From Pseudomonas sp. 21 (GTDB lineage: Bacteria > Pseudomonadota > Gammaproteobacteria > Pseudomonadales > Pseudomonadaceae): a stretch of 41,931 nt of DNA. The DNA lies in assembly GCF_000955805.1 (NCBI RefSeq), contig NZ_JYOA01000001.1, forward strand, positions 5,456-47,386, given 5' to 3'. How positions within the stretch are numbered: position 1 is the stretch's first letter; every line of letters begins with the position of its first letter. Below are positions 1-41,931 of this stretch, in pieces. The notes below the pieces were generated by a model. It saw nothing but the letters and a program-made list of their open reading frames with translations. It was not told the DNA's origin and searched no databases. A program made the translations under genes and the position numbers.

Positions 1-66
1 TGCTCGCGAACCGCCCAAGGTTGATGTAACCGGCCAACATTGTTCGCGAGCAAGCTCGCTCCTACA
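1..66. repeat. REP element pair, cut by window start
   Basis: The window opens with the inner end of one REP arm (TGCTCGCGAA at 1-10). A complete opposite arm follows at 43-66, reading TTCGCGAGCAAGCTCGCTCC then TACA. The same arm recurs near 5557, 31862, 31917 and 41868, so it is a dispersed Pseudomonas-type REP doublet that can fold as a hairpin. No coding content is seen. Confidence 0.85.
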
Positions 67-135
67 AAAGGCCCGCCTCCCTGAGGGAGTAGTCCAGGCC
101 GGCTGACGCCTAGCTTGCACCCTGCACCGTACAGT

Positions 136-169
136 CCCCTCTCCCTCTGGGAGAGGGCTAGGGTGAGGG
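136..169. repeat. Dispersed hairpin repeat (CCCTCTCCC-TCT-GGGAGAGGG)
   Basis: A perfect 9-base inverted repeat (137-145 with 149-157, loop TCT) is followed by the tail CTAGGGTGAGGG. I recognise this as a widespread intergenic repeat of gammaproteobacterial genomes. It is a different class from the REP beside it. Confidence 0.7.
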
Positions 170-227
170 CAAGCCCCGCGCAGGACTTTCACCGCAGTAC
201 GGCGGCAACAGTGCCATACGCCAAACC

Positions 228-262
228 GGCGGATAACCCGTTCCGGGTTATTCGCCCTACGA
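228..262. repeat. Third repeat class: imperfect hairpin next to the merR-like 3' end
   Basis: GGCGGATAACCCG (228-240) pairs with CGGGTTATTCGCC (244-256) with one mismatch, followed by CTACGA. It resembles the GGCGGATAAC...CCTACG intergenic repeats of P. aeruginosa-group genomes. It lies 13 bases beyond the stop codon of the minus-strand MerR gene and could act as its transcript end. Confidence 0.55.
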
Positions 263-274
263 AAACGCCACCAA

Positions 275-706
275 TCAGGCCTTCCCCTTTTTCAACCGCC
301 CCCGCTCCTTCTTGCCCTCCAGCGCACTGGCAGCCGCCGCCTTCACCAGCCGCTGGAAAGTCGGGCACTCCGCGTGGCTGGGCGCCGGGCATGCTGCCGC
401 ATGGCGCAGTCCGCGACTCATTGCCCGCAGGCGCCTGATCGTGGCATCCAGCTCATCCGCCTTGGCCGCCAGCATCTGCCGGTCGATATTCGCCCCGCCG
501 TCGCCGGCGAACATCGAGCGGATATCCTCCAGGCTGAACCCCGCCGATTGCCCGAGTGTGATCAACGCCAGCTGATCGAGAATCTGCGGCGCGAACTGAC
601 GGCGCGCGCCGGGCTTGGCGAGCGATACGATCAGTCCCTTCTCCTCGTAGAAACGCAGGGTCGATGCCGGCACGCCAGAACGCCTGGCCACGTCAGCGAT
701 ATCCAT
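275..706 (-). CDS. MerR-family transcriptional regulator
   Basis: The protein has 143 residues with the MerR winged-helix signature at its N-terminus (MDIADVARRSGVPASTLRFYEEKGL, residues 1-25) and a helical dimerisation region around 75-102. A C-terminal segment, CPAPSHAECPTF, holds Cys106, His111 and Cys114 and could bind metal or sense thiol or redox state. The start at 706 begins the MerR fold exactly. A longer reading to 832 would run through the divergent promoter and is rejected. The gene diverges from a flavodoxin-fold reductase, and the intergenic region holds a 19-bp-spacer promoter of the MerR type. It therefore probably activates that reductase operon. The inducer is unknown. Confidence 0.9.
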   Translation of the reverse strand: MDIADVARRSGVPASTLRFYEEKGLIVSLAKPGARRQFAPQILDQLALITLGQSAGFSLEDIRSMFAGDGGANIDRQMLAAKADELDATIRRLRAMSRGLRHAAACPAPSHAECPTFQRLVKAAAASALEGKKERGRLKKGKA

Positions 707-716
707 GGAACACCTC

Positions 717-747
717 TTGACCTCAAGTTCGCTTGAACTTGTAGGTT
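717..747 (+). promoter_or_regulatory. MerR-type elongated promoter with dyad operator
   Basis: TTGACC (-35, 717-722) and TAGGTT (-10, 742-747) are separated by 19 bp. Inside the spacer lies the inverted repeat TCAAG-TTCG-CTTGA (723-736). A 19-20 bp spacer with a centred dyad is the hallmark of promoters activated by MerR-family proteins through DNA untwisting. The half-sites resemble the SoxR box (CCTCAAG...CTTGAGG). It reads towards the flavodoxin-fold gene starting at 816. Confidence 0.65.
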
Positions 748-815
748 CACGCCAAAGCCCTTGCCGGTCAACCCGGAAGCGGCCTTTGACCTTGCGTGAG
801 AAACAGGAGAACCCC

Positions 816-1406
816 ATGAAAAGCATCGCCATCGTCTACCACAGCGCCAGCGGCCGTACCGAGCGCATTGCCCAGACCATCGCCAGCGGCGCTCGGCGGG
901 TGCCCGGCTGCGAAGTGCACCTGCTCCAGGCCCAGGAGTTGATCGAACGGCCGCAAGCGCTGCTCGCCTACCACGGCCTGATCCTCGGCTCGCCGACTTA
1001 CCTGGGCGGCGTCTCGGCACCGCTCAAAGCCCTGATGGATGCCACCGGCCCCTTGTGGCGCCAGCAGAAGCTGCACGGCCGCCTTGCCGCCGGCTTCACC
1101 GTCTCGGCGCTGCCGGCCGGCGACAAGCAATCGACGCTGATCTCGCTGTTCACGTTCTGCATGCAGCACGGGATGCTCTGGGCGGGCAACCCGATCCTCC
1201 CCGAACAGCACCAGGGCGTGCCCGTCGCGGAAGCTGCCAACCGCCTCGGCTCCTGGTCCGGGCTGATGGCCCAGGCCGACAAGACCGCCGCGGACTTCTG
1301 CCCCGGCGACCTGAAGACCGCGCTCATGTTCGGCCAGCATTTCGCCGACACCCTCGGCCGTCTTCAGCAGCCGCAGTTCGAGCCCGCGCGGGAGGTCCGC
1401 GCATGA
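816..1406 (+). CDS. Flavodoxin-fold NAD(P)H-dependent FMN reductase / quinone reductase-like protein
   Basis: The protein has 196 residues. The N-terminal flavodoxin phosphate-binding loop is seen in IVYHSASGRTERIAQ (residues 5-19), and the FMN-ring loop in GSPTYLGGVSAPLKALMD, as in WrbA-like and NADPH-dependent FMN reductases. It is probably a cytoplasmic FMN enzyme reducing quinones or similar electrophiles. A CAGGAGA ribosome site precedes the ATG. The stop overlaps the start of the next gene (ATGA), so the two are translationally coupled. The MerR-type promoter upstream suggests induction by a redox-active or electrophilic compound. The exact substrate cannot be read from sequence. Confidence 0.85.
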   Translation: MKSIAIVYHSASGRTERIAQTIASGARRVPGCEVHLLQAQELIERPQALLAYHGLILGSPTYLGGVSAPLKALMDATGPLWRQQKLHGRLAAGFTVSALPAGDKQSTLISLFTFCMQHGMLWAGNPILPEQHQGVPVAEAANRLGSWSGLMAQADKTAADFCPGDLKTALMFGQHFADTLGRLQQPQFEPAREVRA

Positions 1407-1627
1407 TCCCGCGCCGTTACGCCCCGCTGCTGTTCGCGCTGATCCTGTCCGGCGTGATGACCCTGCTGGTCTCCGGCCTTTCCACCGGGCGGGCCATCGG
1501 CCTGGCACCCGACTTCGCCCGGCTCTGGCTGGGCGCGTGGCTCGCCAGCTGGAGCATCGCCTTCCCGCTGGTGCTGGTCATCGCCCCACTGACCCGCCGC
1601 CTCGTGGAGAAGCTGGTTCGCGCGTAG
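1403..1627 (+). CDS. Small two-helix membrane protein, DUF2798-like
   Basis: The product has 74 residues with two hydrophobic helices (about 8-26 and 40-62) separated by a short loop, and ends in basic residues. It resembles DUF2798 proteins, whose function is unknown. The ATG overlaps the TGA of the flavodoxin-fold gene, and a GGAGG site (1391-1395) lies inside that gene, so both form one MerR-controlled operon. A membrane partner or transporter accessory role for the reductase is only a guess. Confidence 0.8.
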   Translation: MIPRRYAPLLFALILSGVMTLLVSGLSTGRAIGLAPDFARLWLGAWLASWSIAFPLVLVIAPLTRRLVEKLVRA

Positions 1628-1776
1628 GAGCGGGCTCCGCCCGCGATGTGCTGTCGGTCCCTCCGTGAATGAGCCAGGCGCGTGGACCAACCAATCGCGG
1701 ACGGAGTCCGCTCCCGCGAAACCTGATACCCGGGCAGGAGCGGACTCCGTCCGCCGCCCGCCAGCAGAGGTGTATC
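1625..1776. repeat. Cluster of REP-like repeats of a second sequence type
   Basis: Three related GC-rich units occur here: GTAGGAGCGGGCTCCGCCCG (1624-1643), one around TCGCGGACGGAGTCCGCTCC (about 1695-1714), and GGAGCGGACTCCGTCCGC (about 1737-1754). Each is internally palindromic around GGAGTCC or GGACTCC. The first overlaps the stop codon of the small membrane-protein gene. They resemble the GGAGCGG...CCGCTCC REP family, different from the TTCGCGAGC type elsewhere in the window. Confidence 0.6.
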
Positions 1777-1789
1777 GGGGTGTAGCGCC

Positions 1790-2206
1790 TTACTCGCGAA
1801 TCCCGTCGGTGAACCGGCAGAAGCCGTCACGCACCGCGCCTTCGGTGGTGTACATCCCCCCCAGGGTAACGAAGACATAGCTGACCTTCGAACCCGAGCC
1901 GGCCTTTTCCACCACGACGTTCAGCGGTGCGTTTCGGCTGCTCAGGATCACGCCCTGGTAGGCGGAGATGGTGCCGCTCTTCTCGTCGGCGTTCTGGATG
2001 GTGAAGCCTTCCTTCACCAGCGTCTTCTGCGCCCGGTCGAATACCTTGGACACAGGCATGTCCAGCTGGACGTTGGACGTGAAGGTCTTGCCGGCGATGA
2101 AGCCGCCTTCGGTGTTGAAGTTGTCTTCGCACTGGTTGCCGGTCTTCTGGTGCGCACAGCCCTGCAACAGGGCGGCAGCGAGCAGAATCGTCGTGACTCG
2201 TCGCAT
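1790..2206 (-). CDS. Small lipoprotein of unknown function
   Basis: The product has about 138 residues, beginning with a basic n-region, a hydrophobic stretch and a lipobox LLQGC at Cys17, so it is probably lipidated and anchored in the outer membrane. The mature part (VFDRAQKTLVKEGFTIQNADEKSGTI) resembles small envelope lipoproteins that ride with sensory or structural envelope systems, but I do not recognise the family. AAGGA (2213-2217) is 6 bases from the ATG at 2206. An adjacent in-frame ATG at 2209 is possible but closer to the ribosome site. It appears monocistronic. Confidence 0.8.
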   Translation of the reverse strand: MRRVTTILLAAALLQGCAHQKTGNQCEDNFNTEGGFIAGKTFTSNVQLDMPVSKVFDRAQKTLVKEGFTIQNADEKSGTISAYQGVILSSRNAPLNVVVEKAGSGSKVSYVFVTLGGMYTTEGAVRDGFCRFTDGIRE

Positions 2207-2479
2207 CATCGTTCCTTGATCTCGTGGGGCCGCCATCCCTGCGGGTCTACAGCGGCGAAGGGGTTTTATAAGCCGAGGGCACAGGCCCTGACCAGACTTT
2301 TCCTCGCCCGGTGAGACAGCCAGCACGCAGGAAATAGCCCCTCACTCTCTCAAGCACGGGCTTTCACGCCGTTCGTCCCGGAGTATCGCCGAGGTATTCC
2401 GGGCCTGCCTGCGCAGCGCCCGGACACTCGTGGAGCGAAGCCTGCCCATCGCCATGGACCGGGAGGCTTCGGGCCTCAC

Positions 2480-3730
2480 TTACCAGATCGGCAAGGTGTA
2501 GCTGACGATGAAGCGGGTCTCGTCCATGTCATTGCCGAAGCTGCTGCGGAAGGTGCTGTTGCGCAGCTTGAAGCCGACATTCTTCAGCGGGCCGCTCTGT
2601 ACCAGGTAGCCGACGTCGGTGTCGCGCTCCCATTCCTTGCCGTCGCCCTGGCCGTTCAGCAGGTCGATATTGTCGCCGCGCAGGTAGCGGGTCATCAGGC
2701 TCAGGCCGGGCAGCCCGTAGGAGGCGAAGTTGAAGTCGTAGCGCAGTTGCCAGGAGCGTTCGTCCTTGTTGGCGAAGTCGCCGATCTGCACGTAGTTGAC
2801 CAGGTACGGGTCGGTGCCGGACAGGTAGGCGAAGCCGGTGTCGCCGGACATGCTCTGCAGGCCCAGGCCGAACGCCTGGTTGCCCAGCTTGTAGGTGAAC
2901 ATGGCGTTGAGCGCGCGGTTGTCGACGTTGCTGCCGCCATCGTCGGTGGAGCGCGCCCAGCGGATGTCGGACTTCAGCGACTGGCCCTCGGCAATCGGCA
3001 GCGTGTGCACCAGGCTCACGTAGTGCTGGCGATAGAGGTCTTCGAGGTTGGCGTAGTGGTAGCTGGTGCTCAGCTGGCTGTTCCAGCGGTAAGTGCCACC
3101 GGCGATGTTGAAGCGGTCGCTGGTGAGGTGGCTGCCGGTGACGATGTTGCGCTTGTTGCCGCGGGTCATCGACAGGTCTTCGTTGTTGGACGAATCGCGC
3201 TGCTTCACCTCGCGCAGCTGGCCGAGCTGCAGGTCGAGGTCGTCGAGCTCCTTGGACTCCACCAGCGCGCCCTGGAAGGTCTGCGGCAGCAGGCGGGTGT
3301 CGTTGTACTGCACCACCGGCAGCTTGGGCAGCAAGGTGCCGACCTTCAGCGTGCTTTTGGAAGCGCGCAGCTTGGCGGTGAGACCGAGGTCGCTGTAGTC
3401 GTCGGCCGCGCGCTTGTCGCTGGCCGAGTACGGCAGCAGGCCGGAGCCGGAGCGGTCCGGGCTGGAATCCAGCTTCAGGCCCAGCAGGCCCAGGGCATCG
3501 ACGCCCACGCCAACGGTGCCCTCGGTGTAGCCCGACTCGTAGCGCAGCAGGAAGCCCTGGGCCCACTCTTCGGATTTGGACTGCGCGGCACCGCTCTGGC
3601 GGTAGTCGCGGTTGAAGTAGAAGTTGCGTGCTTCGATGCTGGCCTTGCTGTCGGCGAGGAAATCCGCATGGGCGAACGAGGGCAGCAGCGCCAGTCCGGA
3701 GACCAGCACAGGGGTACGACGATTTTTCAT
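2480..3730 (-). CDS. OprD-family outer-membrane porin
   Basis: The protein has 416 residues with a signal peptide ending FAHA at about residue 22, followed by [20 protein letters not shown], the conserved opening of OprD/Occ porins. Alternating beta-strand patterns and the C-terminal YTLPIW ending (aromatic final residue) fit an 18-strand substrate-specific channel. Family members take up basic amino acids (OccD) or carboxylates and aromatic acids (OccK). The gene follows etfA by 79 bases on the same strand and lies at the distal end of the beta-oxidation gene block, which suggests it admits the acid that block degrades. DcaP in the Acinetobacter dicarboxylate cluster plays the same positional role from an unrelated porin family. 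Confidence 0.92.
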
Positions 3731-3809
3731 TGTTCTTGTTTCTTTCTACTGGGGTGTTGGCAAAACGCCGGGCCGATGACAGCTGGCCCGGCCGGGGGAA
3801 TGAGCAGGA

Positions 3810-4754
3810 TCAGAGGGTCTTTTCCAGCTCCGGTACGGCTTCGAACAGGTCGGCAACCAGGCCGTAGTCGGCGACCTGGAAGATCGGCGCCTCTTCGTCC
3901 TTGTTGATCGCAACGATCACTTTCGAATCCTTCATGCCCGCCAGGTGCTGGATGGCGCCGGAGATGCCGACGGCCACGTACAGCTGCGGAGCAACGATCT
4001 TGCCGGTCTGGCCGACTTGCATGTCGTTCGGCACGAAGCCGGCGTCAACGGCAGCGCGGGAAGCGCCGACGGCAGCGCCCAGCTTGTCAGCCAGGGAGTA
4101 GAGGATGCTGAAGTTGTCGCCATTGCCCATGCCACGGCCGCCGGAAACGACGATCTTGGCAGCGGTCAGTTCCGGACGGTCGGACTTGGCCAGCTCTTCG
4201 CCAACGAAGGCGGACTTGCCAGCGTCAGCCGGGCCGGAAACAGCTTCAACAGCGGCGGAACCACCTTCGGCTGCAACGGCGTCGAAACCGGTGCCACGTA
4301 CGGTGATGACCTTGACGGCAGCCGAGGACTGCACGGTAGCGATGGCGTTACCGGCGTAGATCGGACGCTTGAAGGTGTCGGCGCTGACCACTTCGATGAT
4401 CTCGGAGATCTGGTCGACGTCCAGCAGGGCGGCAACGCGCGGCAGGAAGTTCTTGCCGTTGGTGGTGGCGGCGGCCAGCACGTGGCTGTAGCCCTTGCCC
4501 CCCTCTCCGTTCACAAGAGCAGCGATCAGCGGAGCAACGTTCTCCGGCAGCTGATGAGCGTAAGCGGCGTTGTCGGCGACCAGCACCTTGGAAACACCGG
4601 CGATCCTGGCAGCGGCTTCGGCTACGCCAGCGACATTCTGGCCAGCGACCAGCACGACGATGTCGCCGCCAATTTTCTGCGCGGCGGCAACGGTATTCAG
4701 CGTCGCAGCACCCAGCGCGCCATTCGAATGTTCTGCAACAACCAGCACAGTCAT
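3810..4754 (-). CDS. etfA: Electron transfer flavoprotein alpha subunit
   Basis: The protein has 314 residues, slightly above the usual ~309. The C-terminal FAD domain signature is clear: SGGRGMG around residue 205, then [24 protein letters not shown], then the [16 protein letters not shown] ending. With EtfB it carries electrons from acyl-CoA dehydrogenases to ETF:quinone oxidoreductase in the inner membrane. The gene overlaps etfB by one base. Pseudomonads normally have a housekeeping etfBA elsewhere, so this may be a second copy dedicated to the acyl-CoA dehydrogenase of the cluster. That needs a genome-wide check. Confidence 0.96.
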
Positions 4755-5503
4755 CAGATCACCTTCGCTTCGTTCTTCAGTTTCTCGACCAGTTCGGCCA
4801 CCGATTTCACCTTGATGCCGGCGCTGCGCGCGGCAGGCGCTTCGACCTTGAGGGTCTTCACGGTCGAGGCCGTGGAGACACCCAGCGCGTCAGGGGGGAG
4901 GAATTCCAGCGGCTTCTTCTTCGCCTTCATGATGTTCGGCAGCGACGCGTAGCGCGGCTCGTTCAGGCGCAGGTCGGTGGTGACGATTGCCGGCAGGTTC
5001 AGGGCAACGGTCTGCAGGCCGCCGTCGATTTCACGGGTGACGTTGACCTTGTCGCCAGCGACTTCCACCCTGGAGGCGAAGGTGCCCTGGGCGTAGCCGG
5101 TCAGCGCCGCCAGCATCTGGCCGGTCTGGTTGTTGTCGCTGTCGATGGCCTGCTTGCCGAGGATGACCAGCTGCGGCTGCTCCTTGTCGACAATGGCTTT
5201 CAGCGCTTTCGCCACAGCGAGGGAGTTCAGCTCGTCATTGCTTTCGACCAGCACCGCGCGGTCGGCGCCGAGCGCCAAAGCCGTACGCAGTTGCTCCTGC
5301 GCGCCACTGGGGCCGACCGAGACCACCACGATCTCGCTGGCAACGCCTTTCTCTTTCAGGCGAACGGCCTCTTCCACGGCGATTTCGCAGAAGGGGTTCA
5401 TGGACATCTTGACGTTGGCGAGATCGACGCCGGAGTTGTCCGCCTTGACGCGGACCTTGACGTTGTAATCGACCACGCGTTTTACCGCGACCAGTACTTT
5501 CAT
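4754..5503 (-). CDS. etfB: Electron transfer flavoprotein beta subunit
   Basis: The protein has 249 residues, full length. It begins [20 protein letters not shown] and contains [19 protein letters not shown] and the AMP-binding stretch [23 protein letters not shown], all typical of bacterial EtfB. It pairs with EtfA to form the FAD- and AMP-containing heterodimer. An AAGGAAACAACTG sequence precedes the ATG. A REP doublet lies between this gene and the upstream CoA-transferase gene, so co-transcription with the beta-oxidation genes may be attenuated or a separate promoter may lie at 5504-5556. Confidence 0.96.
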
Positions 5504-5556
5504 CAGTTGTTTCCTTGGCTGACGCCGGTTTGCATCGGCGCTGCGGTTGGTTTGGG

Positions 5557-5634
5557 TTCGCGAGCAAGCTCGCTCCTACAGGTCCAGGCTTGCGCCGGTG
5601 AGCTTTTTTGTAGGGGCGAGCTTGCTCGCGAACG
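5557..5634. repeat. REP inverted pair inside the gene block
   Basis: A forward arm (TTCGCGAGCAAGCTCGCTCC and TACA, 5557-5580) faces a reverse arm (GTAGGGGCGAGCTTGCTCGCG, 5610-5630) across 29 bases. The two arms could form a long hairpin in the transcript. The pair sits 3 bases beyond the CoA-transferase stop and about 54 bases before the etfB start, where it could stabilise the upstream mRNA or set unequal expression of the two halves. Confidence 0.85.
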
Positions 5635-5637
5635 GAC

Positions 5638-6876
5638 TCATGCCTTACCGAGTTGCTCGATCACACCCTCGGCCTTCAACTGCGCCAGGCGCGCGTCATC
5701 GATCCCCAGACGGCGCTTGAGCACCTCGTCGGTGTGCTCGCCGAGCATGGGCGCCGGGCGCTGGTATTCCACCGGCGTCTCGGACAATTTCAGCGGGCTG
5801 CCGACCATGCGGAACGCCGGGTTCTGCGCGTGGGGAATCTCCACCAGCATGTCGCGGGCGACCACCTGCGGCTCATCCAGTGCGCGGCCGATATCGTTGA
5901 TCACCCCGACCGGCACCTTCATCGCATGGATGCGCTTCACCCAGTTGTCGGCGGTGTCGCCCTGGAAGTGCTCGGCCAGCTTGCCGACGATGATGTCGCG
6001 GTTGCGCACGCGGTCGGCGTTGCGGGTGAAGCGCGGATCCTTCGGCAATTCGGGCAGGCCGATGGCATCGCACAGCGAGACGAACTGGCTGTCGTTGCCG
6101 CAGGCGATGATGAAGTCCATGTCCTGCGCGCTGAACACCTGGTACGGCACGATGTTGACGTGGGCGTTGCCCTGGCGGCCCGGCGAGCGGCCGGTGGCGA
6201 GGTAGTTCTGGCTCTGGTTGCCGAGCATGGCGACCTGCACGTCGAGCAGCGCCATGTCGCAGTGCTGGCCGCGGCCGGTCTTCTCACGGGCCAGCAGCGC
6301 GGCCTGGATGGCAACCACCGAGTACAGGCCGGTCATCACGTCCGACACGGCGACACCGACTTTCTGCGGGCCGGCGCCGGGCACGCCGTCCTTCTCGCCG
6401 GTGATGCTCATCAATCCGCCCATGCCCTGGATGATGAAGTCGTAGCCGGGCTCCTCGGCGCGCGGGCCGGTCTGGCCGAAGCCGGTGATGGAGCAGTAGA
6501 CCAGGCGCGGATTCACCTTCGACAGGCTGTCGTAGTCCAGCCCGTACTTGGCCAGCGAGCCGGCCTTGTAGTTCTCGATCAGCACATCGCATTCGCAGGC
6601 CAGGGCGCGCACCAACGCCTGCCCTTCTTCGGAGGCCAGGTTCAGCGCCACCGACAGCTTGTTGCGGTTGGTGGACTGGTAGTACGCCGCCTCGGAGCTG
6701 TCCGAACCATCGGCGGCTTTCATGTAGGGCGGGCCCCAGCCACGGGTGTCGTCACCCACGCCGGGCCGTTCGATCTTGATCACTTCCGCGCCCAGGTCGG
6801 CCAGCACCTGGCCGCACCAGGGGCCGGCCAGCACACGGCTGAGGTCGAGTACGCGGTATCCGCTCAAAGCACCCAT
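5638..6876 (-). CDS. Class III (CaiB/BaiF) acyl-CoA transferase, probable dicarboxylate CoA-transferase
   Basis: The protein has 412 residues, full length for family III. It opens MGALSGYRVLDLSRVLAGPW and carries DLGAEVIKIERP, ENYKAGSLAKYGLDY, SITGFGQTGP and TGRGQHCDMALLD. The likely catalytic Asp is D179 in VGVAVSDVMTG. From memory it resembles the pseudomonad transferase next to glutaryl-CoA dehydrogenase, which suggests succinyl-CoA:dicarboxylate CoA transfer. In context it would activate the substrate acid with CoA taken from succinyl-CoA, a product of the thiolase encoded 20 bases upstream. A GAGGAG ribosome site sets the start at 6876; the longer frame to 7107 runs back into the thiolase gene. 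Confidence 0.9.
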   Translation of the reverse strand: MGALSGYRVLDLSRVLAGPWCGQVLADLGAEVIKIERPGVGDDTRGWGPPYMKAADGSDSSEAAYYQSTNRNKLSVALNLASEEGQALVRALACECDVLIENYKAGSLAKYGLDYDSLSKVNPRLVYCSITGFGQTGPRAEEPGYDFIIQGMGGLMSITGEKDGVPGAGPQKVGVAVSDVMTGLYSVVAIQAALLAREKTGRGQHCDMALLDVQVAMLGNQSQNYLATGRSPGRQGNAHVNIVPYQVFSAQDMDFIIACGNDSQFVSLCDAIGLPELPKDPRFTRNADRVRNRDIIVGKLAEHFQGDTADNWVKRIHAMKVPVGVINDIGRALDEPQVVARDMLVEIPHAQNPAFRMVGSPLKLSETPVEYQRPAPMLGEHTDEVLKRRLGIDDARLAQLKAEGVIEQLGKA

Positions 6877-6896
6877 CTTCAACTCCTCACTGGCGC

Positions 6897-8099
6897 TCAG
6901 GCGCGCTCGATAACCATGGCGAGCCCCTGGCCCACGCCGATGCAAAGACTGATCACCGCATAGCGTTGACCGCTGCGCTGCAGTTGGCGCGCCACGCTCA
7001 GCGCCAGCCGCGCGCCGGAGGCGCCCAGCGGATGGCCGACGGCGATGGCGCCGCCATTGGGGTTGACCCGCGCATCGTCGAAATCGACACCCAGACCGTG
7101 CAGGCAACCGAGCACCTGGGAAGCGAAAGCCTCGTTGATCTCGATGATGTCCATGTCGGCCAGGGTCAGGTTGGCGCGGGCCAGCGCCTTGTTGATCGCC
7201 TCGACCGGGCCGACCCCCATGATGCGCGGCTCGACGCCGACGGCCGCCGCCGAAAGAATCCGCGCCAGCGGCTTGAGGCCGTGGCGCTCGCCCGCCTCTG
7301 CCGAACCGATCAGCAATGCGGCGGCGCCGTCGTTGACGCCGGAAGCGTTGCCCGCGGTGACCACGCCGCCTTCGGACAGCGGCTTGAGGCGCGCCAGTGC
7401 GGCTTCATCGGAAGACGGACGCGGATGCTCATCCTGCTCCACCACATTCGGCGGCGTCTTGCGCCCGGTGGGCACGCTGACCGGGAGGATTTCCCCGGCG
7501 AAGAAACCATCCTGGCGCGCGGCTTCGAAGCGCGCCTGGGAACGGGCGGCGAAACGGTCGGCCTGCTCGCGGCTGATGCCGAACTCGCGGGCGACGTTGT
7601 CGCCGGTCTCCGGCATGCTGTCGTTGCCGAACCCGGCAACGATCTTCGGGTTGGGGAAGCGCGCACCGATGGTGCTGTCGAATACGGTCAGGTCACGGCT
7701 GTAAGCCGCCTCGGCCTTGGCCATGACGAAGGGCGCGCGGGACATGCTTTCCACCCCGCCAGCGACGAACAGCTCGCCTTCGCCGCAGGTCACGGCACGC
7801 GCCGCATCGATCACGGCAGCCAGGCCGCTGGCGCACAGGCGGTTCACTGTCTGGCCCGGCACGGTCACCGGCAGGCCGGCCAGCAGCGCGGCATGGCGGG
7901 CGATATTGCGGCTGTCTTCCCCGGCCTGGTTGGTGTTGCCGAGGATCACGTCCTCGATGGCTTCACCCGGTACGTTATTGCGGGCCAGCAATTCGCGGAT
8001 CACCTGGGCGACCAGATCATCCGGGCGCACCGGCGCCAGGGCGCCGCCATGGCGACCGAAGGGGGTGCGCAGGCCGGCATAGATATAAGCATTGAGCAT
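6897..8099 (-). CDS. 3-oxoadipyl-CoA thiolase-like acetyl-CoA acyltransferase (PcaF/PaaJ type)
   Basis: The protein has 400 residues with the full thiolase set: nucleophile Cys89 (NRLCASG), His356 (GHPLGASGAR) and Cys386 (CIGVGQG). Several stretches match the beta-ketoadipyl-CoA thiolase subgroup rather than FadA or PhaA: NTNQAGEDSRNIAR, GGVESMSRAPFVMAKAE, STIGARFPNP, DSMPETGDNVA and VEQDEHPRP. It should cleave 3-oxoadipyl-CoA, or a close homologue, with CoA to succinyl-CoA and acetyl-CoA. AAGGAGATACC precedes the ATG at 8099. It lies 32 bases after the dehydrogenase gene and 20 before the CoA-transferase gene, in one operon. This subgroup assignment is the best clue to the pathway's substrate. 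Confidence 0.93.
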   Translation of the reverse strand: MLNAYIYAGLRTPFGRHGGALAPVRPDDLVAQVIRELLARNNVPGEAIEDVILGNTNQAGEDSRNIARHAALLAGLPVTVPGQTVNRLCASGLAAVIDAARAVTCGEGELFVAGGVESMSRAPFVMAKAEAAYSRDLTVFDSTIGARFPNPKIVAGFGNDSMPETGDNVAREFGISREQADRFAARSQARFEAARQDGFFAGEILPVSVPTGRKTPPNVVEQDEHPRPSSDEAALARLKPLSEGGVVTAGNASGVNDGAAALLIGSAEAGERHGLKPLARILSAAAVGVEPRIMGVGPVEAINKALARANLTLADMDIIEINEAFASQVLGCLHGLGVDFDDARVNPNGGAIAVGHPLGASGARLALSVARQLQRSGQRYAVISLCIGVGQGLAMVIERA

Positions 8100-8131
8100 C
8101 GGTATCTCCTTGAATCGGTAGGCGCCAGGCT

Positions 8132-9667
8132 TCAGCCCAGCGCGGGCTCGGCGTGGCGCAGCGACAGTCCCAGCGCGGCGCGGCGGCGCAGCCACGGGCC
8201 GGGGCGGTAACGGGCATCGCCGGTCAGGTCGGTCATGCGTTCGAGAATAGTCAGCAGGCGCGCCGGGCCGACGCTGTCGCCCCAGGCCAGCGGGCCTTGC
8301 GGGTAGCCCAGGCCACGGCGCACGCCTTCGTCGAGGTCGTCGACGCTGGCGATGCGCTGCTGGACGATGTCACCGGCCAGGTTGACGATCAGCGCCAGCA
8401 CGCGCTGGGCGACGAAGCCGACGCTGTCATTGATTACCGTGACGCCTACGCCGTCGGCCGCCAGCAGTGCATGGGCGGCATCGCGCATGGCCGGGGCAGT
8501 CGCCGGGTTCTGCATCAGGCAGCGGTGGCGCTGCAGGTCCAGCAACAGGTCGATGCACAGGGTCCGCGCCGGGGCGGTACCGAAGTTCTGGCAGGCCGTG
8601 GTTGCATCCACACCATAGGGTGCGAGCAGGCACAGCGCCTCGCTGCTGGGTTGGACGCCCTGCTCCAGGGTCGCACCGAGCTTCTTCAGCAACTCGCCGA
8701 GCAACTCGCGGTCCTGGTCGTTCTCCGCACCGATCCACACCGGCGGCAGCGCGGCCACGTTCGGTACCGGTTGCGGCGCCGGCGGATCGATCATCTTGCC
8801 GTCCGCATAGCGATAGAAGCCGCGGCCGACCTTGCGGCCGACGAAGCCGGCCTCGAGCATCTGCCGTGTCAGTGCCGCCGGGCGATAGCGCGGTTCCTGG
8901 TAGAACTGGTTGTAGATGGACTCGATCACCGGGTGGGAAACGTCTAGCGCGGTGAGGTCGAACAGCTCCAGCGGCCCCATGCGGAAGCCCAGGCCCTCGC
9001 GCAGGACGCGATCGATATCGGCCGGTTCGGCGATGGCTTCCTTGAGCATCTGCAGGGCTTCGGTGCTGTAGGCACGGCCGGCGTGGTTGATGATGAAGCC
9101 GGGGGTGTCCTTGGCGCGGATGCCTCGATGGCCCATGCGCGCGGCCAGCGCCACCAGGCTGTCGCCGACCAGCGGGTCGCTGGCCAGGCCGTCGATCACC
9201 TCGACCACCTTCATCAGCGGCACCGGGTTGAAGAAGTGGAAGCCCGCCACCCGCTCCGGATGCTGGCAACCACGGGCAATGCTGGTGACTGACAGCGACG
9301 AGGTGTTGGTGGCGAGGATGCAGTCGGCGCTGACCACCGCTTCCAGATCAGCCAGCAGCGCCTGCTTGGCGTCCAGACGCTCGATGATCGCTTCGACCAC
9401 CAGATCGGAATCCGCCAGCTCGCCCAGGGAACCGGCAACCAGCAGACGCGCCAGGGTGGCGTCGGCCTCGGCGGCAGTGATCTTGCCCTTCTCCGCCAGC
9501 TTGGCGAGGGTGCGACCGAGGTTTTCCCGCGCGGTTTGCGCCGCACCGTCACGGGCATCGAAGAGTTTCACCTGGATGCCGGCCTGGGCGGCAATCTGGG
9601 CGATGCCGCTGCCCATGACCCCCGTGCCAACGATGGCCATGCGTTCAACTGTTCGGATCATGCTCAT
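8132..9667 (-). CDS. Two-domain 3-hydroxyacyl-CoA dehydrogenase (PaaH-like)
   Basis: The protein has 511 residues. An NAD-binding Rossmann fold starts at VGTGVMGSGIAQ (13-24). The catalytic His144 lies in AGFHFFNPVPLMKVVEVI. A C-terminal 3HCDH domain is present twice, about 190-285 and 410-500, the second beginning INDSVGFVAQRVLALIVN. This long two-repeat layout is that of PaaH/PaaC-type 3-hydroxyadipyl-CoA dehydrogenases rather than the ~280-residue short type. It oxidises the 3-hydroxyacyl-CoA made by the hydratase, with NAD+. The ATG overlaps the hydratase TGA by four bases. Confidence 0.93.
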   Translation of the reverse strand: MSMIRTVERMAIVGTGVMGSGIAQIAAQAGIQVKLFDARDGAAQTARENLGRTLAKLAEKGKITAAEADATLARLLVAGSLGELADSDLVVEAIIERLDAKQALLADLEAVVSADCILATNTSSLSVTSIARGCQHPERVAGFHFFNPVPLMKVVEVIDGLASDPLVGDSLVALAARMGHRGIRAKDTPGFIINHAGRAYSTEALQMLKEAIAEPADIDRVLREGLGFRMGPLELFDLTALDVSHPVIESIYNQFYQEPRYRPAALTRQMLEAGFVGRKVGRGFYRYADGKMIDPPAPQPVPNVAALPPVWIGAENDQDRELLGELLKKLGATLEQGVQPSSEALCLLAPYGVDATTACQNFGTAPARTLCIDLLLDLQRHRCLMQNPATAPAMRDAAHALLAADGVGVTVINDSVGFVAQRVLALIVNLAGDIVQQRIASVDDLDEGVRRGLGYPQGPLAWGDSVGPARLLTILERMTDLTGDARYRPGPWLRRRAALGLSLRHAEPALG

Positions 9668-10440
9668 TCCCCCAGGAAACTGGCTTGGCGTTTTTCCAGG
9701 AAGGCGGCGGCGCCCTCCTTCTGGTCTTTCGAGTCGAACAGCAACTGGAAGGCCTTGCGCTCGAGCGTCAACGCGCTGTCCAGCGGCAGGTCGGCACCGG
9801 CGAGCATCACTTCCTTGATCTGCGCCACGGCCAGCGGCGGCAGTGCGGCGATCTCGGCAGCCAGCTCCAGCGCGCGAGGCAGCGTGCGCGAGTCTTCCAC
9901 CACTTCACTGAGCATGCCGATGGCCAGGGCTTCGGGCGCCTTGATCAGGCAGCCGGTCAGGGCGATGCGCATTGCCTGGAACTTGCCCACGGCGCGGATC
10001 AGCCGCTGGGTGCCACCGGCGCCGGGCATCAGGCCGAGTTTCACTTCCGGCTGGCCAAAGCGTGCCGACTCGCCGGCGACGATGATGTCGCAGTGCATCG
10101 CCAGCTCGCAGCCGCCACCCAGGGCGAAACCGTTCACCGCAGCGATCACCGGCTTGGGGCAGCGGGAAATCGCTTCCCACAGCAGCTCGGTGTGGCGACG
10201 GTACATCTCGATGGGGCTGGCCTGGGCGAACTCGCGGATGTCAGCACCGGCGACGAAGCACTCCTCTCCCCCGGTCAGCACCACCGCGCGAACCTCGGGG
10301 TTATCGCTGAGGGCGCGGAAGTGCTCGGCCAGTTGCTGGCGCACCGCAGCATTGAGGGCGTTTTTGGCTTCCGGGCGGTCGATGCGTACAACCGCCACAC
10401 CGTCGGCCTGGATATCGAGATGAACCACACTGGTACTCAT
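9664..10440 (-). CDS. Enoyl-CoA hydratase/isomerase family protein
   Basis: The protein has 258 residues, a normal crotonase length. The oxyanion-hole segments FVAGADIREF and GGGCELAMHCD are present, as are both acidic residues of true hydratases, Glu112 and Glu132 (FGQPEVKLGLMPG). It should hydrate the 2,3-enoyl-CoA, like PaaF. It is the first gene of the minus-strand operon ECH-HAD-thiolase-CoA-transferase(-etfBA-oprD). A GAGGT site lies upstream of the ATG, and an operator candidate sits only 22 bases before the start, where a bound regulator would be well placed to block transcription. Confidence 0.93.
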   Translation of the reverse strand: MSTSVVHLDIQADGVAVVRIDRPEAKNALNAAVRQQLAEHFRALSDNPEVRAVVLTGGEECFVAGADIREFAQASPIEMYRRHTELLWEAISRCPKPVIAAVNGFALGGGCELAMHCDIIVAGESARFGQPEVKLGLMPGAGGTQRLIRAVGKFQAMRIALTGCLIKAPEALAIGMLSEVVEDSRTLPRALELAAEIAALPPLAVAQIKEVMLAGADLPLDSALTLERKAFQLLFDSKDQKEGAAAFLEKRQASFLGE

Positions 10441-10461
10441 GAAAGCGTTGACCTCACATTT

Positions 10462-10484
10462 GTTTCGTCTGACGAAACTACATT
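10462..10484. promoter_or_regulatory. Operator candidate 1: perfect 17-base palindrome
   Basis: GTTTCGTC-T-GACGAAAC (10462-10478) is a perfect inverted repeat with 8-base arms. The sequence TTTCGTCTGACGAAACTACA recurs 163 bases away with two changes. It lies just upstream of the hydratase gene, on its 5' leader or promoter. It is the natural binding-site candidate for the divergent IclR regulator. Confidence 0.7.
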
Positions 10485-10625
10485 CCGTATTTCGATTTCA
10501 TCATAGTGATCCTTAATCGACGCTGTAAACGGTGACGATCCAAATAGCCTTGAAAGCCCTTTAAAACCTGGGCCACAGATATTTTTAGCGGCACGTCTGT
10601 ACTAACCCGTTCAGACCCATTACAA

Positions 10626-10647
10626 TTTCGCCTGACGAAACTGCATT
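10626..10647. promoter_or_regulatory. Operator candidate 2: near-identical copy beside the iclR-like gene
   Basis: TTTCGCC-T-GACGAAA (10626-10640) is the same dyad with one broken pair, and the shared block continues as CTGCATT. It starts 58 bases upstream of the IclR-family ATG. Two copies in the same orientation, one near each divergent gene, fit autoregulation plus control of the catabolic operon. Confidence 0.65.
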
Positions 10648-10683
10648 TTATTTTATTGATTTTCCGAGAATAGGGGTTCTACC

Positions 10684-11550
10684 ATGCGCCGCAACAAGAC
10701 GGAGATGGACTCGGCTGCGCCGACGAAAAACGAAGGTGAAATCGGCCTGCTGGAACGCGGTCTGTACGACCCGGCCACGGCACTGAGCGAAGAGGAAAAC
10801 AGCGGCCAGTTCGTCACGGCCCTGGCTCGCGGCCTGGAGATCCTGCGCTGCTTCACGCCACGGGAAAACGTGCTGAGCAACCAGGACCTGGCCCGCAAGA
10901 CCGACCTGCCCAAGCCGACCGTGACGCGCCTGACCAACACCCTGATGCGCCTGGGCTGCCTCAAGCGCGAGGTGCACTCGGGCAAGTACCAGCTGGACGT
11001 CGGCGTGCTGGGCTTCGGCTACGCGATGCTGTCGAACCTGTCGATCCGCGCGGTGGCCCATCCGCTGATGGAGGAACTGGCCAACCACGCCCAGGCGGCG
11101 GTGGCCATGGCCGCCCGCGACCGTCTGCAGATGGTGTACCTGGACGTGGTCCAGGGACAGGGAAACATGACGATGCGCCGGCAGATCGGCAGTTACCTGC
11201 CGCTGGCGGCGAGCTCGGTGGGCCGCGCGTGCCTCGCGGCGATGCCGGAAAACGAGCGGGAGTTCCTGCTCGAACACATTCGCGAACGCGAACCGGACAC
11301 CTGGCCGGCCATCCGCAAGGGTCTGGACCGCGCCTTCAGGGACTACACCGACTACGGCTACTGTCTGTCGATCGGTGAATGGCACCGCGACGTCAACTCC
11401 GTCGCCGTGCCCTTGGTACACCCGCAGTACGGCCTGCTGGCCTTCAACTGCGGCGGTCCGAGCTTTCAGCTGACACGCGAGAAGCTCGAGGACGACATCG
11501 GGCCCCGCCTGATCAACATGGTCAACAACATAGGTGCCGCCGCTCGCTGA
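10684..11550 (+). CDS. IclR-family transcriptional regulator (PcaR/DcaR-like role)
   Basis: The protein has 288 residues. A ~40-residue polar N-terminal extension precedes the winged helix (FVTALARGLEILRCFTPRENVLSNQDLARKTDLPKPTVTRL, about 43-83). The IclR effector-binding domain spans about 110-280 (YLPLAASSVGRACLAAM, GYCLSIGEWHRDVNSVAVPL). IclR proteins such as PcaR, PcaU and PobR commonly sense aromatic or dicarboxylic acids and control their degradation. The gene stands between the two arms of the regulon, divergent from the hydratase operon and 59 bases upstream of the acyl-CoA dehydrogenase. AGGGG lies 8 bases from the ATG. Confidence 0.92.
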   Translation: MRRNKTEMDSAAPTKNEGEIGLLERGLYDPATALSEEENSGQFVTALARGLEILRCFTPRENVLSNQDLARKTDLPKPTVTRLTNTLMRLGCLKREVHSGKYQLDVGVLGFGYAMLSNLSIRAVAHPLMEELANHAQAAVAMAARDRLQMVYLDVVQGQGNMTMRRQIGSYLPLAASSVGRACLAAMPENEREFLLEHIREREPDTWPAIRKGLDRAFRDYTDYGYCLSIGEWHRDVNSVAVPLVHPQYGLLAFNCGGPSFQLTREKLEDDIGPRLINMVNNIGAAAR

Positions 11551-11609
11551 ATCTCGGGTGACGGTGCCTCGCCAGACCGGCCCGCTCGCGGGCCTTGTGA
11601 GGAGTGCAC

Positions 11610-12764
11610 ATGATCCGAGACCCAGAAACGCTGCAGATACTTCTGGACTCCATCCACCAGTTCGTCGGCGAAGTGCTGATCCCGCGGGAGAACGAGGTTG
11701 CCGAAACCGACGCGATCCCGCAGGACATCGTCCAGCAGATGCGCGAGATGGGCCTGTTCGGCCTGACCATCCCCGAAGAGTTCGGCGGCCTGGGCGTGAC
11801 CATGGAAGAAGAGGTGAACATCACCTTCGAACTGGGCCGCACCTCCCCCGCCTTCCGCTCCTACATCGGTACAAACAACGGCATCGGCTCCATCGGCATC
11901 CTGATCGACGGCACGCCGGAACAGAAAGCCCACTACTTGCCCAAGCTCGCCAGCGGTGAACTGCTCAGCGCCTTCTGCCTGACCGAGCCGGACTCAGGCT
12001 CCGACGCCGCCTCGCTGAAGACCACCGCCGTGCGCGATGGCGACTTCTACGTGCTCAACGGCACCAAGCGCTTCATCACCAACGCCCCGCACGCCGGCAT
12101 CTATACCGTGATGGCCCGCACCAACCCGGCGATCAAGGGTTCCGGCGGCATCAGCGCGTTCATCGTCGAACGCGGCACGCCGGGCATTTCCCTCGGCAAG
12201 CCGGACCACAAGATGGGCCAGAAAGGCGCCCACACCAGCGACGTGATCTTCGACAACGTGCGCATCCCCGCCAGCCAGCTGATTGGCGGCGTCGAGGGCG
12301 TGGGCTTCAAGACCGCCATGAAAGTGCTCGACAAGGGCCGCCTGCACATCGCCGCCCTGAGCGTCGGCGCCGCCGAGCGCATGCTCGCCGACGCGTTGCA
12401 GTACGCCCTGGAGCGCAAGCAGTTCGGCCAGCCGATCGCCGAGTTCCAGCTGATCCAGGCGATGCTCGCCGACAGCAAGGCCGAGATCTACGCCGCCCGC
12501 TGCATGGTGCTGGACGCCGCGCGCAAGCGCGACGAAGGCCGCAACGTCAGCACCGAAGCCTCCTGCGCCAAGATGTTCGCCACCGAGATGTGCGGCCGCG
12601 TCGCTGACCGCTGCGTGCAGATCCACGGCGGCGCCGGCTACGTCAGCGAATACGCCATCGAGCGCTTCTACCGCGACGTCCGCCTGTTCCGACTCTACGA
12701 GGGCACCACCCAGATCCAGCAGGTGATCATCGCCCGCAACATGATCCGCGAAGCCCAGGCCTGA
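11610..12764 (+). CDS. Acyl-CoA dehydrogenase, candidate dicarboxylyl-CoA dehydrogenase
   Basis: The protein has 384 residues, full length. FAD and substrate motifs are FCLTEPDSGSDAASLKTTA (122-140) and GTKRFITNA. The catalytic base is probably Glu364 in LYEGTTQIQ. An Arg83-Ser84 pair (AFRSYIGTNN) aligns by eye with the Arg-Ser of glutaryl-CoA dehydrogenase that contacts the free carboxylate, which would suit an omega-carboxyl acyl-CoA such as adipyl-CoA. The enzyme makes the 2-enoyl-CoA and passes electrons to ETF, encoded across the divergent promoter. The start at 11610 has GAGGAG five bases upstream; an in-frame GTG at 11604 overlaps that site and is rejected. Confidence 0.93.
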   Translation: MIRDPETLQILLDSIHQFVGEVLIPRENEVAETDAIPQDIVQQMREMGLFGLTIPEEFGGLGVTMEEEVNITFELGRTSPAFRSYIGTNNGIGSIGILIDGTPEQKAHYLPKLASGELLSAFCLTEPDSGSDAASLKTTAVRDGDFYVLNGTKRFITNAPHAGIYTVMARTNPAIKGSGGISAFIVERGTPGISLGKPDHKMGQKGAHTSDVIFDNVRIPASQLIGGVEGVGFKTAMKVLDKGRLHIAALSVGAAERMLADALQYALERKQFGQPIAEFQLIQAMLADSKAEIYAARCMVLDAARKRDEGRNVSTEASCAKMFATEMCGRVADRCVQIHGGAGYVSEYAIERFYRDVRLFRLYEGTTQIQQVIIARNMIREAQA

Positions 12765-12895
12765 CACACAAGTTCTGAGGCACCCGACACGGCGGCACGT
12801 GGCCACGCACCACGCGCCCGCCGGCAGGATTCGCACGCACGCTTACCGAGGGTCGGCCAACCGCCCCGCCAACAACTACAACAGGTAATTCGTTC

Positions 12896-14176
12896 ATGGA
12901 AAACACTGCTTCCGCACCGGCTGCGAGCGCCGCCACCCAGAGCAAGACCTGGGTCCTGGTCTTCGCCTTCTGCTTCATCGGCCTGCTGATCGATGGCGCC
13001 GACCTGATGCTCCTCTCCTACAGCCTCACCAGCCTCAAGGCCGAGTTCGGCCTGAGCAACCTCCAGGCCGGCAGCCTGGGCAGTGTCACCCTGGCCGGCA
13101 TGGCCTTCGGCGGCATCTACGGCGGCTGGGCCTGCGACCGCTTCGGCCGGGTCAGGACGGTGGTCTGGACCATCGTGCTGTTCTCCGTCGGCACCGCCAT
13201 CCTCGGGCTGACCCACAACTACTGGCAGTTCGCCGCGGCACGCTTCGTCGCCTCCCTCGGCCTGGGCGCCCTTTACGTGGCCTGTAACACGCTGATGGCC
13301 GAGTACGTGCCGACCAAGTACCGCACCACGGTGCTGGGCACTCTGCAGGCGGGCTGGTCGGTGGGCTACATCGTCGCCACCCTGCTGGCCGGCTGGATCC
13401 TGCCGGACCACGGTTGGCGCTACCTGTTCTACATCGCCATCATCCCGGTGGTGCTGGCCGTGGCCATGCGCAAGCTGATCCCCGAACCCGCTGCCTGGGT
13501 CCAGGCGCAGGCCGAACGCCAGCAGCGCAAGACTGCCGGCCAGTCGAGCGGCGTCGCCGCCGCTCCGCGCCAGAACGCCTTCCGCCAGATCTTCAGCGAC
13601 CCGAAGGCCAGCCGCATGTTCCTGTTCTGGGCGCTGACCGCCGGCTTCCTGCAGTTCGGCTACTACGGCGTGAACAACTGGATGCCGTCGTACCTGGAAA
13701 CCGAGATGGGCATGAACTTCAAGGCCATGACCTCGTACCTGGTGGGCACCTACGCGGCGATGATCCTCGGCAAGGTACTGGCTGGCGTCGCCGCCGACTG
13801 GTTCGGCCGCCGCACCGTGTTCTCCTTCGGCGCCCTGGGCACCGCCGTGTTCCTGCCGGTGATCGTGCTGTTCCACAGCCCGGAGAACATTCTCTGGATG
13901 CTGGTGGTGTTCGGCTTCCTCTACGGCATTCCCTACGGCGTGAACGCGACCTACATGACCGAAAGCTTCGCCGCCGCCTTCCGCGGCACGGCAGTGGGCG
14001 GCGCCTACAACATCGGCCGCATTGGCGCGGCCATCGCTCCGGCGGTGATCGGCTTCCTCGCCACGCAGATGTCCATTGGCGTCGGCTTCCTGGTGATGGG
14101 CGCGGCGTACTTCATCTGCGGCGTGATCCCCGCCCTGCTGATCCGCGACAAGCAGTTCGACCCGCAGCAGGAATGA
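12896..14176 (+). CDS. MFS transporter of the aromatic acid/dicarboxylate:H+ symporter type
   Basis: The protein has 426 residues and about 12 transmembrane helices. Helix 1 carries the DGADLMLLSY signature of the AAHS group (PcaK, MucK, DcaK, BenK). Motif A copies are GGWACDRFGRVR and GVAADWFGRRT, and a long central cytoplasmic loop (about 190-225) separates the halves. It is an inner-membrane proton symporter, probably for the acid degraded by the flanking enzymes. It is 131 bases after the dehydrogenase gene on the same strand and is followed by a strong terminator. Substrate identity is inferred from context only. Confidence 0.92.
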   Translation: MENTASAPAASAATQSKTWVLVFAFCFIGLLIDGADLMLLSYSLTSLKAEFGLSNLQAGSLGSVTLAGMAFGGIYGGWACDRFGRVRTVVWTIVLFSVGTAILGLTHNYWQFAAARFVASLGLGALYVACNTLMAEYVPTKYRTTVLGTLQAGWSVGYIVATLLAGWILPDHGWRYLFYIAIIPVVLAVAMRKLIPEPAAWVQAQAERQQRKTAGQSSGVAAAPRQNAFRQIFSDPKASRMFLFWALTAGFLQFGYYGVNNWMPSYLETEMGMNFKAMTSYLVGTYAAMILGKVLAGVAADWFGRRTVFSFGALGTAVFLPVIVLFHSPENILWMLVVFGFLYGIPYGVNATYMTESFAAAFRGTAVGGAYNIGRIGAAIAPAVIGFLATQMSIGVGFLVMGAAYFICGVIPALLIRDKQFDPQQE

Positions 14177-14202
14177 CCTGAGCGCTCAGCGCCCAGCCAC
14201 GC

Positions 14203-14236
14203 AAAACGCCCGGTGCAGTGCACCGGGCGTTTTTGT
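14203..14236 (+). terminator. Rho-independent terminator of the MFS transporter transcript
   Basis: AAAACGCCCGGTGCA (14203-14217) and its exact complement TGCACCGGGCGTTTT are separated by one base and continue into a T-rich tail (TTTTTG, 14230-14235). It lies 27 bases beyond the MFS stop codon. Confidence 0.9.
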
Positions 14237-14276
14237 TTGTGCGCTCGAAGGACATCGAGGCAAATCGCAGGCAAAA

Positions 14277-14300
14277 AAAGCCCCGCCTAAGCGGGGCTTT
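14277..14300 (-). terminator. Terminator of the cold-shock gene
   Basis: AAAGCCCCGC (14277-14286), loop CTAA, GCGGGGCTTT (14291-14300). Read on the minus strand the stem is followed by a run of Ts (the A-run at 14273-14279 on the plus strand). It lies 19 bases beyond the csp stop. It may also back up the plus-strand terminator. Confidence 0.88.
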
Positions 14301-14318
14301 CTTCGTCAGCGATGTCGA

Positions 14319-14528
14319 TTAGACAGCGCGAACTTGTTCAGCTTGCGGGCCTTTCTGGCCGGCAGTCACAACGAAGCTGACCTTCTGGCCTTCGTCGAGG
14401 GACTTGTAGCCGTTGCCTTCGATCTGACGGAAGTGAACGAATACGTCCGGGCCGCTTTCCGGGGTGATGAAGCCGAAGCCCTTCTCAGCGTTGAACCACT
14501 TGACGATGCCGTTTTGACGATCGGACAT
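14319..14528 (-). CDS. Cold-shock domain protein (CspA/CapB family)
   Basis: The protein has 69 residues, a single cold-shock domain. The RNA-binding motifs are RNP1 KGFGFI (16-21) and RNP2 VFVHF (29-33), with the aromatic Trp11 and Phe12. It binds single-stranded RNA and DNA and acts as an RNA chaperone in the cytoplasm. AGGAGA lies 8 bases before the ATG. The gene has a gene-free leader of up to ~200 bases upstream with a hairpin, as is usual for temperature- or growth-controlled csp mRNAs. It is the only csp in the window and its cold inducibility cannot be read from sequence. Confidence 0.96.
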
Positions 14529-14736
14529 GATGTTGTCTCCTAAAAGAATGCTAAAGGCCGGCCGAAAGCCGACCGGCGATGAGCTGAATGCGTAGTGAAG
14601 AGGTGCCGAGGAGATGGAGCATCTTGTAGAAGAACATCAAGTCGCGGAACTCGTTACTGGGCAGGCAGCCCATGCAGAATACAAGGTTTGGCGCTAATTC
14701 ATAGCTTTTTTTCACGACCAGTGGTGATTTTGACAA
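14529..14736 (-). promoter_or_regulatory. Probable structured 5' leader of the csp mRNA
   Basis: About 200 bases upstream of csp carry no convincing gene and are less GC-rich than the surroundings. Close to the ribosome site, GCCGGTCGG and CGGCCGGC (within 14554-14578) form a hairpin with a short loop, ending about 20 bases before AGGAGA. A 61-codon TTG-initiated frame crosses the region, but it has no ribosome site and reads through the hairpin. Long leaders are a known control element of csp genes. I could not place a convincing promoter. Confidence 0.45.
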
Positions 14737-14818
14737 ATGGTCGAGCTATCTCGGCCAAATTCGCAAAAGACGTGTAGGCTGGCCGGGCCGGTTTGGCGCC
14801 CAACGCAAAGGTGACTTC

Positions 14819-14986
14819 ATGACTGACTCACAGCTGATTCGCGAACGTTCGGAGCTTGATGAAAAGATTGCCGCTTTCCTCTCCCAGGGTGGCGAAATCC
14901 AGGAAATCCCCGTTGGCCAGCTGGCAGTGAAGGTCGAGCGGAAGTCGCAGTGGGCGAAGTCCGATGGGAAGAAACCGGCGCCCTAA
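14819..14986 (+). CDS. 55-residue conserved-looking small protein, function unknown
   Basis: A short frame with ATG at 14819 preceded by AAGGTGA and a TAA at 14984. The protein starts MTDSQLIRERSELDEKIAAF, continues LSQGGEIQEIPVGQLAVKV and ends in a Lys-rich tail (KSDGKKPAP). An amphipathic helix followed by the GGEIQEIPVG segment looks like a small DNA- or protein-binding module. I recall similar unnamed proteins in pseudomonads but cannot assign a family. It is followed at once by a perfect terminator and lies divergent from csp, so it appears to be a stand-alone gene. Confidence 0.7.
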   Translation: MTDSQLIRERSELDEKIAAFLSQGGEIQEIPVGQLAVKVERKSQWAKSDGKKPAP

Positions 14987-15004
14987 GCGTCTGAATGCAT
15001 GAAG

Positions 15005-15028
15005 AAAACCCCGCCATGGCGGGGTTTT
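15005..15028. terminator. Bidirectional terminator between the small gene and otsA
   Basis: A perfect 24-base palindrome, AAAACCCCGCC facing GGCGGGGTTTT around AT. It has A and T tracts on both sides, so it can end transcription from the 55-codon gene (+) and from otsA (-), whose stop is 6 bases away. Confidence 0.88.
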
Positions 15029-15033
15029 GCGTT

Positions 15034-16443
15034 TCAGTGGCTGAGGAAATGGTTCGACAGCCAGTTCAGCGCCCTGCCCGGCCGCGTCAGCGCATCGATG
15101 AAGCTCGGGCCCCAGAAGCGGATGTCGTTGGCCTGCAGAACCGCATACATGTCGCGGTGACGCGCCTGGCGCTCCTTGAGCGGCATGCGCAAGGCCTGCT
15201 GCATGGCGTCGGCCAGGGCGTCGCGGTCGTGAGGGTTGATGATCAGCGCGCCGCCCAGCTCGGCGGCCGCGCCGGCGAACTGGGAGAGGATCAGCACGCC
15301 GGGATCGTCCGGGTCCTGGGCGGCTACGAACTCCTTGGCGACCAGGTTCATGCCATCGCGCAGCGGCGTCACCAGGCCGATGCGCGCGTGGCGCATGACC
15401 ATCGCGATGTCCGCGCGCTGGTGATTGCGCGCCACGTAGCGCAGCGGCACCCAGGACACGGCGCCGAAGCGCCCGTTGATGTGCCCTACCCGTGCGCTCA
15501 CGGCGGCATCGATATCGGCGTATTCGGGGATGTCCTGGCGGCTGCCCGGTGATATCTGCAGGCAGGTGACGCGGTTGTGCCAGTCCGGGTTGCGCTCGAG
15601 GAAGCGCTCGTAGCCGTCCAGCCGGTTGACGATGCCCTTGGAGTAATCGAGACGATCCACCCCCACCATCAGCGCGCGGCCGCCCAGGCTTTCGCGCAGG
15701 TCCTGGGCGGCCTGGCTCTGCGAAGCCTCTTCGGCCAGGCGGCGAAAGCCTTCGGTATCTACACCCACCGGGAATACGCCCACGCGGAAGTGCTGGTCCT
15801 CCAGGTGATAACGCCGGCCATCGGGCGTTGCCGCGCCCACAACGCGGGTGAGGTAGCGGGCGAAGTTGCTGGCGTCGTTCTCGGTCTGGAAGCCGATCAG
15901 GTTGTACTCGGTGAGCGCGCGGATCAGTTCGTCGTGGTGCGGCAACGCGGTAATGAGGTCGGCCGGCGGCATCGGGATGTGCAGGAAGAAGCCGATGCGA
16001 TTGCCGTGCCCGCGTTGCCTCAGCGCCAGGGCCAGGGGGATCAGGTGGTAGTCGTGGACCCAGAGGACGTCATCGTCCTCCAGCAGCGGACTCAGGCGCT
16101 CGGCGAAGAACTCGTTGACCCGCTGGTAGCCGCCGAACTCGGCCTCGTTGATCTCGGCCAGGTCGACCCGGTAATGCAGGATTGGCCAGAGCACACGGTT
16201 GGCGAAGCCGTTGTAGTACTCGTCGAAGTCCTGCGGGTGCAGGTCGGTCAGAACGTACTGCAGGTTGTCGCGCTGCACCGTGGTCGGCGGGCCCGGCTCC
16301 TCGGCCTTCCTGCCGCTCCAGCCGAACCAGATGCCCTCGCGGTCGCGCATCGCCGCGTCCACCGCCACCGCCAGCCCGCCCGGAGCGGGCCCGTTCTCGC
16401 CGGGAATGCCCACCCGGTTGGAGATCACCACGAGACGCGACAT
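15034..16443 (-). CDS. otsA: Trehalose-6-phosphate synthase
   Basis: The protein has 469 residues, a GT20 glycosyltransferase of normal OtsA length. It opens MSRLVVISNRVG with the GGLAVAV loop, and has WVHDYHLIPLALALR, FFLHIPMPP, GVDRLDYSKGI (nucleotide-sugar phosphate contacts) and DGMNLVAKEFVAAQ. It transfers glucose from UDP-glucose to glucose-6-phosphate in the cytoplasm to make trehalose-6-phosphate. It is the last gene of the otsB-GH15-otsA operon and overlaps the GH15 gene by 19 bases. Trehalose is an osmotic and desiccation protectant in Pseudomonas, so sigma-S or osmotic control is likely but not visible here. Confidence 0.96.
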   Translation of the reverse strand: MSRLVVISNRVGIPGENGPAPGGLAVAVDAAMRDREGIWFGWSGRKAEEPGPPTTVQRDNLQYVLTDLHPQDFDEYYNGFANRVLWPILHYRVDLAEINEAEFGGYQRVNEFFAERLSPLLEDDDVLWVHDYHLIPLALALRQRGHGNRIGFFLHIPMPPADLITALPHHDELIRALTEYNLIGFQTENDASNFARYLTRVVGAATPDGRRYHLEDQHFRVGVFPVGVDTEGFRRLAEEASQSQAAQDLRESLGGRALMVGVDRLDYSKGIVNRLDGYERFLERNPDWHNRVTCLQISPGSRQDIPEYADIDAAVSARVGHINGRFGAVSWVPLRYVARNHQRADIAMVMRHARIGLVTPLRDGMNLVAKEFVAAQDPDDPGVLILSQFAGAAAELGGALIINPHDRDALADAMQQALRMPLKERQARHRDMYAVLQANDIRFWGPSFIDALTRPGRALNWLSNHFLSH

Positions 16444-18224
16444 AGTCCCTCCTCCCAGCCAATGGACAGACGCATGGCGGAGTTGATCAACCCGGCCATG
16501 GAGTAGGTCTGCGGGATGTTCCCCCAGAGCTCCCCGGTATGCGGGTGCAGATCCTCCGAGAGCAGCCCGTAGTTGTTACGCGCGGCGATCAACTGCTCGA
16601 ACAGCTGGCGGGCCTCGTCCATGCGACCGATGGCGGCCAGCGCGTCCAGGTACCAGAACTTCACCACCAGGAACGCCGTTTCCGGTACGCCGAAATCATC
16701 CGCCGCGGCGTAGCGCAGCATCTGCCCGTTGACGTTCAGCTCACGGCCTATGCAATCGACCGTCGCGATGAAACGCGGATCGTCTGCCGCGATGATCCCC
16801 AGCTCGTTCATCAGCAGCACGCTGGCGTCGAGGTCGTCATGGCCGAAGGCGCCGGTGAAGCACTGTTTCTTCTCGCTCCAGGCTTCGGCCAGGATGCGGT
16901 CGCGCAGCCTGGCGGCCTTGTCCATCCAGCCCTTCGCCTGCTCCTTGCGACCCAGGCGCGCGGCGATGTGCCCGACCCGGTCGCAGGCGACCCAGCAGAG
17001 CAACGCAGAATGGGTGTGGATGCGCTGGCGGCCACGGTATTCCCAGATGCCGGCATCCGCCACGAAGGCCGCGCTTTCGGCCCTGGTGGCCAGGCTCTCG
17101 AGCAACTGCAACATCCCTTCGCTGCTCGGATTGGGCAGTCGCTCGTCGACGAAGCTCTGCAACACCGCCAGCGCCACCGAACCGAACACATCGTGCTGGT
17201 TCTGCTCCACCGCCTGGTTGCCGACGCGCACCGGAGCGTGGTTGAGGAAGCCGGCGAGCTCCGGCTCGATGCGCTCGGTGAGGTCCTGGCTGGGGATTAT
17301 CCCGTACAGCGGCTTGAGCTCGGCATCACCGCTGGCCACGGTGGTGATGAAGTCGATGTAGCCCTCCATGGTCCGCGTAGCACCCAGGCGGTTGAGGGCG
17401 AGGATCACGAAGTAGGCGTCGCGCAGCCAGCAGTAGCGGTAGTCCCAATTGCGCTGCGAGTCCGGCGCCTCCGGCACCGAAGTGGTGGCGGCGGCGATGA
17501 TCGCGCCGGTGTCCTCGAAGTTGCACAGTTTCAGGGTGATCGCCGAGCGGATCACCACCTGCTGCCACTCGAAGCAGATCGCAAGCCCGCGCACCCAGTC
17601 GTGCCAGTGGTTCTGGGTGCGCTTGAGGTAGTCGCGGACCACTTCGCCAGGGGCGTTGCCCAGCGGTTCGTCGAGGCCGATCACCAGGCTCACCGGATGG
17701 CGCAGGGCGAATGGCGTTTCGTGCTGGATATAGGCCAGCGGCGCATCGGTGGTCAGGCGCAGCGGCTCGTCGCCCTCCAGGTAGCGGATATGGCTGGAAC
17801 TGCTGGCGCCCTGGCTGGGCTGGCCGTAGCCGTGGGTCGGGCGCACCCGCAACGTGACCTTTGGCATGCCCTCGATGGGCTCGATCAGCCGGCACAGCTG
17901 CGCCGGCCGGTAGATGCCGCCATGCTGCAGGAAGCGCGGAGCGAAGTCGGTGATGCGCACCGCCCCACCACTGTCATCGCGCAGCACGGTGGTGATGATC
18001 GCGGTGTTGCGCTGGTAGTCGGATGTGCTGCTGACCTGGTTCTCCAGCACCACGTCGGCGAAACCCTTCTCCTCGTCGCCGGCCAGCAGCCGCGAAAAGA
18101 CCGGATCGCTGTCGAAATTCGGGTAGCACCACCAGATCAGCCGAGCCTGCGGGTTGACCAGTGCGGCCACCCGGCAATTGCCGATCAGGCCCAGTTCCAG
18201 GGCACCTTCCAGTGGGTTCGTCAT
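16425..18224 (-). CDS. GH15 glycoside hydrolase (glucoamylase/trehalase family)
   Basis: The protein has 599 residues. An N-terminal beta-sandwich (about 1-230) precedes the (alpha/alpha)6 barrel. Barrel signatures are RNWDYRYCWLRDA (258-270), GIWEYRGRQRIHTHSALLCW with probable general acid Glu395, and VPETAFLVVKFWYLDAL with probable base Glu515. No signal peptide is seen, so it is cytoplasmic. GH15 includes glucoamylases, glucodextranases and alpha,alpha-trehalases. Its position between otsB and otsA, coupled at both ends (4-base overlap with otsB, 19 with otsA), suggests it acts on trehalose or a related glucoside. The substrate is not proven. Confidence 0.92.
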   Translation of the reverse strand: MTNPLEGALELGLIGNCRVAALVNPQARLIWWCYPNFDSDPVFSRLLAGDEEKGFADVVLENQVSSTSDYQRNTAIITTVLRDDSGGAVRITDFAPRFLQHGGIYRPAQLCRLIEPIEGMPKVTLRVRPTHGYGQPSQGASSSSHIRYLEGDEPLRLTTDAPLAYIQHETPFALRHPVSLVIGLDEPLGNAPGEVVRDYLKRTQNHWHDWVRGLAICFEWQQVVIRSAITLKLCNFEDTGAIIAAATTSVPEAPDSQRNWDYRYCWLRDAYFVILALNRLGATRTMEGYIDFITTVASGDAELKPLYGIIPSQDLTERIEPELAGFLNHAPVRVGNQAVEQNQHDVFGSVALAVLQSFVDERLPNPSSEGMLQLLESLATRAESAAFVADAGIWEYRGRQRIHTHSALLCWVACDRVGHIAARLGRKEQAKGWMDKAARLRDRILAEAWSEKKQCFTGAFGHDDLDASVLLMNELGIIAADDPRFIATVDCIGRELNVNGQMLRYAAADDFGVPETAFLVVKFWYLDALAAIGRMDEARQLFEQLIAARNNYGLLSEDLHPHTGELWGNIPQTYSMAGLINSAMRLSIGWEEGLCRVSW

Positions 18225-19036
18225 CGGGGATGTCCTCCTGCTGCTTGCATGAGTGCTCCACGGACTTGCTCCGCGTCGCTGAACACCGCGCAGGCACCGG
18301 GTAAGGCGCGCCCGACCGAGAGGCCGAGGCCACCCAGCGCGGGCATCAGCGCGATAGCGGGTTCGTCGGTGACGTCGTCGCCGATGTACAACGGCAGGCG
18401 CCCGGCAAAGCCAGGCGTGCCCAGCAGTCGCTGGATGGCCTGGGCCTTGTCGACACCTTCGGGGACGACTTCGTAGACCTGCTTGCCGTTGAGCAACCGC
18501 AGCCCTGCGCCCTCCGGCGCACGCAGCAAAGCCTGCAACTCCATACGCAGTTCTGCGGCGAGCGAAGGTGCCGAGCGGTAGTGCAGCGCGTAGCTGCTGC
18601 CCTTGTCTTCGGCATGGATTCCGACATGCCGGTTCGCCAGGGCGTTCAATTGCACTCGCACGCAGGCGGGCAGGTCCTGGGTGGTGCGGTGCAAGGGGCA
18701 GTCGCCGCTTTCGCGCCAGTGGGCGCCGTGGCCACCGCTGGCCGCCAGGCGCAAGGGTTGCAAGAGCCGGTCGAGTTCTTCGACCGGGCGGCCGCTGATC
18801 AGGGCCAGGGCACCGTCGAGTCGGCGGTGCAGGTGTGTGAGGGCATCGAGCAGCCCGGGCGGTACGACGACCGATCCGGGTGATTCGGCGATGTCCAGGA
18901 GGGTTCCGTCGACATCCAGGAACAGTGCAGTCTGCTGAGGTCGGCTGAGCCAGAGGTTCAGCAGCGCAGTGGCTGAGGCCTCGCTATGCGGGACCATGGC
19001 CGTGTCGACAGGTCCCCTTGGTACGGGACGTGACAT
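18221..19036 (-). CDS. otsB: Trehalose-6-phosphate phosphatase
   Basis: The protein has 271 residues with HAD-superfamily motifs: FLDVDGTLLDI (nucleophile and acid Asp), ALISGR, and the C-terminal YIGDDVTDEPAI (Mg2+ Asp pair). The DKG and NGKQVYEV segments are typical of OtsB. It removes phosphate from trehalose-6-phosphate. The start at 19036 has GGAG about 9 bases upstream; the ATG at 19051 lacks a site. It is first in the otsB-GH15-otsA operon, and its stop overlaps the next ATG. The 294 bases upstream to the divergent EAL gene hold no gene. Confidence 0.94.
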   Translation of the reverse strand: MSRPVPRGPVDTAMVPHSEASATALLNLWLSRPQQTALFLDVDGTLLDIAESPGSVVVPPGLLDALTHLHRRLDGALALISGRPVEELDRLLQPLRLAASGGHGAHWRESGDCPLHRTTQDLPACVRVQLNALANRHVGIHAEDKGSSYALHYRSAPSLAAELRMELQALLRAPEGAGLRLLNGKQVYEVVPEGVDKAQAIQRLLGTPGFAGRLPLYIGDDVTDEPAIALMPALGGLGLSVGRALPGACAVFSDAEQVRGALMQAAGGHPR

Positions 19037-19330
19037 GAGCCATTTCTCCATGTTCAGGGCGTGCCGCGCGGCCGTGGGTAGCCGTTGCGGACGTGAAAGG
19101 GAGCCCAAGGACCCTAACATGTGGGGCCACGAGGGTCGACCGCTGGTTTCATCCCGGCGCCTGGCCGGGAAGGCTCAGGCCAGAGCGGGCGGGGGCTGCG
19201 AGGAACTCGTGCGAAGTGTCATATAAGTCATGGATAGGATTTTCCTGACAGAACAACTGGAATCCTCCGCCTCACAGTGGGAAGGGCATTTCCGAGAATG
19301 CGTCAGGCCAATCCTTCATGAGAGAACCCC

Positions 19331-20554
19331 ATGCTTCCGCTTTCTGCGCTGGTGCTCCAGGCTTCCGGCCTGCACCGTTCCACCGCTGTCACTGCGCTGC
19401 ATCACCTGGGCTACAGCTTCCTGTCCGAGGTTTCCAGCAATGCATTCGCGCTGGATCGCCTGCGCAGCCAGGGCGGCGTCCACCTGTTGATCTGCGATGT
19501 GCGCATTGATCCGGTGTCGCGCCTGGAACTCCTCCAGACCGTCGCCCGCGAACGCCTGGCCCATGGCGTGGTGGTCAGCGGGGAGATGGCGCCCGGCACC
19601 TGGAGCGCCCTCTCCCACCTGCTACAGTTGCAGGGCCTGAAGGTGTTCTGGCTGGGCAACGAGGCCGCGACCCTGGAGCGCCTGCGTGCCCTGCTCAGCG
19701 ACTTTCAGCCCAGGGAAGCGCAGCTTGGCCTGTCCCTGAACGACACCGTTGCCGACGAGGACAGCGAGGCCGCCAACCTGCCCTCGCAGGGGCGTCTGCG
19801 CGCCCACCTGCAACCCAAGGTAGCCGTGGCGACCGCGCAGGTTTATGGCTTCGAGGTGCTGGCGCGCTGGCAACTGGAGGACGGACACGTCCTGCTTCCC
19901 GGTGAGTTCCTGCCGGGGCTGCGGCGTGCCGGCAAGCTCGACGGCATGCTCTTCGAACTGATGACCCAGGCCGTCGAGGCCCTGCGGACCCAGGGCAATA
20001 ATGAGCTGAAGCTGTCTTTCAATCTGGAAGCCGAGCAGATCGCCCAGACCGACTTTTCCGCCGCGGTGGAACGCAATCTGCGCCTGCTGGACATCGAGCC
20101 CAGACGCATCACCTTCGAACTGACCGAGGCCTCGCCACTGCATGCGCCGCCGTTAAGCCTGGAGAACGTGCTGCGCCTGCGCCTGCTGGGCTGCGGCCTG
20201 GCCATCGACGACTTCGGCTGTGGCCACTCCACCCTGCAGCGCCTGATGGAACTGCCCTTCACCGAGATGAAGCTCGATCGCCACCTGGTGGCCGACGTGA
20301 ACAACGGCGACCCCCGCCGCCTCATCGTGCTGCGCAACGCCCTGGCGCTCGGCCGCGATCTGGGCCTCAAGGTGATTGCCGAGGGGGTGGAGAACGCTGC
20401 GCAGCTTCGCCAGTTGCAGCAGCTGGAATGCGATTGTGCGCAGGGCTATCTGTTCGGCAAGCCGATGGATGCCAGCCAGATCAGCACCTTCCTGCGCGGT
20501 GCGCCGCTTCGCCTGCAGAAACTGGAAGCGGTTCAGGCGATACGCCCGGCGTAG
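19331..20554 (+). CDS. EAL-domain c-di-GMP phosphodiesterase with a receiver-like N-terminus
   Basis: The protein has 407 residues. Residues 1-125 look like a diverged response-regulator receiver, with Asp56 in LLICDVRID at the phospho-acceptor place. The EAL domain (about 155-395) keeps the usual metal and catalytic residues: Glu175 (signature EVLAR), Asn231, Glu263, Asp293-Asp294 (DDFGCGHSTL), Lys314 and Glu351 (EGVE). It should therefore hydrolyse c-di-GMP. The layout is that of PvrR/RocR-type proteins. No partner histidine kinase lies nearby. It is divergent from the trehalose operon, and a sequence downstream forms a terminator only for the opposite strand. Confidence 0.9.
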   Translation: MLPLSALVLQASGLHRSTAVTALHHLGYSFLSEVSSNAFALDRLRSQGGVHLLICDVRIDPVSRLELLQTVARERLAHGVVVSGEMAPGTWSALSHLLQLQGLKVFWLGNEAATLERLRALLSDFQPREAQLGLSLNDTVADEDSEAANLPSQGRLRAHLQPKVAVATAQVYGFEVLARWQLEDGHVLLPGEFLPGLRRAGKLDGMLFELMTQAVEALRTQGNNELKLSFNLEAEQIAQTDFSAAVERNLRLLDIEPRRITFELTEASPLHAPPLSLENVLRLRLLGCGLAIDDFGCGHSTLQRLMELPFTEMKLDRHLVADVNNGDPRRLIVLRNALALGRDLGLKVIAEGVENAAQLRQLQQLECDCAQGYLFGKPMDASQISTFLRGAPLRLQKLEAVQAIRPA

Positions 20555-20563
20555 TGAAACGCA

Positions 20564-20607
20564 GAAAAGAAAACGGCTGTTGCGGACTTCCTGTCCGCAA
20601 CAGCCGT
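20564..20607 (-). terminator. Strong terminator oriented to the minus strand
   Basis: ACGGCTGTTGCGGAC (20573-20587), loop TTCCT, exact complement 20593-20607: a 15-pair stem. The A-rich stretch AAAAGAAAAC lies on its low-coordinate side, so the T-tract follows the stem only on the minus strand. It fits the end of a minus-strand transcript coming from 20608-20900, for which no clear gene is seen. Confidence 0.75.
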
Positions 20608-20954
20608 CTGGATTGTCCTCAGCAAAGGACGCAGGAATTGTAGGCCATTGGCCATCAGGCCGTCTTCCCAGTTCTCCCGCGTGGCCGGCAAATCAGCACA
20701 TACGCGGCAAAACACCGCAAACTCCCAAGGCAATGCCTGCCAATTCGCTGCACATTCGTACCAATAGTGCCGGCTGTACGACGATTCGCCCGGCTTCTCC
20801 GTATTGCCTTGCATGATGTCTGTCACGCGGTTTCGCCCTAGCCCGCGGATGAACTGTCTGGTTACCATGCCCGGCTGCACGCTGGATGCCAGGAAGGCAT
20901 AAATCCAAAAGGATCGCCCCAGTGTTGCCCACCTTCAGTTTTGGCAGCCGATAC
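20608..20954 (-). other. Unassigned stretch, possible small RNA or relict gene
   Basis: This gene-free interval has lower GC and unusual base use. A minus-strand open frame (20533-20880; it includes SSYSRHYWYECAANWQALPW) crosses it, but it lacks a ribosome site, has poor third-position GC and runs through the terminator stem into the EAL gene. A TACAAT -10-like hexamer on the minus strand (20637-20642) lies ~30 bases before the terminator stem, but no good -35 accompanies it. I cannot decide between an sRNA, a small gene and a remnant. Confidence 0.3.
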
Positions 20955-21827
20955 ATGCCCCAGACTCCCTTGCGTTCGCCCCGTCGTTCGCTGATTCGCC
21001 TTGCCCTGACCGGCACTGGCTCCATCGTCGTGGCCGCCCTTGGCTTCTTCGCCTGGCAGGGCTTCTATCCGGTGCAGGCCACCGATGGCTGGTCCGTCCA
21101 GGTGCTGCACAAGAACGTGCAGAAAGCTGCATCGCTGGTACCGCTGCCCGATGGCGGCCTGCTGGTCAGCCAGGAGTTGAAAAATGACCAGGGCAACATC
21201 CTGCGTATCGCCGCCGACGGCGAGCGCCGGGTCATGGTCGACGGGCTGTCCAAGCCTGACGGCATGATCGCGGCCCAGGGCGGCTGGGTGTTCAGCCAGG
21301 AATCCGACGGCAGGCCGGTGCAGTTGCTCAGGGACGGCAAGGTCACCGACCTGTTCATGGGCCAGTCCGTACAGGGCCTGTGGGATGACGGCGACAACCT
21401 CTACGCCATCGAGGACCGCGGCGAGAATGGCCGTCTGCTGCGCTACCGCTGGAGCGACGGCGAGCTGACCGTGCTGCGCGACCACCTGCAGGAAACCGAA
21501 TCCGTCACCCGCTGCACCGACGGCAAGCTGCTCTACACCGAGAAGAAGAAAGGCGTGGTGCACCAGTTCAGCGACGACGGCAAGGACCCGGTGCTGCTCT
21601 CCGGCCTCAACCAGCCCACCTTCCTGATGTGCGACCAGCGCGGCCTGTGGATCAGCGAAGACTCCACCCACCGCGCCCGCCTGCTGCTGTGGGATGGCAA
21701 GGGCGTTCCGCGCACCATCCTGTCGTTCCTCAAGGCACCGCAGTCCATCGTGCCCGACGGCAAGGGCGGTTACCTGCTTGCCGAAGGTGGTCGCGACCGC
21801 GTGCTGCAGCTGACTCCCGCCAAGTGA
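20955..21827 (+). CDS. Membrane-anchored beta-propeller protein (SMP-30/NHL-like)
   Basis: The protein has 290 residues. The N-terminus is basic, followed by one hydrophobic helix (about 17-37), which acts as a signal anchor or uncleaved signal. The rest is a series of propeller-like repeats: LVPLPDGGLLVSQE, GLSKPDGMIAAQGGWVFSQE, QGLWDDGDNLYAIED and APQSIVPDGKGGYLLAEGGRDRVLQL. It resembles the SMP-30/gluconolactonase/LRE superfamily. It is predicted periplasmic. The ligand is unknown. The start at 20955 is chosen because it begins just before the basic n-region; the ribosome site is weak. It is convergent with the LysR gene at 21855, with a GC-rich hairpin (21835-21855) between. Confidence 0.75.
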   Translation: MPQTPLRSPRRSLIRLALTGTGSIVVAALGFFAWQGFYPVQATDGWSVQVLHKNVQKAASLVPLPDGGLLVSQELKNDQGNILRIAADGERRVMVDGLSKPDGMIAAQGGWVFSQESDGRPVQLLRDGKVTDLFMGQSVQGLWDDGDNLYAIEDRGENGRLLRYRWSDGELTVLRDHLQETESVTRCTDGKLLYTEKKKGVVHQFSDDGKDPVLLSGLNQPTFLMCDQRGLWISEDSTHRARLLLWDGKGVPRTILSFLKAPQSIVPDGKGGYLLAEGGRDRVLQLTPAK

Positions 21828-21854
21828 TGACCCCGGGCGGCCGCCTGGGCCGCC

Positions 21855-22766
21855 CTACTCCTGTGCCGGCATCACCAGGCCCGGTATCACCTCGACCAGC
21901 GCATCGATCGCCAACCGCACCTTGCGCGGCAGCTGGGCGGTCTGCAACCAGGTCGCATGAACGTCGTAGAGGAAGCCCGGCTGCCACGGCAGCAGCTCCT
22001 GCAGCGCACCTGCCTCGATGACTTCGCGTACCAGCCAGTAAGGCAGCCACGCCAGTCCCATGCCGCGCACCGCCGCATCGGCAATGGCGGCCAGGTCGTC
22101 GAAACGCAGCCGGGAGTTCGGCGCAAACGCTGCGGGTTCCTGCCCTTCGCGGGGGAACAGCCAGGGATTGATCCGCCCGGAACGGTGATAGACCAGTACC
22201 TGGTGCGCGGCCAGCGCCTCGATGCTTTCGGGCTGCCCGTACTCCGCCAGGTAAGCTGGCGCCGCGCACACCACCATGCGCTGCCGGCCGATACGCCGCG
22301 CGATGATGCCGTCCCTGGGTTGCGGTTCGCCGGTGCGGATCGCCAGGTCGATCTGCTCATCCGCCAGGTCCGTCAGGCGGTCGCTGAAGCGCAGATCCAG
22401 CTCCAGTTGCGGATAGCGCTGCGCCAGTTCCAGCAGGACCGGCGCCACGCAGCGCCGACCAAAATGCACCGGCATCGCCACCCGCAGCCGCCCGCGCGGC
22501 TCGGCCACCTCGCCAGCGGCGAGGATGTCCGCCGCCTCGGCATCGGCCAGCAGCGCGCGACAGCGCTCGTAGTAGATCCGCCCCGCCTCGGTCAGGCTTT
22601 GCCGGCGCGTGCTGCGCATCAGCAACTGGGCGCCCAGGCGCTCTTCGAGAAAGCGCACATGCTTGCCCACCATGGGTGCGGACATTTCCATCGCATCCGC
22701 CGCCGCCGCGAAAGACCCGAGGTCCACCGCGCGGACGAAGACTTCCATGCTGGTCAGACGGTCCAT
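21855..22766 (-). CDS. LysR-family transcriptional regulator
   Basis: The protein has 303 residues. The N-terminal winged helix spans 1-60 (MDRLTSMEVFVRAVDLGSFAAAADAMEMSAPMVGKHVRFLE), and the periplasmic-binding-like effector domain about 90-295 (GRLRVAMPVHFGRRCVAPVLLELAQRYPQLELDL). It belongs to the large group that usually controls a divergent oxidoreductase gene. Here the divergent neighbour, 105 bases away, is a quinone-oxidoreductase-like MDR. The likely role is redox or electrophile response. No clear effector can be read. Confidence 0.92.
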   Translation of the reverse strand: MDRLTSMEVFVRAVDLGSFAAAADAMEMSAPMVGKHVRFLEERLGAQLLMRSTRRQSLTEAGRIYYERCRALLADAEAADILAAGEVAEPRGRLRVAMPVHFGRRCVAPVLLELAQRYPQLELDLRFSDRLTDLADEQIDLAIRTGEPQPRDGIIARRIGRQRMVVCAAPAYLAEYGQPESIEALAAHQVLVYHRSGRINPWLFPREGQEPAAFAPNSRLRFDDLAAIADAAVRGMGLAWLPYWLVREVIEAGALQELLPWQPGFLYDVHATWLQTAQLPRKVRLAIDALVEVIPGLVMPAQE

Positions 22767-22871
22767 TCGAAACTCCTGATTTCGACTAACTGCTTCTATA
22801 CGCCATTTAACGATCGAATCCCATGACGGATAGTCGCTTTACGTCAAATCAATTACGTATGGGAGCATCAC

Positions 22872-23873
22872 ATGGAGAGCATCAAAACCCGCGCCGTGCG
22901 TTTCCACCAGTTCGGCGGCCCGGAAGTCCTGCGCATCGAGCCAGTGGAAGTTCGCCAGCCCGGCGCGGATGAAGTGAGCATCCGGGTCAAGGCCCTGGGG
23001 CTGAACCGCGCCGAATCGCTGCTGCGCACGGACCGCTACATCGAGAGCCCGCGGTTCCCGTCCGGACTGGGACTGGAGGCCACGGGGGTGGTCGAGGCCG
23101 TGGGCAGCGCGGTACGCGGGTTCGCTCCGGGGGATGCCGTGAGCGTCCTGCCGCCGACCTCGATGCAGGAAGACCCGACTCACGCGGAGCGTCTGGTGGT
23201 CCCGCAAGCCCGCCTGGTGAAGAATCCGCCGGGGCAGGCCTGGAACGACGCCGCCGCCACCTGGATGCAGTACCTGACCGCCTATGGCGCGCTGGTTCAG
23301 GTAGCCGCACTGCGCGAGGGCGACTTCGTCGTCATCACCGCCGCGTCGAGCAGCGTCGGCCTGGCCGCCATCCAGATCGCCCGCCGCGTGGGCGCGGTGC
23401 CGGTCGCGGTGACCCGCACCTCCGCCAAACGCGAAGCCCTGGTGCAGGCCGGCGCCGCCGAAGTCATCGCCAGCGAGGAGGAAAACCTGCGCTCGCGCCT
23501 GCTCGAGATCACCGGCAAGGCTGGCGCGCGGGTGGTGTTCGACCCGGTAGGCGGCCCGATCTTCGAGGCGCTGACCGCCGCCATGGCCGAGGGTGGCGTC
23601 CTCATCGAGTACGGCGGCCTGAGTCCCGAGCCCACGCCCTTCCCACTGTTCGAGGTACTGAGCCGTTCACTGGTCCTGCGGGGCTATCGCGTCTACGAAG
23701 TGCTGGAAGATCCGCAGCGCCTGCATGAAGCCGCAGAGTTCATCTACGCCGGTCTCGCGGACGGCTCGCTGCGCCCGGTGATCGCCCGCACCTTCGCGTT
23801 TGACGCGATAGCCGAGGCCTACCGCTATCTGGAATCCAACCAGCAATTCGGCAAAGTCGTGGTCACCCTGTAG
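22872..23873 (+). CDS. Zinc-independent MDR oxidoreductase (quinone oxidoreductase-like)
   Basis: The protein has 333 residues. The opening VRFHQFGGPEVLRIEPVEV and GADEVSIRVKALGLNRAE are typical of the QOR branch of the medium-chain dehydrogenases. The Rossmann part starts at VVITAASSSVGLAAIQIARR, with the AASSSVG loop typical of NADPH-binding QOR-like enzymes. Zinc-ligand cysteines of alcohol dehydrogenases are absent. It probably reduces quinones or conjugated carbonyls with NADPH. It diverges from the LysR regulator at 21855, which probably controls it. GGGAG lies about 7 bases before the ATG. Confidence 0.9.
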   Translation: MESIKTRAVRFHQFGGPEVLRIEPVEVRQPGADEVSIRVKALGLNRAESLLRTDRYIESPRFPSGLGLEATGVVEAVGSAVRGFAPGDAVSVLPPTSMQEDPTHAERLVVPQARLVKNPPGQAWNDAAATWMQYLTAYGALVQVAALREGDFVVITAASSSVGLAAIQIARRVGAVPVAVTRTSAKREALVQAGAAEVIASEEENLRSRLLEITGKAGARVVFDPVGGPIFEALTAAMAEGGVLIEYGGLSPEPTPFPLFEVLSRSLVLRGYRVYEVLEDPQRLHEAAEFIYAGLADGSLRPVIARTFAFDAIAEAYRYLESNQQFGKVVVTL

Positions 23874-23931
23874 TCATCGGATACACTGCCCCGGCGCGGC
23901 TCCCTGCCGTGCCGGACGCAGCGGAGCCCAG

Positions 23932-24825
23932 ATGCCAAGGGAAAACTTCAACGACCTGATCGCCTTCGTCACCGTGGCGCGCGAGGGCAGCTTCACCAAG
24001 GCGGCGGCGCAACTGGGTGTCTCCCAGTCGGCGCTGAGCCACACTATCCGCGCGTTGGAAACCCGCCTGGGCCTGCGCCTGCTCAGCCGCACCACCCGCA
24101 GCGTTTCCCCCACCGAGGCGGGCGAGCGTCTGCTCAATACCCTGGCCCCGCGCTTCGAGGAGATCGAAGCCGAGCTGGCGGCCCTCAGCGATTTCCGCGA
24201 CAAACCGGTCGGCACCCTGCGCATCACCGCCGCCGAACACGCGGCCAGCACCGTGCTCTGGCCAAAGCTGGCGAAGGTGCTGCCCGATTACCCGGACATC
24301 AAGGTCGAAGTGAGCATCGACTATGGCCTGACCGACATCGCCGCCGAACGTTTCGACGCCGGCGTGCGCCTGGGCGACCAGGTGGCCAAGGACATGATCG
24401 CCGTGCGCATCGCCCCGGACCTGCGCATGGCGGTGGTAGCCAGCCCCGCCTACCTCGCACGCAAGGGCCTTCCGCTGGACGTGCCGGCGCTGGCAGGCCA
24501 CGACTGCCTGAACCTGCGCCTGCCGACCTACGGCGGACTGATGGCCTGGGAGTTCGCCAGGGACGGCCACGAAGTGAAGGCACGGGTCGAAGGCCAACTG
24601 ACCTTCAACAGCAGCCCGCACATCCTGCGCGCCGCGCTGGATGGCTTCGGCCTCGCCTACCTGCCCGAGGACATGGTGACCGAGCACGTCGCCGCCGGAC
24701 GCCTGGAGAAGGTGCTCGAAGACTGGTGCCCGACCTTCCCCGGCTACCACCTCTACTACCCGAGCCGGCGGCAGAAATCCCGCGCCTTCTCGGTGCTGGT
24801 GGACGCACTGCGCCACCAGGAATGA
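23932..24825 (+). CDS. LysR-family transcriptional regulator
   Basis: The protein has 297 residues. The winged helix (MPRENFNDLIAFVTVAREGSFTKAAAQLGVSQSALSHTIRALE) is followed by an effector domain with VRLGDQVAKDMIAVRIAPDLRMAVVASPAYL. It belongs to the subgroup often linked to aldo-keto reductase and alcohol dehydrogenase genes in pseudomonads. It follows the MDR gene by 58 bases on the same strand and is convergent with the ADH gene, so its targets may be the ADH-AKR-CMD set, but its position does not prove this. Confidence 0.92.
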   Translation: MPRENFNDLIAFVTVAREGSFTKAAAQLGVSQSALSHTIRALETRLGLRLLSRTTRSVSPTEAGERLLNTLAPRFEEIEAELAALSDFRDKPVGTLRITAAEHAASTVLWPKLAKVLPDYPDIKVEVSIDYGLTDIAAERFDAGVRLGDQVAKDMIAVRIAPDLRMAVVASPAYLARKGLPLDVPALAGHDCLNLRLPTYGGLMAWEFARDGHEVKARVEGQLTFNSSPHILRAALDGFGLAYLPEDMVTEHVAAGRLEKVLEDWCPTFPGYHLYYPSRRQKSRAFSVLVDALRHQE

Positions 24826-24860
24826 ACGCCGGGCGACCGGCGTGCCCCGTCAGGACCGGG

Positions 24861-25904
24861 TCACGACAAGGTGGCCAGGTCGATGACGAAGCGGTAGCGC
24901 ACGTCGGAACGTTCCATGCGCTCGAAGGCATGGTTGATCTCGTCCATGCGGATCATCTCGCACTCCGGCAGGATGTTCTTCTTGCCACAGAAATCCAGCA
25001 TCTCCTGGGTCTCGGCGATACCGCCGATGGGCGAGCCGGCGATACGCCTGCGCCCCAGCAGCAGCGGAATGCTGCTGATGTCGTCGATGGGGCCGACCTG
25101 ACCGACCATCACCAGGGTGCCGTCGATATCCAGCAGCGGCATGTAGGGCTTCAGGTCGTGCCTCACCGGCACGGTATCGATGATCAGGTCGAAGCTGTTG
25201 GCCGCCGCCTTCATCGCTTGCGCATCGGACGACACCAACAGCGCATCGGCGCCCAGTTCCATGGCATCCGCACGCTTGTCTGCCGTGCGGCTGAGCACGG
25301 TGACGGTAGCGCCCAGGCCGACGGCCAGCTTCACCGCCATGTGCCCCAGCCCGCCGAGACCGACCACACCCACGCGGCTGCCCGGCCCGACATTCCAGGT
25401 GCGCAGCGGCGAGTAGGTGGTGATGCCCGCGCACAGCAGCGGCGCGGCCTTGCTCAGGTCCAGGCCGTCCGGCACGCGCAGGACGAACTCCTCGCGCACC
25501 ACCAGTTGCTTCGAGTACCCGCCCTGGGTCGCTTCGCGAGTCAGGCGATCAGCACCGTTGTAGGTCTGGGTATTGCCCTGCCGGCACAGTTGCTCCTCGC
25601 CCTTGCGGCACTGGTCGCACTCCTGGCAGGAGTCCACCATGCAGCCCACCGCCACGGCGTCGCCGACCTTGTAGCGCGTCACCTTCGGTCCGACGGCGGT
25701 GACCCGGCCGACGATTTCGTGGCCCGGCACCATCGGGTAACGGCTGAAGCCCCAGTCATTGCGGGCCTGGTGCAGGTCTGAGTGGCAGACGCCGCAGTAG
25801 AGGACGTCCATCGCCACATCGTTGTCGCGCAGCGAGCGGCGCTCGAAAGTGAAGGGGCCGAGCGGGTCCTGCGGGTTCTGCGCGGCGTATCCAAGGGTCT
25901 TCAT
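24861..25904 (-). CDS. Zinc-dependent NADP alcohol dehydrogenase (CAD/YahK type)
   Basis: The protein has 347 residues. Catalytic zinc ligands are Cys40 (YCGVCHSDLH) and His62-Glu63 (PGHE). The structural zinc lobe is CMVDSCQECDQCRKGEEQLC. The nucleotide-binding motif is GLGGLGHMAVKLA. The GVCHSDLHQARNDWG and NGADRLTREATQGGYS segments match the broad-specificity aldehyde reductases of the cinnamyl-alcohol dehydrogenase family. It interconverts alcohols and aldehydes with NADP(H) in the cytoplasm. It is 20 bases downstream of the aldo-keto reductase gene on the same strand, in a CMD-AKR-ADH operon. Confidence 0.93.
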   Translation of the reverse strand: MKTLGYAAQNPQDPLGPFTFERRSLRDNDVAMDVLYCGVCHSDLHQARNDWGFSRYPMVPGHEIVGRVTAVGPKVTRYKVGDAVAVGCMVDSCQECDQCRKGEEQLCRQGNTQTYNGADRLTREATQGGYSKQLVVREEFVLRVPDGLDLSKAAPLLCAGITTYSPLRTWNVGPGSRVGVVGLGGLGHMAVKLAVGLGATVTVLSRTADKRADAMELGADALLVSSDAQAMKAAANSFDLIIDTVPVRHDLKPYMPLLDIDGTLVMVGQVGPIDDISSIPLLLGRRRIAGSPIGGIAETQEMLDFCGKKNILPECEMIRMDEINHAFERMERSDVRYRFVIDLATLS

Positions 25905-25924
25905 CGATAGTGCTCCTTGAGGTG

Positions 25925-26932
25925 TCAGCGGCGGGCCGGGCGGCCTTCGACGGGATAGGCGGGATCGCTGTAGCCGGGGGTGGAGGCATGGCCGGGCGGC
26001 ACCAGGCTGTCCACCAGGGCTTCGTCCTCGGCGGTCAGCTTGAGGTCCAGCGCCGGCAGGTAGCCGTCCCAGTGCTCTTCGGTACGCGGACCGGCAATCA
26101 GCGAGCTGACCAGCGGATTGTTCAGCACCCAGGCCAGGGCGAAGGCGGCCGGCGTGGTGCCACGGGCGGCGGCATGCTCAGCAATGCGCTGGGCAATCTG
26201 CAGGGATTCGGGGCGCCATTCGGTCTGCTGGATGCGCTTGTCGCCACGACCGACGCGGGAGTCCGCCGGCGGCTCGGCGCCGGGCCGGTACTTGCCGGTG
26301 AGCACGCCGCGGGCCAGCGGGCTGTAGGGCACCACGCCGATGCCGTAGTGGCCGGCGACGGGCAGTTGCTCGACCTCGGCGGTGCGGTCCACCAGGTTGT
26401 ACAGCGGCTCGCTGCAGACGGGCCGGTCCATGCCCAGCTGGTCGGCCAGGCGCACCACCTCGGCGATGCGCCAGCCACGGAAGTTGGACAGGCCGTAGTA
26501 GCGCACCTTGCCCTGGCGGATCAGCTCGCCCACCGCGCGCAGGCCCTCTTCCAGCGGCGCATCGACGTCGGTGCGGTGGAAGTAGAGGATGTCCAGGTAG
26601 TCGGTGCCCAGCCGGCGCAGGCTGTCCTCCACCGACTGATAGATCCACTTGCGCGACTGACCGCGATTGTTCGGGCCATCGCCCAGGGCATTGCCGAACT
26701 TGCTGGCGATTACCCAGTCGTCCCGGCGGGCGGCCACCGCACGGCCGACCACCTCTTCGGAGCGGCCCTTGTGGTAGACGTCGGCGGTGTCGATGAAGTT
26801 GACGCCCTGTTCGAAAGCCTTGTCGATGATGCGGCGCGAGGTCGGCTCGTCGGTCTCGCCGCCGAACATCATCGCGCCCAGGCACAGGGGCGACACTTTC
26901 AGGGCGCTGCGGCCCAGGTAACGGTATTCCAT
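25925..26932 (-). CDS. Aldo/keto reductase
   Basis: The protein has 335 residues, a TIM-barrel AKR. The catalytic tetrad is Asp48 and Tyr53 (FIDTADVY), Lys78 (IASKFG) and His119 (YFHRTDVD). The NADPH-binding C-terminal part includes SSLIAGPRTEEHW. It reduces aldehydes or ketones with NADPH. The start at 26932 has GAGGAG upstream, while the longer frame to 26953 overlaps the CMD gene. It stands between the CMD and ADH genes, with gaps of 10 and 20 bases. The three products probably act on the same class of carbonyl compound or serve as a stress response. Confidence 0.93.
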   Translation of the reverse strand: MEYRYLGRSALKVSPLCLGAMMFGGETDEPTSRRIIDKAFEQGVNFIDTADVYHKGRSEEVVGRAVAARRDDWVIASKFGNALGDGPNNRGQSRKWIYQSVEDSLRRLGTDYLDILYFHRTDVDAPLEEGLRAVGELIRQGKVRYYGLSNFRGWRIAEVVRLADQLGMDRPVCSEPLYNLVDRTAEVEQLPVAGHYGIGVVPYSPLARGVLTGKYRPGAEPPADSRVGRGDKRIQQTEWRPESLQIAQRIAEHAAARGTTPAAFALAWVLNNPLVSSLIAGPRTEEHWDGYLPALDLKLTAEDEALVDSLVPPGHASTPGYSDPAYPVEGRPARR

Positions 26933-26942
26933 GAAATGCTCC

Positions 26943-27272
26943 TCAGGCGGCATCGCGCTCGGCGAACACGCGGCGGGCGACGCCCAGTGCGGTGGAGGCC
27001 GTGGGCCAGCCGGAATAGAAAGCCAGGTGGGTGATGGCCTCGATCAGTTCCTCGCGGGTCAGGCCGTTGTCCAGCGCCTTGCCGAGGTGGAAGTGAAGCT
27101 CGTTGGCCTGGTAGCGCGCCACCAGGCTGGAAACGGTGACCAGGCTGCGGTCGCGCGGCGAGAGGCCGGGGCGTTGCCAGACATCGCCGAACAGTACCTG
27201 GTCGGTGTAGTCGGCCAGCGCCGGGGCGATGTCGCCGAAAGCCTTGTGGGCGGTGGAAGCTGGTTCGCTCAT
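26943..27272 (-). CDS. Carboxymuconolactone decarboxylase (CMD) family protein
   Basis: The protein has 109 residues, with the CMD-fold core WQRPGLSPRDRSLVTVSSLVARYQANELHFHLGKALDNGLTREELIEAITHLAFYSGWP. The CxxC of AhpD-type peroxidase partners is missing, so it is more like the PcaC-type or YurZ-type branch. The start at 27272 has GGAG seven bases upstream. It is the first gene of the CMD-AKR-ADH operon. CMD proteins near AKRs are common, and their reaction is usually unknown. Confidence 0.9.
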   Translation of the reverse strand: MSEPASTAHKAFGDIAPALADYTDQVLFGDVWQRPGLSPRDRSLVTVSSLVARYQANELHFHLGKALDNGLTREELIEAITHLAFYSGWPTASTALGVARRVFAERDAA

Positions 27273-27391
27273 GGGGTTCTCCACTTCGCTGTTCGATAGG
27301 CGGACCATGCTAGGTCGCCGCGCGCTATCGATTAAGAGGGGAAACGCGTTTGGACCTATGAAGGACTCTCATGAATCGCCCAGCATGATCC

Positions 27392-27406
27392 ATGAGCCAC
27401 ACTCAT
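27392..27406. promoter_or_regulatory. Possible operator in the CMD/AKR divergent region
   Basis: ATGAG-CCACA-CTCAT is a 5-base dyad with a 5-base centre, in the 258-base region between the divergent CMD (27272) and AKR (27531) genes. Further CATGA copies lie at 27370-27390. The size and form suit a LysR site, but five-base arms are weak evidence. Nothing else with gene character is seen between 27273 and 27530. Confidence 0.3.
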
Positions 27407-27509
27407 AGGCGAATGCGCTTCCAGCCGTCTAATCACGCTGAAAGTCCTTGAGTAAAGTCCATTCCAGACGTTTCGCCGGGCAATTCTGCCCTTCCCGCTT
27501 CAGGACTGA

Positions 27510-28514
<1,005 letters not shown>

Positions 28515-28524
28515 GGCAAGGAAA

Positions 28525-28548
28525 GCCCGGTGCCGGGTGGCACCGGGC
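28525..28548. terminator. Hairpin terminator between AKR and nitrilase genes
   Basis: GCCCGGTGCC-GGGT-GGCACCGGGC, a 10-pair perfect stem. On the minus strand it is followed by TTTCCTT, so it best ends the nitrilase transcript, whose stop is 9 bases away. It probably also blocks readthrough from the convergent AKR gene. Confidence 0.8.
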
Positions 28549-28556
28549 ATTGGCGG

Positions 28557-29486
28557 TCAACCCTGGAAAGTGACCGGGCGCAACGGCGCGGTATTCACCT
28601 TCAGCTCGAACACGTCCGGTCGGGCGTAGTGGCCGCACACGTCGAAATCGAGGTTGCCCTGGTTGAGCTGGCCCATGTCGAGGTCGGCATAGAGCTCGGT
28701 CTCGCAGTCGAATACCGGCCCGGCCAGCACCTCGCCCAGCGGGCTGACGATCATGCTGCCGCCGCGCATCACGTAGTCGTCGTCCTTGAAGTCCAGGCCG
28801 AACGCCTCGCGGTGCTGCTGCGGATACTCGCCCAGGCGAATGGCCTGGCACGCGGAGAGCACGAACACTCGCCCCTCCAGCGCAATGTGCTGCATGGAGC
28901 TGGCCCAGGACGGCCGATCATCGGCGGTCGGTGCGCAATACAGTTCCACGCCCTGGGCGTACATGGCCTGGCGCAGCGCCGGCATGTAGTTCTCCCAGCA
29001 GATGACGCTGCCCAGTACACCGATCTCGCTGTTCACCGGCTCGATCGTCGAACCGTCGCCGAAGCCCCACACCAGCCGTTCCTGGCCCGTGGGCATGAGC
29101 TTGCGGTGGTAGCCGGCGATCCCGCGCCCCGGCACCAGGGTGACAGCGGTGCAATACAGGGTGCGGCCGAAGCGTTCGATGATGCCGACCACGGTGATCA
29201 CGCCGGTCTGTTCGACGAACTCGGCCAGCGCCGCCAGCTCGGGACCGTCCAGCGCCACGGCGCCTTCCACGTAGCGCTGGTACAACTCGCGCCCGGCGCC
29301 GCTGCGGTTGCCGATCACGCTGCCGAAGCTGGCGCCTTTGGGATAGCCGCCGATGTACGCCTCGGGGAAGACCGCCAGCCTGGCGCCCTGCTCCGCCACG
29401 CGGCGCAGGATGCCGCCGGCCTTCTCGACGCTGGCCATCGGCTCGTAGGGAACGGCGGCGGCCTGGATGATTGCTACACGGGTCAT
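28557..29486 (-). CDS. Nitrilase (carbon-nitrogen hydrolase)
   Basis: The protein has 309 residues. The catalytic triad is Glu42 (VFPEAYIGGYPKG), Lys129 (HRKLMPT) and Cys163 (VICWENYMP). RKLMPTGQERLVWGFGDGS and CWENYMP place it in the true nitrilase branch rather than among amidases or omega-amidases. It converts a nitrile to the carboxylic acid and ammonia in the cytoplasm. AGGAG sets the start at 29486; the frame further upstream lies inside the transporter gene. The adjoining MHS transporter on the same strand (29 bases upstream) and the divergent LysR gene suggest one nitrile-use unit. The substrate is unknown. Confidence 0.93.
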   Translation of the reverse strand: MTRVAIIQAAAVPYEPMASVEKAGGILRRVAEQGARLAVFPEAYIGGYPKGASFGSVIGNRSGAGRELYQRYVEGAVALDGPELAALAEFVEQTGVITVVGIIERFGRTLYCTAVTLVPGRGIAGYHRKLMPTGQERLVWGFGDGSTIEPVNSEIGVLGSVICWENYMPALRQAMYAQGVELYCAPTADDRPSWASSMQHIALEGRVFVLSACQAIRLGEYPQQHREAFGLDFKDDDYVMRGGSMIVSPLGEVLAGPVFDCETELYADLDMGQLNQGNLDFDVCGHYARPDVFELKVNTAPLRPVTFQG

Positions 29487-29515
29487 GGGAACTCCTGACT
29501 GCTGGTGAAAAGGGA

Positions 29516-30850
29516 CTAGAAGCGGCTGATGTCGTTGTCGCGGGTTTCCGGCAGGGTCTTCCACAGCACCACCAGGCACACCAGGGAAACCACCGCGAGA
29601 TAGGCCGCCGGCAGGTTCGCGTCGCCGGTCTGGCGGATCAGCGCGGCGGCGATGAAGGGGCCGGGGCCGGCGAGGATGGCCAGCGCCAGGTTGTGGCCGA
29701 GCGCCGCGCCGGTGGAGCGGATCGAAGCCGGGAAGACTTCCACCAGCAGCACCACGTCCATCACCGCGGTGATCGCCACCAGCACGCCCATCACCGTCAG
29801 GCCGACGAGGATCGCCAGCGGGTTGCCGGTGTTGAGCAGCAGGAAGATCGGATAGGCGAGAACCGTCAGCGCGGCAGCCGCGCCGAGCAGCAGCTTGCGT
29901 CGGCCGATGCTGTCGCTGAGGCGGCCGATCAGCGGGTTGACGATCACGTAGACCACCAGCGCGATGCTGCACAGCCACAGCGCACTGCTGCGCGGCAGGC
30001 CGACGGTGCTGACCAGGTGGTTGTTGGCGTAGGTGATGAAGTAGTACAGCGAGACGCCGAACAGCGCGGAGAAGGCGAAGGTAGTGACGAAGGCGCGGCG
30101 GCGCACGGCCTTGCTCGGTGCATGGACCTGATGCGAATCACGCTGGCGCACCATCTCTTCGTAGACCGGCGTATCGCCCAGCTTGCGGCGGATGAACACG
30201 GCGATGCCGGTCATCACGATGGACGCCACGAACGGCAGGCGCCAACCCCAGGCGGCCAGTTGCGCATCGTCCAGCGCCGAGGAAATGCTCGCGGCGGTGA
30301 AGGTGCCGAACAGGAAGGCCAGCCCGGCGGTGCCGGTGATCACGCTGGCGGCGGTGGCGCGGCGGTTCGACGGCGCGCTCTCGACGATGTAGATGCCGGC
30401 GCTGGACCACTCGCCGCCGACCATCATGCCCTGGATGAAGCGCATGGCGATCAGCAGGATCGGCGCGGCGATGCCGATTGCCTCATAGGAGGGCAACAGG
30501 CCGATGATGGTGGTGCACACGCCCATGCCGAACACCGTGATGATCAGCACTGCGCGGCGGCCGAAACGGTCGCCGACCGGACCGAGGATCAGTGCGCCGA
30601 AAGGCCGCGAGAGGAAGCCGACGGCGAACACCGCCAGCGACGACAGCAGCGACACGCCCGGCGCGCTGGAGGGGAAGAACAGCATGCCGATCACCGCGGC
30701 GAAGTAACCGTAGATGGCGAAGTCGAACCACTCCATGAAGTTGCCGATGCCGACCGCCATGGCCCGCTTGCGGATGTCCGACTGCCCACCCCTGGTATGG
30801 ATACTGCTAGCACCCAAGCTTTGCGAAATCGCGTCCACAGGATTCTCCAT
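29516..30850 (-). CDS. MFS transporter, metabolite:H+ symporter (MHS) type
   Basis: The protein has 444 residues and about 12 membrane helices. The opening KRAMAVGIGNFMEWFDFAIYGYFA and GDRFGRRAVLIITV are signatures of the MHS group (ProP, KgtP, ShiA), which carry carboxylates, betaines or related solutes with protons. It precedes the nitrilase gene on the same strand and probably imports its substrate or a related acid. The ATG at 30850 has AAGGG directly against it. A GTG at 30838 with GGAG 6 bases upstream is a credible alternative start and would remove only four residues. Confidence 0.9.
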   Translation of the reverse strand: MENPVDAISQSLGASSIHTRGGQSDIRKRAMAVGIGNFMEWFDFAIYGYFAAVIGMLFFPSSAPGVSLLSSLAVFAVGFLSRPFGALILGPVGDRFGRRAVLIITVFGMGVCTTIIGLLPSYEAIGIAAPILLIAMRFIQGMMVGGEWSSAGIYIVESAPSNRRATAASVITGTAGLAFLFGTFTAASISSALDDAQLAAWGWRLPFVASIVMTGIAVFIRRKLGDTPVYEEMVRQRDSHQVHAPSKAVRRRAFVTTFAFSALFGVSLYYFITYANNHLVSTVGLPRSSALWLCSIALVVYVIVNPLIGRLSDSIGRRKLLLGAAAALTVLAYPIFLLLNTGNPLAILVGLTVMGVLVAITAVMDVVLLVEVFPASIRSTGAALGHNLALAILAGPGPFIAAALIRQTGDANLPAAYLAVVSLVCLVVLWKTLPETRDNDISRF

Positions 30851-30918
30851 CCCTTGTTATGGTTGTGTGGACGCCAGACTAGGAAGCCCCACGACCGCAG
30901 GGCAAACGATTAGGAAAT

Positions 30919-31845
30919 ATGAGCCGGATTAACGTACGTAATATCTCGCGGATCGACCTGAACCTGCTGCTCACCTTCCACTGCCTGATGACCGAGCGCA
31001 GTGCCACCCGCGCCTCAGCGGTGCTGCACGTGACCCAGGGCGCGGTGAGCGCGGCGCTGCGCAGGTTGCGCGAACAATTCGCTGACGAACTGTTCATCCG
31101 TACCGCTTCGGGCATGCAGCCCACGCGCAAGGCCATGGAGCTGGCGCCGAAGATCGCCGAGGCGCTCACATCGATCTCCGGCGTACTGGGCAGCGAGCCG
31201 CAATTCTCCGCCCACGACTCCAGCTACGTGTTCAACATCGGCCTCTCCGACGACATCGAGGCGTACCTCGCGCCACGCATCGTCAACACCGCTGCGGCCG
31301 AAGGACTGGGCGTGAGCTTCGCCTTCCACCAGAGCAACAGCTCGCTGTGGAAACAGTCCCTGCAGGACCCGGACATGGACCTGGTGATCTGCAGCGAGCC
31401 CAAGGACTTCGGCACCAGTTACTCGTCCCAAGTGCTGTTCTCCTCGTCCTACTCCTGCCTGTTCCGCCCGCGCGGCCGTGCGGCGAACCAGCCCATCGCG
31501 CTGGAGGAGTATTTCGCCGCGAACCATGTGCGGGTGTCCTACGACGGCCGGCGCGGCTTCATCGACGACATGTTCGAGGCCGCCGGCTACGCGCGGCGCG
31601 TCACCGCCTCCTTCACCCACTTCAGCGGCGCGCTGACGACGCTGATGAGCAGCGAAGTGATCGCCACCATCCCGACCTTCGCCGCCGAGAGCTACGCGGC
31701 GATGACCGACCTGAGCGTCAGCCCGGTGCCGTTCCCGGTGCCATCCTTCCGCTGCTTCATGGTCTGGGACATCGCCCGCCACAACAAGCCGCACCACGAG
31801 TGGCTGCGGCAGTTCATTGGCGAACTGGGGCAGAAGCTCGGCTGA
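30919..31845 (+). CDS. LysR-family regulator of the nitrilase-transporter unit
   Basis: The protein has 308 residues. The winged helix is ISRIDLNLLLTFHCLMTERSATRASAVLHVTQGAVSAALRRLRE, in the NodD/LeuO-like style with the DLNLL opening, followed by the effector domain (VFNIGLSDDIEAYLAPRIV). It is divergent from the transporter-nitrilase genes with only 68 bases between starts, the usual LysR arrangement, so it probably controls them. The 68-base gap has no obvious strong dyad. The gene is followed by a REP pair. Confidence 0.92.
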   Translation: MSRINVRNISRIDLNLLLTFHCLMTERSATRASAVLHVTQGAVSAALRRLREQFADELFIRTASGMQPTRKAMELAPKIAEALTSISGVLGSEPQFSAHDSSYVFNIGLSDDIEAYLAPRIVNTAAAEGLGVSFAFHQSNSSLWKQSLQDPDMDLVICSEPKDFGTSYSSQVLFSSSYSCLFRPRGRAANQPIALEEYFAANHVRVSYDGRRGFIDDMFEAAGYARRVTASFTHFSGALTTLMSSEVIATIPTFAAESYAAMTDLSVSPVPFPVPSFRCFMVWDIARHNKPHHEWLRQFIGELGQKLG

Positions 31846-31861
31846 CGGGGCCTTCCGCTCT

Positions 31862-31940
31862 TGTAGGAGCGAGCTTGCTCGCGAACCACTTGACGCCCGA
31901 GTCGTCGGGAAAACTGTTCGCGAGCAAGCTCGCTCCTACA
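31862..31940. repeat. REP inverted pair between convergent genes
   Basis: The reverse arm (TGTAGGAGCGAGCTTGCTCG and CGAA, 31862-31885) and the exactly complementary forward arm (31917-31940) are 31 bases apart. The two arms can pair over 24 bases. The pair lies between the LysR gene and the small minus-strand gene and overlaps the stop codon of the latter. Confidence 0.9.
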
Positions 31941-32175
31941 GTTTGTCCAGCGCAAGGGGGCGATACAGCGGCTCGCTACTCAGCACCTTGATGCCTTCGG
32001 GAGAACTCTCCAACAGGCGACGCTCGCTCTCGGTCACCAGCAGTTCCAGGCCATAACCCAGCTCGCCCAGACAACAGGCAATGCTGCTCACGGCCTCCTT
32101 CGCCCAGGGCAGGTCGGAATCGAAATGGCCGAGCAACTGGCCGTGGCGCTGGATGATCAGGCGGTACTTCGGCAT
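31936..32175 (-). CDS. 79-residue conserved-looking protein, function unknown
   Basis: It begins MPKYRLIIQRHGQLLGHFDSD, then LPWAKEAVSSIACCLGELGYGLELLVTESERRLLESSPEGIKVLSS. The pattern (beta strand, helix, beta strand) suggests a small alpha-beta fold without signal peptide. The similar look of coding bias and a GAGAG site near the ATG support a real gene. The TAG stop (31936-31938) is inside the TGTAGGAGCG end of the REP, so the last residues (ALDKL) lie against the repeat. No function is recognised. Confidence 0.7.
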   Translation of the reverse strand: MPKYRLIIQRHGQLLGHFDSDLPWAKEAVSSIACCLGELGYGLELLVTESERRLLESSPEGIKVLSSEPLYRPLALDKL

Positions 32176-32307
32176 GGCGAACTCTCGCGAAAATCGAACG
32201 GGGATTGATTTGGTATCGAATCGAAACCTTGACAGAGCCTACCGTCCTGGCGGATTTTGTCCAGGTAGTTTTTGGTCGATACCATTTCCGAACCCGAGAA
32301 TCCCGTC

Positions 32308-33006
32308 ATGAGCCTGCCCGCCGTTTCCCTCGACGCCCTCCTCACCGGCCGCGCCGTGCCCTTCACCCGCCCCGGTTCGCGCAGCGCCATCGCCAAGCAA
32401 CCGCGCAAGGACAATCTGAGGGTTAGCGTGCTGGGACTGGAGAGCGACGAGCAAGGCGACCTGCGCGTCCACGGCGGCATCGAAAAAGCCATCCACCACT
32501 ACCCTCGCGAGCACTATGCGGACTGGTCCGCCGAACTGGGTGAACACCCGCTGCTGGGCCAGCCCGGCGCCTTCGGCGAGAACTTCAGCACCACCGGCTG
32601 GACCGAAGCGGACCTCTGCCTGGGCGACCGCATCCGCGCCGGCACGGCACTGCTGGAGGTGTCGCAGGGGCGCATGCCCTGCTGGAAGCTCAACGACCGC
32701 TTCGACGTGGCGCAGATGGCCCTACGGGTCCAGGAATCGGGGCGCACCGGCTGGTATTACCGGGTGCTGGAGGAAGGCTCGGTGGCCGCCGGAGCGACAC
32801 TCGAACTGGTCGAGCGGCCCTATGCCGAATGGTCGCTGGAACGGCTCTCTGCCGTGCTGTTCGACAAGCGTGTGAACGCCGATGTGCTGCGCGAATGCCT
32901 GCAACTGCCGTTGCCGCCGAACTGGCGCCGCACCCTGTCGCGGCGCCTGGAAAACGGCGCGGTTGAAGACTGGGCGCCGCGCCTGGAAGGCACGCCGAAG
33001 GCCTGA
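32308..33006 (+). CDS. MOSC-domain protein, YiiM-like
   Basis: The protein has 232 residues. The MOSC features are RVHGGIEKAIHHYPREHYADW, GAFGENFSTTGWTEADLCLGDRIR and the conserved Cys125 in SQGRMPCWKLNDRF. A C-terminal 3-alpha extension follows (SLERLSAVLFDKR), as in YiiM. YiiM proteins bind molybdenum cofactor and reduce N-hydroxylated bases such as 6-N-hydroxylaminopurine. The start at 32308 begins the family alignment; the upstream TTG frame has no support. It is convergent with the EamA gene, whose stop is one base away, with no terminator space between. Confidence 0.88.
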   Translation: MSLPAVSLDALLTGRAVPFTRPGSRSAIAKQPRKDNLRVSVLGLESDEQGDLRVHGGIEKAIHHYPREHYADWSAELGEHPLLGQPGAFGENFSTTGWTEADLCLGDRIRAGTALLEVSQGRMPCWKLNDRFDVAQMALRVQESGRTGWYYRVLEEGSVAAGATLELVERPYAEWSLERLSAVLFDKRVNADVLRECLQLPLPPNWRRTLSRRLENGAVEDWAPRLEGTPKA

Positions 33007-33007
33007 C

Positions 33008-33958
33008 TCAGGACTCCACGGCTCGCGCCGGAACCTCTGCCGGCGCCCGGTGCAGGCCGATGGCCCAGAGTACGCCGACGGTCAGCAGGACAATCGCCAG
33101 CGCCTCCACCGGGCCGGGCAACCGCTGCTCGTTGAGGTAGGCATAGGCGCAGGCGAACAGTGTTTCAAAGACGATCAACTGGCCGCCGAGGCTCATTGGC
33201 AGGCGGCGCGTTGCGGCGTTCCACAGGCCATTGGCGACCCAGGAGCCGAAGATGGCGAGGAACAGCGAGACCCAGAGGAACACCATCCAGCGCTCCGCGG
33301 AAATGCCGCTCGGCACCGCCTGCGGCGCGATCAGCACGCCCACGCCGGCGAGCACCACGGCCATGACGCCGGTGACCACGCCAATCAAGGTCGACCACTC
33401 GTGGCTGTTGAAATGGCTGGCCTTCAGGTAGCGCGCGTTGGCGGTGGCGTACCAGGACCAGCAGACCACCGCCGAGAAACCGCAGACGATGCCGAGGATG
33501 CGCTCACCTGGCGTGCTGCCGGCGGCCATCAGCGCCGACGGATCGAAGTTGATGCAGAGGATGCCGAGGGCGACCAGCGCCAGCGGCATTTTCATCCGCG
33601 ACAGCGGCAGCGAGTCCCGCTCCGAACGGCTGCGATAGCTGATCGCCAGCGGCATGATGCCGTTGATCAGCGAGGCCGCCGCCACTCCGGCGAACTGCAC
33701 CGCCGCCGAGAGCAGCGCGAAGTACAGCAGGTTGCCGGCCAGGGACAGGCGAATCAGCATCGACAGGTCCTCGCGGCTGACCCGGCGCAGCAGGCCGAGG
33801 GCCACCGGCAAGGCGATCAGCAGCGAGATGGCGCCATACAGCGCGAAACGCACGGAACTGATCAGCAGCGGGTTGAATTCCGGCACCAGCGACGGCGCGA
33901 GGATCACTCCGCCCCAGATTGCGCCTGCCATGCCGGCGTAGACCACCCCGCGTTTCAT
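33008..33958 (-). CDS. EamA/DMT-superfamily transporter
   Basis: The protein has 316 residues with about ten hydrophobic helices in two repeats (about 5-130 and 160-305), ending LLTVGVLWAIGLHRAP. It is a member of the drug/metabolite transporter superfamily, usually exporters of amino acids or metabolites. The start at 33958 is chosen because it begins helix 1 (KRGVVYAGMAGAIWGGVI). The frame continues much further upstream but only through the divergent LysR gene. The regulator next door is broken, so its control may be lost. Confidence 0.88.
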   Translation of the reverse strand: MKRGVVYAGMAGAIWGGVILAPSLVPEFNPLLISSVRFALYGAISLLIALPVALGLLRRVSREDLSMLIRLSLAGNLLYFALLSAAVQFAGVAAASLINGIMPLAISYRSRSERDSLPLSRMKMPLALVALGILCINFDPSALMAAGSTPGERILGIVCGFSAVVCWSWYATANARYLKASHFNSHEWSTLIGVVTGVMAVVLAGVGVLIAPQAVPSGISAERWMVFLWVSLFLAIFGSWVANGLWNAATRRLPMSLGGQLIVFETLFACAYAYLNEQRLPGPVEALAIVLLTVGVLWAIGLHRAPAEVPARAVES

Positions 33959-34057
33959 TTCCCACACCCTCGATACAGCGCCAAAAGAGCCGCCACGGTA
34001 GCGGTTGTGGTAGGTTCTGACCAAGGATAAATCCGCACCGAGACATTCCCGCCAGGA

Positions 34058-35029
34058 ATGCCTGAAGCCTTTCACCGGAGAGCCGCCATCAGCCGTTACC
34101 TGCGCACCCTGCCGCCCCTGGAAACCCTCATCACCTTCGAGGCCGTGGGCCGCTATGGCAGCTTCACCCAGGCTGCCACCGAGCTGTTCCTCACCCAGAG
34201 CGCGGTGAGCAAGCAGATGCGCGCACTGGAAGACAGCCTCAAGGTGCCGCTGTTCGAGCGCAAACCGCGCGGCGTCACCCTCACCGCCGCCGGCGCGGAG
34301 TTGCTGACCACCGTGGATATGCTGCTCGAACGCCTGCAACACAGCGTGCGGCGCATCCGCAATGTGCACCAGAGCAACGCCGTGTCGGTGCTGGCGACCC
34401 ACGCGCTGGCGCAGTTCTGGCTGTTCCCCAAGCTGATCGAGTTCAACAAGGCGCACCCCGGCATCGCCGTGCATGTCCATGCGATCAACGAGATCGACGA
34501 AGCCAGCCTGGTGGATTTCGACCTGGGCATCCTCTAGGGCGCCGGCGACTGGACCACGCTGAACAGCCGCTTCGTGCTGCCCGAAGTGGTCTACCCGGTC
34601 GCCCGCCCGGACTTCGACGCCTCGCGCATCACCAGCCTCGACCAGCTCGCCACCGCGCCACTGGTGCAACTGGACACCTCGGCCTGGAGCTGCCTGGACT
34701 GGCACGACTGGTTCGGCCACTTCGGCAAGGATTACCAGCCGGCGGAGAGCGACCCGGTGTTCAACCAGCTCACCCTCGCCTACCGCGCCGTGCAGCAGGG
34801 CATGGGCATTGGCCTGGCCTGGGGCTTCATGGCCGACGAAGCGGTGGCCAACGGCGAGATGCAGCGGGTGACGGACCTGGCCATGGTCACCGAGCGCGGC
34901 GAGTACCTGGTGTCCCTGCGCCACCGCCAGCTGTCACCCGCGGCGCAGCTGTTCCATGACTGGTTGCTGGAGTCGGTCACGCTTGCCGGGGAGCAGCGGC
35001 CCGCCGCTGAAGCAAACTTTCCTGCCTAA
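34058..35029 (+). pseudogene. GcvA-like LysR regulator interrupted by an in-frame TAG
   Basis: The first part (34058-34537) encodes a LysR winged helix (LPPLETLITFEAVGRYGSFTQAATELFLTQSAVSKQMRALE) and the start of the effector domain, ending VDFDLGIL at a TAG (34535-34537). The same frame then continues GAGDWTTLNSRFVLPEVVYPVARPDF to the natural end at 35029. GcvA-type proteins normally read LGIxYGxGxW here, so a Tyr codon has probably become TAG by a single base change. No frame shift is involved. Either this is a recent pseudogene or a sequencing error. It is divergent from the EamA transporter, its presumed target. Confidence 0.88.
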
Positions 35030-35214
35030 TGGCGAATTGCCAGGAAAATTAGGAAAAAACCGGCTATGCCATCTGTTGCGCGCCCTTTTCGCGCGCACCA
35101 GCGGCCTCCAGGTCGTGCGCGATATCGGAGCTTTGCGAGCGGTGCCTGTCGAGGCATGACGCTTTCCTGGAGCAGGAAATTCAGGACTCCCACCGACGGA
35201 GCGGAGAATCCTTC

Positions 35215-36642
35215 ATGAAACTCAATTTGCCTACAGTGGGCCCGATCGTGGGCTTCACCACAGACAACCAGGCCAGAATATTTCTGCGTGGACTTGATCA
35301 GCGCGATGGCGACGGCTTTCGCCGCTGCTTCGCCATAGTCCGTTGCCGAATTGCCGGCAGCCCGACCTGGAGCGCCCCGCTATTCAACAAACTGACGTTC
35401 AACTTCGACTTCACCGGCGTCATAGCCCTCCAGGGCCTTGTACCCAACACCACCTATGAGTACCAGGCCTGCTGGTTCTTCGCCGACACCGGACTCGACC
35501 GGCTCGCCCTGTTCGACCCCAACATTTTCGAATGGCCGACATCGACCGACGGACCGTACGACAGCTTCACCACCGGGCCCAGTGACCAGGTCACCCAGCG
35601 CCACTATGCGGTCGGTTCGTGTCGCTACCTGTTGCGCTTGTTCGAAAAGCAGTTCGGCGAGGAACGCGGCGACAAGCTGTTCAAAAGCATCCTGGATCAA
35701 CGAGCCAAACAGCCGCTCGATGGCCTGGTGATGATCGGTGATCAAATCTATGCGGACGATCTGAATCTGATCGCTCCCGACACCACCATCGATGAATTTC
35801 TGCTGCGGTATCGCTCCGTCTTCAGCCAGCCGTACCTCCGCCAGCTGATGGCCAATCTACCCACCTACATGATCCTCGATGACCACGAGATCGAGGACAA
35901 CTGGCCGAAGCATGCAGGGAAAGGCTCCGCCACCACCTTGTTCACCCACGCCATGTACGCCTACCAGATCTACCAGTGCAGCCACGGCCCGCTGTTGCGA
36001 GCGACGCCGGATGGTCGCATAGACGGGATACCCGATCGCTACTGGTATACCTTCAGCGACGGCTGTGCCGCCTGGTTCGTCATGGACACCCGCACCGAGA
36101 GGGTCATCGCCCCCAGGAGCGGCCCTCCCCGCATTATCAGCGAGCGCCAGCTCCAGGCACTGCTCGACTGGCTGTCCGCACCTACGCCCCAGGTCAAGAT
36201 GGTGGTGACCTCGGTACCGATCTTTCCCGATCTGCGCTCAGACAACGACGACAAGTGGGGCGCATTTCAGCAGCAGCGCCACATCATCCTGGAGCACATC
36301 CGCACCAATGCCATCAACAAGGTGGTCTTCGTTTCCGGCGATGTGCACTGCTCATTCGCCGGCAAGCTGGAGCTGCGGGGACAGAAGGCATTCGGCGTGC
36401 ACTACATCGTGTCCTCGTCGTTCTTCTGGCCGCTCTTCCGCATGCAGGATCATGACTTCGCCTTCGACGTGGATCTCGAAGGTACGCCAGGGCAACAGTA
36501 CATCCCCAGGCTGCTCTCGGATGACATCTACTCCGACGACAACTACGCGCGGATCTCCGTCTCGCCAACCGAAGTCGAAGTCAATTACTACGATCGCAGA
36601 GGCAGTCGGCTGAACAAGAAGAAAATCCAACTGAAGTTCTGA
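35215..36642 (+). CDS. PhoD-like metallophosphatase, apparently cytoplasmic
   Basis: The protein has 475 residues. PhoD-family motifs are GSCRY (Cys136), MIGDQIYADD (Asp176, Tyr179), ILDDHEIEDNW (222-230) and FVSGDVHCSF (Asp376, His378). These ligate the Fe/Ca centre in alkaline phosphatase D-type phosphodiesterases. An N-terminal beta domain (about 8-120) is present, but there is no Tat or Sec signal, unlike secreted PhoD, so it belongs to the signal-less PhoD-like group. It has lower GC and more A/T-ending codons than its neighbours, hinting at transfer. GGAG lies about 8 bases before the ATG. Confidence 0.9.
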   Translation: MKLNLPTVGPIVGFTTDNQARIFLRGLDQRDGDGFRRCFAIVRCRIAGSPTWSAPLFNKLTFNFDFTGVIALQGLVPNTTYEYQACWFFADTGLDRLALFDPNIFEWPTSTDGPYDSFTTGPSDQVTQRHYAVGSCRYLLRLFEKQFGEERGDKLFKSILDQRAKQPLDGLVMIGDQIYADDLNLIAPDTTIDEFLLRYRSVFSQPYLRQLMANLPTYMILDDHEIEDNWPKHAGKGSATTLFTHAMYAYQIYQCSHGPLLRATPDGRIDGIPDRYWYTFSDGCAAWFVMDTRTERVIAPRSGPPRIISERQLQALLDWLSAPTPQVKMVVTSVPIFPDLRSDNDDKWGAFQQQRHIILEHIRTNAINKVVFVSGDVHCSFAGKLELRGQKAFGVHYIVSSSFFWPLFRMQDHDFAFDVDLEGTPGQQYIPRLLSDDIYSDDNYARISVSPTEVEVNYYDRRGSRLNKKKIQLKF

Positions 36643-36647
36643 CGAAC

Positions 36648-36682
36648 CCGGTGACTCGGTAGCGCGCCTGCCGAGTCACCGG
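36648..36682. terminator. Long hairpin between convergent PhoD-like and MBL genes
   Basis: CCGGTGACTCGG (36648-36659) pairs perfectly with CCGAGTCACCGG (36671-36682) over an 11-base loop. It lies in the 44-base convergent gap. No clear T-tract follows on either strand, so it may work as a weak terminator or mRNA end stabiliser for both genes. Confidence 0.6.
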
Positions 36683-36686
36683 CCGC

Positions 36687-37787
36687 TCACTCGACACCCG
36701 GCAGGGCAATTTCCGTCAACGGTTCGAGCACCTTGTAGCGACTTCCATAACCAGCGCGCCTGATGTTCTCGATGAGCCCGTCGTACCGCAGCAAGGGTAT
36801 GGTCCGCGCGTGCTGGCCGGGATCGTTGCCGAAAAAGTTTTCCCAGTGCCCAAGCACTACCAGACGCGGCCGTGTAACACGCAACAGGCCTCCAGGGTAG
36901 TAGTCCACCTGGTTCCAGCTGGCAGCACAGAGAATTTCCAGGTCAAAGCCCTTGCGATCGGCGAGTACCGGCGGAAAGCCGAACGGCGGCCGCGCGGCGC
37001 TGTCCTGGAAGTGGATCCGGTAGACCGGCAGGCCGTCCGGCCCCAGCAGGTCAATGATCCATGCCAGCGTGTGGTGCCCGAGTTTCCAGCCCCGGATATA
37101 GGTCGGCGCCTCTTCCAGGTCATTGTCATAGGCGCCCGGCAGAAAGTTGTGCCGCAGTATGTGCCCCGCGTGCATGCTCGCGACGGGCATGGCGCGAATG
37201 GTGCCTTTCGGACGTCCGTTGGGCAGCCTCGCCGGATCATCGCCGTCCTGTAACCGTTCGCCGGACGAATAGAACCAGGTGCCACGGTAATCCGGCACTC
37301 CGACCGGCGCTATCTGGTCGTCGGCCGGTACGACAATACGTCTGGGATCCACCAGCGGGCGGGGATCCCGATCACTGCGCGAGGCTCGCAGAATGTGCCC
37401 GACCGTCTCGGAGCCATAGACCTTGGCATTGGGCGTCTGGATCTGCATGACGCGGGGCACGTCAAGCAGATGGTCGTAATGCGCATGCCCCACCAGCAAC
37501 ATGGTCACGTCCGGAGCCAGAGGCATGTAGCGATCGATCCTGGGCTCATTCGGCCGCACAGTGATCGGCGGCAGGCCGAGCAGGCCCAGCGTGGCGGGAT
37601 TGCTGAACGAAGGTCCGATCACGAAGCCCTCGCCACGCCAATGCATCAGCCAGCCGCCCACCCCCAGATACTGCAGTTTCGGTTCCGCCAGTCCCGTGTC
37701 CCTGGAGACGTACAGCCCCTGAGACTCAGGCGTATGCGTACAGCCCAGCAGAAGTATCAGGGCCAGCGATATGAGCCCAGCACGCAT
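36687..37787 (-). CDS. Metallo-beta-lactamase-fold lipoprotein hydrolase
   Basis: The protein has 366 residues. The signal ends at lipobox LLGC (Cys16), so it is probably a lipoprotein of the periplasmic face. The MBL metal motif is HAHYDH (His101, His103, Asp105, His106), with later metal-ligand candidates in PVASMHAGH, RIHFQDSA and VVLGHWENFF. It looks related to NAPE-PLD/UlaG-like MBL hydrolases, but the substrate is unknown. GGGGAGAACGAC sets the start at 37787. It is convergent with the PhoD-like gene, another phosphodiester-type hydrolase. Confidence 0.87.
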   Translation of the reverse strand: MRAGLISLALILLLGCTHTPESQGLYVSRDTGLAEPKLQYLGVGGWLMHWRGEGFVIGPSFSNPATLGLLGLPPITVRPNEPRIDRYMPLAPDVTMLLVGHAHYDHLLDVPRVMQIQTPNAKVYGSETVGHILRASRSDRDPRPLVDPRRIVVPADDQIAPVGVPDYRGTWFYSSGERLQDGDDPARLPNGRPKGTIRAMPVASMHAGHILRHNFLPGAYDNDLEEAPTYIRGWKLGHHTLAWIIDLLGPDGLPVYRIHFQDSAARPPFGFPPVLADRKGFDLEILCAASWNQVDYYPGGLLRVTRPRLVVLGHWENFFGNDPGQHARTIPLLRYDGLIENIRRAGYGSRYKVLEPLTEIALPGVE

Positions 37788-37887
37788 GTCGTTCTCCCCG
37801 CGATTTGCGACCTGTCGATGACCGCTGCCGGCCCCTCGGAAGAGCGTAGTTAGCCACGGGGAAAGCTCCAACCCGACCGCGATGCTG

Positions 37888-38370
37888 CTAGTACAAGACC
37901 TCCCGCAATCGCGCGATCACCTGCTCGATCGAAGGCCCCTTCACCACGGGTGGTACGGGCGCTTCGCCGAACTCGCGCCAGACGAACAGGGTCAACTCGG
38001 CGCCGTCGGTCTGGGTGGCGGCGTCCTCGACATGGGCGAACTGGGTGAGCGAACGGTAACGCGCATCGGCCCAGAACGCTTCCTCCACCCAGGCGTACAC
38101 CGGGATGAAATGGAAGTGGATCGGGAGGCCCGGCGAATGGCCGAAGCGGCCGATGTACAGCCATTTGGGTTGCAGCGTCTGTTCGAGGATGCGCTGGACT
38201 TTCGCCATCAACACGCCCATTTCCGCCAGCGCGGCTTCCGGCAGGTCGGCCAGGGATGCCACCGGCTGCTTCGAGCCGAGCATCAGGTAACCCGGCAGGG
38301 CGGACGCCAGATGGTGGTTGAGCAGCCAGTGCTCGGTCTGGTGGATGATGTGGGTGGCAGGAATCTGCAT
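37888..38370 (-). CDS. HIT-like family protein
   Basis: The protein has 160 residues. HIT features are IIHQTEHWLLNHHL, PGYLMLGSKQPVASLADLP and PIHFHFIPVY. The histidine triad is incomplete: Pro takes the first His position, while His85 and His87 (middle and last) remain. HIT proteins hydrolyse or transfer nucleotidyl groups (Ap4A, AMP-lysine), and the middle His is the nucleophile. A C-terminal extension (110-160) is not part of the HIT core. No operon partner is evident; gaps on either side are 100 and 73 bases. Confidence 0.82.
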   Translation of the reverse strand: MQIPATHIIHQTEHWLLNHHLASALPGYLMLGSKQPVASLADLPEAALAEMGVLMAKVQRILEQTLQPKWLYIGRFGHSPGLPIHFHFIPVYAWVEEAFWADARYRSLTQFAHVEDAATQTDGAELTLFVWREFGEAPVPPVVKGPSIEQVIARLREVLY

Positions 38371-38443
38371 CGACTGGCGTCCAGCGCAAAACGGGACGCC
38401 AGCCTAGCAGACTGCCCCCTGGAGATCGCCCATGCAGGGGCCT

Positions 38444-39133
38444 TCAGGCGAGCGCGACCCAGCCGCGGAAGGCGAAGCCGACGTAGAAGGCTTCGATGCG
38501 GCTGAAACCGGCTTCCCAGAGCAGCGCTTCGTCCTGCTCGGGAGTGAGGATGTTCAGGTGCGCGTCCACGGCGCTGCGAGCCTGCTGCGCGCTGGCCGCC
38601 TGCATGCCCGCGCTGACGGCGAACTCGGCATAGCGCGACAGCCAGCGCGCCCGTTCACCGGCCCCCTGCGGCACGCAGAGGTGCGCCATGACGAAGACCG
38701 CGCCGGGCCTCAGGCGGGTGTGGATCTCGCGCAGCACGCGCAGGCGTTCTGCCTCGGGCAGGAAGTGCAGGGTCAGCAGACAGGCCCCGCCGTCGAACGG
38801 ACCCGGCGGTGCGTCTTCGATGTAGCCCTGCAGCAGGTCCGCGCGTGGAGCATTCGGCCCCAGCATCTGCGCCGCCACCGCGAGCATCTCGGCGGAGGGG
38901 TCGACGCCGGTGAAGCGCCAGGCTGGCTGGGCCTCGGCAAAGGCCCGCAGCTCCATGCCGCCGCCCGCGCCAAGCACCAGCACGTGGCTGTCGTGCGGTG
39001 CCTGCTCTGCCAGCAGGATGGCCGCCATGCGGTGCAGGTCGAACAGGCCGGGGACGAAGCGCGGCGGATTTTCCGCGTAGCGCGCGGCGGCCTCGGGGTC
39101 GTGGAATGGTGCCATCAGTTCGGAGTGGTTCAT
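38444..39133 (-). CDS. Class I SAM-dependent methyltransferase
   Basis: The protein has 229 residues. SAM-binding motif I is VLVLGAGGGMELRAFA (52-67), the acidic end of strand 2 is FTGVDPSAEML, and motif III is FDGGACLLTLHFLPEAERLRVLREIHTRLRPGA. It is similar to small-molecule methyltransferases of pseudomonads. The substrate is unknown. AAGGGA sets the start at 39133. It lies 17 bases after the small membrane-protein gene on the same strand, so the two form an operon under the palindrome at 39580. Confidence 0.9.
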   Translation of the reverse strand: MNHSELMAPFHDPEAAARYAENPPRFVPGLFDLHRMAAILLAEQAPHDSHVLVLGAGGGMELRAFAEAQPAWRFTGVDPSAEMLAVAAQMLGPNAPRADLLQGYIEDAPPGPFDGGACLLTLHFLPEAERLRVLREIHTRLRPGAVFVMAHLCVPQGAGERARWLSRYAEFAVSAGMQAASAQQARSAVDAHLNILTPEQDEALLWEAGFSRIEAFYVGFAFRGWVALA

Positions 39134-39150
39134 GCAGATTCCCTTGCGTT

Positions 39151-39537
39151 TCACTCGCTGGCGAACAGCTTCTTCAGCTCCCGCTCGCTCACGGCCTTGG
39201 CCATGGCGGTGAGGAATACCTTGAACAGCAGCCCGCAGAACATCGCCGTGAGGGCGATGGTGAAGAAGGTCGCCACCAGCCAGTCGATCGGCGCCCAGCC
39301 GCTGGCGATCACTACCGGACGGTAGACCAGGGTGCCGGCGATCACCACCCAGTGGCTGAAGCAGTAGAAGCACTGGAACAGGTGGCCGGCCTGCGGGTGG
39401 ACTTTCCAGGCCAGCGCGCGCAGGGGTGCGAAAAGTTCGGTCTGGGTAACGGTCATGGACAGGGCCGCGGAGGCGATGGCCAGGGCAAGGCAGGTCCACA
39501 GCGCGCCGGCTAGCGGCGAGTTCAAGAGATCGAGCAT
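39151..39537 (-). CDS. DUF1360-like small membrane protein
   Basis: The protein has 128 residues with about three hydrophobic helices (8-28, 62-82, 86-112). The CFYCFSHWVV motif (Cys56, Cys59, Trp63) recalls the CxxCxxxW of DUF1360 proteins, of unknown function. It is the promoter-proximal gene of an operon with the methyltransferase. Its 5' region holds a perfect palindrome, and an Rrf2 regulator gene follows upstream on the same strand. The longer frame to 39618 would run through that palindrome and is rejected. Confidence 0.8.
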   Translation of the reverse strand: MLDLLNSPLAGALWTCLALAIASAALSMTVTQTELFAPLRALAWKVHPQAGHLFQCFYCFSHWVVIAGTLVYRPVVIASGWAPIDWLVATFFTIALTAMFCGLLFKVFLTAMAKAVSERELKKLFASE

Positions 39538-39579
39538 GGGAGCGGTCCTGGGGATGATGAACAAGGCTTCGAATCTTTC

Positions 39580-39596
39580 GTTACTTTTAAAGTAAC
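39580..39596. promoter_or_regulatory. Perfect palindromic operator candidate for the Rrf2 regulator
   Basis: GTTACTTT-T-AAAGTAAC, 8-base arms and one central base, AT-rich in GC-rich surroundings. It lies 43 bases upstream of the membrane-protein ATG (39537) and 58 bases beyond the Rrf2 stop. Rrf2-family sites are often AT-rich dyads of this kind. No second copy is seen upstream of the Rrf2 gene itself. Confidence 0.65.
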
Positions 39597-39653
39597 TTGA
39601 GTGAGCGCACAGGGTCAACGTCAGTCATCAACCGCTATTTCAGCCGGCCACTC

Positions 39654-40085
39654 TCAGCGGCCTTTCGGGTAGAGCGCGGTGAAGCGTTCGGCCAGATCGG
39701 CCAGGGACACGGCGCCCAGGCGCTCCAGGAGGATGGCCGTGGCCTGCTCCATGGCGTCCTGCAGCGCGTCGTTGACCACCTTTTCCACCAGGCAGTCCGG
39801 GTGCACGTTGTCGAAGCCCATGGCGAACAGGCGCTCGCTGCCCACTGCGCGGTAGACGTCCAGCAGCGTCACCTGCCCGAGGTCGCAGTCCAGCGTCCAG
39901 CCGCCGCCGTGGCCCTTCTCCGAACGCACGTAGCCGGCCTCGCGCAGGCCGCCCATGGTCCGCCGCACCACGGCCGGGTTGGTGCCGAGCATCCGGGCGA
40001 TGCGCTCGGAGGTCACGGGCTGGTCGTCGCGGGCCATGTGCAGCAGCACGTGGAGCATGCGCGAGAGGCGGCTGTCGGTTCTCAC
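39654..40085 (-). CDS. Rrf2-family transcriptional regulator
   Basis: The protein has 143 residues. The winged helix is LHVLLHMARDDQPVTSERIARMLGTNPAVVRRTMGGLREAGYVRSEKGHGGGWTL. The three-cysteine Fe-S cluster of IscR/NsrR is missing; only Cys67 and Cys98 (PDCLVEKVVNDAL) are present, so it is a cluster-free type that may sense thiol-reactive or redox signals through Cys98. It is co-directional with and upstream of the membrane-protein/methyltransferase genes and is the natural binder of the palindrome between them. Confidence 0.9.
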   Translation of the reverse strand: MRTDSRLSRMLHVLLHMARDDQPVTSERIARMLGTNPAVVRRTMGGLREAGYVRSEKGHGGGWTLDCDLGQVTLLDVYRAVGSERLFAMGFDNVHPDCLVEKVVNDALQDAMEQATAILLERLGAVSLADLAERFTALYPKGR

Positions 40086-40226
40086 TGGGGAATCTCGAAG
40101 GGAAATGCGACAGCATCATCGCACCCCGCCACTGCGTGGTTCAAACCCGTGCGCCACTGGAATTGCCATGGGAATGGGCGACAATGGCGGTCACGCGCCC
40201 TCTTCCGCCTTCCGCGAGCCCTGACC

Positions 40227-40730
40227 ATGAACGATCTTTCCATCCAGCTGGTGCAGACCGGCCCTGAACACCAGGACCTGATCCGCAACCTCTACCAGTA
40301 CTACGCCTACGAGTCGTCGGACTGGGAAGACGAGGACGTGGAGGTCGACGGCCGCTTCTACATCCACGAGGAGCACCTGGCGCGCTACTGGAGCGAGCCG
40401 GAGTGGAGCGCCAACCTGATCCTCGCCGACGGCTTCATCGCCGGCTTCCTGCTGGTGGAAGGCAGCGAGCTGCCGGGCATCGACGCGCTGGAGCTGTCGG
40501 ACCTGTTCGTGCTGAAGAAGTACCGCCGCATGGGCATCGGCCGCGCGCTGGCCAACCAGGTGCTGCTGGGCAATCCCGGTCCTTGGCTGGTGCGTTTCTA
40601 CGCCCAGGACGAGGTGGCGGCGGCCTTCTGGAAAGCCGTGTTCGCCGACCTGCCGCGCCCGGTGCAAAGCATCGAGCCGGGGGACGATCCGCAGCTGGTG
40701 AGTTACCTGATCAGCCCAGCGACGCACTGA
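40227..40730 (+). CDS. GNAT-family N-acetyltransferase
   Basis: The protein has 167 residues. The acetyl-CoA-binding motif A is LELSDLFVLKKYRRMGIGRALANQVL (about 90-115), including RRMGIG. A preceding strand, ANLILADGFIAGFLLVEG, and an acidic N-terminal insert (YYAYESSDWEDEDVEVDG) are present. The substrate is unknown. It has its own promoter region of about 140 bases, divergent from the Rrf2 gene. The gene-free part 40086-40226 shows no copy of the Rrf2 palindrome. Confidence 0.9.
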   Translation: MNDLSIQLVQTGPEHQDLIRNLYQYYAYESSDWEDEDVEVDGRFYIHEEHLARYWSEPEWSANLILADGFIAGFLLVEGSELPGIDALELSDLFVLKKYRRMGIGRALANQVLLGNPGPWLVRFYAQDEVAAAFWKAVFADLPRPVQSIEPGDDPQLVSYLISPATH

Positions 40731-40839
40731 GAGCGCTGTACGCCAGGATCAGTCTTCTGTCATTTCCGATCATTGAGCCAGCTGCCGGACCGGCCGTATC
40801 GTCCTGAGTGAACAACAAGAACGCTCAGGAGGAACTCCC

Positions 40840-41283
40840 GTGACTGCACTGAACCTGCATCCCCAGGCCGCCGCTTCGCTGGCCAGCTGGCACCAGATGG
40901 TGGCTGCCAAGAACCTGTCCAACCTGCCGCAACTGCTGGCGCCCAACGCGGTGTTCCGCTCGCCCATGGCGCACTCGCCCTACCCCGGCGCGCCAGTCGT
41001 CTCGACCATCCTCAACACCGTGCTGCAGGTGTTCGAGAACTTCACCTACCACCGCGAACTGGCCACCGGCGACGGCCTGAACGTGGTCCTGGAGTTCAGT
41101 GCCACGGTCAACGGCAAGGACCTCAAGGGCATCGACATGATCCGCTTCGACGAAGACGGCAAGATCGTCGAGTTCGAGGTGATGGTCCGTCCGCTCAGCG
41201 GCCTGCAGGCCCTGGGCGAGGAAATGGGTCGCCGCCTGGCGCCCTACCTGGCCGCAGCCAAGGCGCAGACTGCCAAGAGCTGA
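40840..41283 (+). CDS. NTF2-like (SnoaL-type) protein
   Basis: The protein has 147 residues with a cone-shaped NTF2 fold predicted from SLASWHQMVAAKNLSNLPQLLAPNAVFRSPMAHSPYPG and KGIDMIRFDEDGKIVEFEVMVRPLSGLQ. Members are ketosteroid-isomerase-like enzymes or small-ligand binders, and no catalytic dyad is obvious here. The start is GTG at 40840 with an excellent CAGGAGG site; no ATG fits. It is 58 bases upstream of the thioredoxin-fold gene on the same strand. Confidence 0.88.
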   Translation: MTALNLHPQAAASLASWHQMVAAKNLSNLPQLLAPNAVFRSPMAHSPYPGAPVVSTILNTVLQVFENFTYHRELATGDGLNVVLEFSATVNGKDLKGIDMIRFDEDGKIVEFEVMVRPLSGLQALGEEMGRRLAPYLAAAKAQTAKS

Positions 41284-41341
41284 TTGCCCGCCAGGGGGAT
41301 TTCTGCTGGGATGAGCCATCACCCGCTTCAAGGAAATCCCC

Positions 41342-41854
41342 ATGGCCTCCTACGAGGAACTCTTCTCCATCGGCGAGGGCTTCGACGCCTTCGTCGCCCA
41401 CGGCCTGCCCGGCGAAATCGCCGGCGTGCGCAAGGTCCAGCAGTTGCTGGCCGAGCCCGGCACCCTAAGCGCCGACACCCTGCGCCGCATCCAGGCCATC
41501 GAAGGCCGCTACCGCCTGCTGATCGCCGGCGAGATGTGGTGCCCGGACTGCCAGATCAACGTCACCGTGATGGACCATCTGCAGCACCTGCAACCGCGCG
41601 TGGAGCTGGCCGTGATCACCAAGGGGCGCGCCGAGGACGATCTGCGCGAACGCATGGCGCTGGACCGGATCCTGATTCCTGTCGTCCTGGTGCTGGATAG
41701 CGATTTCCAGCCGGTGGGGCGTTTCATCGAGCGGCCACAGGACGTGGTATCGGGTGGCGACGCACTGAAGCCGGCGTACCGCGCGGGCGAGTACCTGGAG
41801 AGCACGCTGCGCGACCTGCTGGCGCTGTTCGAAAAGGCCGAGGCGCGCAGCTGA
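41342..41854 (+). CDS. Thioredoxin-fold protein with WCPDC motif
   Basis: The protein has 170 residues. The redox motif is EMWCPDCQ (Cys67, Cys70) after a ~60-residue helical N-terminal part. The following strands (VELAVITKGR, ILIPVVLVLDSDFQPVGRFIERP) fit a thioredoxin fold with cis-Pro in LIPVV. No signal peptide is present, so it is cytoplasmic. It is similar to the thioredoxin-like proteins of the BrxA/YbbN-unrelated DUF-type group, with an unknown reductant. AAGGAAATCCCC precedes the ATG. Confidence 0.88.
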   Translation: MASYEELFSIGEGFDAFVAHGLPGEIAGVRKVQQLLAEPGTLSADTLRRIQAIEGRYRLLIAGEMWCPDCQINVTVMDHLQHLQPRVELAVITKGRAEDDLRERMALDRILIPVVLVLDSDFQPVGRFIERPQDVVSGGDALKPAYRAGEYLESTLRDLLALFEKAEARS

Positions 41855-41867
41855 TCCAGCTTTGCCT

Positions 41868-41931
41868 GTAGGAGCGAGCTTGCTCGCGAACAGAGTCATG
41901 GACTACGCCGTTTTCAGGCGGTTCGCGAGCA
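41868..41931. repeat. REP element pair, cut by window end
   Basis: The reverse arm TGTAGGAGCGAGCTTGCTCG and CGAA (41868-41891) is complete. The forward arm starts at 41922 (TTCGCGAGCA) and is cut by the window end. It lies 14 bases after the thioredoxin-fold gene stop. Confidence 0.85.

Follow-up and report, generated by a model that had tools for sequence, protein, structure and literature searches.

We assign the ten genes at 2480..14176 of the DNA studied here, with a probability of about 0.75, to a two-unit, IclR-controlled cluster that would serve the uptake and β-oxidation of adipate, and probably also the oxidation of adipyl-CoA derived from longer even-chain dicarboxylic acids. The window, i.e. 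the whole stretch analysed, comprises 41,931 nt of Pseudomonas sp. 21 (GCF_000955805.1, NZ_JYOA01000001.1, positions 5,456-47,386 of the forward strand; position 1 is its first letter). The genes form two divergent units, ech-hcdh-thiolase-CoA-transferase-etfBA-oprD on the minus strand and iclR-ACAD-MFS on the plus strand (ACAD, acyl-CoA dehydrogenase), with the following features:

2480..3730, minus strand: OprD-family porin, a lineage-specific addition (PF03573, 540 bits)
3810..4754, minus strand: ETF alpha subunit (PF01012 and PF00766)
4754..5503, minus strand: ETF beta subunit (PF01012)
5638..6876, minus strand: class III (CaiB/BaiF) CoA-transferase, proposed succinyl-CoA:adipate CoA-transferase (PF02515, 440 bits, cut-off 23.3)
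6897..8099, minus strand: 3-oxoadipyl-CoA thiolase (equivalog model NF006001 (PRK08131), 756 bits, cut-off 622; tree)
8132..9667, minus strand: two-domain 3-hydroxyacyl-CoA dehydrogenase, PRK08268 subfamily (NF006124, 739 bits, cut-off 508)
9664..10440, minus strand: enoyl-CoA hydratase, PRK08138 subfamily (NF006007, 444 bits, cut-off 355)
10462..10478, no strand: palindromic operator 1, GTTTCGTCTGACGAAAC, proposed IclR site before ech (conservation)
10625..10641, no strand: palindromic operator 2, ATTTCGCCTGACGAAAC, proposed IclR site before iclR (conservation)
10684..11550, plus strand: IclR-family regulator (PF09339 and PF01614)
11604..12764, plus strand: acyl-CoA dehydrogenase, proposed adipyl-CoA dehydrogenase (PF00441/02770/02771; alignment)
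12896..14176, plus strand: MFS transporter, aromatic acid:H+ symporter-like, proposed to take up dicarboxylates (PF07690)

The genes are tightly packed: ech/hcdh and etfB/etfA overlap, and the spacing is 32 bp between the dehydrogenase and thiolase genes and 20 bp between the thiolase and CoA-transferase genes. Family profiles and gene calls confirmed what the initial annotation had seen, namely that the named enzymes, the porin, the transporter and the IclR protein lie together at one locus, with correct coordinates; the inclusion of a class III CoA-transferase and an own IclR regulator in the set was likewise borne out by PF02515 and by PF09339 plus PF01614. Named loci were collected by a contig scan with the CoA-transferase, keeping the best 80 of a larger number and leaving out tblastn matches that covered less than half of the query before counting. 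In 45 of these best 80, the same locus also held an ACAD with ≥70% identity to the one in the window, and the association of the two genes is therefore not due to chance. A thiolase at ≥70% identity was missing from 12 of the 45 ACAD-bearing loci among these best 80, which counts against our reading. The search for homologous proteins scored the 7998 candidates with the most shared words and listed the best 120, while at most four candidates per genome were scored in the family search.

The thiolase (400 aa) carries Cys89, His356 and Cys386, which we take to be its functional residues. Against the pcaF model TIGR02430 it scored 553 bits, under the cut-off of 597. Its phylogeny had been set beforehand as a refutation test, and the tree, built from 35 of 81 matches, placed it with the PcaF/PaaJ-type enzymes and not with the other thiolase paralogues. 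In this 35-row tree, the 20 cluster thiolases made up one side of a branch supported at 100/100, and together with four PcaF/PaaJ-type rows they grouped at 100/99; nine other thiolases of the genome fell outside this group, as did the two remaining rows. The cluster thiolase is the third one of the 3-oxoadipyl-CoA type in this genome.

The ACAD has 384 aa when read from the ATG at 11610; residues are numbered here from the GTG at 11604. Its Arg85-Ser86 falls at the column of Arg94 of glutaryl-CoA dehydrogenase (GCDH), and Glu366 lies in a YEGT motif. In GCDH, Arg97 (Arg94 in the human enzyme) and a Tyr are located at the terminal carboxylate of glutaryl-CoA, according to the available excerpt of PMC3169403. 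Arg-Ser occupied this column in all 64 cluster ACAD rows (55 distinct sequences) and all 42 GcdH rows (38 distinct), and in none of 54 other ACAD rows (35 distinct), of which 44 (25 distinct) came from the same genome and four were gapped at the column. Matches covering under 70% of the query and those with an internal stop had been dropped from the alignment. The nearest ACAD paralogue in the genome (42%), which stood outside the alignment since its match overran its own stop, was checked separately and has Cys-Ser in place of Arg-Ser. As a check of the GcdH label, one member was compared with a solved glutaryl-CoA dehydrogenase and gave 734 bits. Compared over its full length with solved proteins, the window ACAD scored higher against caffeyl-CoA reductase CarC and general acyl-CoA dehydrogenases (at most 313 bits) than against glutaryl-CoA dehydrogenases (at most 226 bits); we therefore regard the Arg-Ser anchor as a local feature and, given the only moderate similarity of the whole protein to GCDH, did not file the enzyme as a GCDH. 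The thiolase tree and this carboxylate anchor back the earlier proposal of a dicarboxylate β-oxidation that ends at 3-oxoadipyl-CoA with adipate as the likeliest substrate, and a route centred on C6 dicarboxylates is well supported as a prediction.

The CoA-transferase (412 aa, with an ATG start after GAGGAG) contains a GYD motif with the aspartate at residue 146, presumably the catalytic residue as in class III CoA-transferases. Its best NCBIfam model was succinate--glutarate CoA-transferase NF052585, and since it scored 505 bits against a cut-off of 750, it was not filed as a member of this equivalog; with the solved succinate--hydroxymethylglutarate CoA-transferase 9br6 it gave 340 bits. 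No gene of the two-subunit type (PF01144) was found among the ten cluster genes, and PcaI/PcaJ-like queries run over five loci of the genome (L151-L155) matched in L153 only. The CoA-transferase tree (52 of 126 extracted rows) was a quick one without bootstrap and with long branches for the genome's own paralogues, so we used its inner groups alone; relatives from Moraxellaceae in the same clade adjoin gcdH. For the tree rows, matches covering under 80-85% of the query were dropped, as were those with an internal stop.

The two-domain dehydrogenase was placed by family models, and the runner-up model for the hydratase was the 2,3-dehydroadipyl-CoA hydratase PaaF (283 of 371). That the porin and ETF are parts of the cluster held true insofar as both are present; the porin is lineage-restricted, however, and the genome has a further ETF pair of which the one in the cluster is nearly a copy. 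At ≥60% identity the porin was found in two of the 45 ACAD-bearing named loci (among the best 80 of more), both of close relatives, and its nearest solved chain is 4frt_A, a 'Probable porin' (697 bits). The second ETF pair, on another contig of the genome (C38), is 95% (etfA) and 93% (etfB) identical to the cluster copies. As for the transporter, previously called AAHS, the corresponding model TIGR00895 was indeed its best match, but at 378.1 bits it stayed under the cut-off of 418.55. Of 22 loci that carry gcdH, 16 also have an MFS homologue at ≥55% identity.

The best NCBIfam model for the regulator was TIGR02431 (PcaR/PcaU/PobR), at 123.7 bits and thus under the cut-off of 284.75. Two palindromes 160-163 bp apart were found in the ech-iclR gap of 17 of the 18 named Pseudomonas loci that hold this gap, and sites of the form TTTCGN5CGAAA occurred in seven of eight Acinetobacter class III loci examined. 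No operator sites were found in loci L028-L035, L087 and L150, which counts against our reading. Elsewhere in the genome there were two operator matches, one of them inside a 719-residue open frame, versus three in the control, and we treated the extra matches as chance. The operator pair thus points to a regulon confined to the cluster locus, in line with the self-contained regulon suggested by the initial annotation. In a congeneric genome without a close CoA-transferase, ech, hcdh, iclR, the ACAD gene and both operators were present, and no match to the CoA-transferase or the thiolase was found within the 20 kb taken.

The following pathway can be predicted from these assignments. The porin and the MFS transporter would bring the diacid into the cell, and the class III enzyme, judged by its family, would move CoA from succinyl-CoA to adipate. 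The ACAD would oxidize adipyl-CoA to 2,3-didehydroadipyl-CoA and pass the electrons to ETF, with Arg85-Ser86 probably holding the far carboxylate. The hydratase and the two-domain dehydrogenase are expected from their families to lead to 3-oxoadipyl-CoA. Cleavage of 3-oxoadipyl-CoA into acetyl-CoA and succinyl-CoA is established pathway chemistry, and this step would fall to the thiolase, whose place in the PcaF-like clade is seen in the tree; the succinyl-CoA released may recharge the CoA-transferase. The IclR protein may bind both conserved palindromes between ech and iclR and set the expression of both units.

A substrate of C7-C10 (pimelate, suberate or azelate), activated and shortened by the cluster, appears unlikely. 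We considered the azeR/azelate locus because the window belongs near the P. nitroreducens group (its nearest named relative among the best 80 of more loci is P. pseudonitroreducens): the AzeR regulator of P. nitroreducens is described as part of a cluster needed for the use of azelaic acid by a β-oxidation-like pathway (excerpt of PMC7398563), and AzeR is of the IclR family (excerpt of PMC10945470). However, the cluster thiolase is of the 3-oxoadipyl type, and in PMC10945470 the legend to the figure of the azeR neighbourhood treats Phycobacter and P. nitroreducens jointly and mentions neither an acyl-CoA dehydrogenase nor a hydratase or a thiolase. HTH_IclR matched the genome at 22 places, with six strong matches of ≥47 bits, and DctM, a TRAP permease family, at three, with one strong match on contig C22; the six strong IclR matches all lie on contigs other than C22 and none has any of the three DctM matches within 100 kb, i.e. 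no azeR-TRAP neighbourhood was seen. One of the six, C40:546048, adjoins a pim-like ACAD pair: this locus encodes a PimC-like ACAD and another ACAD as well as a fused hydratase/dehydrogenase, and it has an IclR regulator of its own. A second pair of the PimC-like type lies on contig C1. The PimCD-like pairs of Ralstonia are used for C8-C12 diacids, and another ACAD there has C8-C12 and adipate phenotypes (excerpt of PMC12543098). The window ACAD itself scored only 95 bits against the pimeloyl-CoA dehydrogenase model TIGR03204 (PimC; cut-off 623.85). We rejected a PimCD-type longer-chain system at the cluster, as it is present elsewhere in the genome and not here, and the separate pim-like locus is the better candidate for longer diacids as far as gene content can tell.

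A role in aromatic degradation, in which the substrate would be a product of ring cleavage or else a substituted adipate such as 3-methyladipate, would agree with the AAHS-like transporter, the PcaR-like regulator and the PcaF-like thiolase, and in one related locus (L030) a pca-type gene run adjoins the cluster. Nevertheless, we regard it as quite improbable: of the two other 3-oxoadipyl-CoA thiolases of the genome, one lies near PcaI-/PcaJ-like genes and one near hydratases and a dehydrogenase, acyl-CoA dehydrogenation is needless for 3-oxoadipate, and a Pfam scan of 30 frames of the window, reaching to about 31 kb, found no ring-cleavage families. Finally, all enzyme families of the cluster are common to fatty-acid oxidation, and the closest solved relatives of the ACAD named above fit an ordinary short- or medium-chain monocarboxylic β-oxidation set; the CoA-transferase family speaks against such a set, and because of the thiolase tree and the ACAD anchor column we rejected it as hardly credible.

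The adipate cluster favoured here has a described counterpart. Otzen et al. (2018, PMC6061476, in excerpt) assigned the second cluster on contig 5 of P. jessenii GO3, ORF4277-ORF4282, to adipate β-oxidation. In a comparison by gene order and gene size, both clusters share the succession CoA-transferase (acetyl-CoA:oxalate type, class III), thiolase, 3-hydroxyacyl-CoA dehydrogenase, hydratase, IclR and ACAD, and gene sizes of 1238, 1202, 1541 and 1154 bp in P. jessenii face 1239, 1203, 1536 and 1155 bp, with stop, in the window. The excerpt names no ETF, porin or MFS protein as members of the P. jessenii cluster, whereas the window has all three. The P. jessenii cluster shares its contig with the caprolactam genes, and four of its six proteins were induced by caprolactam; the hydratase and IclR were not among the induced proteins shown, and the inducer was not adipate itself. 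P. aeruginosa PAO1 is said there to have homologues of all six genes. Among the papers examined in our literature search for native pseudomonad adipate genes, this one alone matched. The cluster, read earlier as a pseudomonad analogue of the dca genes, is thus not an unreported one, and since a closely similar set of genes has been known from another Pseudomonas since 2018, we consider it useful rather than surprising.

Adipate clusters of other genera offer further comparisons. The dca genes of A. baylyi, which lies outside the loci fetched, presumably follow the same logic of uptake, CoA transfer, dehydrogenation and a 3-oxoadipyl-CoA route, and we take them to encode the two-subunit CoA-transferase DcaIJ and the porin DcaP where the window has a class III enzyme and an OprD porin. 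This contrast with Acinetobacter, drawn earlier, is not general, because 18 Acinetobacter loci among the best 80 of more carry both a 66-70% identical class III CoA-transferase and an orthologous ACAD. Across the Acinetobacter loci L036-L054, L073 and L078, the CoA-transferase is 61-70% and the ACAD, where present, 72-83% identical to that of the window; IclR, thiolase, dehydrogenase and hydratase share one locus in most of them, as in the window, but the gene order is rearranged and several have two sets side by side. Four Halomonas-type clusters lack the thiolase, and in one of them (L030) two CoA_trans genes and a PcaF follow, which we counted in favour of our reading.

The glutarate pair of P. 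putida, gcdH and PP_0159 (excerpt of PMC10870600), likewise has a class III CoA-transferase for a diacid. GcdH shares the Arg-Ser anchor with the window ACAD, and in Moraxellaceae a related MFS gene is often nearby; unlike the window pathway, however, GcdH decarboxylates and ends at crotonyl-CoA, and a gcdH and class III CoA-transferase pair forms a separate locus (L151) in the window genome. Ralstonia sp. UNC404CL21Col resembles the window in having a PcaR-type IclR repressor, CoA transfer for C5-C6 diacids and separate diacid ACADs; it differs in its two-subunit β-ketoadipate CoA-transferase and in the spread of the genes over several loci (excerpt of PMC12543098).

Our literature search found no gene for the second, adipate-induced succinyl-CoA transferase of Pseudomonas fluorescens. 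Hoet and Stanier reportedly described this enzyme enzymologically around 1970. As a tentative and somewhat doubtful joint reading, the cluster may encode that transferase, which would hence be of class III and not of the two-subunit type, the regulator may be dedicated to sensing diacids and act on the conserved operator pair, and Moraxellaceae may have reused the transferase and transporter of the cluster to build a glutarate operon.

Adipic acid is a building block of nylon and polyester. Growth of P. putida KT2440 on it has needed the imported A. baylyi genes dcaAKIJP (excerpts of PMC10870600 and PMC12337976). A cluster native to pseudomonads, with a transferase encoded by one gene and with an ETF, a transporter and a regulator of its own, would offer a compact alternative set of parts. 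The Arg-Ser column gives a simple way to test sequences for diacid-specific acyl-CoA dehydrogenases, and through the operator pair one can test directly whether the regulator senses adipate. Most likely, this gene set with its own regulator lets Pseudomonas use adipic acid, and nearly the same set is already known from P. jessenii GO3 (PMC6061476).

All genes named in the initial annotation were found in the window by Pfam and NCBIfam scans; its source genome comprises 6.33 Mb in 42 contigs. The features are as follows:

2480-14176, both strands: the ten-gene cluster
minus strand, in this order: enoyl-CoA hydratase (ech), two-domain 3-hydroxyacyl-CoA dehydrogenase (hcdh), thiolase, CoA-transferase, etfB, etfA, oprD
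plus strand, in this order: iclR, acyl-CoA dehydrogenase (ACAD, 11604-12764), MFS transporter
10462-10478 and 10625-10641: two palindromes between ech and iclR
15034-19120, minus strand: trehalose-related genes (glycosyltransferase 20, GH15-type, trehalose phosphatase; family scan)

Since the trehalose-related genes lie beyond the MFS gene, the cluster ends there. Start sites were re-read for the CoA-transferase (from 6876) and the thiolase (from 8099). On the minus strand, ech/hcdh and etfB/etfA overlap and the remaining adjacent genes are 20-134 bases apart, spacing that would be expected of an operon.

The best sequence evidence for a substrate carrying a far carboxylate is one alignment column of the ACAD, whose Arg85-Ser86 falls where glutaryl-CoA dehydrogenases have Tyr-Arg-Ser. 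In a glutaryl-CoA dehydrogenase, Arg97 (Arg94 of the human enzyme) sits together with a Tyr at the terminal carboxylate of glutaryl-CoA (PMC3169403). In a 160-row alignment, the Arg-Ser pair was present in 64/64 cluster ACADs, in 42/42 GcdH rows (labelled on the basis of one member scoring 734 bits to a solved glutaryl-CoA dehydrogenase) and in 0/54 other ACAD rows, which are divergent and hence placed with less certainty at this position; one of them has Arg followed by Val. The nearest paralogue in the same genome, dropped by the alignment filter and inspected separately, has Cys-Ser. Compared over its whole length, the ACAD resembles CarC and general acyl-CoA dehydrogenases more closely than it does glutaryl-CoA dehydrogenase, so the anchor is a local likeness. 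The assignment to C6 rather than C5 comes not from this column but from the thiolase and from a separate gcdH locus (L151).

The window thiolase passed the PRK08131 equivalog of 3-oxoadipyl-CoA thiolases (756 bits, cut-off 622) and did not reach the pcaF cut-off (553 of 597 bits). The latter is exceeded by both further 3-oxoadipyl-CoA thiolases of the genome, which are 59% and 57% identical to the window enzyme; one lies alongside PcaI- and PcaJ-like genes (L153), the other with hydratases and a dehydrogenase in what we infer to be a paa-like locus (L152). In a 35-row maximum-likelihood tree, a branch with 100/100 support separates the 20 cluster thiolases from all other rows, and their union with four PcaF/PaaJ-type rows has 100/99 support, the tree leaving the branching among these four open. 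Outside this union are nine further thiolases of the same genome, together with two rows that come from Halopseudomonas and a gammaproteobacterial MAG. The thiolase thus did not group with monocarboxylic fatty-acid enzymes, in agreement with the adipate-type dicarboxylate route proposed initially. By family score, the two-domain dehydrogenase exceeded PRK08268 (739 bits, cut-off 508) and stayed below PaaH (439 bits, cut-off 669).

The CoA-transferase belongs to PF02515; its closest family is succinate--glutarate CoA-transferase (505 of 750 bits, below the equivalog cut-off), and its solved relatives include succinate--hydroxymethylglutarate CoA-transferase. Family and thiolase product suggest succinyl-CoA as the probable CoA donor.

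The ech-iclR gap (243 bases) contains GTTTCGTCTGACGAAAC and ATTTCGCCTGACGAAAC, spaced 163 bases apart. Two TTTCGN5CGAAA sites 160-163 bases apart were present in 17 of the 18 gap-containing loci among L009-L027, the remaining one (L019) having a single exact site. For this motif, picked after being seen in the gap, 200,000 first-order Markov resamplings gave two sites in 0 and one site in 310 cases. Both sites also occur in the congeneric stretches L149, L156 and L157, of which L156 is in all likelihood the L011 contig a second time, and such sites were present in 7/8 Acinetobacter loci examined; none were found in congeneric L150, in L028-L035 or in L087. A stricter pattern occurs four times in the whole genome, twice in this gap and twice elsewhere, against three for the control. 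The matches elsewhere do not exceed the control, so the regulon looks self-contained, as the initial annotation had it. IclR would bind the palindromes and respond to a putative inducer.

A named-genome scan with the window CoA-transferase gave, among the best 80 of more loci, 45 in which an ACAD shares 70% or more identity with that of the window. Within these 45, several clipped by contig ends that lower the counts, IclR (at least 50%), 3HCDH (at least 50%) and ECH (at least 55%) were each present in 41, thiolase (at least 70%) in 33, MFS (at least 60%) in 31, ETF beta (at least 70%) in 15 and OprD (at least 60%) in 2. Activation and first dehydrogenation are thus the core steps conserved best, and the porin seems to have been added recently. 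The CoA-transferase was found at 91% identity or more in 12/25 genomes of the genus (own genome included) and at E<=1e-205 in 50/398 genomes and 8/19 genera of the family; the ACAD was found at E<=1e-120 in 14/25 genomes of the genus. In congeneric genome G012 (L149:8846-13469), ACAD, IclR, ECH, 3HCDH and both operators are present; CoA-transferase and thiolase had no match within the 20 kb taken.

No thiolase lies between dehydrogenase and CoA-transferase in 4/19 loci of L009-L027 (L015, L019, L021, L024) and in 4/4 Halomonas-type loci (L028, L029, L030, L033). ACAD and CoA-transferase alone remain at the cluster position in L031, L032 and L035, and these two with IclR and MFS in L034. In Vreelandella arcis (L030), a divergent weak match to IclR comes after the cluster, and then two CoA_trans genes, PcaF (680 bits, cut-off 597) and an alpha/beta hydrolase, a run that we read as probable pcaIJFD, labelling I, J and D by family and order; this one locus fits a pathway ending at 3-oxoadipyl-CoA. 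The L029 contig, with a Halomonas-like cluster (CoA-transferase 75%, ACAD 81%), is filed as Planctomycetaceae, possibly a binning error. Acinetobacter loci L036-L043, L046, L047, L051, L054 and L078 combine two IclR genes with components of one or two gene sets of the diacid type, with TTTCGN5CGAAA sites ahead of some genes or sets; L038, L039 and L051 have an additional ACAD, in L038 of 600 aa with a C-terminal extension.

For longer diacids, two other loci of the genome are better candidates than the window cluster:

G000:C40:540542-547379 (L202:2543-9380): pim-like locus with fused hydratase/3-hydroxyacyl-CoA dehydrogenase, PimC-like ACAD (499 bits, cut-off 623.85), second ACAD and divergent IclR
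G000:C1:233812-235725: second PimC-like ACAD pair

The genome also has a second etfBA pair, 93-95% identical to that of the cluster (four etfA matches in total), so the ETF of the cluster seems to have been copied from another pair, possibly a housekeeping one.

We conclude that the window holds a coherent, putatively IclR-controlled cluster that most likely serves C6-centred diacid (adipate) beta-oxidation. This kind of cluster is already in print: in P. jessenii GO3, ORFs 4277-4282 (oxalate-type CoA-transferase, thiolase, 3-hydroxyacyl-CoA dehydrogenase, enoyl-CoA hydratase, IclR and ACAD) have the same arrangement, 4/6 proteins were caprolactam-induced, and the authors assigned the set to adipate beta-oxidation, the idea also put forward in the initial annotation here; they note that P. 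aeruginosa PAO1 has a similar one (PMC6061476). According to RB-TnSeq, diacid beta-oxidation relies mostly on its own genes and later steps are more redundant (PMC12543098), which fits the variable thiolase of the cluster loci. P. putida KT2440 grew on adipate with imported dcaAKIJP (PMC10870600, PMC12337976). In literature searches not aimed at each point, we did not come across the operator pair, the glutaryl-CoA dehydrogenase-type anchor of this ACAD, a phylogeny of the thiolase, the adjacency to pca genes or the Moraxellaceae glutarate-operon link, and we do not claim these as unpublished.

The last of these concerns a possible origin of glutarate loci. In a quick 52-row tree, a single group (SH-aLRT 100) unites the gcdH-linked CoA-transferases of Moraxellaceae with the cluster enzymes of Pseudomonas, Halomonadaceae, Halopseudomonas and Acinetobacter, and the gcdH-linked CoA-transferases of Pseudomonas lie outside it; two cluster enzymes, from Azoarcus and Noviherbaspirillum, are next to join (91). 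In Moraxellaceae (L055-L068, L070-L072, L074-L077), the GcdH gene adjoins a CoA-transferase of this clade, often with a related MFS. Of the 22 loci with a GcdH gene, 16 have an MFS at least 55% identical to the window's; L054, which is among the 22, carries the ACAD as well, at a distance of about 10 kb. The Moraxellaceae glutarate loci may thus have arisen by recruiting, for glutarate, a transferase and a transporter that served a C6 diacid.
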